A stretch of DNA of 64,000 nt from Ulva prolifera (taxonomy: Eukaryota; Chlorophyta; Ulvophyceae; Ulvales; Ulvaceae): NCBI GenBank assembly GCA_023078555.1, contig JALAAN010000010.1, positions 1,054,001 through 1,118,000 of the forward strand, read 5' to 3'. Each line of letters opens with the position of its first letter. The stretch's first letter is position 1. Of the stretch, positions 1 through 64,000 are shown in pieces. A model generated the notes under the pieces. The model saw only the letters and a list, made by a program, of their open reading frames with translations, made no database searches and had not been told where the DNA came from. Position numbers and translations under genes: made by a program.

Positions 1-999
1 TCTCATCGCCCAGCGGTACATCTGAGCAGGGATAGCGGCAACGGTTTGATAGAGTTTTGGTGGTGCGGCCGATCTGAGCTGATGGTCTCCAGGCAGTCTG
101 TGGAGCAGCAAGTGCCGATGGCTGAAACTCAGAGTGGCCTCGTATGTGATCAGGCTGCTCTGCTCCACGCTGTCACCATATGCATCAGCTGCTGGTACCT
201 CCCCACCTGCTTCCGAATTGTGTCTTCAGGGCATGCACACGAGTACAGACTTTCTAAACGTTGCTGTTTTTGTATCGTTGCATACCCGCACGCATGATGT
301 CTCCGAAAAAGTACCGTTGATGGTGTCATGTAAATTTCCCTGGGCTGTCTCCATACTCGTGCTAATGGTGCAGCTCGTTACTGCCAGCAAGCACTGAGAC
401 TTCCACTTACACTTCCCAGCTGCAATCCGTTCAGTGCCAGGATTGAGTTGGATGAAAATGAAATGCTTCATATGTCGCTTTATTGCGAGTAAGCATGCCC
501 GTTGCAAGCGACATGGGCACTGCAGAGTTCACCACCAGACCAGACGTTGGCAGTAGCCCTCGCTGCTGCACCCGTTATGATAGTCTGCAAAAAAGTATAA
601 TTGTTAAATCACGCGAGTTCTATCGCAGCGGCTTTCCGCGCCTGACCTGGAGTCGATAGTATCGACTCGACACGTCCCAGCAGTGTAACGAATGTACCGA
701 CGATCTACCGATACTCCACGATGCAGGGACTCCACGATGCAGGGCTTCACTCCGCAGGTTGCACAACAGCTGCCCAAGCTAATGCTGCACAGTCAGTGTC
801 TCAGCAACTGTCTTTTTCATAGGTAACGTTATGCCCATGCACAGTGCCTGATGTGCACCAAGCACTCCTCGTCCAAACATCCCCTCACGGGCGTCATTAG
901 CGAGTACGCAGTTCATGCAAATAGTTAGGCACGCTGACTTCGTTGAATCATGGTGTGACTGCGCGCGCCACGGAGGGTGTTGTGGGAGTGCTTCCCAGT
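1..999. other. Region upstream of P450 gene A
   Basis: No protein-coding exon is supported here. Short open frames exist on both strands but show no family resemblance and no exon-like conservation with the paralogous loci. The stretch presumably holds the promoter and 5' UTR of P450 gene A, whose first ATG is at 1000. No TATA box or other core element stands out. Confidence 0.4.
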
Positions 1000-3900
1000 A
1001 TGCCGCTCGTGCTGTGGGTGACCGTCGGCGTTGTGATCGTCCATCGCTGGCGCATGCGAAGACGAGCCAAGGACTTACATAAAATCCCAATAGGACCGGG
1101 CAGCATTCCGGTTCTTGGTCATGTCAATGTGCTGAAGGTGCGATGTCCGCGTCCGACGTGTTGAGCTGTTCTCAAGCACCCAGTAGGACGATAGACAATC
1201 CTCTGCAACGAGATTCTCATCACATGGCGAGCTTCTGACAGCATGTCGTTCCTGACTCTGGCCCAGACTGCTGCAGTGTCCTCCCTGACATTTCACACCG
1301 CACTGTAGTCTAGCACAACGTATGACTCTGCATGCTTACATTCAGAGTTCGTTCCGCAACGGCATCTGGTTTATGTAACAGAATTCTGCAGCTTTTCTGA
1401 GCTTGAGTGTGTCCGGTCGTGCGACAAGTTCACCACGAGGCTATGCCGCGGTACCGGAGCATTATTTCCGCGAATCGGTCATCCTGAAACCACGCAGCAA
1501 GGCAGCTTGGTGTGCCTGTACTGAACATCTGGATGTCACGACTATCTGACGAACACGAAGGCTTATCGGCGGCACCCATACCAAGATACCAGCACCACCG
1601 CAATCTCTGAAGCAGCCAGTCTGCGGTGTTCGCCTCAGCTCACAATTTGTCCGTCAATACAATTCGTGGGTATTGTGAGACTGGATACACGCCCTTGCAC
1701 AACCACGTTGGGGAAGGTTGCATTGTGTAATTGCAAGACTTACTGCCCATCAACTCACATTATGCCCAGCCTGGAGAGGCTCGTGTGTCACTGTCCAAGT
1801 TGCACAAGCTGCACGCTGCACAGCCGAAGGCAGTCTGATACTCCTCCAACATCAATGCGCCTTCGAAATGCCTCTGTGGCTGTGCTATTGCATGGGCACC
1901 TTTCACGTGCATGCTCCAACTTGGAAACCTCAATAGGCGTTGGTGGATCTTCGGATGGGTACTTGTGGCAACCCAGTGATATGGCCGCTGCACCACTAAG
2001 CCTTTGCACGCCGCGACGTGCATGGTTCCAGTGGTGTAGCTAGCGGCCATGTTACTGGATTGCTCCAACACTCTTAGGTTGCAACATGGTGTGGTCAGCT
2101 GTGGGGCTGTGCCATGCACTGGCCCCAGCCCTTTGCCAGCTGTCACACATTTAGTTGACACATAGCAGTGTGCAGGCGCTACAGGCCGGGAAAGTGCACC
2201 AGTACTTCACTCACTTCGCGGAGGCCTCTGGCGGCGGCGGCGTGCTGCGCTTCACCGTGCTGGGCGAGACGCGGGTTGTGCTGTGCGAGCCCGAGGCGGT
2301 CGCTGCGGCCCTCAACCGGGCGACTTTCCTGCCCAAGCCGGCGGGCATGTACAACACTTTCTACATGTTCGTGCGCATCCGCACCTTACCCCCCCCCCCC
2401 CCCCCCCCCCCGGCCCCCAACATAGAGCATGCAAGCATGCTTCCCCCATCTTTAGGCGACTGTGCACAACTCTCCGATTGGCACAAGCTGCCCGCGGCAG
2501 TATCTCAGCTCTTGTTCTCTGCCGTACGTTGGCCACGGCCATCCCATGGTTCGTGTAACAACATAACTACATATGCTTGATCTACTTAGCGATGTCCTTG
2601 TTGGACCTTGGCAGCTTCGGGTGATCGGGATCATGCGCCGAAGCGGTAAACCGCCTGCAAATGTACTTCAACACACTGACGCACCTGAGAGGCCGTGATA
2701 AATGCGGTGGTCGCATTGTGCTACGGAGCTGCGCTGTGACTGCTGCCGCAAGTTTGGCATGCATGCTGTCCTCCACCTTTCGAACACTGGAACGGTGACC
2801 GAGGCTGGAATTTAGCCACAAGGGGTTCTCTGTGGCTACAGGGCATCAAGCAGCCAAATGTGTCGCTGCTGTCAGACGAGGAGGAGCACAGGCGGGTGCG
2901 CCGCCACATGATGGCCTTCTTCAACGCCGACAACGTCGCGCTCATCGTCGGCCAGCTCGCACAGGAGGTGCGCACAACTCTCGCGGCGATCTCCGCCGCC
3001 GACGGCGATGCCGCGGACCACGCTGCGCGTGCTGCGCCGCCCCCGCCGCCGGCGGCCGCCGCATCCGTCGCCACCATCGCGCGGCCCAACCTCCCCGGTG
3101 CGCCCCTCCGCCGCACGCATGTGCGGCGCTGCTGCATGGTCGGATACGCATCGCTGCAAATGCATGTGGAGTCTGACAATTTCAATCGTATCAATCGAGG
3201 TCTCTGCCCAAGATGCGTTCACAGCCCATGGATACGCGACTGTGATACAGCAGACGAGTTGTACTTCCTGACTGCAGCCTTGCCTCGTCTCCCACGTGTG
3301 TGCTGGTGTGCGCCAGGAGATGAGCTTGGCTAGCGGTGTTGCACACTCATTGCGAAGGCCCGTGACGGCATGTGGCTACAGGTGTTATAGGTGGTCCATG
3401 CCGATACGACGGGGTGTGCGGACACGGTGCAGTCGAGGGAGGCTTCACTAGACATGACAAGCCTCACTGCGGTGCTGTTATGCTGTGCTTCCGGGATGTG
3501 CTGTTGTGCTGCGCCGCCATGCTGCGATGAGTGCTGTGCCTCTATGCTGTGCTATCATGCCCTTTCATATCAGAGCTGCTGCAGGCGCGCCAGAGGCCGG
3601 CATCTTCAGCGGCTGCGGCGGCGAAGGGGCTCTTGTGGATGCCAGTGCAATGGCCAAGGGCAACGTCATGCGTGTCGTCTTCCGCGTGCGACCCCCGCTC
3701 CCCCTTCCTGCACTTCCCATGCTGCAGTTCATGCTGTATCTCGCATGCATGCACACAATGCACGTGCCGCCGCTGCTCCTGGCAGTCAGCGCCGCAAGCA
3801 CATGCAGGCTGTTCCCCTTCACAGGCCGCATGTCGCCATGATGCCGCATGCATGGTGGTGATGCCGCATACATGGTGCAGGTGTTCCTCGAGACGGAGAG

Positions 3901-6601
3901 TGTCGCACCGTTCGAGGCGGTGTACGACACCATGGCGCACGTCACCGCCATCTCGGGGCACCCCCTGTTCTACAAGCTCCTCAAACGTGGCCTGATGCCG
4001 GGCTACCGCCGCTACCGCCGCAACTGGCGCAGGCAGCACGCCTACCACTGCGGTGCGGCACTGGCCTCCATCAGCATGCATGGGCCGTATACTAGCCGAA
4101 GCGTCCTTGAGTGCCTGCAGCCTTCAACGCTCATCGCCCCGGGCCCGCGTGGCCTTGGGAACAACTACCCATACATCTGCCGTTACCATACATCTGCAAG
4201 GAGTAAATGTGAGTACCTGTCGGCTTCGACGCCACCACTGCGGTGAATGAATGACAATGACGAATGAATTCATCTCGTACAGATAACGTTGCATTTGTGC
4301 CGGGCTCAACATGCAGCATACCTGTGACAAGCGGCTCGTGGTGGACGATCCTCACGCCATGCCGGCACCGGTGGCATGCATGCTGACGCGCCCCCGCCGC
4401 GCTGCAGAGCTGGTGCACGAGGCGTACTCACGGCCGCTGCCGCAGGGCCGCACGCCGTTCTGGGCGACGGTGCGTGCCGCGTTTCCCGCCGCGCTCACCG
4501 ACGCCCGCGAGTTTGAGCTCGCCGCGGCCAACCTCGCGCTCTACATGCCAGCCTACGAGACGACCGCCAACGCCATCGCGCACACCCTCGCCGCGCTCGC
4601 CCTCGACCAGGACTCCCAGACTGCCATCGCTGAGGCGCGCTGCTGCGTGCTGTGGCCTTTGCTGTATGCTGGCGAGCCATGCAGTACCCTGTCAGGGGCC
4701 GTGACGCATGCGGCATTCGCGCATGCATGCACACGAGCGCTGACGATGTTCTGCGCGTGTGTGTGCGTCAGCGGGTGGCGGGTGCGGCTGACGGGACAGG
4801 CCGCTGCAGGAGCTACAAGAGATGGGCCTGCTCGCGACTGCAGAGGTGCCGGAGCCGCGGGGCATCGAGCGCGAGGACCTCGCATGCATGCGCGCACTCG
4901 ATGCAGTCTGCCACGAGAGCCTCCGCCTGATGGCGCCCTCGCCGATCGGCGGCCTCCGGGAGCTCGCCCGCGACACCGAGGCGCGCCCCTGCCACACAAC
5001 TGTGAGCGTCCTGTCGGATATGGCTATGCCATCATGCATGTGTACACATGCATGCGTATGTACAGAACACGGGCTGTTGGTTGTATTCCACGTGGCCTCC
5101 TCATGTTCGCGGCACCGTCTTGTACAGGAGACGGCGCACATACTTTCCGTACGCCATATGCATGCTGTCCAGCAGCTTGCGCCAACTCCACCCCTAGCCA
5201 CTGAGCCAGCTGCAAGGCTAAACCACACCACATCGACCCTGCAGCACTTCTTTCGGAGTGCAAGGTAAGAGGACAGACACAGCAATTTGGTGGGAGTGTG
5301 AGTTGTTCGGGATCTCACTTCAGCCGACTCCGAGATATGCATGCATGCAGAATGTGCGAATGCAGTGGGTGGTGTGTAGATCGGGGGGTACGTGGTGCCG
5401 AAGGGCACGGGGCTGATCGTGCCGCCGTGCGCGCTGCACGCCTCCACCGCCGCCTGGGGCCCAGACGCCGGCAGGTGGCGGCCGGAGCGGTGGCTCGGCG
5501 GCGCGACCGTCGCGGCGGCCAAACTCACGCCGGCCGGCACGCCGCGTTTCCTTGCGTTCTTCGAGGGCCCCGGCAACTGCATCGGGCAGCACCTCGCCCT
5601 GGTGCGCCCCTCTGGCCATACATGCTCCGGCCCGGTTCAGCATGCCGTTTTGAAAGGAGCTTGCCTAGCCCTCTGGGTGACACCTGCCCGTTTGTGCTAT
5701 TTTTCCACAGCAAAGACAGATGCGGTTGTAACCGCGTGTCCCCTGCGTCGAAGTCTGGCTCCTGCGCATCTGGTGCTGCATGCATGAAACGCTCCATGCC
5801 TCTCCTCACCGCCTCCCCGGCCTGTCTATCGTGTAGAAGAGGGGCGCTGCGTGGATGGTTCATCTGGGTTCCGCTGCTAGCCAAGCCTCGTCCGTCTGCG
5901 CCTGATGCCGCAGCTCAGTTAAACGGCCTGTCGCTGACGTCACGAGACTCACTGCTGCGCTCTCCCGCCATGCTGTAGCGCTCATGTGCTGTGCTCTCAC
6001 TGCGCTGCTCATATACCGCTCATGTGCTGTGCTCTCATTAGAAGATGCTGTGCTTTGTCACGTTATGCCCCTCTGCTATGCTATGGTGCTGTGCTCTCAT
6101 GCCGGGCTGACATGCTGTGCTTTCGTGCCGTGCTGTCCTGCTGTCTGTGAGAAGGGCATACGGTGTTTGCTTCATGCATGTCGTCGCCAAGACAACCCTG
6201 CCGCGTGGTGTTGCTGGTCCGCTGCTGTGCTGCCCTGCCGGCGTCGGCGCCACCGCAGAGCGAGCCGTTCCCTGAAGCCTTCCCCCTCAGCAACACGCCA
6301 GATGGGCCGTCCGTGTTGGGCGCGCACCTGCATGCATGTGTGCACCGGACACAGGACACACACAGAGGCACGGTGATGCTGACGCTGTGTGTCCACGGTG
6401 CAGGTCGAGCTGAAGCTGGTGGTCGCGTCGCTGGTCAGCCAGATGCACATCACAATGGACCCGCAACGCATGGCGCACATGCATACGGTCGAGGACTACG
6501 TCGCGAGCACCGTCATGAGCGTGGTGCTGCAGTCGGACGGGCCCTGCTGGCTCCGCATGCGCCGCCGCTGCCGTCGCCGTGCTGGAGATATGCAAGCGTA
6601 G
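1000..6601 (+). CDS. Cytochrome P450, gene A (9 exons)
   Basis: Exons: 1000-1137, 2176-2370, 2842-3028, 3585-3685, 3881-4052, 4408-4634, 4810-4980, 5380-5601, 6404-6601, giving 536 residues. Exon 1 encodes a membrane anchor (about residues 3-17), a basic stop-transfer stretch and the proline hinge KIPIGPGSIPVLG. Later exons give the I-helix PAYETT (312-317), the K-helix ESLR (376-379), WRPERW, and the haem loop FFEGPGNCIGQ with the ligand Cys at about 464. It is expected to be a haem monooxygenase on the endoplasmic-reticulum face; the substrate is unknown. The model rests on alignment with genes B, C and D: every exon boundary and phase agrees. Introns 6 and 7 begin GCGCGC, a GC donor. Oddities: the I-helix has PA where paralogues have AG, and the haem loop lacks the usual Arg two residues before Cys-adjacent Asn. 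CYP4/CYP97-like resemblance is tentative. Confidence 0.87.
1967..2089. mobile_element. Foldback element (family F3) in intron 1 of P450 A
   Basis: Imperfect inverted arms: the left arm reads TGTGGCAACCCAGTGATATG and the right arm is its rough reverse complement ending near TACTGGATTGC. Relatives lie at 31441-31547 and 54139-54182. No coding capacity is seen, so this is a MITE-like foldback. Confidence 0.5.
2389..2411. repeat. C23 mononucleotide tract
   Basis: A run of 23 C lies 18 nt after the intron 2 donor of P450 A. Introns 2 of genes C and D are also C-rich just after the donor. Confidence 0.95.
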
Positions 6602-6875
6602 ATCAGTGTGAGGTTGCCTTGCGGCGTGGGGGCTGCAAGAGCAGATACTCGTCCTAGATCTTCAGAATTGTTTTCTGTGTGTCGGGCCCTGTAGACAACC
6701 CAACACTAGCGTAGAGTAGCCAGTGGCGCTATGGCCACCCAGCCGGTCCATCGATGTGTGAGTGTGTGCGCTCCACAGCTCCTGCACCGGACGTTGGGCA
6801 GCCCTGTGCCGAGACGATGCCTGCCAGCGTGTTGCTCTCCAATTGGATTTCCACAGCTCTGTGTCAGTGATGAAA

Positions 6876-6925
6876 GTACAGTAAAGTAGAGTAAATCTGG
6901 ATCTTCTTAGCCGTATCCGTATGAA
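6876..6925 (-). mobile_element. Decayed 3' end of the SINE-like repeat
   Basis: AAAGTACAGTAAAGTAGAG followed by a form of the TTTACTTAGCCGTATCC segment matches the tail end of the better copies at 32056 and 51866, in minus orientation. Confidence 0.5.
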
Positions 6926-7447
6926 GACACTGATGATGCGTGTTGCTGAAGTTCCCTACACTCGAACTTGTGGACTGGTTCATGTTGGTGTGCAATGTGT
7001 GGCAGCACCTGCTGATCTGACCTGTGATTGCTCTCTTGCAGGCTGTGAGCGAGTGTGCACGGCCGGTCAAGCGTGCATGCGCTGTAGCTCTGTGATGCAC
7101 CTACAGACTTGCACCCAACCCCCTGTGGGTCGGACTGGAGTGTTCCCCCTTTTCAGCTGTGGTGGCGTTGCGGTGCCGCCTGCCACAGCCAGCGCGGTAT
7201 CTCGCGTGTGCTTGCGGATGCCCCTCACCTGCTCCTGAACTTGCGGATGGTGGCCATACTAGACGGGATGCCCGATTCCTGCGCCTGGCTCCTTGGTTTG
7301 TTCATGACCAGTGACGCATCTGAAAGAAACAGATTCAGGTGATCTGTGGCATCAGCTGCGCACGCTCAACCCCTCGGGGACTCTACATGTATCACTGTCA
7401 GGGTACGGCAGTGTAGATATCAGCTGAAGCTGTCGGATTTCCAAGGA

Positions 7448-7471
7448 GGGGGGGGGGGGGGGGGGGGGGGG
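7448..7471. repeat. G24 mononucleotide tract
   Basis: An uninterrupted run of 24 G in the A-B intergenic region. Confidence 0.95.
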
Positions 7472-8506
7472 TCACAGTCCTCGCTGCTGCTGGACCATGA
7501 CCAGGCCGTATTGAGCATGCCACGTAAACCAAGCACTGGAGATGGAGGGACGTCTCTGCACACTTGCCCTCGCTCGTCCCTCCTCATCCGCGCGGCGCCC
7601 CCTGCCATGGCTCCATGCCATCTGGCTTTTGAACCCTGCCCGGCACGCGGCGCGGTCAGTGGCTGCATAGCCTATTGTCAGTGTGTCACGGGCGGCATGG
7701 CCTTGCTGTGAGATGGTGCGGGCTGTGGGCGGGGACCGGCGATGCAGTGAAGTGGCCACGGGCGGCGGGTGTATGTGGGGAGGCCGAGGCTTCGCGGCTG
7801 GGGCCCTCTGCAAAGAGTCCATCCGGCGGTGGTCGCGTTCCCTCACAGGTGGCTGCTGTTGAGGTGGAGGGAGTGTGTGTCTGTGAGGTGCAAGTACACT
7901 GGCAACGCGGTCCACGCCACGTGGAGGCAGGAAGCATCGCTCGGAAAGCGTGCTGAACAGGTACGCGGCACACCTTTGCAGCCCACCCAAGGTACAGCCA
8001 GCTTCCCTTGAAGGGCAACCGCCCAGCACCACCGCCATGAACAGAAACCTGCTCCCCACACAAGGAGGACCCAGCGCTCCTACGCCCCTAACCCACACAA
8101 ACGCACATAGAGGCACGCGGTACACCCCAGCACAAGCACGCTGTAGACACATCCACAAAGCTGTGCATGGGCTGCATGCTGTGATTGGGCGCTGTGTTCT
8201 GGCGGGTTTGACGTGGGTGACAATCTCATGCCGTGGATGCGTTAGGCCGTGGGTGTGCTCGTGCGTTGCCCTGGCGGTGCTGCCGGCACTCCGACTTTGT
8301 CGTTATCACACATCCAGAGAGTCAAACCCACTCGCAACCACATCCACAGAGCCGCTTGCTTCGGCTGTGTCATTGTGGTACGCACGCTTCTGTACCCACA
8401 GAAGAACCCACCACATCCGAGCTTGATTCCGGCCTACTGGGGCCTGCCAGGTTGGGGCCCTGACTGCAGTGGGAGGAGGTACACGGTGCTCGTTCGGGAA
8501 GGCTGT

Positions 8507-8650
8507 GTGTTACAAGGATAAAGCAAGGAAGGCAGGTAGCACCGTCAGCAACAACCAGAGGGACCGCACACCCACGCGACCAGCCACACGCAGCACACAA
8601 CAGCACACCCACGCAACGTCAGCACCTGCGCTGGCAACAGCCACACAGCC
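8507..8650 (-). mobile_element. TTGTAACACA-ending repeat (family F2), longer copy
   Basis: It begins on the + strand with TGTGTTACAAGGATAAAGC and continues with a segment rich in CACACGCAGCAC-type words. The same organisation recurs at 54366-54530 in this orientation and at 32240-32383 and 53720-53865 in the other. Orientation is set by the shared end TTGTAACACA. Confidence 0.6.
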
Positions 8651-8666
8651 ACACACGGGAAGGCTG

Positions 8667-8745
8667 GGGTGGGCTTTGCGTTGTTCGTGTGCTTCCTCGT
8701 TGTCCTGGCGGTGCTACCGGCCCATCCGGCTTGGTCCCTTGCAAC
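8667..8745 (+). mobile_element. 79-bp F2 element flanked by a 14-bp direct repeat
   Basis: The element contains CTGGCGGTGCTACCGGCCC and ends at TTGCA. It is bracketed by ACACGGGAAGGCTG at 8653-8666 and 8746-8759, read as a target-site duplication. A second insertion of the same 79-bp length lies at 54562-54640. Confidence 0.65.
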
Positions 8746-9054
8746 ACACGGGAAGGCTGAACATGACTGACATTGGCTCACGCGGCTGCGCTCTTGGTGC
8801 ACCGCGAGCGTCGCTACAGAGTCGTACGGACATGCTCATGTTCGAGACACGAGCACATGTTGCTTTCCGGACACATGCTGCAACCTGCCTAGCGTTGAGG
8901 CGTGTGTCTTGTTCTTGACCCATGCTCGTATTCAAGAAAGTGCCATCTCGGCAACGTCAAGAGAGCGCTTCATAAGCTGAAACTACACAGAAAAAGCACG
9001 TAGGATAGATTTGTTTGTCCTTCAGACCGGTAGTCCGCAGATTCTGTGCTCGGC

Positions 9055-12000
9055 ATGGGCCCTGTTGTTTGGGCAGCGATCGGGGTCATCTTCGTCGCAG
9101 GAAGGATCCGCAAGAGACGTCGCCAGAAAGATCTCCATAAGATTCCCCGTGCTCCAGGACATGTACCTTTGCTTGGCAACATTGGGTTGGTGAAGGCGCG
9201 CTGCTTTCTCGTCGCAGTGACGTTGCTGATGCTGTTTTCCTGCCTAGGCCATGCCTGTCCACAGATTCAGACGTGCAGAAACACACTGCATCATGGTGAA
9301 ACGTACTCCTGTCGTGAACTGGTCTGGTATCTGAGCCCCCACGAGTGCACCAACATCTACTTCTCCGACGCAGGTTTGTGGCAACCTCGTTTTGCGAATC
9401 AGCAGCATGTATACATGAAGCATTCGTCATTGTTGCTGAAAATTAGCACGATGTCGAGGCTCATTCCACACAACGGTGTACGAGCGGGCACGAGGCGCGA
9501 TCAGATCGAAGTAAAACACCATTGCAGTCGAACTGAGTGTTCTCTTGAACGGATCAAAGTCTTTTTATATGCATTTTGCGCTGCCAGCCTTCCCGTGCGA
9601 AGATATGGATATTACAGAAGTAGATCGTAGTCCAGGATCCTGCAGGACAGCACGCTCGTGTTTGAAAATCTCGCGGAGGACATTCGCCGGCGGTCAGACC
9701 GGTTTTTGATCTCCCGTCAGGAATGCTTCACAGCATTGAATGTGACCGCGCAGTAAGCGGCAGCGGTGCTCTGCAGGCGTACGAGAACCACGTGCTGCAC
9801 AAGGTGTACGAGGAGTATGGGAACTGCGCGGGGGACGTGGGCATGCTGCGCCTGTCAGTCATGGGCGTGAACCGCGTCATCACCACCACCCCCCAGGCCT
9901 TCGCTGACGTGTTACGCAAGACCGGCTTCCTCCGCAAGCCCCCCGGCTCATACAGTGTCTTCTACATGTTCGTACGCCTTCTCCCCCTGCCTCAGTGTCC
10001 ATGCTCAATGCATGCATGCTGCACAGTGCCATGCAGATCCTCGCGCGAGCGCCTTGAGACACCGCAGCCTTAGCAGTAGCCACCCGGGGTGCACTGCTCA
10101 TCCCCCACTGCCTTCTGGCGGAGTTTTGAATGCGCACTGTCAATGAAACGTGGCAGGTCGTCGCGCCGCGGTGAAACACGGCCCTGGGCGCACACACGGC
10201 AGTGGCGCAAGTGCTTGCAATTAATGGGGCCGCTTTGCAGCATGTCTGAGGCAATAGTCCCAGAAGCAGACCTACCCGTTCGCACTTGTGCTGATCTAGG
10301 GGCCCGATGACCCCACATCTGTCGAACATGCGTATGCATGCCCCCCCTCTCAGAGCCGGGGGGGGGGGGGGGGGGGGGGGGGGGTTGCAAGTGCACACGA
10401 CTCACTAGTTCTGCAAGCATGCATGCGATGACCCACCTACACCCCTTGGGCGACACAGCCGCTGCAACAGTATTCCGGTACCGGCGCTCGCAGGCCGCCG
10501 CTGACCGTGGCTCTGGCTTAGCGACAGGCCTACACAGGGGGCTGCTGAATGCCGGCAGAGACACACAACCTGGATGCATGTGTGCATGCAACGTTACACA
10601 GCTGTATGCATGACAGCTGTCGCCATCTCATCAAACGCGCGGCATCCAAAATAGACACACCGTATACGCGTTTCGATCCGACAGCAGTGGCCAGAGCGGT
10701 GGCGGCCTGCGCAGGGGTTCGAGGCGGACTCGGTTTTCATGCACCCGGACGGCGGCGAGCACGCGCGCGTGCGCAAGCACATGATGAAGTTCTTCAACGC
10801 CGATAACGTCGCCAAGACGATCGAGGAGCTGTCCGTGGAGGCGCGCCGCACGGCCGCCGCGATCGGCGCCGCCGAGGCCGGGGCCGCCGCGTACGCCGGG
10901 GACCCTGACAACCGCCGCGTCCGCATCGACGACGACGGTGCCCCCCCTCCCCCGCCACGTACCGTCAGGGCATGCATGCCGCTATTGTTGCACAGCCGAT
11001 ATTCAGTGCCTGTCTCCGATCTCATGTCCAAGGTGGGCCCGTTGGCAGCAATGGGCTATCGCACGTGGCGAAATTGTTTAGGTCGCTGTCAGGTTGTCGG
11101 AATGAGGGCAGGCCTGTATATCGCAGTGGGGGGACGGGCGAAGTGACGCACAACGCCAGGACTCCTCGCCGATCTTCGCGGTCACACACTTGCAGACTTC
11201 ACTTTGTGTTCCAGCGCGGTGGCCAGCCGTGCGCATGCATTGACGCAGCGGGGGGAGGCCTGTGCAGGGCAGCTGGAGCTGGGCATCTTCAGCGCGAGTG
11301 GCGGGGAGGGTGCGCTGGTGAACGCGTTCCAGATCGCCTCCAACAACATCCTCGCCGTTGTCTTCAAGGTATGGCTTCAAGCATGCTTGCACTTTGTGAC
11401 ATCCACCGGTCATGTCCAAGGAGCCGCGCCCGGAACTCGCATAGGCAGCATGCATTACACCCTGCTGTCATGCATTTGTGAGCAGGCAGTGTCACCTGGC
11501 CTACGGTGAGTTCCGGTGGAACTGATGTGGTTGTGTGTGCATGTGGCGCATGTGTGTGGGTATCGCCACCGATGGCGTGTGCGTCAACCACCTGGAACCC
11601 CCCCCCCCCCCCCCCCCCTACCGTACGCAACTCCAGGATCTCCTCCTGTGCTACGCGAGGTGGTCACGCATGGGACAGAAGGGAAAAATTTTATACCGTC
11701 CTCAACCCATCGGGCGACTGTGTGGTTTTCGCAGGGGCGGGTTTCAGAGCCACGGCCCACCGGCTCGCCACAGGGCCCGTCGGTGGCGGCAGTGCTGACG
11801 GGGCGGCGCAGTGCAGGTGTTCCTCGAGGTCGACATCATGCCGCGCATGGACGTGTTTGCCGACACCCTCGACCAAGCCAACGCCGTCGCAGCGCACCCC
11901 CTCCAGTTCTCCCTCCTGCGCCGCGGCCTCTACCCCGGCCACCGCCGCTACCGCCGCAACTTTGACCACCAGTACGAGTTTCACAAAGGTACAGAAATCC

Positions 12001-13899
12001 CCCACCTGTAGCCACATGATGCACGTCGGTATGCAATGCATGAATCCCCCGAGCACGGAGCCTCCGGCGTGCAGAGCTCGTGCGGCTGGTGTACGCCAAG
12101 CCGCTGCCGGAGAGCAGCAGCAAGTTCTGGGCGGCGGTGCGGTACGCGTACCCTGACGCGCTCACCGACGACGCGCAGTTCGAGCTCGCCGTCTCGAACC
12201 TCGCCTTCATCTACATGGCCGGCTACGAGACGACGGCCAACGCGATCACGCACACGCTCGCCGCGCTCGCCCTCGACCAGGACTCCCAGACGGTCGTCGC
12301 TGAGGTGCGCCGCGTGCTGTGTCCTGCGTGCTGTGCGCTGCGCGCGGTGCTATGCGATGGTGTGTGCGGAGTGATGGGCGCTGCAAGACCGGCGCCGCGC
12401 CACTGCGTGCTGCGTGCTGTGCGACATGGGCATGAGTCGCTGATTAGCGTGCGGCCCGGTCGCGTTGCGGCCCCCTCACGCTGCGGCGGCGCGGGTGCAG
12501 GAGCTGGAGAGCCTCGGGCTGCTGGCGTCGGCGGCGCAGCCCGAGCCGCGGCCGGTGTCTGCAGAGGACCTATCCAAAATGCCCTTCCTCGACGCCATCG
12601 TCCACGAGAGCCTCCGCCTCATGGCCCCCGCCCCCAACGGCGGCTTCCGTCTACTTGAGAAAGACACCAAGGTGCGACACATGCATGGGCTGCATGCGTG
12701 GCCGGTCTCGTCTGCGTCTGCCGTACCGCGGCGCCGGCGGCCGTATGCAGGCTCCGAGTTTCATGCTACATGAGTCGTGTGTGACGTCATGCCAGCCGGG
12801 TTGCACATGCATGGAATCTTTCCTCAGACACACTGTTGCGGGTTGGCCGCACTGTCTCACGGTACTCACCTGCATCTCATCCGCTGCTAGGGCCATCTGT
12901 CGGCCCCGTACCAGTGTCCGCAGGATGGGCGCAGATGTGCACTGCCGCCCCTCTCAGCGGCGCGATGCGCTGGCTCACCTGGGTGCATTCGGCCTTCTGC
13001 ACCCTTCTGCACCCTTATGCACCCTTCTGTTCTGTCAAGGCCTGTCCCTTTGAGAGCCCTTGTGGCCCGTCGCGGCCGCCTCTGGCTGGTGCTTTGTTTT
13101 TCGGCGGTGACGGCGGGCCGGGGGGCGTCCAGGTCAGTGTTGGGCAATCGGGGCAGGTCGCGTAGGACAGTCTTGAGTATTTGTGCATACTTCCCGGATG
13201 TCAGCGCTTGAAATGCTACAAGACGCGTCCGAACCAACACTGCAGGTTTGCGGGCTGCTGCTGCCGAAGGGCACCGAGATGATGGTGCCGACGTGGGCTC
13301 TGCACTACAACCGCGCCGTCTGGGGGGACGACGCCGCGCGGTGGCGCCCCGACCGGTGGCTGGAGGGCGGCTCCGTCGCCGCGGCGCGCAAGGACGCCGA
13401 TGGCAACCTCCGCTTCATGCCCTTCCTGGACGGCCCCTCCAACTGCATCGGCCAGCACCTCGCGCTGGTGTGCCCCCCCTAGCCACACCTCGCCTCGGGG
13501 GACCCGCCGACACGCAAAGCACCCGGCGTCACACATCTCCTTCATCTCCGTTTATGGTCACCGCTCACGAACATTGCTTTCCAAGTGCTTGAATCGAGCT
13601 GACATGTGGGTGTCCATTCCCTTCCTACTGCACATAAGAGGGAACTCTGCACATGTTCCACACATGCGCATCACGTCTGCCCACATCATCGATTTGCCGT
13701 GCTGCAGTCAGAGATGAAGATGGTCATCGCGACGCTGGTCAGCAGGCTCACCCTCACAATGGACGCCGCACGCATGGGCGCCATGCACACGGTCGACGAC
13801 TTTGTCGCGGCCGCCGTCACGAAGGTGACGCTGCAGCAGGAGCGGGCGACGTGGCTGCGCATGCGGCAGCGCGCGCCGGCGGCCTCGCCCGCCGCGTGA
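9055..13899 (+). CDS. Cytochrome P450, gene B (9 exons)
   Basis: Exons: 9055-9195, 9777-9971, 10715-10937, 11268-11368, 11817-11988, 12075-12304, 12501-12671, 13246-13467, 13708-13899, giving 548 residues. The ATG at 9055 opens a hydrophobic anchor followed by basic residues and the hinge KIPRAPGHVPLLGN. The motifs are canonical: AGYETT (326-331), ESLR (390-393), WRPDRW, and FLDGPSNCIGQ with the haem Cys at about 478. All intron phases (0,0,1,0,1,0,0,0) match genes A, C and D. Intron 1 seems to start GCGCGC, because the other genes place the junction after the same Lys codon. Gene B lies head-to-tail with A and convergent with LRR1. Decayed copies of its last exon occur at 20313 and 26808. 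It is a likely ER haem monooxygenase of unknown substrate, closer to A than to C and D. Confidence 0.9.
10358..10384. repeat. G27 mononucleotide tract
   Basis: A run of 27 G inside intron 2 of P450 B. Confidence 0.95.
11580..11671 (-). mobile_element. SINE-like fragment with an expanded C tract in intron 4 of P450 B
   Basis: Both flanks of the C21 run (11598-11618) match the SINE-like repeat in minus orientation: AACCACCTGGAA before it, then CCGTACGCAACTC and CTCCTGTGCTACGCGAGG after it. Other copies have only a short run of C at this point, so the tract looks like an expansion inside the element. Confidence 0.65.
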
Positions 13900-15126
13900 G
13901 CTGTGAGCGTCGCGCAGTGCCGCTTCGGACGGAGCGCTGCCGCATGCGCAGCGCAAAAGCAAGTACGCCGGCCACGCAGCAACACCCCACGTCGCCACGC
14001 TTTTGGCCGTGTCGCTGGGCCCACAGTGCCGGAGCTCTAGCATGGCCTATCCCAGACCTCAGTTGCACTCTGCGGCAGGGGGTAGGCACGGGTTCGTCCA
14101 TGTTGTTGTGTCGCCGACGCTGCATCTGAAGTTGACGGGATGCGATTTAAGTCTTACACCGCAGGTGCATTGTCTCACTGATACAGTTGCGACGTGGTGA
14201 GTAGGGCTGGGTGGCCAGAATGGTTTGGGATGGGCTGGTTATGTGACATGCACAGGACCCTCATGGTCACAGCACAGTATGGACTCCATTAGAACGGCCA
14301 TTTTTCAGTTCAATGCGGGGTGGCCCGCTGGAAAGATCAGGCTGTCTTGTTGCCGTTGAAAACAGTGGGAGAGATATTTCTTGCAAGCGTTTTTCATTGC
14401 TACACGGGCCTCGAGTGCAGCGCCTCCGGCGATGGCTGCATGGCTTGTTGTGAATTGCCTGCATTGAATCAAGTCTAGATCTGTTCTGCCAGAAAGGCAA
14501 GGATTTCCTAGTGCATGCCTTCAGACTCTGACGTTCGGGGCTTATCAGTCTTGATGTTGGACACGTGCCGTCTGGTTTCCGAAACACAAGGTCGTGTTGT
14601 GACGCTTCAAGGACGTTTCAGTTACAATTTTAGCCAACGCATCTACACTCAGTCGCAAATTTTGAGATTGGCATTCAGGTACAGAAAATAAGTGCTACAC
14701 AGCTGTGCTAAGCAACAGGCGTGACCAACGGTGAGTGTTCATGAATCTCGTCCCCAGGCTCATGCAGAGCATGAGCGCTACATCATCCCCTGTTGCCTCC
14801 CTCGGAGCCTGTTCACCGCAGGTGATACATGGCAACTTTGGTACTGACAAGTGAGCTGCACAGACTGTACTCAGCAGCCTCTCCAGCGCCGCTACGTGAT
14901 GTTTCATTTCCCACAACCTCCCTCCCGCCTCCTCCCAACGCCATGTGCATGCCAAGCGCTCGCTCCAACACGTGAGCCCATCAGCTCTCAAGGAGCAAGC
15001 GCCAGCCCAGATGTGGCCGTGGCCATCCATATACTTTGTAACCAATTGCATCCTCAGCTCAGTATACTCACGCAGCGCAGATAAATGAAGAGTATCCCAA
15101 CCCCCCAAAGACTCAGAACACATGGC
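13900..15126. other. Convergent intergenic region, P450 B / LRR1
   Basis: It holds the 3' flanks of P450 B (+) and LRR1 (-). Parts resemble the flank after the P450 relic at 20313-20500 (for example GCACTCTGCGGCAGG) and the sequence downstream of LRR2 (21270-21643). A minus-strand open frame at 14695-15123 resembles one downstream of LRR2 but looks like shared 3' flank rather than an exon. Confidence 0.5.
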
Positions 15127-18100
15127 CTATGTTAACCAGCTCATGTCCTCCCAGGTCGCCGCATTCGCGCTCACCACAGCCCTGCTGCAGCTGTCTGGCA
15201 TGCCGCAGGCACACGCGCCACAGCCACCCACCTCTGGGGCATCACCAGTCGTGGCAACACCGCCAGCAGTCGCTCCTCCGCTGTCACACTGCACACCCTC
15301 CTGCCCCCCGTAGCCACCACATCCTCCCCCGGGCAAGCCCGCTATCGCATCGCGCAGCCCACAGCTCCCCCGCAGGGCATGCATGAGGTTGTGTGCAAGA
15401 CCAACGCACAGAAGCTTCCACGAGCCGCGCAGCGCACACAGCACGCGCAGCGCACCGTCGTCGTCAATGGCGTTCCTGTCCAAGCTGACGATGCGCAGGG
15501 TAGTGAGCCGCGCGAGCGATGCGAGCCATTCGCAGCTCGCGCTGTGTGCTGTGCTGCGTGCTGCGCTGAGTCCGGCTCCGATGTTGTTGTCATCTAGGTC
15601 GAGTTCTTCAAGGTGCGGCATATGCATGGAGGCGATCATGCGTAGCTCCGATGTGGAGAGGTCGTTGCGCGGCAGGATCAGCCTGCGCAGCGCCGGAAAC
15701 GCAGCCGGTGCTTCGGGTGAGTTCTCCCGGAGGTCGCGCGGTGGAGAAACGCGGAGCCAGCGACACCGAGGGCCGGTGACGATGGGCGCCGGAGCGGCTT
15801 CCTGAACCACATGCTGACTCAGCGTGCAATGCATGCTGACCTTTGGAGCATTGAATAAGCAAGATGGCCACCGGCGACAATCGCCCGAGAGGCGGAGCAG
15901 CATCCACGTGTCGATTGGAGGGCAGAACAGAAGATATAGCCCGCTCCCCCAAGATTACTATACAGCACAGAGCACAGCACACCTGCGTGGGAGCTCCCCA
16001 TTGCGCCGCTGCAGCGGCACCACTGCACCCTGCACCCTCGATTGTCAGATCGTGCAGGTGAGGCAGAGCGGCGAGGACGCGTAGGAGGGCGCCTGCGGCC
16101 GGCTCGCCGCGGGAGTTCACGATGCGCACACCGCGCAGTTTGAGGCGCGTCAGCATGAGCAGCGAGGGGGTGTGATGCACCAGCTCATCCGCATTCACCT
16201 CGCAGTGTCTCCATGCGCGGGGTGACTGTGCTACGATCGAGATCGACTGAAGCCGCGTGTGCCGCCCAAGCCACGCCAGATGGATTGTCTTCACTTCACG
16301 CTTCGAAAAGAGCAGCGCGCGCACGCATGCAAGGTGCGGATAGGAGACCCGCGCCTCCGCCATTGCGGCCAACACATTTCCTGGCCTGAAGGCCAGGCTG
16401 GTGAGAGCTTTGCAGTGGCTGAGGTGCTCTACGATGCGCAGACTCTGCTGCTTGGTGGCAACGACCCCACTAAGATCAAGGTCCTCCAAGTGGCTGAGGT
16501 GCCACAACTCGGTGTCCCATACAAAGTCACCTGGCAGCAGCTCGTCCCAGCACAGCCAGGCAGCCTTGACGGTCAGATTGCGCAGGCGTGGGAAATGCGC
16601 CAGGTTCAGGGGTCCATGTTCCCTCTGGGCAGCTGGCCACGGCAGGTCGAGGGATGTCAGCGCAGTCTGCGTATGCATGGCCGCCACGAGCTCACCGGCG
16701 GACACGTCGGCCTCGGCAGGGCATATATCGACGGTGAGCGAGAGCCTCGCGAGGCGCAGCTGCGAGTTTGAGAGCGCCGCGGTGAGAGCTCGCGCTGCGG
16801 AGGGATCGAGGTAGATGTCGGAGACGATGAGGGTGCGGAGGAGCGGCGGGTGGGCACCCAGCGTGGCGGCAAGCCCCCGGCCGGGCCAGGGGCAGCGGCG
16901 GCGCCCGCGACTCGGCTGCCTGTCCCAGCCGGCCCAGAACTCAACGGAGGTGAGTGGGAACGCCGGGAGGGAGGCCGCGCAGAACAAAATCCGCGACGCA
17001 TCGTGGCAGGGCATCTCACCGAGGGCAAGGACTGCTCCATTGCTGGCAGTCGCGGTACCCTTGGCTGTGGCGTAGGAGGCTACGGCCTCGCGCTGGAGGG
17101 GGGTGGGGAGGCGGGAGATGACGGAGGGGGGGAGGGCGCCGATCGAGGGCAGCGTAGAGGTCGTGGGGGTGCATGCATGCGGCTTGAGGGAGCATCGCCT
17201 GCAGATGTGCTGGGTGTCACGCGGTCACGTGGGCGCTGTTGGTTGCGCTGGCGCTACTCTAGTGGCCTTGGGATAGGGCTCGGAAGTAGGGAGTCGGCGC
17301 GCGAAGGTTCGGTGTGACGAAATGGCATCTTCATGAACGACACCACAGCGTGCCATGCATGCACCTGCGTTAGCAGCAACTAGTGTGAACATCTAGACTG
17401 GGGTTCTGAGATGTTGGATTTTGAGAGAAGGCGTAAGATGGTTGAAGTTCTGAGCGAGAGCAACAAGGTGGCCTAGGCGTACAGACGGCGTGTCTGCGGC
17501 CAGGAGTGTAGAGGCATGGCGTGGCGTCACCGTACAGTGGCGAAGCATGTATGGTCCACGTGGTGCAGAAGTGCACTCCTCGAACCACACTTGCGACACG
17601 CAGCTCCTATCTTTTTCGTAACATGAGATATGTACCCATGCCGGTGCGACGTCAGAAAAAGGTAGTAAAGTGATATTGGGAGATGCCCATTCAGCAAGCA
17701 GTGCGGCCAACTTCGCACCTCCAGAACTTCAGGGCAGCTTGGTCCCTCATACTGGACATTTTCCTCAACATCCCAGTGCGGTCCGCCTGGCCCCGAGACA
17801 GCAGTGATGTCAGCCAAGACACACACGCACTCCGAGCTGCTTGTGGCGTGAGTGCGCTGCTGCGACGCCTTGAAGCCCCTGGCCATCGATGCCGCGACAC
17901 ACGAGATCGCCCTCGTATACGTGTTGTTATCTTGGAGGAAAGACGCTGGCTGCAAAAGATCAGCTGTGTCTTCGCACTGAACGCTGGATTCCGCTGTGGG
18001 CGACCAGCCGTAGCCAGAGCTCTGGCCAAGCCGATATCACAGAAAAGATCTAGCCAGCCCACACAGACTCCACACATAATTTCAGCTGCACTAGATGGGC

Positions 18101-18371
18101 GAGGGCTAGCCCAGTTGCAGGCAGAGGCTAGTTTGGAACGCACCCGCAGGGCGTGCACCGCGTCTTCGGCGTTGCAGTCACCCCAGCCGGTGACCGCAAG
18201 CCACCTTCTCATCACAGATGGGGCAAACGGTATGTCCACATCTTCTTCTATCTCTCGGAGAAGAGGAGAGAACCAGCGGCGTCTCCCCAGCTCGTAGGCC
18301 CTCGTGAACGCCAGCTCCTCGGCCTGCGCGGACTTGTCGGGACACGCCTCAGCGCCCACCGTGGTACCCAT
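15127..18371 (-). pseudogene. LRR1: Skp1/BTB-like plus LRR gene, frameshifted
   Basis: By analogy with LRR2 the exons are a 18144-18371, b 17719-17949, c 15983-17198 and d from about 15840 to 15127. Exons a and b (76 and 77 codons) encode the module DVDIPFAPSVMRRWLAV followed by SFLQD. Exon c opens with LPQAACMHPHDLYAAL and carries RI-type LRRs; exon d ends ATWEDMSWLT. Exon c is 1216 nt against 1212 in LRR2 and LRR3. An extra ATCG after the codons for LYAAL shifts the frame, so the N-terminal part and the LRR part are not collinear unless translation restarts at the ATG at 17014. The AG acceptor of exon d seen in LRR2 (GCATGCAG) is GCATGCAT here. It is either a young pseudogene or a shorter product. 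Confidence 0.6.
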
Positions 18372-19101
18372 ATTCAATATTATATTCTCCAAAAGTGATG
18401 TATGACATATGACGGGGACGGGGCAGATTTGCGACCTTTGGCCCTTCACGCCGAGGTGTCGCCATCAAGCGTGGGAAAGCATTCAGGACCTCATAACCCG
18501 TTCAGCCTCAGGAATACGGTGCCATGATACAGAGCAAGTGCGAAACTGCTTGATGAGGTTGTCCATACGGCACCGCACGTCGAAGCTTTGACGTTCCATC
18601 GGCTTTGCGGAACGAGCACCTGTTGCGCAGAGTCACGGACGCATGCATATCTCGAGATATGCGCGATAAGGCCCATTGCCAACACTGCGGTGCATGCGCA
18701 CACCCTTCAGCGATCAGGAAGTGCATCTGCCCGGTTGGGCAGGGTGATAGCCGTGGCCTTGCCATCCGCGGTAGCCATGTCATTGGCTGGCACACGTGTG
18801 CACGTGCTGCATGCACTTGGCCGGCCAGTGACATAGAGCGCCCCTTAAGCATTGCATGCTCAGGCCACTGACCACCAGCCATGTGGTGCCATGGCGTGGG
18901 TGCGTTGGACCGGGTTGGTGGTTGTGATTCCGCGCTGCGCGCTGAGTTCGCGGTGCCCGACTCACGGCCCTCATCCTTGCAACTCCCCACCCGCCATGGG
19001 GTGTGCACAACCGGAACGGGTTGTTGTACTGGTTCTGCTCGCTTCTTTCGCGGTGCTGCCCACTTCGCCGCATTTATCCTGGGAACACAGCCGGCTCCAG
19101 A

Positions 19102-19204
19102 GATTGGGTCGCTGCGCAGCATTTTCAGGGCTGCCACCCTAAAAATAGACCTGGGTATTCGGAATTGTTCTATGTGATCAGGCCTGATGACCCAACACTG
19201 GTGC
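19102..19204 (-). mobile_element. F1 element (about 103 bp) with empty site in the duplicate
   Basis: Inverted ends run from TTGGGTC to GACCCAACACTGG. It is bracketed by ACAGCCGGCTCCAGA at 19087-19101 and 19205-19219. The duplicate locus at 25867 has one copy of that word running straight into ATGTCGATGACATC. This is a clean filled/empty pair. Confidence 0.75.
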
Positions 19205-19695
19205 ACAGCCGGCTCCAGATGTGTCGATGACATCATTGTTCACGTGACATCATGCGCGCTTCTGCAACAGGAGCACTCGGACGTGCTGCGGTGTGACTCA
19301 GCGCCCGCGGCATTGCACCTCTGTGGGCCCTTGCGCCGCCATGAACCCTACTGCAGAACCCTACTGCAGAAGACACCTTGTATCCCTGGCCGAGAGCCAG
19401 CTGGCATGCGTGGTCGAAAACCCCACAACCTATGGCCGCATCATGTGACGGAACCTCACTGTATACATCTCCCAGGGAACCTCATCAGCCACGGCACATG
19501 CTGGGCCGGAAGATGCAACGGATTTCTCCTCCTCGTCCGACCTACGATTTGCTCAGCTTGTCTACAGTGTGTCGAGGCACAGTGGGTCGGCCGTGGTGGA
19601 AGAGCTCTCCTTGTCTGCAGCGGCGCCGCTGGGCGACGGCGGTGCATGCATGCTGGTCCCCGTCATCGCCCCGGCCTGTAGCTACAGGGGGTAGC

Positions 19696-19836
19696 CCTGT
19701 GAGTTGCGTACGGTCGCTTGAGGGGGGTTTCCAGGTGGTTTACGCCTTCGGCATATGTGGTCCCGTCAACTCGGAGTTATCAATGTCCAATAGGATACGG
19801 CTCAGTAAATTCGGATTTACTTTACTTTACTTTACA
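19696..19836 (+). mobile_element. SINE-like repeat with TTTAC tail
   Basis: It begins CCTGTGAGTTGCG, contains GGTTTCCAGGTGG and GTCCAATAGGATACGGC, and ends in TTTACTTTACTTTAC. It is missing at the matching site of the duplicate (around 26351). It is 5'-truncated relative to 56222-56460. Confidence 0.75.
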
Positions 19837-20170
19837 GAGGGCCCCCGTCGCCGATGCGCGCAGGGCGTGGGCGGGCACATCCGCTTGAGGCCCTTCATCA
19901 GCGACCAAACCAACTGCGGGGGTGCATGCATCGGCCAGCGCTGCGGCGCCACGACCACGCATCGCGCCTGCGCCCCTGTCGCCACACGACATCAGGCACG
20001 TAACACACAGAGCACCCGCCGTGCCGCTCGGCATCGCACGTGTCGTTCCATGCACAGCCACAACTTTGTACCTGCCACATGTATGACAGCGCCGGTACTG
20101 CTTTTTCCGCCCCTTGCCAGTAGCCACACACCAGGTCAACGTCTCCCTGTGGGCTTCTGCGCCTTGTCAC

Positions 20171-20276
20171 CAGTGTTCGGTCATCGGGCCCGATCACATA
20201 GAACAATTCCGAATATGCACATCTAATTTCGGGGTCGCAGCCCTGGAAATGCTGAAAAGCTACCCAACCCTGCTTC
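20171..20276 (+). mobile_element. F1 element
   Basis: CAGTGTTCGGTCATCGGGCC opens the copy and a GACCCAACAC-like end, here TACCCAACCCTGC, closes it. The internal GCAGCCCTGGAAATGCTG is shared with the copies at 43344, 43550 and 36968. Confidence 0.65.
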
Positions 20277-20312
20277 ACACACCCATCTGATCACGGCCTA
20301 GGCATGCCGCAG

Positions 20313-20500
20313 TAGGGGATGAAGACGGCCATCGCGTTGCTCAGCAGGCCTGCCGCCGCACTAGATGGCGCATGCATGGGTCATGCATACTGTTGCCGAC
20401 TTTGTCGTGGCGGCCATCGCGAAAGTGACGCTGCAGGAGGAGGGGTGTGGCGTAGCTGCGCATGCGGCAGAGCGCGCCGGCGGCCTCGGCCGCCGCGTGA
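20313..20500 (+). pseudogene. Relic of a P450 last exon (gene B type)
   Basis: It aligns with exon 9 of P450 B from the acceptor GCAG onward. Shared words include GATGAAGA, GCATGCGGCAG, CGCGCCGGCGGCCTC and the terminal CCGCGTGAGCTG. The frame is broken by indels and stops, and no upstream P450 exons accompany it. It lies 1.14 kb from the 3' end of LRR2, nearly the spacing between P450 B exon 9 and LRR1 (1.23 kb). It is the remains of a P450 tail carried along in the tandem duplication of LRR genes. Confidence 0.75.
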
Positions 20501-20636
20501 GCTGACATTGTGCACTTGCGCGGCCTGGCGCTGCCGCAGACTGTGGCGGAGTTCCGGAGTAGGCACGGCAGTCCTTCACCGCACTCTGCGGCAGGCTTTT
20601 GTCCAGAACCTTGGATTCGCAGATACACCGGGTGCA

Positions 20637-20960
20637 CGGGGTTGTGTGAAAGTTCGACGGCGGAACGTTTACGCAAGTCGCGCACAGCACGCGCAGCGTG
20701 CCGGCATCGCTGATGTCGTTCCGGGTCACGCTGACCGTGCACAGGGCAGTGAGCCGCGCAAGCGATGCGAGCCATGCACGTATCGTGCTGCGTGCTGCGC
20801 TGCGTGCTGTGCTGAGGCCGGACCCGATGGTGTCGTCGTCAAGGTCGAGGTGGTGAAGATGCGGCATATGCATGGAGGTGCATGTTTGCAGCTGGGGCGT
20901 TGAGAGGTGCTCGCGCGGCGGCAGGAACAGCATGTGCAGCGTTGGTGTAGAGGCTGGCAT
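20637..20960 (-). pseudogene. Relic of an LRR exon d
   Basis: The minus-strand translation contains HLSTPQLQ, SMHMPHLHHLDLDDDTIGSG, WLASLARLTAL and DISDAGTLRVLCA, matching exon d of LRR2 and LRR3. It is truncated at both ends with no exon c nearby. The duplicate locus diverges exactly where it begins (about 27196), so this marks a duplication breakpoint. Confidence 0.7.
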
Positions 20961-21643
20961 GTCAGACCTCGACCTACTGAGGTTGACTGCCTACCGATAC
21001 AACGGGAGCTGTACACTGAGGGCTGAAGTTGCGTATTAGCGTTATGATTACTGTGTCATAATAAAAGATCTGGTACTCTGTCAGACTTTGGACAGTTTGT
21101 AAACACAACAAGACAGATACGATCCTCTTCAGTTGGAAACACAATAGGTGCTGGCGTGGTTTCGCAGCACGCTTGCTGTGGAGAAATGTGCAGCCTACAA
21201 CGCTGAGGTTCGCCCGCCCAAAAGGCGCAGCGGCGGCAGCATGTCGTTCGGAGCGCAGACCAGATCTTAGATCATGACAGCATGCGCGCCGTCATCTCGT
21301 CTTGGCTCCCTCGGAGCTGGCCTGTCACAGGTGATGCAGGGCCTATGTGGCACACACAATGGAGTCACAAAGAATGTACACAACTGTCGCTCCAGCGCTT
21401 TTACACACTCCCTCACTTGCAACAACCTCCCTGCTGCCGCCGCCCGACGCCATGGGCATTTGCATGTGCATGTGCCGGGCGTGCAGGCGAACACGTGAGC
21501 TCCTCAGCTCTCAGGGAGCTACAACCAGCCCAGAAGTCGCCGTGGCCATGCATCAACTTTGTCGCCGGCCACACCCTCACCTCTGTATGCTCGCGCGGTG
21601 TAGACACACGAAGAACACCCCGTCATGCTTCGCCATGCCTGGC

Positions 21644-24600
21644 CTATGTCAGCCAGCGCATATCCTCCCACGTCGCGGCAGCTGCAACCACCCTAGCCTT
21701 TCTGCAGCTGTCTGGCATGCCACTGGCACACGCACCACAGCCACCCACTTCTGGACGGGCATCGCCTATCCTGGCATCGCCGCTAGCAGTCCCTCCTCCG
21801 CCGACGCACTGTGTGCACTCGTAGCCACCACTCCCTCCCCCGAGCAAGCCCGCAATCGCATCGCACAGCCCAGCGTTCCCCCGCACAGCATGCATGGGGT
21901 TGTGTGAAAGATCGACCGCGAAAAGCTTCGGCAAGCTGCGCAGCGCACACAGCACACGCAGCGATCCAGCGTCGTCGATGCCGTTTCTAGCCAGGCTGAC
22001 TGTCCAGAGGGCAGTGAGCCGCGCGAGCGATGCAAGCCATTTGCAGCTCACGCTGCTTGCTGTGCGACATTCTGCGCTGAGGCCGACACCGAGGTTGTTG
22101 TCAGCGAGGTCGAGTTCGTCAAGATTCGGCATATGCATGGAGGCGATCATGCGCAGCTGGGATGTGGAGAGGTGATTGTGCGGCAGAGTCAGCATGCGCA
22201 GCGCAGGAAACGCAGCCGGTGCCTCTGGTGCGCTTTCCTGGCACTCGCGCTGTGGCGGAACGCGGAGCCAGCGATGCTTAGGGTCGGCGATGATGGGCGC
22301 CAGAGTGGCTTCCTGCACCACACGCTGAATCAGCACGCACTGCATGCTGAAGTTTGGCTGTGCAAATCGGCCACCGGCAATTGGTGCCGAAACGGCAAAG
22401 CGGGAACCATATGTCGCTCGGGGCGCAGACAAGAACTGAAAGCATGCACCCTTAAGATCACAGCACAGCGCGCAGCACACCTGCATGGGCACGCCCCACT
22501 GCGCCGCTGAAGCGGCATCGCCACAGCCGGCACCCTCAACGGTCAGCTCCTTCAGGTGAGGCAGAGCGGCAAGGGCCTGCAGGAGGGCGCCTGCGGCCGG
22601 CTCGCCGCGGGAGTTCACGACGCGCACGCCGCGCAGTTCGAGGCGCGTCAGCATGAGCAGCGAGGGGGTGTGATGCGCCAGCTCATCCGCATTCACCTCG
22701 CAGTGTCTCCATGCGCGGGGTGACTGTGCTACGATCGAGATCGACCGAAGCCGCGTGTGCCGCCCAAGCCACGCCAGATGGATTGTCTTCGCATCACGCT
22801 TAGAATGCAGCAGCGCGCGCACGCATGCGAGGTTCGGATAGGCGACCCGCGCCTCCGCCATTGCGGCCAGCACATTTCCTGCCCTGAAGGCCAGGCTGGT
22901 GAGGGCTGTGCAGTGGCTGAGGTGCTCTACGATGCGCAGACTCTGCTGCTTGGTGGCAACGACCCCACTAAGATCAAGGTTCTCCAAGTGGCTGAGGTGC
23001 CACAACCCAGCGTCCCATACAAAGTCAGCTGGCAGCAGTTCGCCCCAGCATAGCCTGGAAGCCGTGACGGTCAGGTTGCGCAGGCGTGGGAAATGCGCGA
23101 GGTTCAGGGGTCCATGTTCCCTCTGGGCAGCTGGCCAGGGTAGGTCGAGGGATGTCAGCGCGGTCTGCGTATGCATGGCCGCCACAAGCTCACCGGCGGA
23201 CACGTCGGCCTCGGCAGGGCATATGTCGACGGTGAGCGAGAGCCTCGCGAGGCGCAGCTGCGAGTTTGAGAGCGCCGCGGTGAGAGCTCGCGCCCCGGAG
23301 GGATCGAGGTAGATGTCGGAGACGACGAGGGTGCGGAGGAGCGGCGGGTGGGCACGCAGCGTGGCGGCAAGCCCCCGGCCGGGCCAGGGGCAGCGGCCGC
23401 GCCCGCGGCGCGGCTGCCCATCCCAGCCACCGCAGAATACGACGGAGTTTAGGGGCAGCGCCGGGAGGGAGGCCGCGCAGAAGAGGATGCGGGCAGAGTC
23501 GTGGCAGGGCATCTCATCGAGGGACAGGACTCCCCCATTGGCGGCGGTCGCGGTGCGCTTATCTGTGGCGTAGGAGGCTACGGCCTCGCGCTGGAGGGGG
23601 TCGGGGAGGCGGGAGATGACGGAGGGGGGGAGGGCGCCGAGGGCGGCGTAGAGGTCGTGGGGGTGCATGCATGCGGCTTGAGGGAGCATCGCCTGCAGGT
23701 GCGCTTGGCTTCACGCGGGCGCTGTTGGTGGCATTGGTGCTGCTCAAGTGGCCGGAGGAGAGGGTCTGCGGGTGAGGGCTGGGCGCGTGAAGGTCCGATG
23801 TGCCGAAACGAGATGTCGATGAATGGCACCACAGCATGCCATGCATACACCATGCGTGGATGCGGACCAGTGAGAACACCTGCCCTGTGCTTCATGAGAT
23901 GATGCAGCTTTCGAGAACGCGTGAGATGGATGGGTGCGACCAGTTGGCCTACGCACAGCGAAAGCGGGCCCGCGACATTTTACAGTCAAGGCTTCTGAAC
24001 TACTGTGTATCGGCGAACAGTACAGTTTGCTCGCCCGCGCATACACTTCGCGTGCATCTCGCCCGGGAGTGTACATGACCGCTCGCGGGCGATCAGCCCA
24101 CGCGGCAGCAGATTGTATAATCCCTGTTCGAACGATTCCACCGATCACCGATCATCGGACACCGATCAAGCCACAGACGGTACCTGTCTCAGGCACGATT
24201 AGCATGCCGCTTCTGGTACTACTCCGAGGCTGAAAGCTGCCCCAAAGTGTACACTTCACGCTGTTGACCATCTGTGTACTACAGACTTTGTAGTGCATGA
24301 CGTGGCAGAACCGTAGAGTGGCTACATGGTGCATAAGTCAACACCCCACAGTCCGCGCTCGCGACAAGCAGCTCCTACCTTCGACGCAACTTGAGACGCT
24401 TGATCATGCCCATGTGATGTCTGATATCAATGTGTAATCTGATATCGGGAGATGTTCACGTAGCAATCAGCGTGGCCGAATCCGCACCTCCAAGGCTTCA
24501 GGGCAGCTTGGTCCGCCATGTCGAGTCTCGTCATCAAGAGCCCAGTGCGGTCCGCCTGGCTCCGAGACAGCAGTGATGTCAGCCATAGCACAGGCGCACT

Positions 24601-25160
24601 CCGAGCTGCTTGTGGCGTGAGTGGGCTGCCTCGACGCCTTGAAGCCCCTGGCCATCGCTGCCGCGACACACGAGATCGCCCTCGCATACGTGTCCTTATC
24701 TTGGAGGAACGACGCCGGCTGCAAAAGGTCAGCTCTGTCTTCGCAATGAACGCTGGATTCCAGTGTGGGCGAGCTGGCCGAGCTGCGGGCGACCAGCAGT
24801 AGCACCAGATCTGGCCAATCCGCTATCACTGAAGAGATCTAGTCAACCCACACAGATTCGACAGAGAAGTACAGCGGCACTCGATGGGCGAGGGCTAGCC
24901 CGGGTGCAGGTAGAGGCGGGTCTGGGACGCACCCGCAGGGCGTGCACCGCGTCTTCGGCGTTGCAGTCACCCCAGCCGGTGACCGCAAGCCACCTACTCA
25001 TCACAGATGGGGCAAACGGTATGTCCACATCTTCTTCTATCTCTCGGAGAAGAGGAGAGAACCAGCGGCGTCTGCCCAGCTCGTAGGCCCTCGTGAACGC
25101 CAGCTCCTCCGCCTGCGTGGACTTGCCGGGACACGCCTCTGCGCCCACCGCGGTACCCAT
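21644..25160 (-). CDS. LRR2: Skp1/BTB-like plus LRR protein
   Basis: Proposed exons: a 24933-25160, b 24488-24718, c 22481-23692, d 21644-22339, all phase 0, about 788 residues. Exons a and b read as one domain: acidic DVDIPFAPSVMSRWLAV, then DAVHALR joined to PASFLQDKDTYARAI. The helix order resembles the second half of a Skp1/BTB fold; this is my inference. Exon c gives RI-type LRRs with units such as LPHLKELTVEGAG. Exon d has the clearest repeats (LPHNHLSTSQLRMIASMHM, LDELDLADNNLG, VDLSHNPMHAV) and ends ATWEDMRWLT. Donors are GTGCGN or GTGTGC and acceptors CAG. The c-d intron (141 nt) is open in frame, so 21644-23689 also reads as one 681-codon frame; retention would add 47 residues. The likely role is as a protein-binding adaptor, perhaps in ubiquitin ligation. 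Confidence 0.72.
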
Positions 25161-26542
25161 ATTCAATATTGTATTCTCCAAAACTGATGTATGACATATG
25201 ACGGGGCAGATTTGCGACCTTTGGCCCTTCACGCCGAGGTGTCGCCATCAAGCGTGGGAAAGCATTCAGGACCTCATAACTCGTTCAGCCTCAGGAATAC
25301 GGTGCCATGATACAGAGCAAGTGCGTAAAGGCTTGATCATGTGGTCCATACGGCACCGCACGTCGAAGCGGTGACGCTCCATCGGCTTTGCGGAACGAGC
25401 ACCTGTTGCGCAGAGTCACGGACGCATGCATATCTCGAGATATGCGCGATCAGGCCCACTGCCAACACTGCGGTGCATGCGCACACCCTTCAGCGATCAG
25501 GAAGTGCATCAGCCCGGTTGGACAGGGTGATAGCCGTGGCCTTGCCATCCGCGGTAGCCATGTTATTGCGACACACAATTGGCCGGCCGGTGACACTGAG
25601 CGCCTCATAAGCAATTGCATGCTCAGGCCACTCACCACCAGCCATGTGGCGCCATGGTGTGGCTGCGTTGGACCGAGTTGGTGGCTGCGATTCTGCGCTG
25701 CGCGCTGAGTTCGCGGTGCCCGACTCGCGGCCCTCATCTTTGTAATTAGGAGTGATCTCTCCACCGGCGGGCACGCCATCGGGTGTGCACAGCCAGCTTG
25801 GGTTTGTACTTCATCTGCTTGCTTCTTTCGCGGTGCTGCCCGCCTCGCCGCATTCATCCTTGCATTACAGCCGGCTCCAGAGATGTCGATGACATCAGTG
25901 TTCGCATGTCACCATGTGCGCTCTGCAACAGGCGCACTCGGACGTGCTGCGGTGTCACTCAGTGCCCGCGACATTGCCATCGCTGAAGGCCTTTGCGCCG
26001 CCATGAACCCTACTGCAGAACCCTACTGCAGAAGACACCTCGTATCCGTGGCCGAGAGCCAGCTGGCATGCATGGTCCAAAACCCCACAACCTATGGCCG
26101 CATCATGTGAAGGAACCTCACTGTATACATCTCCCAGGGAACATCGTCAGCCACGGCACGTGCTGGGCCGGAAGATGCAGCGGATTTCTCCTCCTCGTCC
26201 GACCTACGATCTACTCAGCACATCTACAGTGTGTCGAGGCACAGTGGGTCGGCCGTGGTGGAAGAGCTCTCCTTGTCTGCAGGGGCGCCGCTGGGCGACC
26301 CCAGTGCATGCTGGTCCCCGCCATCGCCCCTGCCTGTAGCTAGAGGGGTCGCTACAGAGGGCCCCCGTCGCCGATGCGCGCAGGGCGTGGCCGGGCACAT
26401 CCGCTTCAGGCCCTTCATCAGCGGCCAAACCAACTGCGGGGATGCATGCACTGGCCAGCGCTGCGGCGCCCCGACCACGCATCGCGCCTGCGCCCCTGTC
26501 GCCACACGCCATCAGGAACGTAACACACACACAGCGCCCGTG

Positions 26543-26602
26543 GGTGTGCGGTTCCTCTGGTTGTTGCTCGCCGTGCTACCTGCCTTGATTGTTGTGTCCT
26601 TG
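26543..26602 (+). mobile_element. F2 element with empty site in the duplicate
   Basis: It ends at TCCTTG followed by TAACACACAACACCC. A near-copy of that flank, starting TAACACACACACAGCGCCC, lies at 26521-26542. The duplicate (about 20001-20025) has a single TAACACACAGAGCACCC without the element. It is therefore an insertion younger than the segmental duplication, with about 21 bp of target duplicated. Confidence 0.7.
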
Positions 26603-26807
26603 TAACACACAACACCCGCCGTGCCGCCCGGCGTCGCACGTGTCGTTCCATGCACACCCAAAACTTTGTACCTGCCACATGTATGGCAGTACCGATACTG
26701 CTTTTCCGGCCCTAGGCCTTGCCAGTAGCCACAAACCAGGCAGAGTTCTTGCTTTGGGCCTCTGCGCCTTCACACACCCACCTGATTACGGCGCAGGGAT
26801 GCCGCAG

Positions 26808-26976
26808 TAGGGGATGAAGACCGTCATCGCGTCAGCAGGCCTGCCGTCTCACTAGATGACGCATGCATGGGCGTCGTGTCCACTGCTGGCCAATGCGACA
26901 GTGGCGCTGCAGGAGGAGGGGTGTGGCGCAGCCGCGCATGCGGCAGCGCGCGCCGGCGGCCTCCGCCGCCGCGTGA
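26808..26976 (+). pseudogene. Second relic of a P450 last exon
   Basis: It is the same sequence as 20313-20500 with further small deletions: GATGAAGACCGTCATCGCG, then GCGCATGCGGCAGCGCGCG and CCGCGTGAGCTG. It lies 0.85 kb from the 3' end of LRR3, so it keeps the same order relative to the LRR gene as P450 B does to LRR1. Confidence 0.75.
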
Positions 26977-27830
26977 GCTGACATTGTGCACTTGCGAGTT
27001 CTGACGCTGCTGCTTGAGGAGCTGTTCCTTGAGGAGCTGGAGGAGCTGGCATTGAGGAGCTGGCATGGGGCGCTTTCGTGTTCTGACGCTGCTGCAGACT
27101 GTGGCGGACTTGTGGAGCAGGCACGGGAGTCACACACCGCGCTGTGCGGCAGGCGTTCGTGCAGAACCTTGGATCGGAAGATACATCGGGTGCACATGTC
27201 GTCATGGAGAGTTTCGCTGCTGCCGTGTGCGAGCTGTGCGTGCCTCAGTGGCCGTCCGATGACGCGCCTACGACGACGGCGCCGTTTGTGGAATGAGGCA
27301 GCGTCACGACGATCGCCGGGCAATGTTGCCTCACGTTCGTAGACATTGCAACTCAGAGAGTTGGGATTGGTTCTTCAGATCCGGGCAATGTGGCCACATA
27401 CCTCAAAGAGCAAATGTACATGTTCAAATACAGAATATAGATGCACTTACAGAGTGATGAGAGGGACTCAGACATACGCAGGGATGAGATGGGATTGAGG
27501 CTAATTGGCCTGTGCTGTACACATGGCACCAGTGTTCACTACAGAGTCTCTAGACCATACCAGAAGCGTAGCTTACAATTTGTTGAGAGACAGCCCTGCA
27601 ATTGGAGCCGTAGCCGACTGCCACGTAGATAGCAAAACCAGACGGTGCATCCACTGTGTACTGCCTCATGTGCTACGGCCTCCCTGCTGTCTGCTCTCAA
27701 CGAGCACAGATTCCGCCATGGCTAGCCACAAAGCTTGATGGCCGGCGGCATCCTCAGCTCTGAATCCACACGCGGCGCGGAGAAACGCAGACCACCCCGT
27801 CGTGCTGCACTACGATTCACCACGCTTGGC

Positions 27831-30800
27831 TTAGGACAGCCAGCTCATGTCGTCCCAGGTGGCGGCAGTCGCTGTCACCATAGCTTCGAATTCGCGGTCG
27901 CAGTCTGGTGTGCCGATTACACTACAGCTACCCTCGTGAGAGGAGCCGTCACAGCTCCCCCCCGTCTCAGAATCGCTGCCATCACCCATTCCTTCGTCGG
28001 CCCACTCCTCACCGCCCTCCCCGCCGCAGCACCTGCATGCTGCCTGCAAATGATGGATTGCATCAAACAGCTTGCAGCTCTCCGGTAGAGCCTGGATGGG
28101 GTTGTGTGAGAGATCAACGTTGAACAGCTCCCGCAAGCCGCACAGCGCGCACAGCACGCGCAGCGCGCCCGCGTCATCGATGTCGTTCCGGGCCAAACTG
28201 ACTGTTCTCAGGGCAGTGAGCCGCACGAGCGATGCGAACCACTCCCTGCAGGCGCTGTGTGCTGTGCTGCGTGGCGCGCTGAGCTTGGCTCCGACGTTGT
28301 TGTCAGCGAGGTCGAGGTGTTCGAGGTTCGGCATGCGCAAGGAGGCGATCGTGCGGAGCTGGGATGTCGACAGGTGGTTGTGCGGCAGAGTCAGCCTGGT
28401 CAGCGCTGGAAATACCGCCGGTGTTCGTGTGCCGTCCTGGCACTCGCTCGGGGGAGCCTCAAAAGTGCGGAGCCAGCGGCGCTGGCCTTCGGTTGCAACC
28501 GCCGCTGGCACGGCCTCCTGCACCACATGCTGACTCAGCATACGCAGCATCAGCAGGTACGGAGACGTTTACAGCCGTCTCCTTTGCAGGTCGATTCCCT
28601 CCGATGGCTGAAACACCACCGGAGGGAGCCGGCCGGAAGGAGGACCGGCGACCGCACAGCACGCGGCTCGCAGAGTTGCACCCAGAGCACGCCCCGCCAT
28701 GTTCACAGCGCAGCAAAGCAGGCAGCACACCTGCGTGGGAGCGCCCCATTGGGCTGCTGACTCAGCATCATCACCGCCGGCGCCCTCGATTGTCAGCCGC
28801 TGCAGGCGAGGTAGAGACGCAAGGGCGCGCAGGAGGGCGCCTGCGGCCGGCTCGCCGCGGGAGTTCACGGTGCGCAGGCCGTGCAGTCCGAGGGTCGTCA
28901 GCGTGAGCAGCGAGGGGAGGTGCCGCGCGAGCTCCTCGACGTCCACCTGGCACTGCCTCCACACGCGGGCTGTTTCTGCTGTAATCATGACGGATTGCAC
29001 GCCCGTGTGCTGGCCCAGCCACGCCAGAGGTATCGAACTCACTTCATACCTCGACTTGAGCAGCACACACACGGCTGACAGGTTGGGGTAAACCACCCGC
29101 GCATCCGCCATCGCGTCCAGCACATTGCATGTCCGGAGGATCAGGCGACTCAGGGCTGTGCAGTGGCGTAGGTGCGCTACGATGCGCTGACTCTGTTCCT
29201 CGGTGTCGGTGACCTGCTGCAGGTCAAGCTGCTTCAAGTGGCTGAGGTGCGACAGCCCCGACTCCCACACGCAGTCCCCCGGCCGCATGTCACCCCAGCA
29301 TGGCCGGGCGTTCTGGAGGCTCAGGGTGCGCAGGCGGGGGAAATGCGACAGGTGGAGCGCGCCCCGCGCCCGCTGAGCAGCCGGCCATGGCAGGTCGAGG
29401 GACGTCAGCGCGGTCTGCGCATGCATGGCCGCCACGAGCTCACCGGCGCAGACGTCGGCCTCGTCGCGACCTATGTCGACGTCGAGCGCGAGCAGTGCGA
29501 GGCGCAGGTGCGAGTCGGAGAGCGCCGCGGCGAGAGCTCGCGCCCCTGAGGGGTCGAGGTAGACATCAGAGACGACGAGGGTGCGGAGGGCCGCGGGGTG
29601 GGCGCGCAGCGTGGCGGCGAGGCCCCGGCCGGGCCAGGGGCAGCGGCGGCGCCCGCGGCACGGCTGCCCGTCCCAGCCGGCGCAGAAAATCACAGAGGCC
29701 AGGGGCAGCGTCGGGAGGGAGGCCGCGCAGATGAGGATGCGGGCCGAGTCGTAGCAGGGCATCTCGAAGAGGGCGATGATCGGCCCGGGCGCAACATCCG
29801 CGCGATCCCTGGATGTGGCGTAGGAGGAAACAGCCTCGCGTTGGAGGGGGCAGGGGAGGCGGGCTATGACGGAGAAGGGCAGGGCGCCGAGGGCGGCGTA
29901 GAGGTCGTGGGGGTGCATGCATGCGGCTTGCGGGAGCATGGCCTGCAGGTGCACGAGGTGTCATGCGTGCTGTGAGTTCGTTGAGTTGGTGATCCTCAAG
30001 CGGCCTGCGGAGAGGTGTTGGTTGTATGGAGGGCATCCAAGATGAGCCGTTGGGTCAGGATGAAAGCTTCCAGAAGAGCACCACAGCGCGCCATGCATGG
30101 ACCCGGAGTAGCAGTGTCAGCCATGCATGCACTCTTGCGTGGGCTGTGCTGGACTCAGCTGGACATCTGACAGGGCAGTTATGAACGACCTGTCTCGAGC
30201 AAAAGGAAAAATCAGCTTGGCGCTCTGTGCGACAACTGCTCACTGGCCTATACCGGTGGCACATCCATGGAACGAGTGTTGAAGCAGCTGGAGCATGGCA
30301 AGACAGTGGAGTGGCTACATGGTCCACTATATCCACTCCCGACGAATCGCGCTTGCGGCGAGCGAGTCCTGTGTGGGCTGTGCTTAATCTAGCTCATGCA
30401 GATCTCAAGTGGATCGGGAGATGCTTACGTAGCAAAAAAATCCGCCTTCCTCACACCTCGAGGACTTCAAGGCAGCTTGGTCCCCCGTTTGGATCGATTG
30501 GCTCGTCGTCGAGAGCCCAGAGCGATCCGCCTGCCTCCGACACAGCCGTGACATCAGCCTCTGTGCACACGCAATTCGAGCTGCTTGGCGCGTCAGTGCG
30601 CTGCTGCTGCCATTCCTGGAAGCCTGCAGCCATCGATGCCGCGATAGACGATGCCGCCTTCGCGTACGTGTGCTTGTCTTGGAGGAATGCCGCCGCCTGC
30701 TCACACATGGGCCTGATTCTGATTTCTGTTTCTTTGTAGCGGTTGCAAGTTCACGCTGAGCTATGCGTGGGCACAAGCCGTAGAGGAAGTGTCGACGCGC

Positions 30801-31132
30801 CCGCTATGCCAAGAACATGCACGACACAGAATCTACGGAAACTCGTGACAGCGTCAAAGTTTCATGCAGATGTAGGCAGTGTTTCGTTTGGATCGCACCC
30901 GCAGGGCTGTCACCGCGTCGTTCACGTTGCAGACACGAGTGCCCCCCATCGCGACGGCAAACCACGTCCGCATCACAGATGGTGGAAGAGGCACGTCCAC
31001 GTCGGCTTTCATATCCAGCAGCAGAGGCGAGTGCCAGTGTTCCCACCCAGGGTCATAGGCCCGCGAGAACAGCTGCTCGGTCTCCGGCGCGGCGAGGCCT
31101 GGCCACGCCTGAGGGCCTGCCGCAGCTGCCAT
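27831..31132 (-). CDS. LRR3: Skp1/BTB-like plus LRR protein
   Basis: Proposed exons: a 30899-31132 (78 codons), b 30457-30696 (80 codons), c 28731-29942 (404 codons, the same length as LRR2), d from about 28560 to 27831. Exon a carries DVDVPLPPSVMRTWFAV and ends ALR; exon b opens AAAFLQDKHTYAKAASSI; together they form the Skp1/BTB-like module. Exon c starts after CAG with AMLPQAACMHPHDLYAALG and contains RI-type LRRs. Exon d has LPHNHLSTSQLRTIASLRM and LEHLDLADNNVG and ends ATWDDMSWLS, with an acidic insert near EEWADEGMGDGSDSE. No disrupting change is seen in the four exons. The exact acceptor of exon d is unclear, as no AG in the right phase stands next to the LSQHVVQEA start. Confidence 0.68.
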
Positions 31133-31440
31133 GTTCAAGTGTATTGCTTTCGAACCTCAAATTGATGCGTCAGTGGACAGGGTCGTGACCTGTTGGAGTC
31201 CCTTCAAGCCGAGGGTGTCGCCATCAAGCGTAGGAAAGCTCTTACTCCCTCATCACTTGTCCAGCCTAAGGCCTTCGCTGACACATAGAGAGGACCAGCT
31301 TGCAAGAGTGTCAGATTTGGTCGCATGTGTCGAGTCGCTGACGCTCCAATCCACTCGCGGACGGAGTAGCTGCCGGATACAGGCACGGGCTCATGCATGC
31401 GCAATCTGGCATAAGGCCACCCATGCGTCTGTGGACCGCC

Positions 31441-31547
31441 CCTGTGTGGCAGTCCAGTGTTGTGACCGCTCTACCACTGGACCCCTACACGTCGCGACGT
31501 ACAAGGGTCCAGTGGTAGAGCGGTCATATCTCTGGACTGCCACACGC
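31441..31547. mobile_element. Foldback element (family F3), near-perfect hairpin
   Basis: The left arm GTGTGGCAGTCCAG plus TGACCGCTCTACCACTGG is mirrored by CCAGTGGTAGAGCGGTCA plus CTGGACTGCCACAC around a short centre containing CGTCGCGACG. The words TGGTAGAGCGG look tRNA D-arm-like, but no tRNA fold results. Confidence 0.75.
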
Positions 31548-32055
31548 TGCCGCAGCTGCTCGATCTAGAGCGCGGGGAAGGTTACTTGTGGGCGCGGCAT
31601 TGCTGCACTCAGCGGCAGCACCCCACTGGCGGATGTTACAGAAGAAGCATCTAGCCAAACATATAGCGTACGGCCCACTGGGATCCGCGGCATCGAGGAG
31701 GAATCTGGTAACCGGATCCCGAATCTGGTGACAGTGTGGCAGGCTGTGTTGGGGCGCCTCGCATCATTTGGGTCTACCACCCCGAAAGCAGACCCCAGTA
31801 TTCGGATGCCAGTGGTTCCGCGTGTTCAGTCCCAAAGACCCAGCACTTGTGGCAAGGTGCCCCCGCTGTGTATATGCAGGCGGCACATACAGCGCCGTCA
31901 CGGCGCCGCTTCCGCAGAGTGGAGGGCATCTGGTGGAGTCACTCCGTTTGCATCACATTCACCTCTCACGTGTGTGGACGCTGCAACTCAGAATTGGCAG
32001 ATTTGGCTTGGGTTGAGCTCCACCTGAGAATTGGCAATATGGTCACCCACATGAA

Positions 32056-32168
32056 AAGTAAAAGTAAAGTAAATCTGAATTTACTTAGCCGTATCCTATT
32101 GGACATTGACAACTCCGAATTAACGGGACCACATATGCCGAAGGGGTAAACCACCTGGAAACCCCCCA
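32056..32168 (-). mobile_element. SINE-like repeat, minus orientation
   Basis: The tail complement AAAAGTAAAGTAAATC is followed by GCCGTATCCTATTGGAC, CCACATATGCCGAAGGGG and ACCACCTGGAAACC, matching 19696-19836 reversed. Confidence 0.75.
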
Positions 32169-32239
32169 CATGTGGGTGTGAATGTGCTCGTTCATGAATG
32201 CATACACAGGATAGGTGTCTGGGGGTGCATGGCTGCGGC

Positions 32240-32383
32240 CAGGGCGGGTGCTCGCGTGCGCGGTTGCATGGGTGTGCTGATGTGTGCTGCGTGTTGCTGG
32301 TTGCGTGGGTGTGAGGTCCCCCTGGCAGGCGCCCGTGGTGCTGCCTGCCTCGCTCGCGATGTCCTTGTAACACAGCCAACATG
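32240..32383 (+). mobile_element. F2 repeat copy
   Basis: It contains TGTGCTGCGTGTTGCTGG and GGTGCTGCCTGCCTCGC and ends GTCCTTGTAACACAG. It shares this plan with 53720-53865. Confidence 0.6.
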
Positions 32384-32800
32384 CAGGTGAGCAGTGGAGC
32401 CACGGGCGCAGGCGCAAGGAGGGCTGCGTGATGTGCATGTGCATGTGTCGGGTGCATGTGCATGTGCTACGTGCTACACATACGCCGCTGCTGCTCCCCC
32501 CTGCCGAGTCTGTGGACTTCGGGGAGCGGAGGCCTCACACTGCAAGCCTAGCGGCCTCACAGCTGGGTCCAGAGGTGTGTAACACGCGGACGGCAGAAAC
32601 AATGACTGCATGACCACGTCACTCGGGTACCTGCACCGAGGATGTCCGAGGATGTCCGAGGATGAGGCGGGTACCGCCGAAGGGGGCTGCATCGCAACTG
32701 CACCTTCCACGTGCAACTCGCCGTAAGACTCTGGACCCTACGGCTCACCTCCAGCTGGGGGCCGCCACTGCACCCGCGCTACCTCGCCACGTTTGGCCTA

Positions 32801-35800
32801 TTACAACCAGCTCATGTCCTCCCAGGTGGCCACAAGTGTCATCACCTCAGCTTCGTCGCAGCTGCCTGTTGTGCCAATCTCCACGTGTGCGTCATGGCCG
32901 CCCCCATTCAGGGAGCTGTTGCAAGCCCCCCCAATGCCGGCTCTGCCGGTCGCACTGCCACCTCTGTCGCCACACAGTCCATCGCGGCGCCCGGGGTCTG
33001 CCCGGCATTCTCCCCCCCCCTGCAAAAGCGCGATCGCACCGCGCAGTCGGCAGCGCTCCGGCAGAGCGGGCACAGGGTTGTGTGAAAGATCGACGGTCTC
33101 CAGGTGCTGCAGGCCGCGCAGCCCACACAGCACGCGCAGCGCGCCAGTGTCGTCGATGTCGTTCCGGGCCACGCTGACCGTGCGCAGGCACGTGAGTGTC
33201 CCGACCGACGCGAGCCATGCGTAGCTCGCGCTGTGCGCTGTGCTGCGTGCTGCGCTGAGACCGGCTCCGATGTTGTTGTCGGCGAGGTCGAGGAGGGTAA
33301 GATGCGGCATATTCATGGACGCGATCATGCGCAGCTGAAATACGGTGAGGTGGTTGCACGGCAGGTGCAGCGCGCGCAGCGCAGGAAACCCTGCGGCCGG
33401 CGGGTCTGGTGAGCCTGTCTGCCGCTGCACTGGTGACACCTCATGCATGCGGAGCCATCGGCCCTGGGCTTCGGTGGTGACGGGGGCTGGTGCGGCTTCT
33501 TCCTGCACCACATGCTGACTCAGCACACGCACAGCTTCTCATGCAGGGGTAAAGCGGGCGAGCGCCTGCTTCGTACCTTCACCTGCAGAAGCAAGCCGCC
33601 GCGAAGTGGGACTCGCACCGCACGTCGCACGCAGGGCAGATCCCAGTGCATGCTCCACCGTGACGACAGTGCCGCACAGAGCGCAGCACACCTGCTTGGG
33701 AGCGCCCCATTGCGCCGCCGCAGCAGCGCCGCCGCAGCCGGCGCCCTCGAGGATCAGCTCCTCCAGGCGAGGCAGAGTGGCGAGGGCGCGCAGGAGGGCG
33801 CCTGCGGCCGGCTCGCCGCGGGAGTTCACGACGCGTATGCCGCGCAGTTCGAGGCGCGTCAGCGTGAGCAGCGCGGGGAGGTGCCGCGCCAGCTCCTCCA
33901 CAACCACCTGGCCGTGCCTCCACGCCCGGACAGTGTCTGTTGCAAATGAGGCCTCTGCTACAAACGAGATCGACCGCATCTGCGTGTTCCAGCGCAGCCA
34001 GGCCAGCGGAACCGCCCTCGCTTCAACCTTCGTTGCGTGTACAACACTCACGCATGAGAGGTTTGGGTACGCAGCCTGTGAGTCCGCCATTGCGACGAGC
34101 ACGTTGCCGGTGACAACCTTCAGGCTGGTCAGGGCTGTGCAGTGGCGTAGGTGCGCTACAATGCGCCGCCTCATTTCCGGGGTGACAGTAGCCCGCGATA
34201 GGTCAAGGTGCTCCAAGTGGCTGAGGTGCGGCAGTCCAGCGTCCCAGACATGGTCTCCCGGCCGAAGCTCAAGCCAGCATTGCCTGGCACGCCGGACGGT
34301 CAGGGTGCGCAGCAGTGGGAATCGAGACAGGTCCAGGGTTCCGCGTACCATAGGGCCAAATGGCCAGGACAGATCGAGGGACGTCAGTGCAGTTTGCGTT
34401 TGCATGGCCGCCACCAGCTGCCCGGCGCAGAGTTCGGCATCGGCGCCGCACACGTCGACATCAAGCGAGAGGCATGCAAGGCGCAGCTGCGACATTGAGA
34501 GCGCCAAGGCGAGAGCACGCGCGCTCATGGGTCCCAGAAAGACCTGGGAGAGTGTGAGCACGCGCAGGGTGGCCGAGTGCGCACACAGCGTGGCGGCAGT
34601 TTCATGGCCGGGTCGCCAGCAAAGGTCGCCGGCGCAGTCACGACAGGGGCAGTGGCCGCGCCCGAGGCGCTGTGGGGCATCGCGACGGACATGGATCGAC
34701 ACGCAGCTGAGGGGCAGCCCCTTGAGCGAAGCCGCGCAGAAGAGGATCCGGGCCGCATCGTAGCAGGTTGCATCGTGGAGCGCCAGAATCGCTCCTCCTC
34801 TGGAACCCCCAGACCCAGCGTCTGTGACGTGGGAACGTACGGCCTCGCGCTGGAGGGGGTCGGGGAGGCGGGAGATGACGGAGGGGGGGAGGGCGCCGAG
34901 GGCAGCGTAGAGGTCGTGGGGGTGCATGCATGCGGCTTGCGGGAGCATCGCCTGCAGGCGCACGCGGTGTCATATGGCAGCACTCGAATCGATTCAGTCG
35001 ATAGATCTATCTTCGAAGTGCATGTGCACCGGGAGGGCTGCTCAGCCGGAGCGCTAGCGAGTGCAGCTGACGTATTGCAACGACCGCCCACCACGGCGGG
35101 CCATGCATGCCAGTGGGCACTGAAGCAGCACACGCCACGCAGTCTGGGGAGGGGCCGGCCGGCGGACACGGATGCGTTCTGAGACAGGATAATCTGAGAC
35201 ACTCCGTTCCGAGAGTAGGCAAGCGTGGCATGGCGATCCGGGTGCGAACGAGGACCATGTTGATGATGATATCGATGCGACGTAGTCAGAGTCTGGGACT
35301 CAGACTGACTGTCAGACAGTGTGGCAGACAGGGCGCACCTCGAGGACTTCAGCACCGCTGGATCCCCCACGTTGCACCCCGTCTGAGAGAGCCCAGCGCG
35401 TTCCGCCTGGCTCCGACACAGCAGTGAAATCGGCCCTCACGCACACACAGTCTGAGGTGCGTGTCCCGTGAGTGCGCTGCTGCGTTGCCTGCAGCTGGAA
35501 GCGTTTGGCCATCATTGCCGCGACAGACGAGATCAAACTTGCATACGTCGCCGTATCTTGAAGGAACGACGCCAGCTATACACACATTGGCCTCATTATT
35601 GACTGTTTCCTGCGTTTTTTTTGTTGCGTTCCACTGCGGTAGCAGAGTGCCAGCTGAGCTGCCAGCTGGTTCGAATGCAGGCACAACGCGATCAGCAATA
35701 GCGGGGAAGTCGCTATCGTTTCCAAATCAGACATTACACAGACATCAGTATGTCTTTCGAGGCGTAGAGGGCTGCTGCAGACTGAGGCAGTCCTTTGGTC

Positions 35801-36069
35801 GGACGCACCCGCAGGACCTCGACAGCTTCGGCAGCGCTGCATTCACCTCCAGCGGCGACCGCACGCCACTTCGCGATCACAGATGGCGCAACCTGTACAC
35901 ATACGTTTTCTTGCATCGTCTGCAGCAGAGGAGAGTACAGGCGTGCCTCGTCCACGGCGTCACAGAAGGCCACCTGCAGCTGCTCAGCTCGCTGCTGGTT
36001 CTCCTGCGTGGCGTTGCCTGGCCACGCCTGGAGGCCTGCCGCAGAACCCAGACTCAGTTGGAAATTCAT
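32801..36069 (-). CDS. LRR4: Skp1/BTB-like plus LRR protein
   Basis: Proposed exons: a 35809-36069 (87 codons, starting MNFQLSLGSAAG; an in-frame ATG at 36093 is possible), b 35339-35575 (79 codons), c 33692-34951 (420 codons), d from about 33540 to 32801. Exon a reads SPLLQTMQENVCVQVAPSV then AVEVLR; exon b opens LASFLQDTATYASLI. Exon c starts AMLPQAACMHPHDLYAALG, has a Cys-rich insert near CPCRDCAGDLCW, and RI-type LRRs. Exon d has LPCNHLTVFQLRMIASMNM, LTLLDLADNNIGAG and VDLSHNPVPAL and ends ATWEDMSWL. Donors GTGCGT, GTGCGC and GTGTGC are clear; the exon d acceptor is not. No frame break is seen in exons a-c. It is more diverged from LRR1-LRR3 than they are from one another. Confidence 0.67.
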
Positions 36070-36523
36070 AGCTGCCACTACTTGACATGTCACTCCACAG
36101 ATTTGGGATCTGTTGGCGGTCCTTCACAACAACGCGGTGGCCTTCAACAGGGGGCAACCACGCAGGACACGATCGCTCGTTCAAGTGGAAACAGACATTT
36201 TGCTAAATACGTAGCAGGCGTATGTTTAGAGAAGGCGCTCGACTAAGTGCTTGTCACACTAGTCGAAGCGCTGACCCTTTATCGGCTTCGCGGAAGCTGC
36301 TTCCCGGCGCACGTGACGGGCGAGTCACGGACGCATGCATGTGCAGCCAGGCTCATTGTCACCACAGCGGGACACACGCATGAAGGCCAGCCAGCATGAA
36401 CTGTAGCAAATCCATGGGGTGATGTCTGGCGGGTATACACCAATCGTGGTAGCTAGGATGGCAGTCATTGCTGCCGACCGCGAGTGCCTGTTGCATGCAT
36501 GCTCCAGGGCACTGCCACCCGGG

Positions 36524-36524
<1 letters not shown>

Positions 36525-36577
<53 letters not shown>
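36525..36577. repeat. G53 mononucleotide tract
   Basis: The longest homopolymer in the window, flanked on both sides by CCACCCGGGC. Confidence 0.95.
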
Positions 36578-36578
<1 letters not shown>

Positions 36579-36967
36579 GACGGACCACCCGGGCCGAATG
36601 GCAGCTCCCTCCAAGTTGCAACCCATGGGGCGGTGTACGTGGTAGGCCTCAGACATGTGCACGACATCGCAACTTGAACATATCAACGGCGATTCTGTGA
36701 CGCCAACCGCGCATGCCGTCAGGACCGCGGACCCAGGTGCCCTGATCTACAGCTGCACCGAGACCGCTGCAGACGGCCCCACATGCATATGCACGCGACG
36801 CATTTAGCAGCCACAACATCGATACACATACTATGTAGTACTGAAGCCCAAACAACGTGTCGCCATGCTCCTCGGCACAGCCACCGCTCGCCTGGGCGTC
36901 CCCTTCAAGGAAGTTCCGCGGAAGCGCGCTCCAACAAGTCCTCACATAAATGCATGATATGCAGCAC

Positions 36968-37080
36968 CAGTGTTGGGTCATCAGGCCCAATTACATACAA
37001 CAACTCCGAGTTATGTAGGTCTATTTTCTGGATGGCAGCCGCAGAAATGCTGTAAACTTTACTTGAAGCGACCCAACACT
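36968..37080 (+). mobile_element. F1 element
   Basis: It begins CAGTGTTGGGTCATCAGGCC, contains GGCAGCCGCAGAAATGCTG and ends CGACCCAACACTG. The terminal ten bases form inverted repeats. Confidence 0.7.
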
Positions 37081-38421
37081 GCTCAGCACATCTGCAGCGC
37101 TGCGTAGCAGCACATGCATATGTCGCCAGCTGGCGGACTGTGCATGTGGTCCACGCACGCATGCGCCGAGCGCGTGTACATGATCTTCTTTGCTCCACTG
37201 ATGGGCCTGACAGCGCCGCGGCACTACCTCAGCCACCCTGGGCAGCCTGCTGCAAACCGCCTGCTGGGAAGGGCTGTGCAGCCGGGAGGCTGCCGCACGG
37301 GAGATGTATTGCAGGGAGAGGGTGGAGGTTGGGGGGCTGCGATGGGTGTTTGTGCCGTGTCGCCTCTCCGGAGGCGGGGGCGGAGGACGCGTCCGCCAAT
37401 CATCTCTCCCGTGTGACAGTGTTCACAGTGCCAACAGTGCGCCAGCACAGCGCATCGCAGCAGGCTGTGCGTACACCTGCCCCCTAACCAAACAGAGCCC
37501 ATTGACGGCCCTAAGCCAGCATGAGAGCATGCATGGGGGCACCCTGTGGTCCAGCCTCGGGTGGCCCGGGCATACTCGTGCTGAGGCACCTCGGGTGTGG
37601 CCAGGGTGCTGGTAGGTGGTTCTGCGGGCGTGTTTGCATCGTGTCGTCTGCAGGCCATGGTTGGGTTTTTGGTGTAAGTGTGCACGTGAGTGCGTGTGTG
37701 TGGATCACTGCTGGTGCGGAATATTCACGGTGGCTCCTGGATGGCAGGTACGCAGGTACTGGCGGGTATGCGGGTACAATTGATGTGATATGATTCAGAC
37801 TCTGATACGATTCACTCTTCACTATGCTAGACCCGCGTCAGGTGGGGCTTCCAACCATATGCATAGTCGGTTGTAGCAGTGAGTGATACTCTGGAGCTCT
37901 GTCCAGCATTCAGCTAGGGCACAGCTGTACTGGCGTTGAATTTGATCAGTGGTAAATAACATCTACATTGTCGTCTATATCGTACTCGTATTGCAAAGTG
38001 TCTTCAGCGTGTGACAGATGTAGGCATGAACGGAGCGTTGTTACACCATATACTTGCCAGGCATGCCCGCACAGTGCTACACGGTAACGCAGTTGGGCAT
38101 GCCAATCCAACCATATGCATGTGCTTACACCACCGACAAGGGGAAAAAGTCCGTCCTGGAATGTATGGAACTGGAGGGGGGCAGGCCCGGCCGCACCTCC
38201 GACGAGACCCGCACCACTGTTGAGTCGCAATCAAGTCGGGCTGCTCAAGGAGCAGCCGCTTGCGTTTGCAATTGGACTCGCACGTTCACGCCACAACACG
38301 GCTGTGCTGTGGCCCTGCCAGCTGCAGCTGCCCCTTCTGCCACGGCAGGCACACCCGCGGTGTACATGACCCTGCAGAGTTGTTGCAGAGCACCCGGAGC
38401 ACGTGCAAGTTGCCCGGGGCC

Positions 38422-38422
<1 letters not shown>

Positions 38423-38453
<31 letters not shown>
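38423..38453. repeat. C31 mononucleotide tract
   Basis: An uninterrupted run of 31 C in the LRR4-LRR5 spacer. Confidence 0.95.
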
Positions 38454-39131
38454 ATGCACCCAACCCGGCATAAAAAACCCCTTGCCTTTATTCCCATCTC
38501 CCGTACATGACCGTGACAAAGGCTTCGGCAGGCAGCATTCCTACCTCACAACCAATTTGCCCGGAAGTCCGCACCATTGTCGCGGCCAGGCCTGAAAATT
38601 GCCGCCGCCGCGGTACGCTACTCCCTCAACTATCACCCTGGCCAGCACGAAGCCCCAGTGAAACTGGAGCGCACTTCTACTACCACTCATACGTAGGCAG
38701 TGGTTGTGCACACTATGTGCACGTGATCAACCTACTCTACATTCGCCCAGACCGCCTGCGGTCGTCACTCTATGGCACCATGTGTGGGCTGACACAAGGA
38801 GTCAATGTTGTGCAATGCAAACTCACGCGCAGTCACAACGGCTCCACAGAATTCAGGACGAAGCAGCCTGCACCGGCTGCACGGCCATAGCTTGGGTCGC
38901 TCCCCCTACCATGGCCAACAACCCATGGTCAATAACCTAACTTGCATCATGGAAGCTATAATCATGCACTCTCTCGGAGACAACGCTGCCGAGTATGCCC
39001 ATCTGCGGATCAGCAGAACGTATACCATACACCCACTTCTGCAGCCTCCTGAAGTTCCGGCCATGGAAGGCAGCGCCAGCGTTTTTCACCGTCGCGTCGG
39101 AACATGACCCTTCTGGCCAGCCTCACCTAGA

Positions 39132-42100
39132 TCAGCACCAGCCGATGTTGTCCCACGCGACCACGGCCGTCGACACCACAGCTCCGCCGGAGTGCTCCGG
39201 GGGTCTGCCGCCAGGCGCTCCACGGCAACACGCAACAGGGCACCCGCACTCCTCCCGCCCCATGATTGAGACACAGTCCGCCGCCGCGCCGCGGTCCACG
39301 GCGCGCTGCCGATGGCCGCGGCAGACCCCGCACCCCCCCGCTGCCAGCTCCGCGACCGCTTCGCGCAGCCGGCACCCCTCCCTCAGGAGGCACACGGGGT
39401 TGAACTTCAGATCGACGGCCTCGAGGTGCGGCAAGCCGCGCAGCACGCACAGCACGCGCAGCGCGCCGGCGTCGTCGATCTCGTTCCAGGACAAGTGGAC
39501 AGACCGCAGGGACGTGATCGACGACAGCACCTCCGGCCACTGTCTGCCTGTGCAGCGTGCTGCGCCCAGTCCGGCCCCGAGGTTGTTGCCGGACAGGTCA
39601 ATGCGGGTGAGGCGTGTTGAAGCAAAAATGGCCAGCGGCAGCATGCCGCGCTGGTGCGGCAGGGCGAGGTTGCGCAGCATGGGGAACGCAGCAGACGCGG
39701 GTACCGGAGGAGGCGTTCCTGCTGGAGAGGCTGCTTGCCGCCGATGTGGCGGTCGCGCATGATGGGTGCGCCAGCGGCGCAGAGCTTCGGAGATGACGTG
39801 GAGCGGCGCCTGCACCACATCAGCCACATCATGTGATGCACGGGCAGCAGTGCTTCTGGCAAGTTTTACAAGCGATAGGTCACAGGCAACACGAAACAGC
39901 AGACGCAGGACCCCCCATGCTGGAAAGACAGGATGCCTGGCCCAAACGTGTGCTTCACGAGCCTAGCAGCAGCTGAGCGGCACAGTACGGGAGTCTGGAT
40001 CCCAGCCCGAAATCACGTAAGTTGACGGGGGGGGGGGGGGGGATTGACCTTCACCTGTTGCATCGGGTATTCAGAGACGTGTGCCAACAGCGTATCACGA
40101 CCACTGATGGGCGGGCTCCCCGGCAGGTATGGCGCATCCATCAGGCAGCAGCCGACATCGCGTCACGAACACAGCACATGCGTCTACTGGGCCTCACGCA
40201 TGAGCAGCATGCACAGCAGCACAGGGTGCAGGCTCGCCAGGACGTCGCTCAGAGCCGTCGCTCAGAGCAGAGCACACCGAAGCAGCACAGCACAGCACAG
40301 CAGCTAGCGCACCTGCGATCGCGTGATGTCGGGGACGGCCGCCCCATTGATATCCTCCGCGCCCGCACCGTCGATCGCCAGCACCTCCAGGCGAGGCAGC
40401 GCCGCAAGGGCGTGCAATAGCAAAGTCGGCGCCCCCGTGTCGGCCCCAAGAAGCATGCCGTGGAGGGTGACGCGGGTCAGGGTGCGCAGCATGGGGATGA
40501 GGCGCGCCAGGTTCGCCGCGTCCACGTGGCGATGCGAAATTTCGAGCGCCTCCAAGTGGCGTAGGTGCGGCAGGCCCACCACCAAGCCCTCTGCGAGAAG
40601 CAAAGCATCGTAGATGAACCCTGTGGCGCCGGTGATGCAGAGAGTGTGCAGGAGCGGGAAGCACGACAGGGCGAGTGCACGCTTCCATGGCCCCCATGCA
40701 TGCCAGGGCGTGTGCAGATGCACCAGCGCCGTCTGTGACTCCACAGCCAGAAAAAACTCCTCATCTGAACCTTCTGTCAAGAGGCCGCGTACATGGGTGC
40801 CGAGCGAGAGCGCTTCGAGGCGGAGCTGCGAGTTGGCCAGCACTCTGGCGAGAGTTCGCGCCGCTGTGGAACCCAGGTAGACGTTGTCGAGGTGGAGGTG
40901 GCGGAGTGACGGGGCGTGCACGCGCAGCGCCTCGGCGAGTCGCCTGGCCTGGACTTCTGCATAGTGGTCATGCAACTGCCAGTACCAGGTTAGTTCCCGA
41001 TCTGTGTCTGTATCTTGCTCTGTATCTTGCTTCCAACGCCCCGGGAGGCGGAGGTCGATGGAGACGGTGCGGAGGCGCAGGTCCTGCAGCGACGCCACGG
41101 TGGCGAAGAACCGGGAGAGTTCGTGTGTGTCGCATGGGTCATCATGGACGATGAGAGCCGGGGAAAGGGGGCCTCGAGGTGGGGCCCCCAGCATCGCCCC
41201 TGCAGCAGCGCGTGTGCCGCCGTCAAAGGGGGCCCCAGGGCCGGCCGTGGAGAAGGCGGCTGCGGTCGTGACGCGGGAGCAGATGGCCGGAAGCTGGAGG
41301 CACTTTGGGAGGCGCAAGATGGTGGCCAGGGGGAGGGCGCCGAGGGCGGCGTCGAGGTCGTGGGGGTGCATGCATGCGGCTTGAGGGAGCATCGCCTGCA
41401 GGTGCAGGAGTTGTCATGCTGGTGCAGTCGGTTGCAAATTCCGATGCATGTGGTTCTCTGAAGCTCGAATCGTGGTCTCAGCAGGATGTGGCTGAAACGC
41501 AGTTGAGGATGCATGCCTGGTCGCATTGACAGCAGCGAACAAACACCAAACGGGTGTGCCACATTCCAGCTTCAGTCTGATATTCTGGAGAAGTAAGAAG
41601 AAGAAAACAAGAACCGGACAGTCATTCTTGACAGAACAGATGATCGTGATGTACGGGACACGTCTGTGCCATGCACACACGACTTGGCACCCAGTGCGCA
41701 CCTCAAGAATTTCAACGCAGCAGATCTGAGCCAAGAACGTTCCCTGGAATTGCGATTCAGCAGTGGACGCGTCGACTTTGCAGAGGCAGCCAGCGGGACC
41801 GTCCTGCTGCCACGCCTGGTAGCGGAAGGCCATCCTTGCTGCGACAGATGAGATCAGCTTCGCGTATGTCTCCGTATCTTGCAAGAACGATGCCACCTGC
41901 ATCGAAATCGGCCATGGCATCAGTCATTGGATCGTGCCGCGCTTGCACAGCTTTGCTGCATTAGAGTGGCCATGACCATCGGAGTTGCTGGCATGTTCGC
42001 AGTCGATACAATCCAAACCTGTTTTGAACTCATAGTGTATGCCATAGCACCTCGCAAGATCACGATTAGTGGGCTGGTGGGAGCGCACCGGCAGGACCTC

Positions 42101-42334
42101 GATGGCGTCGTCAGCGTCGCAGTCACCTCCAGCCGCTACCACAAGCCATCTTTTGACCGCACCAAGCTCAAAGGGGAGATCAACGTCACCGTTCATCGCC
42201 TGCAGCAGAGGTGAGCGCGAGCGTGCGGCCTGAAGGACGTCATCGCAGTTGGCGAGTGGAAGCTGCTCGGCCTCCAGCGCGGACGTGCCCTGGGGGTCTG
42301 CCACAACTCCCACAATCATCAAGTGGAGACCCAT
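39132..42334 (-). CDS. LRR5: divergent Skp1/BTB-like plus LRR protein
   Basis: Proposed exons: a 42089-42334 (82 codons; an alternative ATG at 42319), b 41702-41896 (65 codons), c 40313-41395 (361 codons), d from about 39840 to 39132. Exon a carries SPLLQAMNGDVDLPFELGAV and DAIEVLP; exon b opens VASFLQDTETYAKLISSV, the clearest Skp1-like helix pair of the family. Exon c starts AMLPQAACMHPHDLDAALG and lacks several LRRs present in the others. Exon d has LTRIDLSGNNLGAGLG and DIDDAG-type repeats and ends VAWDNIGWC. The exon c donor is GTGCGC, not the GTGTGC of the others. It is the most diverged and shortest member and may be the oldest copy. A G16 tract (40027-40042) lies in the c-d intron. Confidence 0.65.
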
Positions 42335-43343
42335 CGGTGGTGATTGTTGATGTTGCAGCGGGCATGGCTATGAGATCGTTCGGTGAATCTGCGCCAGCGG
42401 GTGTCATGGAACCGTACTCCAGTCCCAGTATGCACATGTACAACAGAAAAATTGTGTTGTCAACTTCCGAGTGGAGGGCGCCTTTATGTGCACTGGCCGA
42501 AGCGCTGCCGCTTCGTTTGCAATGGAGGAGCTCGTGCATCGCGCGCAGGTAGCTGGAAGGTGGCTCGAGCTGCTCACGGTGTTCACACCACCGCATTCCT
42601 TCCCGTCCACCTGCGCTCTGGGGCAGGCGTGCGTACGGGAACAGAGGTTTAATCACTGGATTACAGTCCTGACACGCCGATTGCAGATTCATGTTGTGGA
42701 TGCCAGTCGCCGGCATCGGTGAGGAGGGTGATCCCAATGACGCCATGGCCAGCAGGTGCCGAAAACTGGGGACATCTCGCGGGCATCTACAGATGGCAGC
42801 GGGAGACACCACTTGCCGTATGCATGTGTCCCCACAGAGCAGCTGCCCATGTGAAGGGACGCCAGGCGATGTCTATGAGATGAGCATGCACAGTCAGAGT
42901 GCAATCGCAGCCTGTCCCGCCACAACAGTTATTCTCCACAATGGGGCATGTGTGCAGTCTCCGATGAAGCTTTTTCATGGTACAGGTGATGAGCACTGGC
43001 TCAGCTGACTACACGGAGGTCGTCCGCAACTGCAATGGTCCTTCTGTGGTCACTCAGGTAGAAAGGTCACTGGTTAAACAATTGGTACTAAAACCATTCG
43101 CAACTGCGATGGTCTTGGTCGTGGCGGGGTGCTGGCGCATGTGGAAAATGGGGGGCATTGGCACACATGGGCGGCGTTATCATGAAGTGTTGTGTGCGAT
43201 ACAAGGACAAAGCCACTGGCAGAGGGGCCGGACGTGGTGTGTGAGGCAGCGTAGGGGTGCTGGACTGTTGGTGGTGGCGTGGGGGTGTGCGCGTGCCTGC
43301 CTGGGCCCGGTGCTTCCTGCCGCTCTCGCGCTTTCCTCGTCAC

Positions 43344-43446
43344 CAGTGTTGGGTCGTCGGGCCCGATCATATAAAACAGTTTCGATCATTCCGGACAAGT
43401 TGCTGGGTGGCAGCCCTGGAAATTCTGCACAGCGACCCAACAATGC
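43344..43446 (+). mobile_element. F1 element
   Basis: CAGTGTTGGGTCGTCGGGCC at the left end and GCGACCCAACAATG at the right end; GGCAGCCCTGGAAATTCTG lies inside. Confidence 0.75.
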
Positions 43447-43549
43447 TTGTCACACATTACAGCCTCGGCAAGGCAGCCAGGCGTGACTTGCACACGGTGG
43501 CGTGACACACCGCACTGTCGTGCACCCATAGGAAACTGTGTACCACGAC

Positions 43550-43651
43550 CAGTGTTGGGTCGTTGGGCCCGATACTATGTAACGGGTCCGAATATTCGAG
43601 TCTCATTTCTGGCTGGTAGCCCTGGAAATGCTGCACCACGACCCAACACTG
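43550..43651 (+). mobile_element. F1 element
   Basis: CAGTGTTGGGTCGTTGGGCC at the left, GTAGCCCTGGAAATGCTG inside and CGACCCAACACTG at the right. It lies only 100 bp from the previous copy in the same orientation. Confidence 0.75.
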
Positions 43652-44332
43652 AGTCGCGGTTCTCGGCGTCACCATTGGCTCCTTGTAACACACACAGCCT
43701 GGTCGTGATGCTGTGCTCGTCGATGCGCCACCATTGCTCTGGACACGCTTGAGGCAAAGCTATTGCCGCCCGAGGCCTAGGAATCCTAGGAATCCACTCC
43801 CGTACAGCAAATGCTCACCGGTAAGCCCTCGTGTGGCACTGTGTTGCATGCACGGTCACTTCCTTGAGCAGATTCAAGAGTCAAATTCAATCGTGGCAAT
43901 GCTGATGGGCATGCTGGGGATCCCTAGGCCACACGTGCCAGACGAAGGTACTGGAGGAGCATAGGCACGGCATATCTGACATCACCGAACCGCTCGTTGC
44001 TGCACAGACTCGACAAACACCCCGTGAGAAAACTGGCCTGAAACGAGACGCAAAGCAGCAGATGTGCTAGGCCGCAATAGAATACTAACGGCAGCCTATG
44101 TGAGCATGCCTCCCGCCGCCCCAGCTCTTGGCCCAGTGAGAGCAGGCAGCCTGGTGCGGCCACCTGATGACCCGGCAGCGCAAGGAGCCGCTCACAGGGC
44201 CCCGCAACTAGCCGGGCAGCCTCGCACGTCCTAGACACACGTGCATCATCACCGTGAGAGCGACTATCAGCAGCGGCGACGCGGCCAGTGTGGACGCCAT
44301 GGGCAAGCAACTCCGACCACAAAAGCCGACTG

Positions 44333-44353
44333 CCCCCCCCCCCCCCCCCCCCC
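44333..44353. repeat. C21 mononucleotide tract
   Basis: A run of 21 C about 60 nt beyond the P450 C stop codon. Confidence 0.95.
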
Positions 44354-44411
44354 TTCTGGTTCCCCCGGAGCATGTGTGTGGGTGATTACAGCCGACGGCG
44401 ACGGGGGCGCA

Positions 44412-47400
44412 TCACTCCTGCGGCACACGCGGCCGCATGCGCAGCCACGCCGGCGTTGCGCGCTGCAGCGTCACGAGGAACACGGTCTCGTCGACGTAGT
44501 CCTCGACGCTGCGCAGGTGGCCCATGCGCTCCTCGTCCAGCGCGACGTGCAGCCGTGCGAGCACCATCGCCACCACCATCTTCAGTTCCGTCTGCAGCCG
44601 CCACCCCCGGTCATGCATGCATGCATGCCGCTACATGGCGTCACGGCAGATGCAGCGGCACAGCACGCTCATAGCACGCTACAGGCTCAGACGCGTGATA
44701 TCCGGCTCACGGAGATGCGTCCGGCTTGCATCACAGATAGGAGCGGTCGAATGATTGTAGCTCGCATGCACGCCGTACATCAAAAGCGATTCTGGCTGCC
44801 AGCTGTGCACAAGCAACACCGACGGTACGGGCATGCGCATGCGCGCCGCCGGACGGGTGAGCTGGTGGCTCCTGTTTTTATGGCATCCGGGGGCCCCCGC
44901 ACAGGTACAAGGCAACCACAGCTGTAGAGAGCGTCTGCATGTTGCATCGGGGCGAGGTGCTGGCCGATGCAGTTGGTGGGCGCCGCCGAGGCATGGCATG
45001 CATGCAGCGTGGCTGAGGAGCGCACCACCGCGAGGCGCTGGCCGAGATGCATCAGGACACGACAAAGTGAATTCAGACTGGACAGAACGATCACAACAGT
45101 GGAGAGCGACTACAAACAGCACCGCCGCGAGATGCTGGTTGATGCTGTTGGTAGGCGCCGCCGAGGCATGGCATGCATGCGACGTGGCTGAGGGGCGCAC
45201 CACGGCGAGGTGCTGGCCGATGCAGTTTGTGGCGCCGTCGAGGAACGGCAGGAAGCGGTTGCGGCCGGCGCCGTCCTTCTTCATCGCGGTCTTCGAGCGC
45301 CCCTCCAGCCACCGCTGCGGCCGCCAGCGCGTCGCGTCGTCGCCCCACGCGGCCGCGTCGGTGTGCAGCGCCCCGACGGCCAGCACGACGTCGGTGCCCT
45401 TGGGAACGCTGTAGCCTCCAATCTGCACGCGCCGCCGCCCTGCTCTGACTCAGACGGCAGATTACACGAACCTGAGCCTTGGAAAGGCAGAGCACCAGCG
45501 CATGCTACCACACACTGAAGCACAGGACTTGCTGCCATGAAGCAGGTCAAATCGAGAAGCACAGGGGGCGCAGGCTAGAGCGGGTGATGAGGCCGGGCAG
45601 TGCCTGATGGCTCAGCGGCGGGTGCTGTGCGCAAGGGAGCCGGATGCAGCGGCTATTGTGAAGGCGTTTCCGGTTTTCTGCAGCATGCGAACATGTCGAG
45701 TAGCCTGCTAGGTGCTAAACTGCGGCAAATAAGGCGTTATCGGAGCGTGTCGGCACGTGGGTGCGTGCCTCGGTGTCGTGGTTGAGCCGGCGGGCGCTGC
45801 CGGGCACAGGCGCCATGAGGCGCAGGCTCTCGTTACAGACCGCGTCCAGGCCCTTCAGGGTCGAGAGCACCTGCGCCGTCACCGCCGGCGGCTCCGGCTG
45901 TTCCTCCGTTGCCAGCAGCCCCGCCTCGCGCAGCTCCTGCGCACACACTGTGCTCATGCCCGACGTGCACATCGTTGTCAGCAGCGCTCACCTGACGCTG
46001 ATGGCACAGGAGGGCGGTTGGCCGCACAGCAGATGCGGAGCGAAATTCACACGCGCCACCGATGCCGGTCCCATGCAGCCTGCATGGCGCGCAGGTGCCC
46101 CCCGCACAGCCCTGCGGGGCAGCACGCCCAGGCACACACCGGGGCCCGGTCAGCACTAGCGGTGGATCTCCTGTAAGCATTTCCGGGGCTACCGTTCAGA
46201 ACTCAGAACTTATCATCTGGAATTGTTCTATGTGCTTGGGCCCGTCGACCCAAGCCTGTTTCGCACCTCGACAATGAGGGACTGGGAGGCCTGGTCCAGC
46301 GCGAGCGCGGACAGCGTGTGCATGGTAGCGTTGCCCGTCGTCTCGAACCCGGCAACGTACATCAGCGACACGTTTGCGACGGCGTCCTCGAACTGCTGCG
46401 ACTCTGTCATCGCGGCGGGGAAGCAGTCCCGGATGGCGGCCCACAGGGTGCGCGTGTTATCCGGCGGCGGCCGCCGGAAGATCTCCCGCACGGCCTCTGC
46501 ACATGCACAACATGTGGCATGCTTAGGCGCGTGGCAGAGCGCTCTGAGCGTACGTCTGCGGCCGGTGTTGCGGCGACGCAGCGGTGGGACAGCCTGCGGG
46601 CGGAGCAGCTGTTGGGTTGTGGTCAGGCCCGGTTTGACGGAGCGAGCACCGGCGTTGGGTCATCGAGCCCACACGAGGGGATGACCGCATGATCTGAGAC
46701 TCGGCTGCAGGGTAGTCTTGCGGATCTCGTATCAACAAGCGTTGGTGTCAGCGTTGTGGCACGTGGGTTATTGGGGGCCCCATGCATGGAAAGGCACCCG
46801 ACGTTATAAATGGCACCCGGGTGAAGGCTCCCCGGTAGAGTTGCCCATCATTAATGACAATAATGAATGATGATAGTGATGCTGAACAATCTCATAGTTC
46901 ATGACGATTGGAACATCTGGTGCACTGGCTCTGAGAACGTGTCCACGTGACAACGACAGCTACCGGCGGACGCACTCGAAGAAACCGGACCCATGGCTGT
47001 GGCGACAGTCGGCGTCGTCTTGTGCGACCCGGGGGGGGGTCTGTGGTGCGGGGTCTGCGACCCCTGCCCTGCCACGTGCTTGAGGTTGGCCAGCTCACCT
47101 CGCTAGAGAGTTGCGTATGTTATGCTGTGCAGCTCAACGGCGAACCCCGATGTCCGCCGCTGCATGAATTGTTCGTGACCCCCTTGCTAAATCGCAGACT
47201 CGGCCGCAATTCGGTAGCACCGGCGCCACCGCTCTGCCGTCAGGGTTCACAAGCCTACCGCAATCACCCGGAAGGCTATGTTTGACAACGTGCAGATACT
47301 GTGGTCTGTGGTAGCTACTTCAGCCACTGAAGCAGCGGAGCGGCGACGTGTGCTCGCACCGCTGTAGAAGTCGTAGAGCGCCTGCCAATTGCGGCGGTAG

Positions 47401-50400
47401 CGCCTGTAGCCAGGGTACAGCCGCCGCTTGAGCAGCTGGAACTGCGCCGGGTGAATCGAAGTGGCTGAGGCGTGCGACAGTGTGTCCTCCAGGGCCGCCA
47501 GCGGTGGCGTCTGATCGAGCCCCATGAACACCTGCGCTGGCATGCGGCGGTCGCGCGTGCAGCGTGCAGCGTGCAGGTGGGGCGGTCTGCGTGCACGGCG
47601 CCACTGTTGCTGGATGCGTGCTCAACAGTGGCTGTGGCGGCGTCAGTCAGCACGACACACACGGCCAGCGTGCCCTCGTCGTGTTTCCACCGAAAACGGA
47701 TGATCTGGGTAGAGTGGTGCTGCGGGAGGGATGGAGTGGCCGAATGCGGCCAGATCGGCGTGCGGTGGTTGCAGCCGGCATGGCCCGCGCTGGCCGCAGA
47801 CAGCATCGTGGAAATGGGCAGTGATCCGAACACGATGCCATCGGCATGGGCGACAGCATCAGCCACAGGTGCGGCCACACCAGCATGCATGTAACACAGG
47901 TGCGCCCACACCAGCATGCATGTACCACAGGTGCGCCAAACCAGCATACATGTACCACAGGTGCGGCCACACCAGCATGCATGTACCACAGGTGCGCCCC
48001 CACCAGCATGCATGTACCATCTCAGAGAAACATATCGACGCATTTGAGAGAAGAACCATCTCACAGAAAGTGAGGCGGGGGTGCACCCCCGGCTGAACAG
48101 TCGCACAACACAGCCCAGGCACGGCAGCGCCTTGGCGGAGACGTCAATGGCCATGTGGACAAGGACGCCTGTGTGGGGCTGAAGCCGATGTGGTGAGAAG
48201 CATGCATGTATGCATGCGGCTGCGGGGGCGGACCTTGAAGGCGGCCATGATGCTGAAGATGGAGAAGCGGCTGACATCGACGAGCACCCCGGCGTCGTTG
48301 ATGTCATCGTCGTAGAGGCCCATGTCCACATTCGGCACCAACCCTGCGAAGTAATACTCACACGTTGCCCACAAAACTGCAGAAGGCCTGCTGCTAGCAT
48401 GCCCTACATATGCCAGTGACCCCAGGTGCAGATGGGTGTACGTATGTTACAACTTGAAACTTACAAGGACGACGCGACTGAGGCAGGTTGCACCGCGGGA
48501 AATCACGAGGGGAACCTCACACCCACGCAACCCCAACAACACGCAGCACAGATGGGTGTACGTGTGTATCACCAACCATTGGGTGGCCGCGCCGCGCGGC
48601 GCCGGTGTGGCACATGCCGCTGCAGCCCCTGTCTGTTACCACGCGAGGTAGGGTGTGGAGCAGGGGCTCATGAGCACATGGCGAAGTTTCAGCAGTATCT
48701 GTGTGGCTGAACCCATGCGGTCGGGCTGGCTCATGCAAGCGGCGCGGTACAAGTAAGCAGTCGCAGAGGCAGCCATCACTGCTGGATCCGGTTGCAGGGG
48801 TTCACGCCCCCGACGCAACTCCACTCAGAAACATCAGTGTACACCTGGCCCATGCAGTTTGACCGCACATGCGGTACTGTTTTTTGTTTGGGTGTGTGTA
48901 GACCGCGGCAGAGGTGGTGGCAGAGGCCGCGGTCTTTACACACCCAAGACCGCGGCAGAGGCAAACGGCCTGATCGGCCCACAAGAGGGGGCACACCTGG
49001 CGCGGGCGCGGCGCCGTGAGGCCGGCCTGCGGCCGTGCATGCCGCGAGGGCGGCGTCGAGCGCGGCGCCGACGCTGACCGTCAGCCGCCCGACGGCCGCC
49101 GCGACGCTCTCCTGGTTGAAGCAGCGCGTGAGGCAGCGGCGGATGCGCTCGTGCTCCGCGCCGTCCTGCGTGCTGAACAGCGAGTGCCGCTTCACGCCCT
49201 GCAAGCCACACAGCCCTGCAAGCCACACCGCCAGCGTGCTACGTGTGCCAGAGGCGGGGTCGCGGCCACCACAACATGGCATGAGGGGTGGTGCATCCTG
49301 GGCCTTGCATGGTCCCAGACTGCCTTCAGTTGCAGCGGTGATTCGCATGTACGGCTCCAGAGGGCCGGGGTCGGGCCACCTCGGCGTGATGTGATCCGGA
49401 CGCATCAGGTGAGTTTATCCGGTGCAGGATGTGTGGGTCACAGTATTCACCTCGTGGTATTAATATGCTGCGATGCCGATGTGCACGCGGCGCGGAATGG
49501 CATGTGGGCCCACGCAGTGGAGCGCGGCGGGAGCAGAGGCCGCCACGTGCTGTCCACGCGAGGCCCCGCAGCAAACACGGCTCACAGCAGTGGCACAGGG
49601 GGTCCCCCTGCGGTACCACAGGGGCCACATGCCGGTGCTTTCTGGCAGCCCACAGTGCCGCCAGAGCGCTCGGCAGCCCCAAGCACCCTTACGCCACTCT
49701 CGGCAGGTGGTCCCATTGATTCAGAGTTGCCAGTGTCCTCCTGGCAATACGTCCAATTCAACCCAGTGTTGGTTCACTTTACGGTTTACACTCTGCGGGG
49801 ACGCCTCGATGCGGTGTGAGGAGATTGTGACCTCTTATACTGAAGCAAAGCTGGGACACTTCGGCAGTATCCTTTCCCAACACGCGCAATGAGAGAGCAC
49901 GGCAGTGCTGCAGGGAGCAGGGGGGGGGGAGGGGTGGGGGAGGACGCACGAACATGAGGACGCCGGAGTAGATGTCGGTCGGCTTTGGCACGAAGCCGGT
50001 CTTCTGCAGCACGGCCGCAAAGGCGGCTGGATTAGTGGCGATAAGGACGGTCTTGCCCGCCACGCACAGCCGCAGCAGGCCCGCCTCCCCCGCCACCTGC
50101 CCGTACACCACATACAGCTTGTGGAACTTGTGCTTCAGAACGGCCTGCAGACAGGTGTGGTGTGGCTATGGTGTGGCTGTGGAGCATGCTCAGCATCCGA
50201 TCCCGGGATCGCAGGCGACAGTATCAGGTTGCATTATAGAAGGCCTGAGGATGTGGAGGTGCATCCGAATTCGCGGAAAGGGCCCGCCACCAGGGAATGC
50301 AGCAGAGAGATGCGTGTGACATGTTCCGTTGTGAGATCGGTCGGCGGCCAGTTCTGGTGAGTCAGCTCACTGGTGAATGTTTCTAGGTGTGCGAGTGTAG

Positions 50401-51409
50401 CTCTGGCTCGTGTGGCTGACAGAGAGCTAGAGAGCTACTGCATTATTCAGATGTGACTTCTAGACAGCATGTTTGCATGTACCGCGATCAAGCTCATCAA
50501 GCGATCCGTTTTGCCTGCGAGTTCGGCGCACTCTTGGTTGTAAGGGAAGAATGTGACATGAACACGGATGCGGATTTCCTGCTTTCAGGAGGCTGCACAG
50601 AGAGTCCAGCAGGCAACTATGAAGTTGACTCTCCAATGCATTTTGAACTCTGGTCGCCGGCTACGCAGCTGAAAACCCTTGAACATAGAGGCCACGGTGG
50701 AAGCAACAGTTGTGCTACAAGGACAAAGGCAGCAAGGCGGGCAGCACCGCGAAAGAAGCAGTTGTGTACTGGGCTGTTATTCACGCACGTCTCGCAAGAT
50801 GTCAACGCAGAAATGGAGCAGTGAGACATACAAGCATCAGACACGTAAGAGTCATCAACATGGATCGCACCGATCATATCGGACAAGGCTGGTCAGCCAC
50901 GGGCGACATGGTAATTGTGTTCGGAGGCGTCGAGGCGGGAAAGACAATCGACGCTTCCGACGACTCAAGCCATACTGTGCATTCAACGAGCGATACACGT
51001 GCATCGGATTGCTCAGATGTGTGCGGTTGCGGCACAGCAAGCGACCACGTATGTGTGACCACCGGCCCCGCTTACAGGCGGAGTCAATTCGGGAGGAGCG
51101 TATTTCGCGAGTGATACATACACTTTTCAACCTAGTGCAGCAATTACCATCTGTTCGCGAACTATGTGTTGCGATAACAATTATGCACGTACACATGCAG
51201 ACTTGAAGGCCTGCCCTAGGGCAGTTGGTGACACAGACGACGCACTGGTGGGACCAAAGCGTGCGCACCTTGACTGCACGAACGTTTCCGACAACAGGGA
51301 GAGTCCCAGGGGCCAGAGGGATCTTGGGAATGTCTTTCTGCTGCCGCCTGTGTCGGATTCTTGACAGGACGAGAAGACATGCAGCGACACCGAGCAGCAG
51401 CCCACGCAT
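44412..51409 (-). CDS. Cytochrome P450, gene C (9 exons)
   Basis: Exons in transcript order: 51269-51409, 49950-50144, 48997-49198, 48234-48343, 47360-47531, 46267-46496, 45769-45936, 45201-45422, 44412-44591, giving 539 residues. The N-terminus MRGLLLGVAACLLVLSRI is a membrane anchor; the hinge is KIPLAPGTLPVVGN. The motifs are AGFETTGN (322-329), ESLR (386-389), WRPQRW, and FLDGATNCIGQ with the haem Cys at about 473. Splicing phases equal those of A, B and D. Intron 7 starts GCACGC, a GC donor, where D has GTAACC. Intron 8 holds three degenerate copies of the exon 8 end (44945-45165), intron 6 starts inside an F1 element, and intron 4 carries a 31-bp minisatellite. Gene C lies head-to-tail with D; exon lengths are identical to D throughout. 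It is a likely ER monooxygenase of unknown substrate. Confidence 0.9.
44945..45165 (-). repeat. Tandem partial copies of the haem-loop exon end in intron 8 of P450 C
   Basis: Three degenerate repeats of the exon 8 3' end plus the start of intron 8, spaced about 80-90 bp apart. They read APTNSINQHLAA, LGQRLAVV and APTNCIGQHLA, joined by a linker like SATxHACHASA. The genuine end, ATNCIGQHLAV, is at 45201-45240. Confidence 0.75.
46188..46257 (-). mobile_element. F1 element remnant at the start of intron 6 of P450 C
   Basis: Read on the minus strand, the first bases after the donor run CAGGCTTGGGTCGACGGGCC, then ACATAGAACAATTCC and GTAGCCCCGGAAATGCT, which is the F1 consensus order. The matching D intron has a decayed version. 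Confidence 0.65.
47864..48018. repeat. 31-bp minisatellite, five units
   Basis: Five head-to-tail units of about 31 bp, built on CACAGGTGCG and ACCAGCATGCATGTAC, in intron 4 of P450 C. Units differ by a few substitutions. Confidence 0.9.
49707..49795 (+). mobile_element. Decayed SINE-like 3' end in intron 2 of P450 C
   Basis: GTGGTCCCATTGATTCAGAG, then a form of TGTCCAATAGG and a tail like TTCACTTTACGG, match the SINE-like repeat with many substitutions. Confidence 0.5.
50707..50770 (-). mobile_element. F2 repeat copy in intron 1 of P450 C
   Basis: On the + strand it reads GTGCTACAAGGACAAAGGC, then GGCGGGCAGCACCGCGAAAG, the reverse complement of the F2 end. Confidence 0.6.
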
Positions 51410-51866
51410 AGTAACTGCCCAACAGCAATATGGACTACAAGGAGGGCATAAAGTTGACTTCAGAGCTGTTCTCTTGCCGCGTGGCGAAGCCTACATCTGG
51501 GCGTCCAAAGACATCAGACCGGCCAGATGTGCAGGAAGCGCTGCAATCGTGAGCTCCTGTGAAACAACGGTGTCTAGCCTGCCAAAACTGAAGGTCCGAG
51601 AGGTCAAATACAGTCTCTACAAAACATGTTTGTGACTTAACGCCGACAAGACTCAGCTGGTGACGGTGACGACGACGAAGCGCGCCTCTTGCTACATGGC
51701 AGCGAGAACCACACCAACTAGCGCCGAGGACGTAGTCTGCCAGTAAGCAAGCCGGTTTGATCTGATGCCAAATGGCTCGACAAACTGGTTCAGAGATGGC
51801 CGACACCTGTGCATCAACTTCCCGGTCCAGTAGCATGCATACTTGGCCAGCGGTGATCACCAGCTG

Positions 51867-52058
51867 TAAAGTAAAGTAAATCTAAATTTACTGAGCCGTA
51901 TCCTATTGGACATTGACAACTCCGAGTTAACGGGACCACATATGCTGAAGGGGTAAACCACCTGGAAACCCCCCTCAGACGACCGTACGCAACTCACAGG
52001 GCCTCCTCCTGTGCTAAGCGAGGTGGTCACGTACGGCCGTTCAATTCCCCAAAGCGCA
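51867..52058 (-). mobile_element. SINE-like repeat, long copy
   Basis: It runs from GTAAAGTAAATC through GCCGTATCCTATTGGAC, ACCACCTGGAAACC and CGTACGCAACTCACAGG to CTAAGCGAGGTGGTCACG, reaching further 5' than most other copies. Confidence 0.75.
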
Positions 52059-52063
52059 CGCAG

Positions 52064-52110
52064 AGCAGAGCAGAGCGCAGAGCAGAGCAGAGCAGAGCAG
52101 AGCAAAGCGC
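52064..52110. repeat. AGAGC short tandem repeat
   Basis: Repeated AGAGC units with occasional GC or AA variants, between the SINE-like copy and the nested retroelement fragment. Confidence 0.85.
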
Positions 52111-52142
52111 TGTTCAATAAGTTACACGTACCCGGCCATCGT

Positions 52143-53179
52143 TCACGATGGTCCCGCTGTCGAATGAGACGTACGGACGGGTTGGCCCGGCCGCCTTCGC
52201 ATTCCTCAACAGGCTTGCTGATGTGGCTGCAGGGTCTGGCGGGGCCTCTTTGCGGCGATTCCTTGAGAACGCAATGCGCGATCTCTCGACGACGCTCTGT
52301 CGTGCAGTGGCGCGTCAGGTCCGCGCCGCAGCTCCGCTGATGGCACGTCGGCAGTTTTGGCGGGAATCACAGTCCCGTCCGTCTGATGACCTCTCGCCGC
52401 TAGCAGGCCATCCGGCCTGAGCGGTGACGTACCGCTCGGGGACCCCGCCCGCTTGACCAACCGATGGCTTCTGACTCCGGGGCGGCCGTCTCCGATACGC
52501 ATGCGGAATGACTTCGTTGGCATGTGCAGGGAGTGCGGGGACGGCTCGAACACCGCATCGCCCCGGGTGTGATTCAGCGCGGGCCAGCGGGGCTACGCGG
52601 CGGTGCCAGGCTGGCTGGGTGTACTGTGGCTCTGGGGGATTTTGGGGGCTGGGGCGGCCCCGGCAATCGGGCGGCCAGGATGGACCTAGGCGGCCTCGGG
52701 CAGCAGTGTGTTGGGCACAGCCCTGTCGCACGGCGACAGGCGTTGAGGTGTTGGATGCTGTGTGGTTGTGTGTGGGCCGTTGGGTTTGTGTGTTACAAAG
52801 GAAAAAGCCGGAGGGGCCGGTAGCACCGCCAAGACCAAAAGGGAGAGCACGAACAACGCAATCCGCACGCAGCAGGAGAGCAACAGCCAACGCCAAGGCA
52901 CAACAAGCACCCACACACCCCCACGCTCCCACATACTACCACACGAACCACCCACTGAAACCCGATCCACGCACCACGCACGTTGGGTTTGTGTGTGTGC
53001 GTGTGTGGGTATGTGGGTATGTGTGCTTGGCGGTCTGCGGATCTGTGTCGTTTGCTGAGGGCGGGATGGGCTTTCTGTGCGGGATGGATTTGGCGTGCGT
53101 GGGTGTCTGGGTGTGTGCTTGGTCTGCTTGCTTCTTTCGCCGTGCTGCCGCCTTGCCGGCTTTATCCTTGTAACACACA
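52143..53179 (+). mobile_element. 5'-truncated retroelement fragment with target duplication
   Basis: Bracketed by TACCCGGCCATCGT at 52129-52142 and 53180-53193. It starts inside a reverse-transcriptase-type open frame and ends CTTTATCCTTGTAACACA, the same 3' end as the F2 short elements. A minus-oriented F2 copy (52789-52870) lies within it. A LINE-like origin is inferred from the truncation plus target duplication. Confidence 0.6.
52148..52420 (+). pseudogene. C-terminal fragment of a retroelement reverse-transcriptase ORF
   Basis: 90 residues with MVPLSNETYGRVGPAAFAF, RFLENAMRDLSTTLCRAVA and a terminal SDDLSPLAG. The pattern resembles the C-terminal tail that follows the polymerase domain in mobile-element ORFs of algae. 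I recognise it from memory; no catalytic motif lies in the fragment. It is only a fossil end of an element. Confidence 0.45.
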
Positions 53180-53719
53180 TACCCGGCCATCGTGTGGCAA
53201 AGCAAACAAACACAGCAAGCCAAACCAGCGACCGGCTGCCACACGAGCAACCACCAATGCTCACCCCAGCAAACAATCCGTACAACAACCAAGCACACCT
53301 ACATCAAATGCTCCATGAACAGAGCTCTCAACCCTGAAATCATGGCACATAACTTAGCAGTTGAACTGCTGTGACTCTAGAATTTCGCTTCTTGGCCTGC
53401 GGTGATCACCAGCTAGATCACACCTGTCCTTGCAAGGGCAATATCTGTAGCGCCGTGAACGTATTGTATATCTTGATTCATGCGCGAAGACGTCGTAACA
53501 TCCAATGGGTAATGTGATTCTCTGTGAGTTGGACACAGCCCACGTGTCATGTCATGTTGCTGGCGTCCGTCAGCGGGTGCTGCATGCATGCACATGAGTG
53601 GCACCATGTAGCCTCCTCATTTGCAGTCATCAGGTGGACAAGGTCAAATTGACCGCGGGTCCTCTGTTGCCATGCAGCATTGCAACGTCCACACAAGGCT
53701 GCGCCTGTGTGTACGGCTG

Positions 53720-53865
53720 CAGCCAGGGTGGGTGCTGACGTGTGCGACTGTGTGCGTGTGTTGGGCTGTGCTGTGTGTTGCTGGTTGCGTGGGTGTGCGA
53801 TTCCCGAGGCCTGGTTGTTGCTCGCAGTGCTACCTGCCTCGATCGCTTCGTCCTTGCAACACATG
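53720..53865 (+). mobile_element. F2 repeat copy
   Basis: It contains GTGTGTTGCTGGTTGCGTGG and GCAGTGCTACCTGCCTCG and ends CGTCCTTGCAACACA. Confidence 0.6.
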
Positions 53866-54030
53866 ACCCCACAAGCGCGTTCACGTATGTCAGCGCGCAG
53901 GGTCCGGCATGCCGCAACCTGCCATGCCCGAGCTGCACGCGCTCCCGGCGCCCAGCCCGGCAATCGGTCCGAGTCCGTGTCCCATTTGTTCACCCGGCCA
54001 GGCCAGCGCAGCACAGGCGTCGGTGCGGCC

Positions 54031-54110
54031 TGCGACTGCAGCTGCGCATGCATGCATGCATGTGAGATCCTGCGACTGCAGCTGCGCATGCATGCACGCA
54101 TGTGAGATCG
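54031..54110. repeat. 40-bp tandem duplication
   Basis: Two 40-bp units, each starting CTGCGACTGCAGCTGCGCAT and ending TGTGAGATC, with one or two differences. Confidence 0.9.
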
Positions 54111-54138
54111 ACGCTCCCCATCGACCAGCTCAGGCTGT

Positions 54139-54182
54139 GTGGCAATCCAGGGGTATAGCGGCGATATCACTGGATTGCCACG
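54139..54182. mobile_element. Short foldback (family F3)
   Basis: TGTGGCAATCCAG and CTGGATTGCCAC form the arms, with GGTATAGCGGCGATATC between them. It is a shortened relative of 31441-31547 and 1967-2089. Confidence 0.6.
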
Positions 54183-54365
54183 GGCCGGCAGGATTCGAGA
54201 CTGCAGTCTCTGCATGCGGCTGGTATCAACGTAGAGGCTGGGGCGAGCTGGTGCCACTGCAGACACGCGGCCCAGGGCGGCGCGTGTGGAGCAGTGTTGC
54301 TGCGTGCGATGCAGCAACCACAATCGGACACACATGTTTGCCAAGCCAGTGGGGCACATGCATGT

Positions 54366-54530
54366 GTGTTACAAGGACAAAGGAAGCAAGGCAGGTGGCA
54401 CTGCGAGCAGCAACCAGGGGAACCGCACACTAGGCAACAAGCCACGCGCAGCACACACCAACTCACCCACGCAACGTCAGCACCCGCGCCTGCCACAGCC
54501 ACACAGCCGCACACACGACCACATTCACCC
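54366..54530 (-). mobile_element. F2 repeat, longer copy
   Basis: On the + strand it begins TGTGTTACAAGGACAAAGG and continues with the CACGCGCAGCACACACC-type region found in other long copies. Confidence 0.6.
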
Positions 54531-54561
54531 AGCAACACACACAAGCCTCCCACCCAACACC

Positions 54562-54640
54562 ATGGTGCGCATTGCGTTTCTCGTGCTCTCCCTTTTGGTC
54601 CTGGCGGTGCTACCGGCCCCTCCGGCTTTTTCCTTTGTAA
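54562..54640 (+). mobile_element. 79-bp F2 element flanked by a 22-bp direct repeat
   Basis: Exactly 79 bp lie between perfect 22-bp repeats (54540-54561 and 54641-54662, starting CACAAGCCTCCC). The element holds TTGGTCCTGGCGGTGCTACC and ends TTTCCTTTGTAA. A closely similar copy in the opposite orientation lies at 52789-52870. Confidence 0.75.
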
Positions 54641-54733
54641 CACAAGCCTCCCACCCAACACCCACAAGCACACCCACGCGCCCACCCCCACCTGCACCCG
54701 GCCCACCAGCCAGGCGCAAGAGCCCAGAAAGCA

Positions 54734-54813
54734 CATGCATGTGTCTCCCTCGCAGTGGGGCTCATGCATGTGTCTCCCTCGCAGTGGGGCCCATGCATGT
54801 GTCTCCCTCGCAG
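54734..54813. repeat. 29-bp tandem repeat, nearly three units
   Basis: Units start CATGCATGTGTCTCCCTCGC at 54734, 54763 and 54792, just downstream of the P450 D stop codon. Confidence 0.9.
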
Positions 54814-55026
54814 GGGCCCGAAAGTAGCCGGACAGCCTCGCGGTGGGCCTACGCGCACACGCACGACCACCGCGAGAGCGCCTCTCAGCAGCGGAGACGA
54901 GGCCAGTGTGCACGCCACGAGAAGCGGCTCAAACAGAAGAAGCGCCCCGCCTCCGACCCCCCCCTTTTCACCCCGTCCCCGCAGCACGCGCATGGGTGGT
55001 ATCACGCCGGCAGCGATGGAAGCACG

Positions 55027-56469
55027 TCACCCCGCCGGCACACGCGGCCGCATGCGCAGCCACGCCGGCGTCGCGCGCTGCAGCGTCACGAGGAACACGG
55101 TCTCGTCGACGTAGTCCTCGACGCTGCGCAGGTGGCCCATGCGCTCCTCGTCCAGCGTGAAGTGCATCCGGGCAAGCACCATCGCCACCACCATCTTCAT
55201 CTCCGTCTGCAGCCGCCACCCCCGTCATGCATGCATGTCATGCCGCCAAACGCCACTGCGGCACCGGCATGGCAGAAGCTTGCGGCACAGGCTCACAGCA
55301 CGCTTCAAGATGAGACGCAGGAGATCCAGCAAAAAGAGAACTCTCCACCTTGCATCAGGGTCACGAGCGTTCGGGTGTAGCACGCATGCACCCAGTAGAT
55401 CAAAGGCGACTCGAGCGGAAAATTGTGCACGAGCGAGACCGGCTGTAGAGGCAGCACCGCGCGCGCCGGACGGTTGCCCTAGTGGCTCCTGTTTGTACGG
55501 CACCCGGGGCCCCCCGCTGAGCGACAGGACGACAACAGTACAGCGCAACGTCAACCCACACCATGACAAAGTCCTGGGGGATACTGGTGGTGGCGCCGTT
55601 CAGGCGTTGGCTTGCATGCGGCGTGGCTGCCGAGCCCACCAGGGCAGGGTGCCGGCCGAGGCAATTCATGTGGCGCCTCCGAGGAAGCGCATGCATGCGG
55701 CGTGGCTCAGGGGCGCACCACCGCGAGATGCTGGCCGATGCAGTTGGTGGCGCCGTCGAGGAAGGGCAGGAAGCGGTTGCGGCCCTCGCCGTCCTTCTTC
55801 ATCGCGGTCTTCGAGCGCCCCTCCAGCCACCGCTGCGGCCGCCAGCGGGTGGCGTCATCGCCCCACGTCGGCGCGTCGGTATGCAACGCCCCGACGGCCA
55901 GCACGACGTCGGTGCCCTTGGGGATGCTGTACCCGCCGATCTGCACGCGCGCCCGCGTCGCACCGACGCATGACACAAGAGACCAACACTCACGCGGGAC
56001 GCAGCCCGGCCTCGCTGATGCATGATGACGTCGGGCCATGCCTGCCGGGTCATCGGCGGCTGCTACGTGCATGCGTGCGGGAGTCCCATGTCGGGCCATG
56101 CCTGCCGGGTCATCGGCGGCTGCTACGTATATGCGTGGGGGAGTCTCATACAACAGCTGATGTGGGACCATGTACCGTTGCGCACGGTGAGGGCGAATGC
56201 GGACTGCCTGCTGATTCACTCATGTGAGGGCGACCGGCCTGCAGTTCACAGCTCAGGTCGTGGGTTCGATTCTGCGTGCGCTTTGGGGAAACGGCTGTAC
56301 GTGACCACCTCGCTTAGCATAGGAGGAGGCCCTGTGAGTTGCGTAGGGTCGTCTGAGGGGGGTTTCCAGGTGGTTTACCCCTTCGGCACATGTGGTCCCG
56401 TTAATTCGGAGTTGTCAATGTCCAATAGGATACGGCTCAGTAAATTCAGATTTACTTTACAGCAGGCCG

Positions 56470-56506
<37 letters not shown>

Positions 56507-59500
56507 CCTCGGTGTCGCGGTTGAGTTGCCGGGCGGTGCCGGGCAAAGGCGGCATGAGGCGCAGGCTCTCGTTGCACACCGCGTCGAGGGCCTTGAGGCT
56601 CGTGAGCCCCTGCGCCGTGACCGCGGGCGGCTCCGGCTGCTCCTCCGTCGCCAGGAGCCCGGCCTGCCGCAGCTCCTGCGCACACACCCGCACGCATGAG
56701 CATCTGCCGCCAATTGGCGCAGTCGTGCCATGCAGACGCGCCATGCGGATGCAAAGCATGAACTGAACGAAGTGCTGGCGCAAGCTGGCTCTAGCTTCAC
56801 ATGAGCGCCTCGAGGGACGGTGATTGAGAAGGGCCCCCCCGACCTCTGCTCGCCCTTCTGAACTAGGTGCCACGCTATAGAGCGTGTGCTGAGCTGAAAC
56901 CGCTGAGCCCTGAGGCGGGCCATTGTCGACCGATGCCTGTGGTGTGCATTGGTACTTCACGTGAGGGTCGGCCACCAATGTGCATGATAGGCATGCATGA
57001 TCCTCGTTCGCACCTGGACGATGATGGAGTGCGAGGCCTGGTCCAGCGCGAGCAGGGAGCATTTCTTGGGCCACGATCCGCAACACAGACCTAAATATTT
57101 ACATGTCATTGGGTCCGTCGACCCAGGACTGTTTCACACCTCGACGATGAGGGACTGGGAGGCCTGGTCCAGGGCGAGCGCGCACAGGGTGTGCATGGTG
57201 CCGTTGCCGGTCGTCTCAAAGCCGGCGGTGTACATCAGCGACACGTTGGCGACGGCGTCCTCAAACTGCCGCGCGTCCGTCATTGCATCGGGGAAGCACT
57301 CGCGGATGGCCGCCCACAGGGTGCGCGTGTTGTCGGGAGGCGGCCGCCGGAAGATCTCCCGCACGGCTTCTGCACACCGCTCTCAGCATACTTTTGCATG
57401 ATGTTCATCACTATATGATTACGTAGCGTTTTAACCCCGCGGTTTTCAGTACTACTATGGCATGGGAGCGGCAGCACGGCCGGACATCAGAGAAGGTGGT
57501 CGGCACGGTCAGACCCGGAGGCCTGCAGCTAGCTCACTGCTTTGCTGCAGCACACTCCCTCTGCCGCTGGACCGGGACTGCTGACGTCCGGAAGAGTGCA
57601 GGAACGACGCACACGGCCAGGCCACACTGGGAGCCGCCGCAACACCGTTGTGTTGCACTGACCACTGTAAACCGGCGGCTACAGGGACAACCGGAGACCA
57701 CGCTGTAGGGCACCAGTAGAGATCTCTCTGTTATATTTGCATATGCAACATCCGGCCAAACATGTGTGCGTTGTTGGGGACCTGATGCATGGTAAGACAC
57801 ACAGTGTACGCGAATTTGATCAGAAGGAAATCTCCCCTGCACCGTTCTGGGGATATGCCCAGCTGAGCCTGGCACCTACCTGACCAGCGCACGTGGGGAG
57901 TCGACGTGCTATGTTCTGCAGCATGTCCGCACGACATGCTACATGCTGTACGGGACAACGTGCCCCTGGATCGCTGCTGACCTGTCCGCAAAAGCGTCAA
58001 GGCGCCCTCGCACTGATGTCCGGGCTCATGTTCTCAGCCATACCCGAGCAGGATTGACAAAGTGCTGACAGCATGTTCTGACACAGGTGAAGGTGGGGCC
58101 GGCTGCATGGCTGTGTTGACATGCTACCGGTGCTCGAACTCCACTCGACAACCTGTTCACGCATGCATGGCACAAGACGAAGCACGAGCGCGCAGCACAG
58201 CCCTGCCGGAAATACCCGGGCCGGCCGTGTGGCTGTACGAATGCCTGCGTGAGCGGGCCGCACCGCTGTAGAAGTCGTAGAGGGCCTGCCAGTTCCGGCG
58301 GTATCGGGCAAAACCCGGGAACAGCCGGCGCTTGAGCAGCTGGTACAGCGCGGGGTGGGCCGAAACGAGCGAGGCGTGCGCTAGGGTGTCCTCCAGGGCC
58401 CCCAGCGGCGGCGTCCCGTCGAACCCCATGAACACCTGCACTCGGCAGCCTGTGCACATGAGCGTGGCTGTGCATGCGTGTGCTCCCACGCACACACCTG
58501 TGGTTGTTTGCCGTATCGGCATGTGCGCAGAGCAGCGGCCGTGGCTATGGCGCGCAGCAGGACGCAGGCGGGCCGCCCGCCCTCGCGGTCGGCGCCAGCC
58601 TAGGTGTAGTACAGAATTGTGCGGCGGGAGTCCAGGTGCAGCATGCATGGCTCCGCCGCGGATGTATCTGGCAAGGTACGCGGGCTGCCACTCTTCAGCA
58701 TGATGGGCTGAACAGTGGGCCGCATACCCACGGGCTGCAGCGCCCACAGCATGCATGCACCATCACGCGCTCCGAGAGCCACCTCACCGCACAGAATGGG
58801 GCGTCGTCGGCCAGGCCGGGCATTTGTTCATCACAGCCGCGGCACAACAGCAGGCAAGGCGACACAATTGGGAAGGGCACCCGTGCTGAGGCCACATAGA
58901 CGGCCAAGTGAAAAGCCGAACACGTATGCATGAAAGAAACGCAGCCGCAAAGGGCACCCGAGCAGGGGCCACATGGCCGGCCGAGAGGAAGCCCAGCATG
59001 CGCATGCATGCACGTGGCTGCAGGGGCGCACCTTGAAGGCAGCCATGGTGCTGAAGATGGAGAAGCGGCTGACGTTGACAAGGACGCCGGCGGCGGTGAT
59101 GTCGTCACCATGGATGCCCGTGGACGTGTCTGGAGCCGACCCTGCACAAAGCGCGGCGCTGTGCCTCGGGTACGGCGGCATGTCGAATATGCCGCTTCAG
59201 CGGGCACAAAGTGTCCTGTCTCTCGCCAGCTGGAGTGCGGCCTTTGGGGCACGAGTACGCGGCGAAAGGCAGGATACGGGTGGTGAGGGTTTGAGGCCGC
59301 GCAGGGGGACTGGCCCCAACAAACATCAGTGAATCATCGCCGGCCCATGTGTAATGCATGGCCAAAGCAGGAAGCCTGTGGTCGAATGCGAGATGACGAC
59401 TACGGAATGCCTGTGGCGGAATGCCTGTGGCGGAATGCCTCCGTACCGCAGAGGGGCCACGGCAGGTACGGTTCACAATCCTATTTTAACTACATTTCCG

Positions 59501-61765
59501 TGTGGCAATGTTACGCCGACTGGTGTGATGCCATTCGCGAGTCATTGTACGGACGGTCGTGGATGGCTTTCTAGACGAGGCAGCCTCCATGCCTGAAGGG
59601 GGGGGCCCCAGCACACCTGTGGCGGGCGTTGCGCCTCCAGCCTCGCCGCCGGCGCGGCAGGCGGCGAGGGCGGCATCGATCGACGCGCCGACGCTGGCAG
59701 CCAGCCGCCCGACGGCCGCCGCGACGCTGTCCTGGTTGAAGCAGCGCGTGAGGCAGCGGCGGATGCGCTCGTGCTCCGCGCCGACTTGCACGGTGAACAG
59801 CGAGTGCCGCTTGACGCCCTGCACGCCAGCCACCACTGGGGCTTTGCCGCCTGCCAGCACCCGCTGCCGTGCTGCGCTGGTGCCCTGCCCCGCCGCTGCC
59901 GTCTGCCTCTCCCCCTTTGCCATTGGCATGCACCACCACGGCCGCCGTGCTGCGGCTGCGCGTGCATGAGTCGCGCGGGCGGGGACAACTGTGACCGGAT
60001 TTCAGGGCCGGAGCCTCACGAGTCGTGAGCCATGATAGTGCGCAGTGCATCCTGGGGCTTCAAGGTGGACGGCAATGTGCAAGGGCTGCAGGCAGCTCAC
60101 ATGCACGGGGCCTCTGGAGTCTGTGGCGCACAAACCGGGCCCATCGTTGGAAGTCGCGGGGTATGCGCTGGGGTGGTCGTGGACACCTTCAGGGCGCGCG
60201 GGTGGTGGTGTGCCTGGTCCACACGGCAGCTGCTGTGATGAGGAGTTATAAACAAGATACTTCCTTAGACTTCATATTTGTTATAAACTTATAATTTCCC
60301 TGAAGCGTGTAACAAGGCACGGCAGCTGCTCGTCGTCGCGGCAGCTAGTGGCGGGCAGGAATAGATGCCCCTGCACGGCCCCTGCGCGGCGAGCTCTGTG
60401 ATGACCGCGTACCATGGCCATGTAATGGGATGCCTTCGTGCTTTCCAGAAACGCACGAGGCACCTGTGGACGCGGTGTGCAGCGGGAGCACTGGGCAGCC
60501 GCAACTTCAGGCCACCAAAGCCGCAGCGAGCCACAGGAAGGCGAGGCTGGCAGTCGTCCCGGGAGCGGCAGGGGTCCCAAGGGGCGTGAGAGGACGCACG
60601 AACATGAGGACGCCGGAGTAGATGGCGGGTGGCTTCGGCACGAAGCCGGTCTTGTGTAGGACGGCGGCAAAGGCGGCGGGGTTGGTGGCTATGAGGGTCG
60701 TCTTGCCCGCCACACACAGCCGCAGCACGCCGGCCTGCCCTGCCACCTGCCCGAACTCCACATAGAGATGGTGGAACTTGTGGTTGAGGAGGGCCTGCAG
60801 GCGACTGCGGAGTGACTCTGAAGTGCCGCGATGCGGTGGCAGCACCGCTGGCAGCAGCACTAGCTGGATGTATGTCTGCGGGCTCAAGGATGTGTGGGTG
60901 CAGAAACGCTTCCCAAACGGACACCCCATGGATTGCAGCGTAGAGCGATGCGCGCTATGTTGCGTTGTGAGATCTCTTGGCGGGCCAAATGGCGCAGGGG
61001 GCCGCTCTGGCTGGTGCTGCAGGTGTGACTGTATGATACAATTGCCTCCATACGTTGCATTTGCCAGCGATCCGCCGAAGAGTGTTGCCACCTTCAGCAA
61101 TTGCTCACAATAGAGCAGCGATGTGACAACTGTGCAGTCGAGAGACTCATGCGGTGAAGTAGCTGCACAAGGACTTCCGCAGACGGCTACTTGAGCTTGC
61201 ATGTCAACTGTACGAGACCGTCTCCTTGCTGTTCATGCAGCTGTTGCTTCGTGCTCTGGCATTTTTGGGCGAGGTAGCAGCTGTATACTTGGCTGTCGTC
61301 CATGCGCCTGCTTTGTTATTCTTTGGTACAAATCTGGAATTACAGTGTTAAAACTATGGCAGCAAAGATTGCATCCAGTTGGCTGAGCATGGCAGACCAC
61401 GAGCGAGATGACATCGGGAACCAGGACACAGCAGTGTCACAGCATTGGAGGCAAATGGCGCTTCCGACATCATACACCAGACTCAAAACATGAAGACGGC
61501 ATTACAATCTACTCAGATTGATCCAAATGTCGCGATGTTGCATTCAGGAATAGCTTGAAACATGTGCACACTGAAGGGGCAGTGCTGATGCAGACGACGC
61601 ACTCGTGCGACAGACATCACACACCTTGACTGCTCTAACGTTTCCCAACACAGGGATAGTCCCGGAGACTAGAGGTATCTTTGGAATGTCCTTTTGCCTC
61701 CGCCTGTGGCGGATCCTTGATAGCACGACAAGACATGCTGCGACACCGAGCAGGAGCCCGCGCAT
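55027..61765 (-). CDS. Cytochrome P450, gene D (9 exons)
   Basis: Exons in transcript order: 61625-61765, 60600-60794, 59617-59818, 59032-59141, 58264-58435, 57140-57369, 56508-56675, 55719-55940, 55027-55206, giving 539 residues with exon lengths identical to gene C. The N-terminus is MRGLLLGVAACLVVLSRI, the hinge KIPLVSGTIPVLGN. The motifs are AGFETTGN (322-329), ESLR (386-389), WRPQRW and FLDGATNCIGQ (haem Cys about 473). All donors are GT here, including intron 7 (GTAACC), which runs into a G31/C31 tract. Intron 6 contains an F1 remnant followed by a second copy of the exon 6 end (57014-57053). Intron 8 has two decayed copies of the exon 8 end, and intron 7 a 60-bp tandem duplication and a SINE-like copy. 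It is divergently oriented from P450 E across 1.3 kb. It is a recent paralogue of C. Confidence 0.9.
55575..55690 (-). repeat. Decayed copies of the haem-loop exon end in intron 8 of P450 D
   Basis: On the minus strand two blocks recall the exon 8 end: one around 55640-55687 (MNCLGRHPALV) and one around 55575-55606 (NGATTSIPQDFVMV), linked by SAATPHASQ. They correspond to the better-kept array in intron 8 of gene C. Confidence 0.6.
56031..56150. repeat. 60-bp tandem duplication in intron 7 of P450 D
   Basis: Two units starting TCGGGCCATGCCTGCCGGGT at 56031 and 56091, differing at a few positions. Confidence 0.9.
56222..56460 (+). mobile_element. SINE-like repeat, longest copy, with B-box-like head
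   Basis: The head contains GTGGGTTCGATTC, which fits a tRNA-type RNA polymerase III B box. The body has GACCACCTCGCTTAGC, CCTGTGAGTTGCG and GTCCAATAGGATACGGC, and the tail ends TTTACTTTAC. The copy lies in intron 7 of P450 D, antisense to the gene. A tRNA-derived SINE is the best reading; a clear A box was not found. Confidence 0.65.
56473..56503. repeat. G31 mononucleotide tract at the intron 7 donor of P450 D
   Basis: On the sense strand the donor GTAACC runs straight into 31 C, starting 4 nt after the exon boundary region. It lies 12 nt after the SINE tail. Confidence 0.95.
57014..57137 (-). repeat. F1 remnant plus duplicated exon 6 end in intron 6 of P450 D
   Basis: After the donor the intron reads CAGTCCTGGGTCGACGGACC (an F1 end), ends that block with AAGAAATGCTCCC, and is followed at 57014-57053 by CTCGCGCTGGACCAGGCCTC and a GTGCGA donor-like word. 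This repeats the last 39 nt of exon 6. Confidence 0.7.
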
Positions 61766-63081
61766 GTTCTCAGACTGGAGCTTCCTCGATTTGCAGATTC
61801 TAACTCGATATAACCCTTCAGCTAGATCGCATAGTTTAAGGCTGTGCTGTGCCTGTGCGGAGGAGCGTCCAAGGTGGCGGGCAAACACCGCAGCAGGTCC
61901 AACTGGACGGGAAGTGCCGCAGACCTGAGATCCAGTCAGCCGACGAATGTGTACACATTCCAGAAGTAAGTTGTCATGTAGGATCGAAAGCCTTTACAAC
62001 GCCTATTGCCACTATTCTGCCGTCCCGGCTTGTGACGCAGAGGCCTACGCTGCGCTCATCTTGCTACACCGCAAGCAGACACCACACCAACAAGTGCCTG
62101 CCGAGAAGCTAAGTAGCCAAGGTGCAAGCGTTGGTAGTCAAGCACATGCGGCTCGTCAAAAAGTGTGCGTAAACGGGCAACGTCTCTGTGTCGACGTTCC
62201 GGTCACATGGCTTGCATGCGTGGCAAGTCAATGACGAGCAGCTCCCACCTGGTATTCACAAGGACAAAGCGCAACCCAGACTGTTGCAGCTTTTCACGCC
62301 CCACTGTACCACCTGAGGTACATTGACGAGCTGGTCATCGGTGCCACATTGCCCGTGCGATCGTGGGCACTGCCCCATGCCACCTCCAGGCCTATATAGC
62401 CCCCAGCAATATTCTTACCCGCACGGTGTGCCCTCGCCACCCGAGCTAGCGTGGGTTCTCGACGGTCGTCAGCAGCGCGAGCAGTAAAGCAGCAGCAGAA
62501 ACACGAAGGCTCGGTTGACACAACCAATCCGCCATGTGAATTTTCGGATCCAATCCACGTGGCAGGCGCACAAACATGCCACATACGATCGCTCAAGGTC
62601 TCCTGAGTCCAATGGACGTGCGCTCGGCATCGCTGTGCACCGACCCGCGTGCGCTGGGCAGAGACTGCCGTTTCGCGCAATTGACATCGATGGGAAGGTC
62701 AATGCGCCCAGCAACTCTAAGGAAGGCCGCAATGGGATTCAAAACTCTATATGATCAGTCTGCGGACGTTCCCAGCGCTGTCCAGAGCGTTGTTGGGTGC
62801 TCTCGCTAGCACTGGAGGTGCATGACACCGGTACCCCAGTGACGAGCCCCCTTGCAGGTTCAGCACTTTCTGATCATAGCGCATGTAGATAACACGGAGG
62901 CATTTACTCACGCTATATACAAATCACACGGCCATATCGGCCGCAGTCGTCTGACTTTCGTTTGATACGAGCTTTGGCACCTTCAACAACAGTGAGCGCT
63001 TTGTTTGTTCCATGAGCACGAGGACTTGCGTACGAACATTGCAGTTTCCTTGTCTCTGGCGACTTCATTGACGTTTAGAGT
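61766..63081. other. Divergent intergenic region between P450 D and P450 E
   Basis: 1.3 kb between two divergent start codons, presumably holding both promoters. No gene, clear core promoter element or intact repeat is seen. The open frames (for example 62294-62680) have no recognisable domains. Confidence 0.5.
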
Positions 63082-63222
63082 ATGCCTGGGGCTGTGTTGT
63101 TCGTCACGGCGGTTGTGGTTGTGGTGGCCAAGATTCGCAACAGGCGAAGGAAGAAGGACTTGCACAAGATCCCGCTAGCCCCAGGGACACTCCCTATCGT
63201 TGGAAATCTAGGTGTTGCAAAG
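63082..63222 (+). CDS. Cytochrome P450, gene E, first exon only (partial)
   Basis: 47 codons starting MPGAVLFVTAVVVVVAKI, then NRRRKKDLHKIPLAPGTLP and IVGNLGVAK, followed by the donor GTAAGC. Length, anchor, hinge and phase 0 end match exon 1 of genes A-D, all 46 or 47 codons. The next exon should encode the B-helix region but is not found before 64000; intron 1 in the other genes is 0.6-1.1 kb, so it probably lies beyond the window. It is the only one of the five with a textbook GTAAG donor. Confidence 0.8.
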
Positions 63223-64000
63223 GTAAGCTTCGTCAGGTTGACGCGTCCGCTGTGAAGTGAATGGAACTGATGCTGGCCATGGCCACGCTGGATGGCACAC
63301 TGGCTGGCGCGTTTTCTAGACCTGTCTGACACTAACGTCGTTCCTTGATGCATTTACCGGGACCTGTGTATGTGCATGCTTGTATACGTCGCCGAGCTTG
63401 AGGTTGAGCTGTTGGGCAACAGAAGAGCAGCACCCTCTCTCCGGGGGCATCAACATGTGCGGCAATTGTACTGTATGATACCAAAGCTGGGTAGTACCGA
63501 CGTGATCATGAGCACCGATGTGTATCTATACAGTATTTTGAGCATCCTGCGGTGAGTGCACATGATCCAGAACGAACACTGCTGACATGTGGAATGCTAA
63601 GCTATATATAGCTTATAAGTGTGCACATCGATTGAGGCTTTGAAGAAGCACTTGTAAACTACCCGGTTTGACGAATTGACAATCGTGCACCATGTGAGAG
63701 TGTCAACCAGTGGTGAAGGTTGGTCAGTCGAACAGCAATCAGCCAGTCCAAGCGTTTGCTGCCACTCAGTTCCCATTGCCCACCTGCCTGTAGCTACGCT
63801 TCGGAAGAACGTGCATGTGATATTACCCACCATGAGCCTACCTGAGGGAGCTGCGCCGCTACCATGGAGTGGCATCTTGCCGGGTGATGGCATGTAGGAG
63901 CACACAGCTTCACCAACGGCACATGTGGTCCCGTTGATTCGGAGTTGTCAATGTCCAGTAGAATACGGCTCAGTAAATTCAGATTTACTTTTACTTTACC
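63223..64000. other. Intron 1 of P450 E, with a SINE-like copy at the window end
   Basis: No exon 2 candidate is visible. From about 63920 to the end the sequence matches the SINE-like repeat in + orientation: CACATGTGGTCCCGTTGATT, GAATACGGCTCAG, then a TTTACTTTTACTTTAC tail. Confidence 0.6.

Follow-up and report, generated by a model that had tools for sequence, protein, structure and literature searches.

Organization of the locus

We analysed a window of 64,000 nucleotides of the Ulva prolifera genome (C10:1054001-1118000; the whole genome is 88.9 Mb in 44 contigs). Its GC content is 61% and its genes have introns. Between P450 B and P450 C lie five LRR-like genes, the fifth being more diverged than the rest; all are on the minus strand, and the 3' end of the minus-strand LRR gene faces the 3' end of P450 B (Table 1). 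A further gene, P450 E, is found on the plus strand to the right of the window (stretch L035 1280-4679); its last exon is nearest to those of C and D (79 and 77%), and three other E exons are nearest to B (77-80%).

The last exon of P450 B, exon 9, is preceded by ...GCTGCAG. Nine main conserved blocks are common to P450 C and D, and it is from this count of blocks, rather than from a full gene model, that the last intron of P450 B is reasonably called “intron 8”. Hereafter unit 1 stands for LRR1 with X1, unit 2 for LRR2 and X2 with relic 2, and unit 3 for LRR3 with relic 3, X being DNA upstream of the LRR genes and the relics being decayed copies of exon 9.

Table 1. Features of the P450-LRR locus, in window coordinates.
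Feature	Position	Strand	Remarks
P450 A, P450 B		+	
P450 C, P450 D		-	
Living last exon (exon 9) of P450 B, stop codon included	13708..13899	+	open frame; homologous exons in P450 A, C and D
Spacer s1, from exon 9 to LRR1 homology	13904..14759	none	sole match in genome search is itself
LRR1 (approximate)	15127..18371	-	stop at 15127; N-terminal reading frame from about 18371
X1, upstream of LRR1	19205..20165	none	common only to unit 2 in genome searches, save the dispersed repeat 19691-19832
Dispersed element, about 100 bases	20166..20272	none	inserted at the X1-relic 2 junction; absent at the X2-relic 3 junction
Relic 2 segment	20273..20637	+	40 upstream bases common with relic 3, decayed exon 20313-20500, tail to 20637
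LRR gene fragment abutting the relic 2 tail	20638..20941 (protein match about 20626-20972)	-	72-77% identical to LRR1-4, close to none
Dispersed genome repeat in spacer s2	20945..21131	none	about 187 bases
LRR2 (approximate)	21644..25160	-	
X2, upstream of LRR2	25867..26770	none	pieces 84-95% identical to X1
Relic 3 segment	26768..27195	+	decayed exon 26808-26976 and tail
Spacer s3, from relic 3 tail to LRR3 homology	27196..27697	none	no other match in genome search
LRR3 (approximate)	27831..31132	-	
LRR4 (approximate)	32801..36069	-	no exon-9 relic found beside the gene

The LRR genes

Pfam support for the LRR genes is marginal: LRR2 scores 26.4 bits against LRR_8, for a cut-off of 27. No NB-ARC match was listed by Pfam in the scanned ORFs, and the N-terminal frame of LRR1 gave a sub-threshold match to the NACHT N-terminal NNH7 (E 0.032). 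By eye, and without transcript, LRR1-4 were read as having a common GT-AG intron. The TAA and TGA of LRR3 and LRR4 fall inside this presumed intron, and the idea that these two genes were killed by stop codons was therefore rejected.

With the intron left out, dS is 0.53 for LRR1-LRR3, 0.51 for LRR2-LRR3 and 0.24 for LRR1-LRR2 (0.54, 0.55 and 0.24 respectively when it is counted in); LRR4, with a dS of 0.52-0.56, is not separated from LRR3. The dN/dS among LRR1-4, again without the intron, is 0.47-0.63, which suggests weak constraint. One LRR relative beyond the locus lies on contig C2 (L034 4068-6200) and displays 40-44% protein identity. This C2 copy served as outgroup for a FastTree tree of 2018 columns. 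On all columns LRR1-3 form a clade excluding LRR4 (support 0.996). When the alignment is cut in thirds, the first and the last give LRR1-3 (0.925 and 0.992) and the middle one groups LRR3 with LRR4 (0.805). The outgroup patterns are 76 for LRR1+3, 49 for LRR1+4 and 42 for 3+4; with LRR2 instead of LRR1 they are 78, 53 and 52.

Two decayed copies of exon 9

Two decayed copies of exon 9 of P450 B, at 20313-20500 (relic 2) and 26808-26976 (relic 3), lie on the same strand as the exon. Relic 2 matches exon 9 over 20318-20500 (79.8% over 188 columns, 160 bits) and relic 3 in two pieces, 26901-26976 (85.5%, 85 bits) and 26813-26873 (72%, 40 bits). As a control for chance we used 500 sequences of equal length drawn from a first-order Markov model; their best scores had a mean of 28.3 bits and a maximum of 50.9. 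The 160- and 85-bit matches beat all 500 random sequences, which the 40-bit piece alone does not, and chance is excluded for both relics. Thus the copies that an earlier note on this DNA had described, in the same orientation as the exon, are genuine; the distances it gave to the LRR 3' ends are also right, the exon, relic 2 and relic 3 ending 1228, 1144 and 855 bases from the LRR ORF ends (15127, 21644 and 27831).

An nhmmer profile of the exon, built from six copies that include both relics, gave E = 4.9e-55 for relic 2 and E = 6.3e-44 for relic 3; once these and the living exons of P450 A-D are set apart, the best remaining match in the window had an E of 0.011. Searched with the profile, neither LRR4 nor LRR5 has an exon-9 relic beside it. 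A genome DNA search with 20273-20640, which older copies could escape, returned 4 matches at 3 places, i.e. the query, relic 3 and the exon (3/3 candidates scored). The profile was also run on three stretches of ~10 kb. The left flank gave nothing, and no relic was counted in the C2 stretch or in the right flank, weak matches there being taken as non-relics (E 0.0085 in the C2 stretch; E 0.073 in the right flank, after P450 E); the right flank also returned the last exon of P450 E (E 4.7e-28).

When the window was compared with itself, exon 9 was the sole part of the P450 gene to match next to LRR2 and LRR3, i.e. each relic is an isolated P450 exon lacking all other parts of the gene. Exon 8 was sought before the relics in this comparison, and an A-run after them in the alignment; neither was found. 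A processed (retro) copy is rejected, exon 9 being alone, with no joined exons and no A-run behind it.

The relics are unable to code. Their first codon is in both cases the stop TAG, and both have the same 1-base insertion at 13845 (exon coordinate). Overlapping deletions start in both from 13732, of 3 bases in relic 2 and 7 bases in relic 3, for total deletions of 3+2 and 7+17 bases respectively. The last 48 aligned exon columns (13858-13905, about 20459-20506 and 26935-26982) hold 4 differences from B per relic; the permutation p values are 0.018 and 0.003, for a region picked after looking.

Relic 2 and relic 3 have one ancestor

The exon tree has the form ((relic 2, relic 3), B), with supports of 1.000 and 0.994, a relic stem of 0.233 and a B branch of about 0. 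Over 166 gap-free columns, 23 changes relative to B are common to both relics, relic 2 has 5 changes of its own and relic 3 has 12, and three states occur in 2 columns. Polarised by the majority state in A, C and D, 12 of the 23 common changes are derived in the relics, 4 seemingly derived in B and 7 undecided. The K2P distance between the relics is 0.125 (0.07-0.19). Their sister grouping and common changes reject two independent duplications of the P450 tail.

The similarity between the relics extends past the exon on both sides. The 40 bases just upstream are equal at 35/40 positions (9, 8, 8 and 10 per 10-base block), and the junction with X is identical at X1-relic 2 and X2-relic 3 once the 107-base insert of unit 1 is set aside. 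We checked for independent lesions and for differing upstream junctions; both lesions and junction are instead common to the two relics. Because of the common stop, insertion and junction, the best reading is that relic 3 is a copy of an already dead relic, rather than the exon copied anew. The common lesions could also have been spread by conversion between the two relics, which would weaken the conclusion that the exon was dead before it was copied. Even with such conversion, the common junction would still require a copied X-relic segment.

X, spacers and inserted repeats

X was found in units 1 and 2 only, by genome searches with two pieces from which the repeat was left out (2/2 candidates scored for each). 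X proper was sought after LRR3 and not found (pieces p 0.33-0.87), the higher score obtained there with the long piece coming from the dispersed element at about 19104-19204. Two copies of this ~100-base element in opposite orientation (about 19105-19204 and 20166-20272) bracket X1, and neither is in unit 2; relatives of the element lie at 36965-37052, 43341-43440 and 43548-43651, with a partial one near 31749-31966. The other repeat in X1, of about 157 bases (19691-19832), has at least 38 genome copies (90-93%) among the 44 matches listed, for the best 40 of 1606 candidates.

The spacers s1, s2 and s3 are mutually unrelated when compared. Genome searches with s1 and s3 gave no other match, save that the s3 query also hit the relic tail. 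Spacer s2 is made of the LRR fragment, the dispersed repeat and about 140 bases. The fragment is 58-59% identical to LRR2 at the protein level, with a further 21-residue piece at 62%; it sits at the seam of units 1 and 2, and the two-step history proposed below leaves it unexplained.

LRR-X-relic as the probable unit of the second duplication

The collinearity of units 1 and 2 starts at 14760/21272, continues across the LRR gene, the DNA upstream of it and X, and extends into the relic as far as 20637/27195. Non-genic DNA included and dispersed repeats left out, they differ at 781 of 5400 aligned columns. A copied unit LRR-X-relic (14760-20637, 21272-27195) that does not include the living exon is thus well supported.

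In the three-way comparison, the first two windows (relic and tail) have units 2 and 3 equal at 40+50 sites, units 1 and 2 at 14+19 and units 1 and 3 at 5+4. In every window from column 1250 to column 5749 (LRR and upstream DNA), the sites where units 1 and 2 agree outnumber those where 2 and 3 do. On these site counts unit 2 is a mosaic, its relic and tail side going with unit 3 and its LRR and upstream side with unit 1, as unequal exchange would give.

Units 1 and 2 are not equally similar throughout, their identity being 65-72% at 14760-15160 and 17360-17760 and 85-97% at 17760-20160. A tract of 85-97% is also seen at 16160-16960. The CUSUM range, computed on 2534 non-coding columns, is 114, whereas 5000 permutations never exceeded 46. 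Because this range exceeds that of all permutations, later gene conversion between units 1 and 2 is likely (LRR1/LRR2 tract); local constraint in promoters may be an alternative cause of the unevenness. A single age for the second duplication does not fit without gene conversion, because the dS of LRR1-LRR2 stands against the 0.125 between the relics and a non-coding divergence of units 1 and 2 that varies from 0.046 to 0.43.

A proposed first duplication and its limits

From the order and orientation of the parts, the agreement of ages and the LRR1-3 tree, we infer that the first event was a duplication of exon 9-LRR-X. The distance between exon and relics is 0.25 (95% 0.17-0.34), nearly all of it on the relic lineage. 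As the B branch is about 0, this equals about 0.5 in pairwise terms, an estimated age that agrees with the dS of LRR1-LRR3 and of LRR2-LRR3.

The earlier note had the duplicated segment beginning in intron 8. This start is not borne out: the living exon resembles the relics only from the splice acceptor onward (from 13700 by BLAST), and in the 20-100 bases before exon and relics no intron-8 similarity rises above shuffled controls (eight tests, p 0.08-0.75). In simulations a flank of this age is detected in 47-75% of cases at 40 bases and in 62-95% at 100 bases. Since a 100-base flank would mostly be detectable, the breakpoint is probably close to the exon start. On the 3' side the similarity is weak (eight tests, p 0.008-0.16; the best are 0.008 for relic 2 with 130 bases and 0.012 for relic 3 with 200 bases), and suggests that the copied piece reached beyond the exon.

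Neither does the collinearity that the note expected, from intron 8 through the LRR gene, hold between exon and LRR, where 13904-14759 matches nothing else in the genome search and only the weak 3'-flank signal is seen beside the exon. The first copied segment (intron 8 to X) cannot be recognised over its full length, power being limited at this age: intron 8, s1 and X after LRR3 are unrecognisable, and it is for this reason that the first event is deduced rather than observed.

Proposed history and alternatives

These data are probably best accounted for by a tandem array built in two steps, exon 9-LRR-X being duplicated and LRR-X-relic then copied. In the first step, a tandem duplication would have started at the 3' end of the final P450 intron, taken in exon 9 together with the LRR gene, and stopped at X, a point lying upstream of the promoter of that gene; the product would be exon 9-LRR-X followed by relic-LRR. 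The orphan exon, with no gene in front, would then have decayed. In the second step, which is well supported, unequal exchange copied LRR-X-relic again, giving exon 9-LRR1-X1, then relic 2-LRR2-X2, then relic 3-LRR3. Further exchange probably maintained the similarity of some stretches of units 1 and 2 afterwards, and the array also received dispersed repeats.

The earlier note had proposed that an unequal duplication of a P450 tail with an LRR gene took place twice. The collinearity of units 1 and 2 upholds that the relics travel with the LRR genes by segmental duplication, but the second event is best read as the copying of a dead relic and not of a P450 tail. That mechanism was right in kind, most likely wrong in its second step and presumptive in its first.

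It is rather unlikely that a fragment of exon 9 was inserted alone at the end of X (e.g. as filler at a break), between LRR1 and a pre-existing LRR3, and that LRR-X-relic was duplicated later, the relic lying beside LRR3 by chance. Such an insertion would agree with a similarity between living exon and relics that is essentially the exon alone, and with the failure to find X proper after LRR3. LRR4 and LRR5, beside which no exon-9 relic was found, also imply that LRR genes were duplicated without the P450 part or lost it. The orientation, order and spacing nevertheless fit a tandem duplication, the relic age agrees with that of LRR1-LRR3 and LRR1-3 form a clade on all columns; the weak 3'-flank similarity moreover suggests a copy reaching beyond the exon, and flanks are hard to see at this age.

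That the relics are alternative last exons of P450 B, or functional 3' elements, is hardly credible. They retain the acceptor CAG, and their last 48 columns are little changed from B. But the stop in the first codon is followed by a frameshifting insertion and by deletions, splicing would need to cross the antisense LRR1 gene, and the 48-column segment is itself not conserved between P450 A and B (18/48 differ). The relics are most likely inert and mark an old breakpoint.

That a processed or captured exon was inserted twice independently is barely conceivable, for although the start of the similarity at the splice acceptor speaks for it, the common stop, insertion, substitutions and X junction indicate one ancestor, no exon 8 was found before the relics and the relic 2/3 similarity passes the exon on both sides; two independent captures are refuted unless later conversion homogenised exon, tail and junction.

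Relics as debris of a tandem array

The term detritus exon was reportedly defined by Nelson et al. in 2004. P450 clusters with pseudogenes and detritus exons are mentioned in passages of PMC4964396 and PMC4365919. The relics are debris of this kind in a tandem array, i.e. ordinary remains of tandem duplication. Like the detritus exons of P450 clusters, they are isolated P450 exons that duplication left behind, standing in tandem with P450 genes to which they are related. Unlike them, the exon is here a passenger of the LRR family, and was seemingly recopied when already dead.

LRR genes are known for birth-and-death evolution, in which unequal exchange and gene conversion reshape their tandem arrays. 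PMC10463633 describes tandem arrays strewn with pseudogenes. The locus resembles such arrays by its tandem copies, its mosaic middle unit and its conversion-like tracts, and differs from typical LRR arrays in that its LRR genes fall just below the Pfam cut-offs and have no listed NB-ARC match.

The copied unit is without a P450 gene, so the second duplication added LRR genes and not P450 genes; the link that the earlier note drew between the spread of the two families is lost for the same reason. It is quite improbable that the dead P450 exon joined the homology mediating exchange in the LRR array, the debris of one family thereby aiding the expansion of another. Because the copied unit has no P450 gene, caution is needed: the adjacency of two expanding families need not mean that they expanded jointly. 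Passenger debris can nevertheless order events in a gene array, the lesions common to the relics suggesting here that a dead exon was copied.
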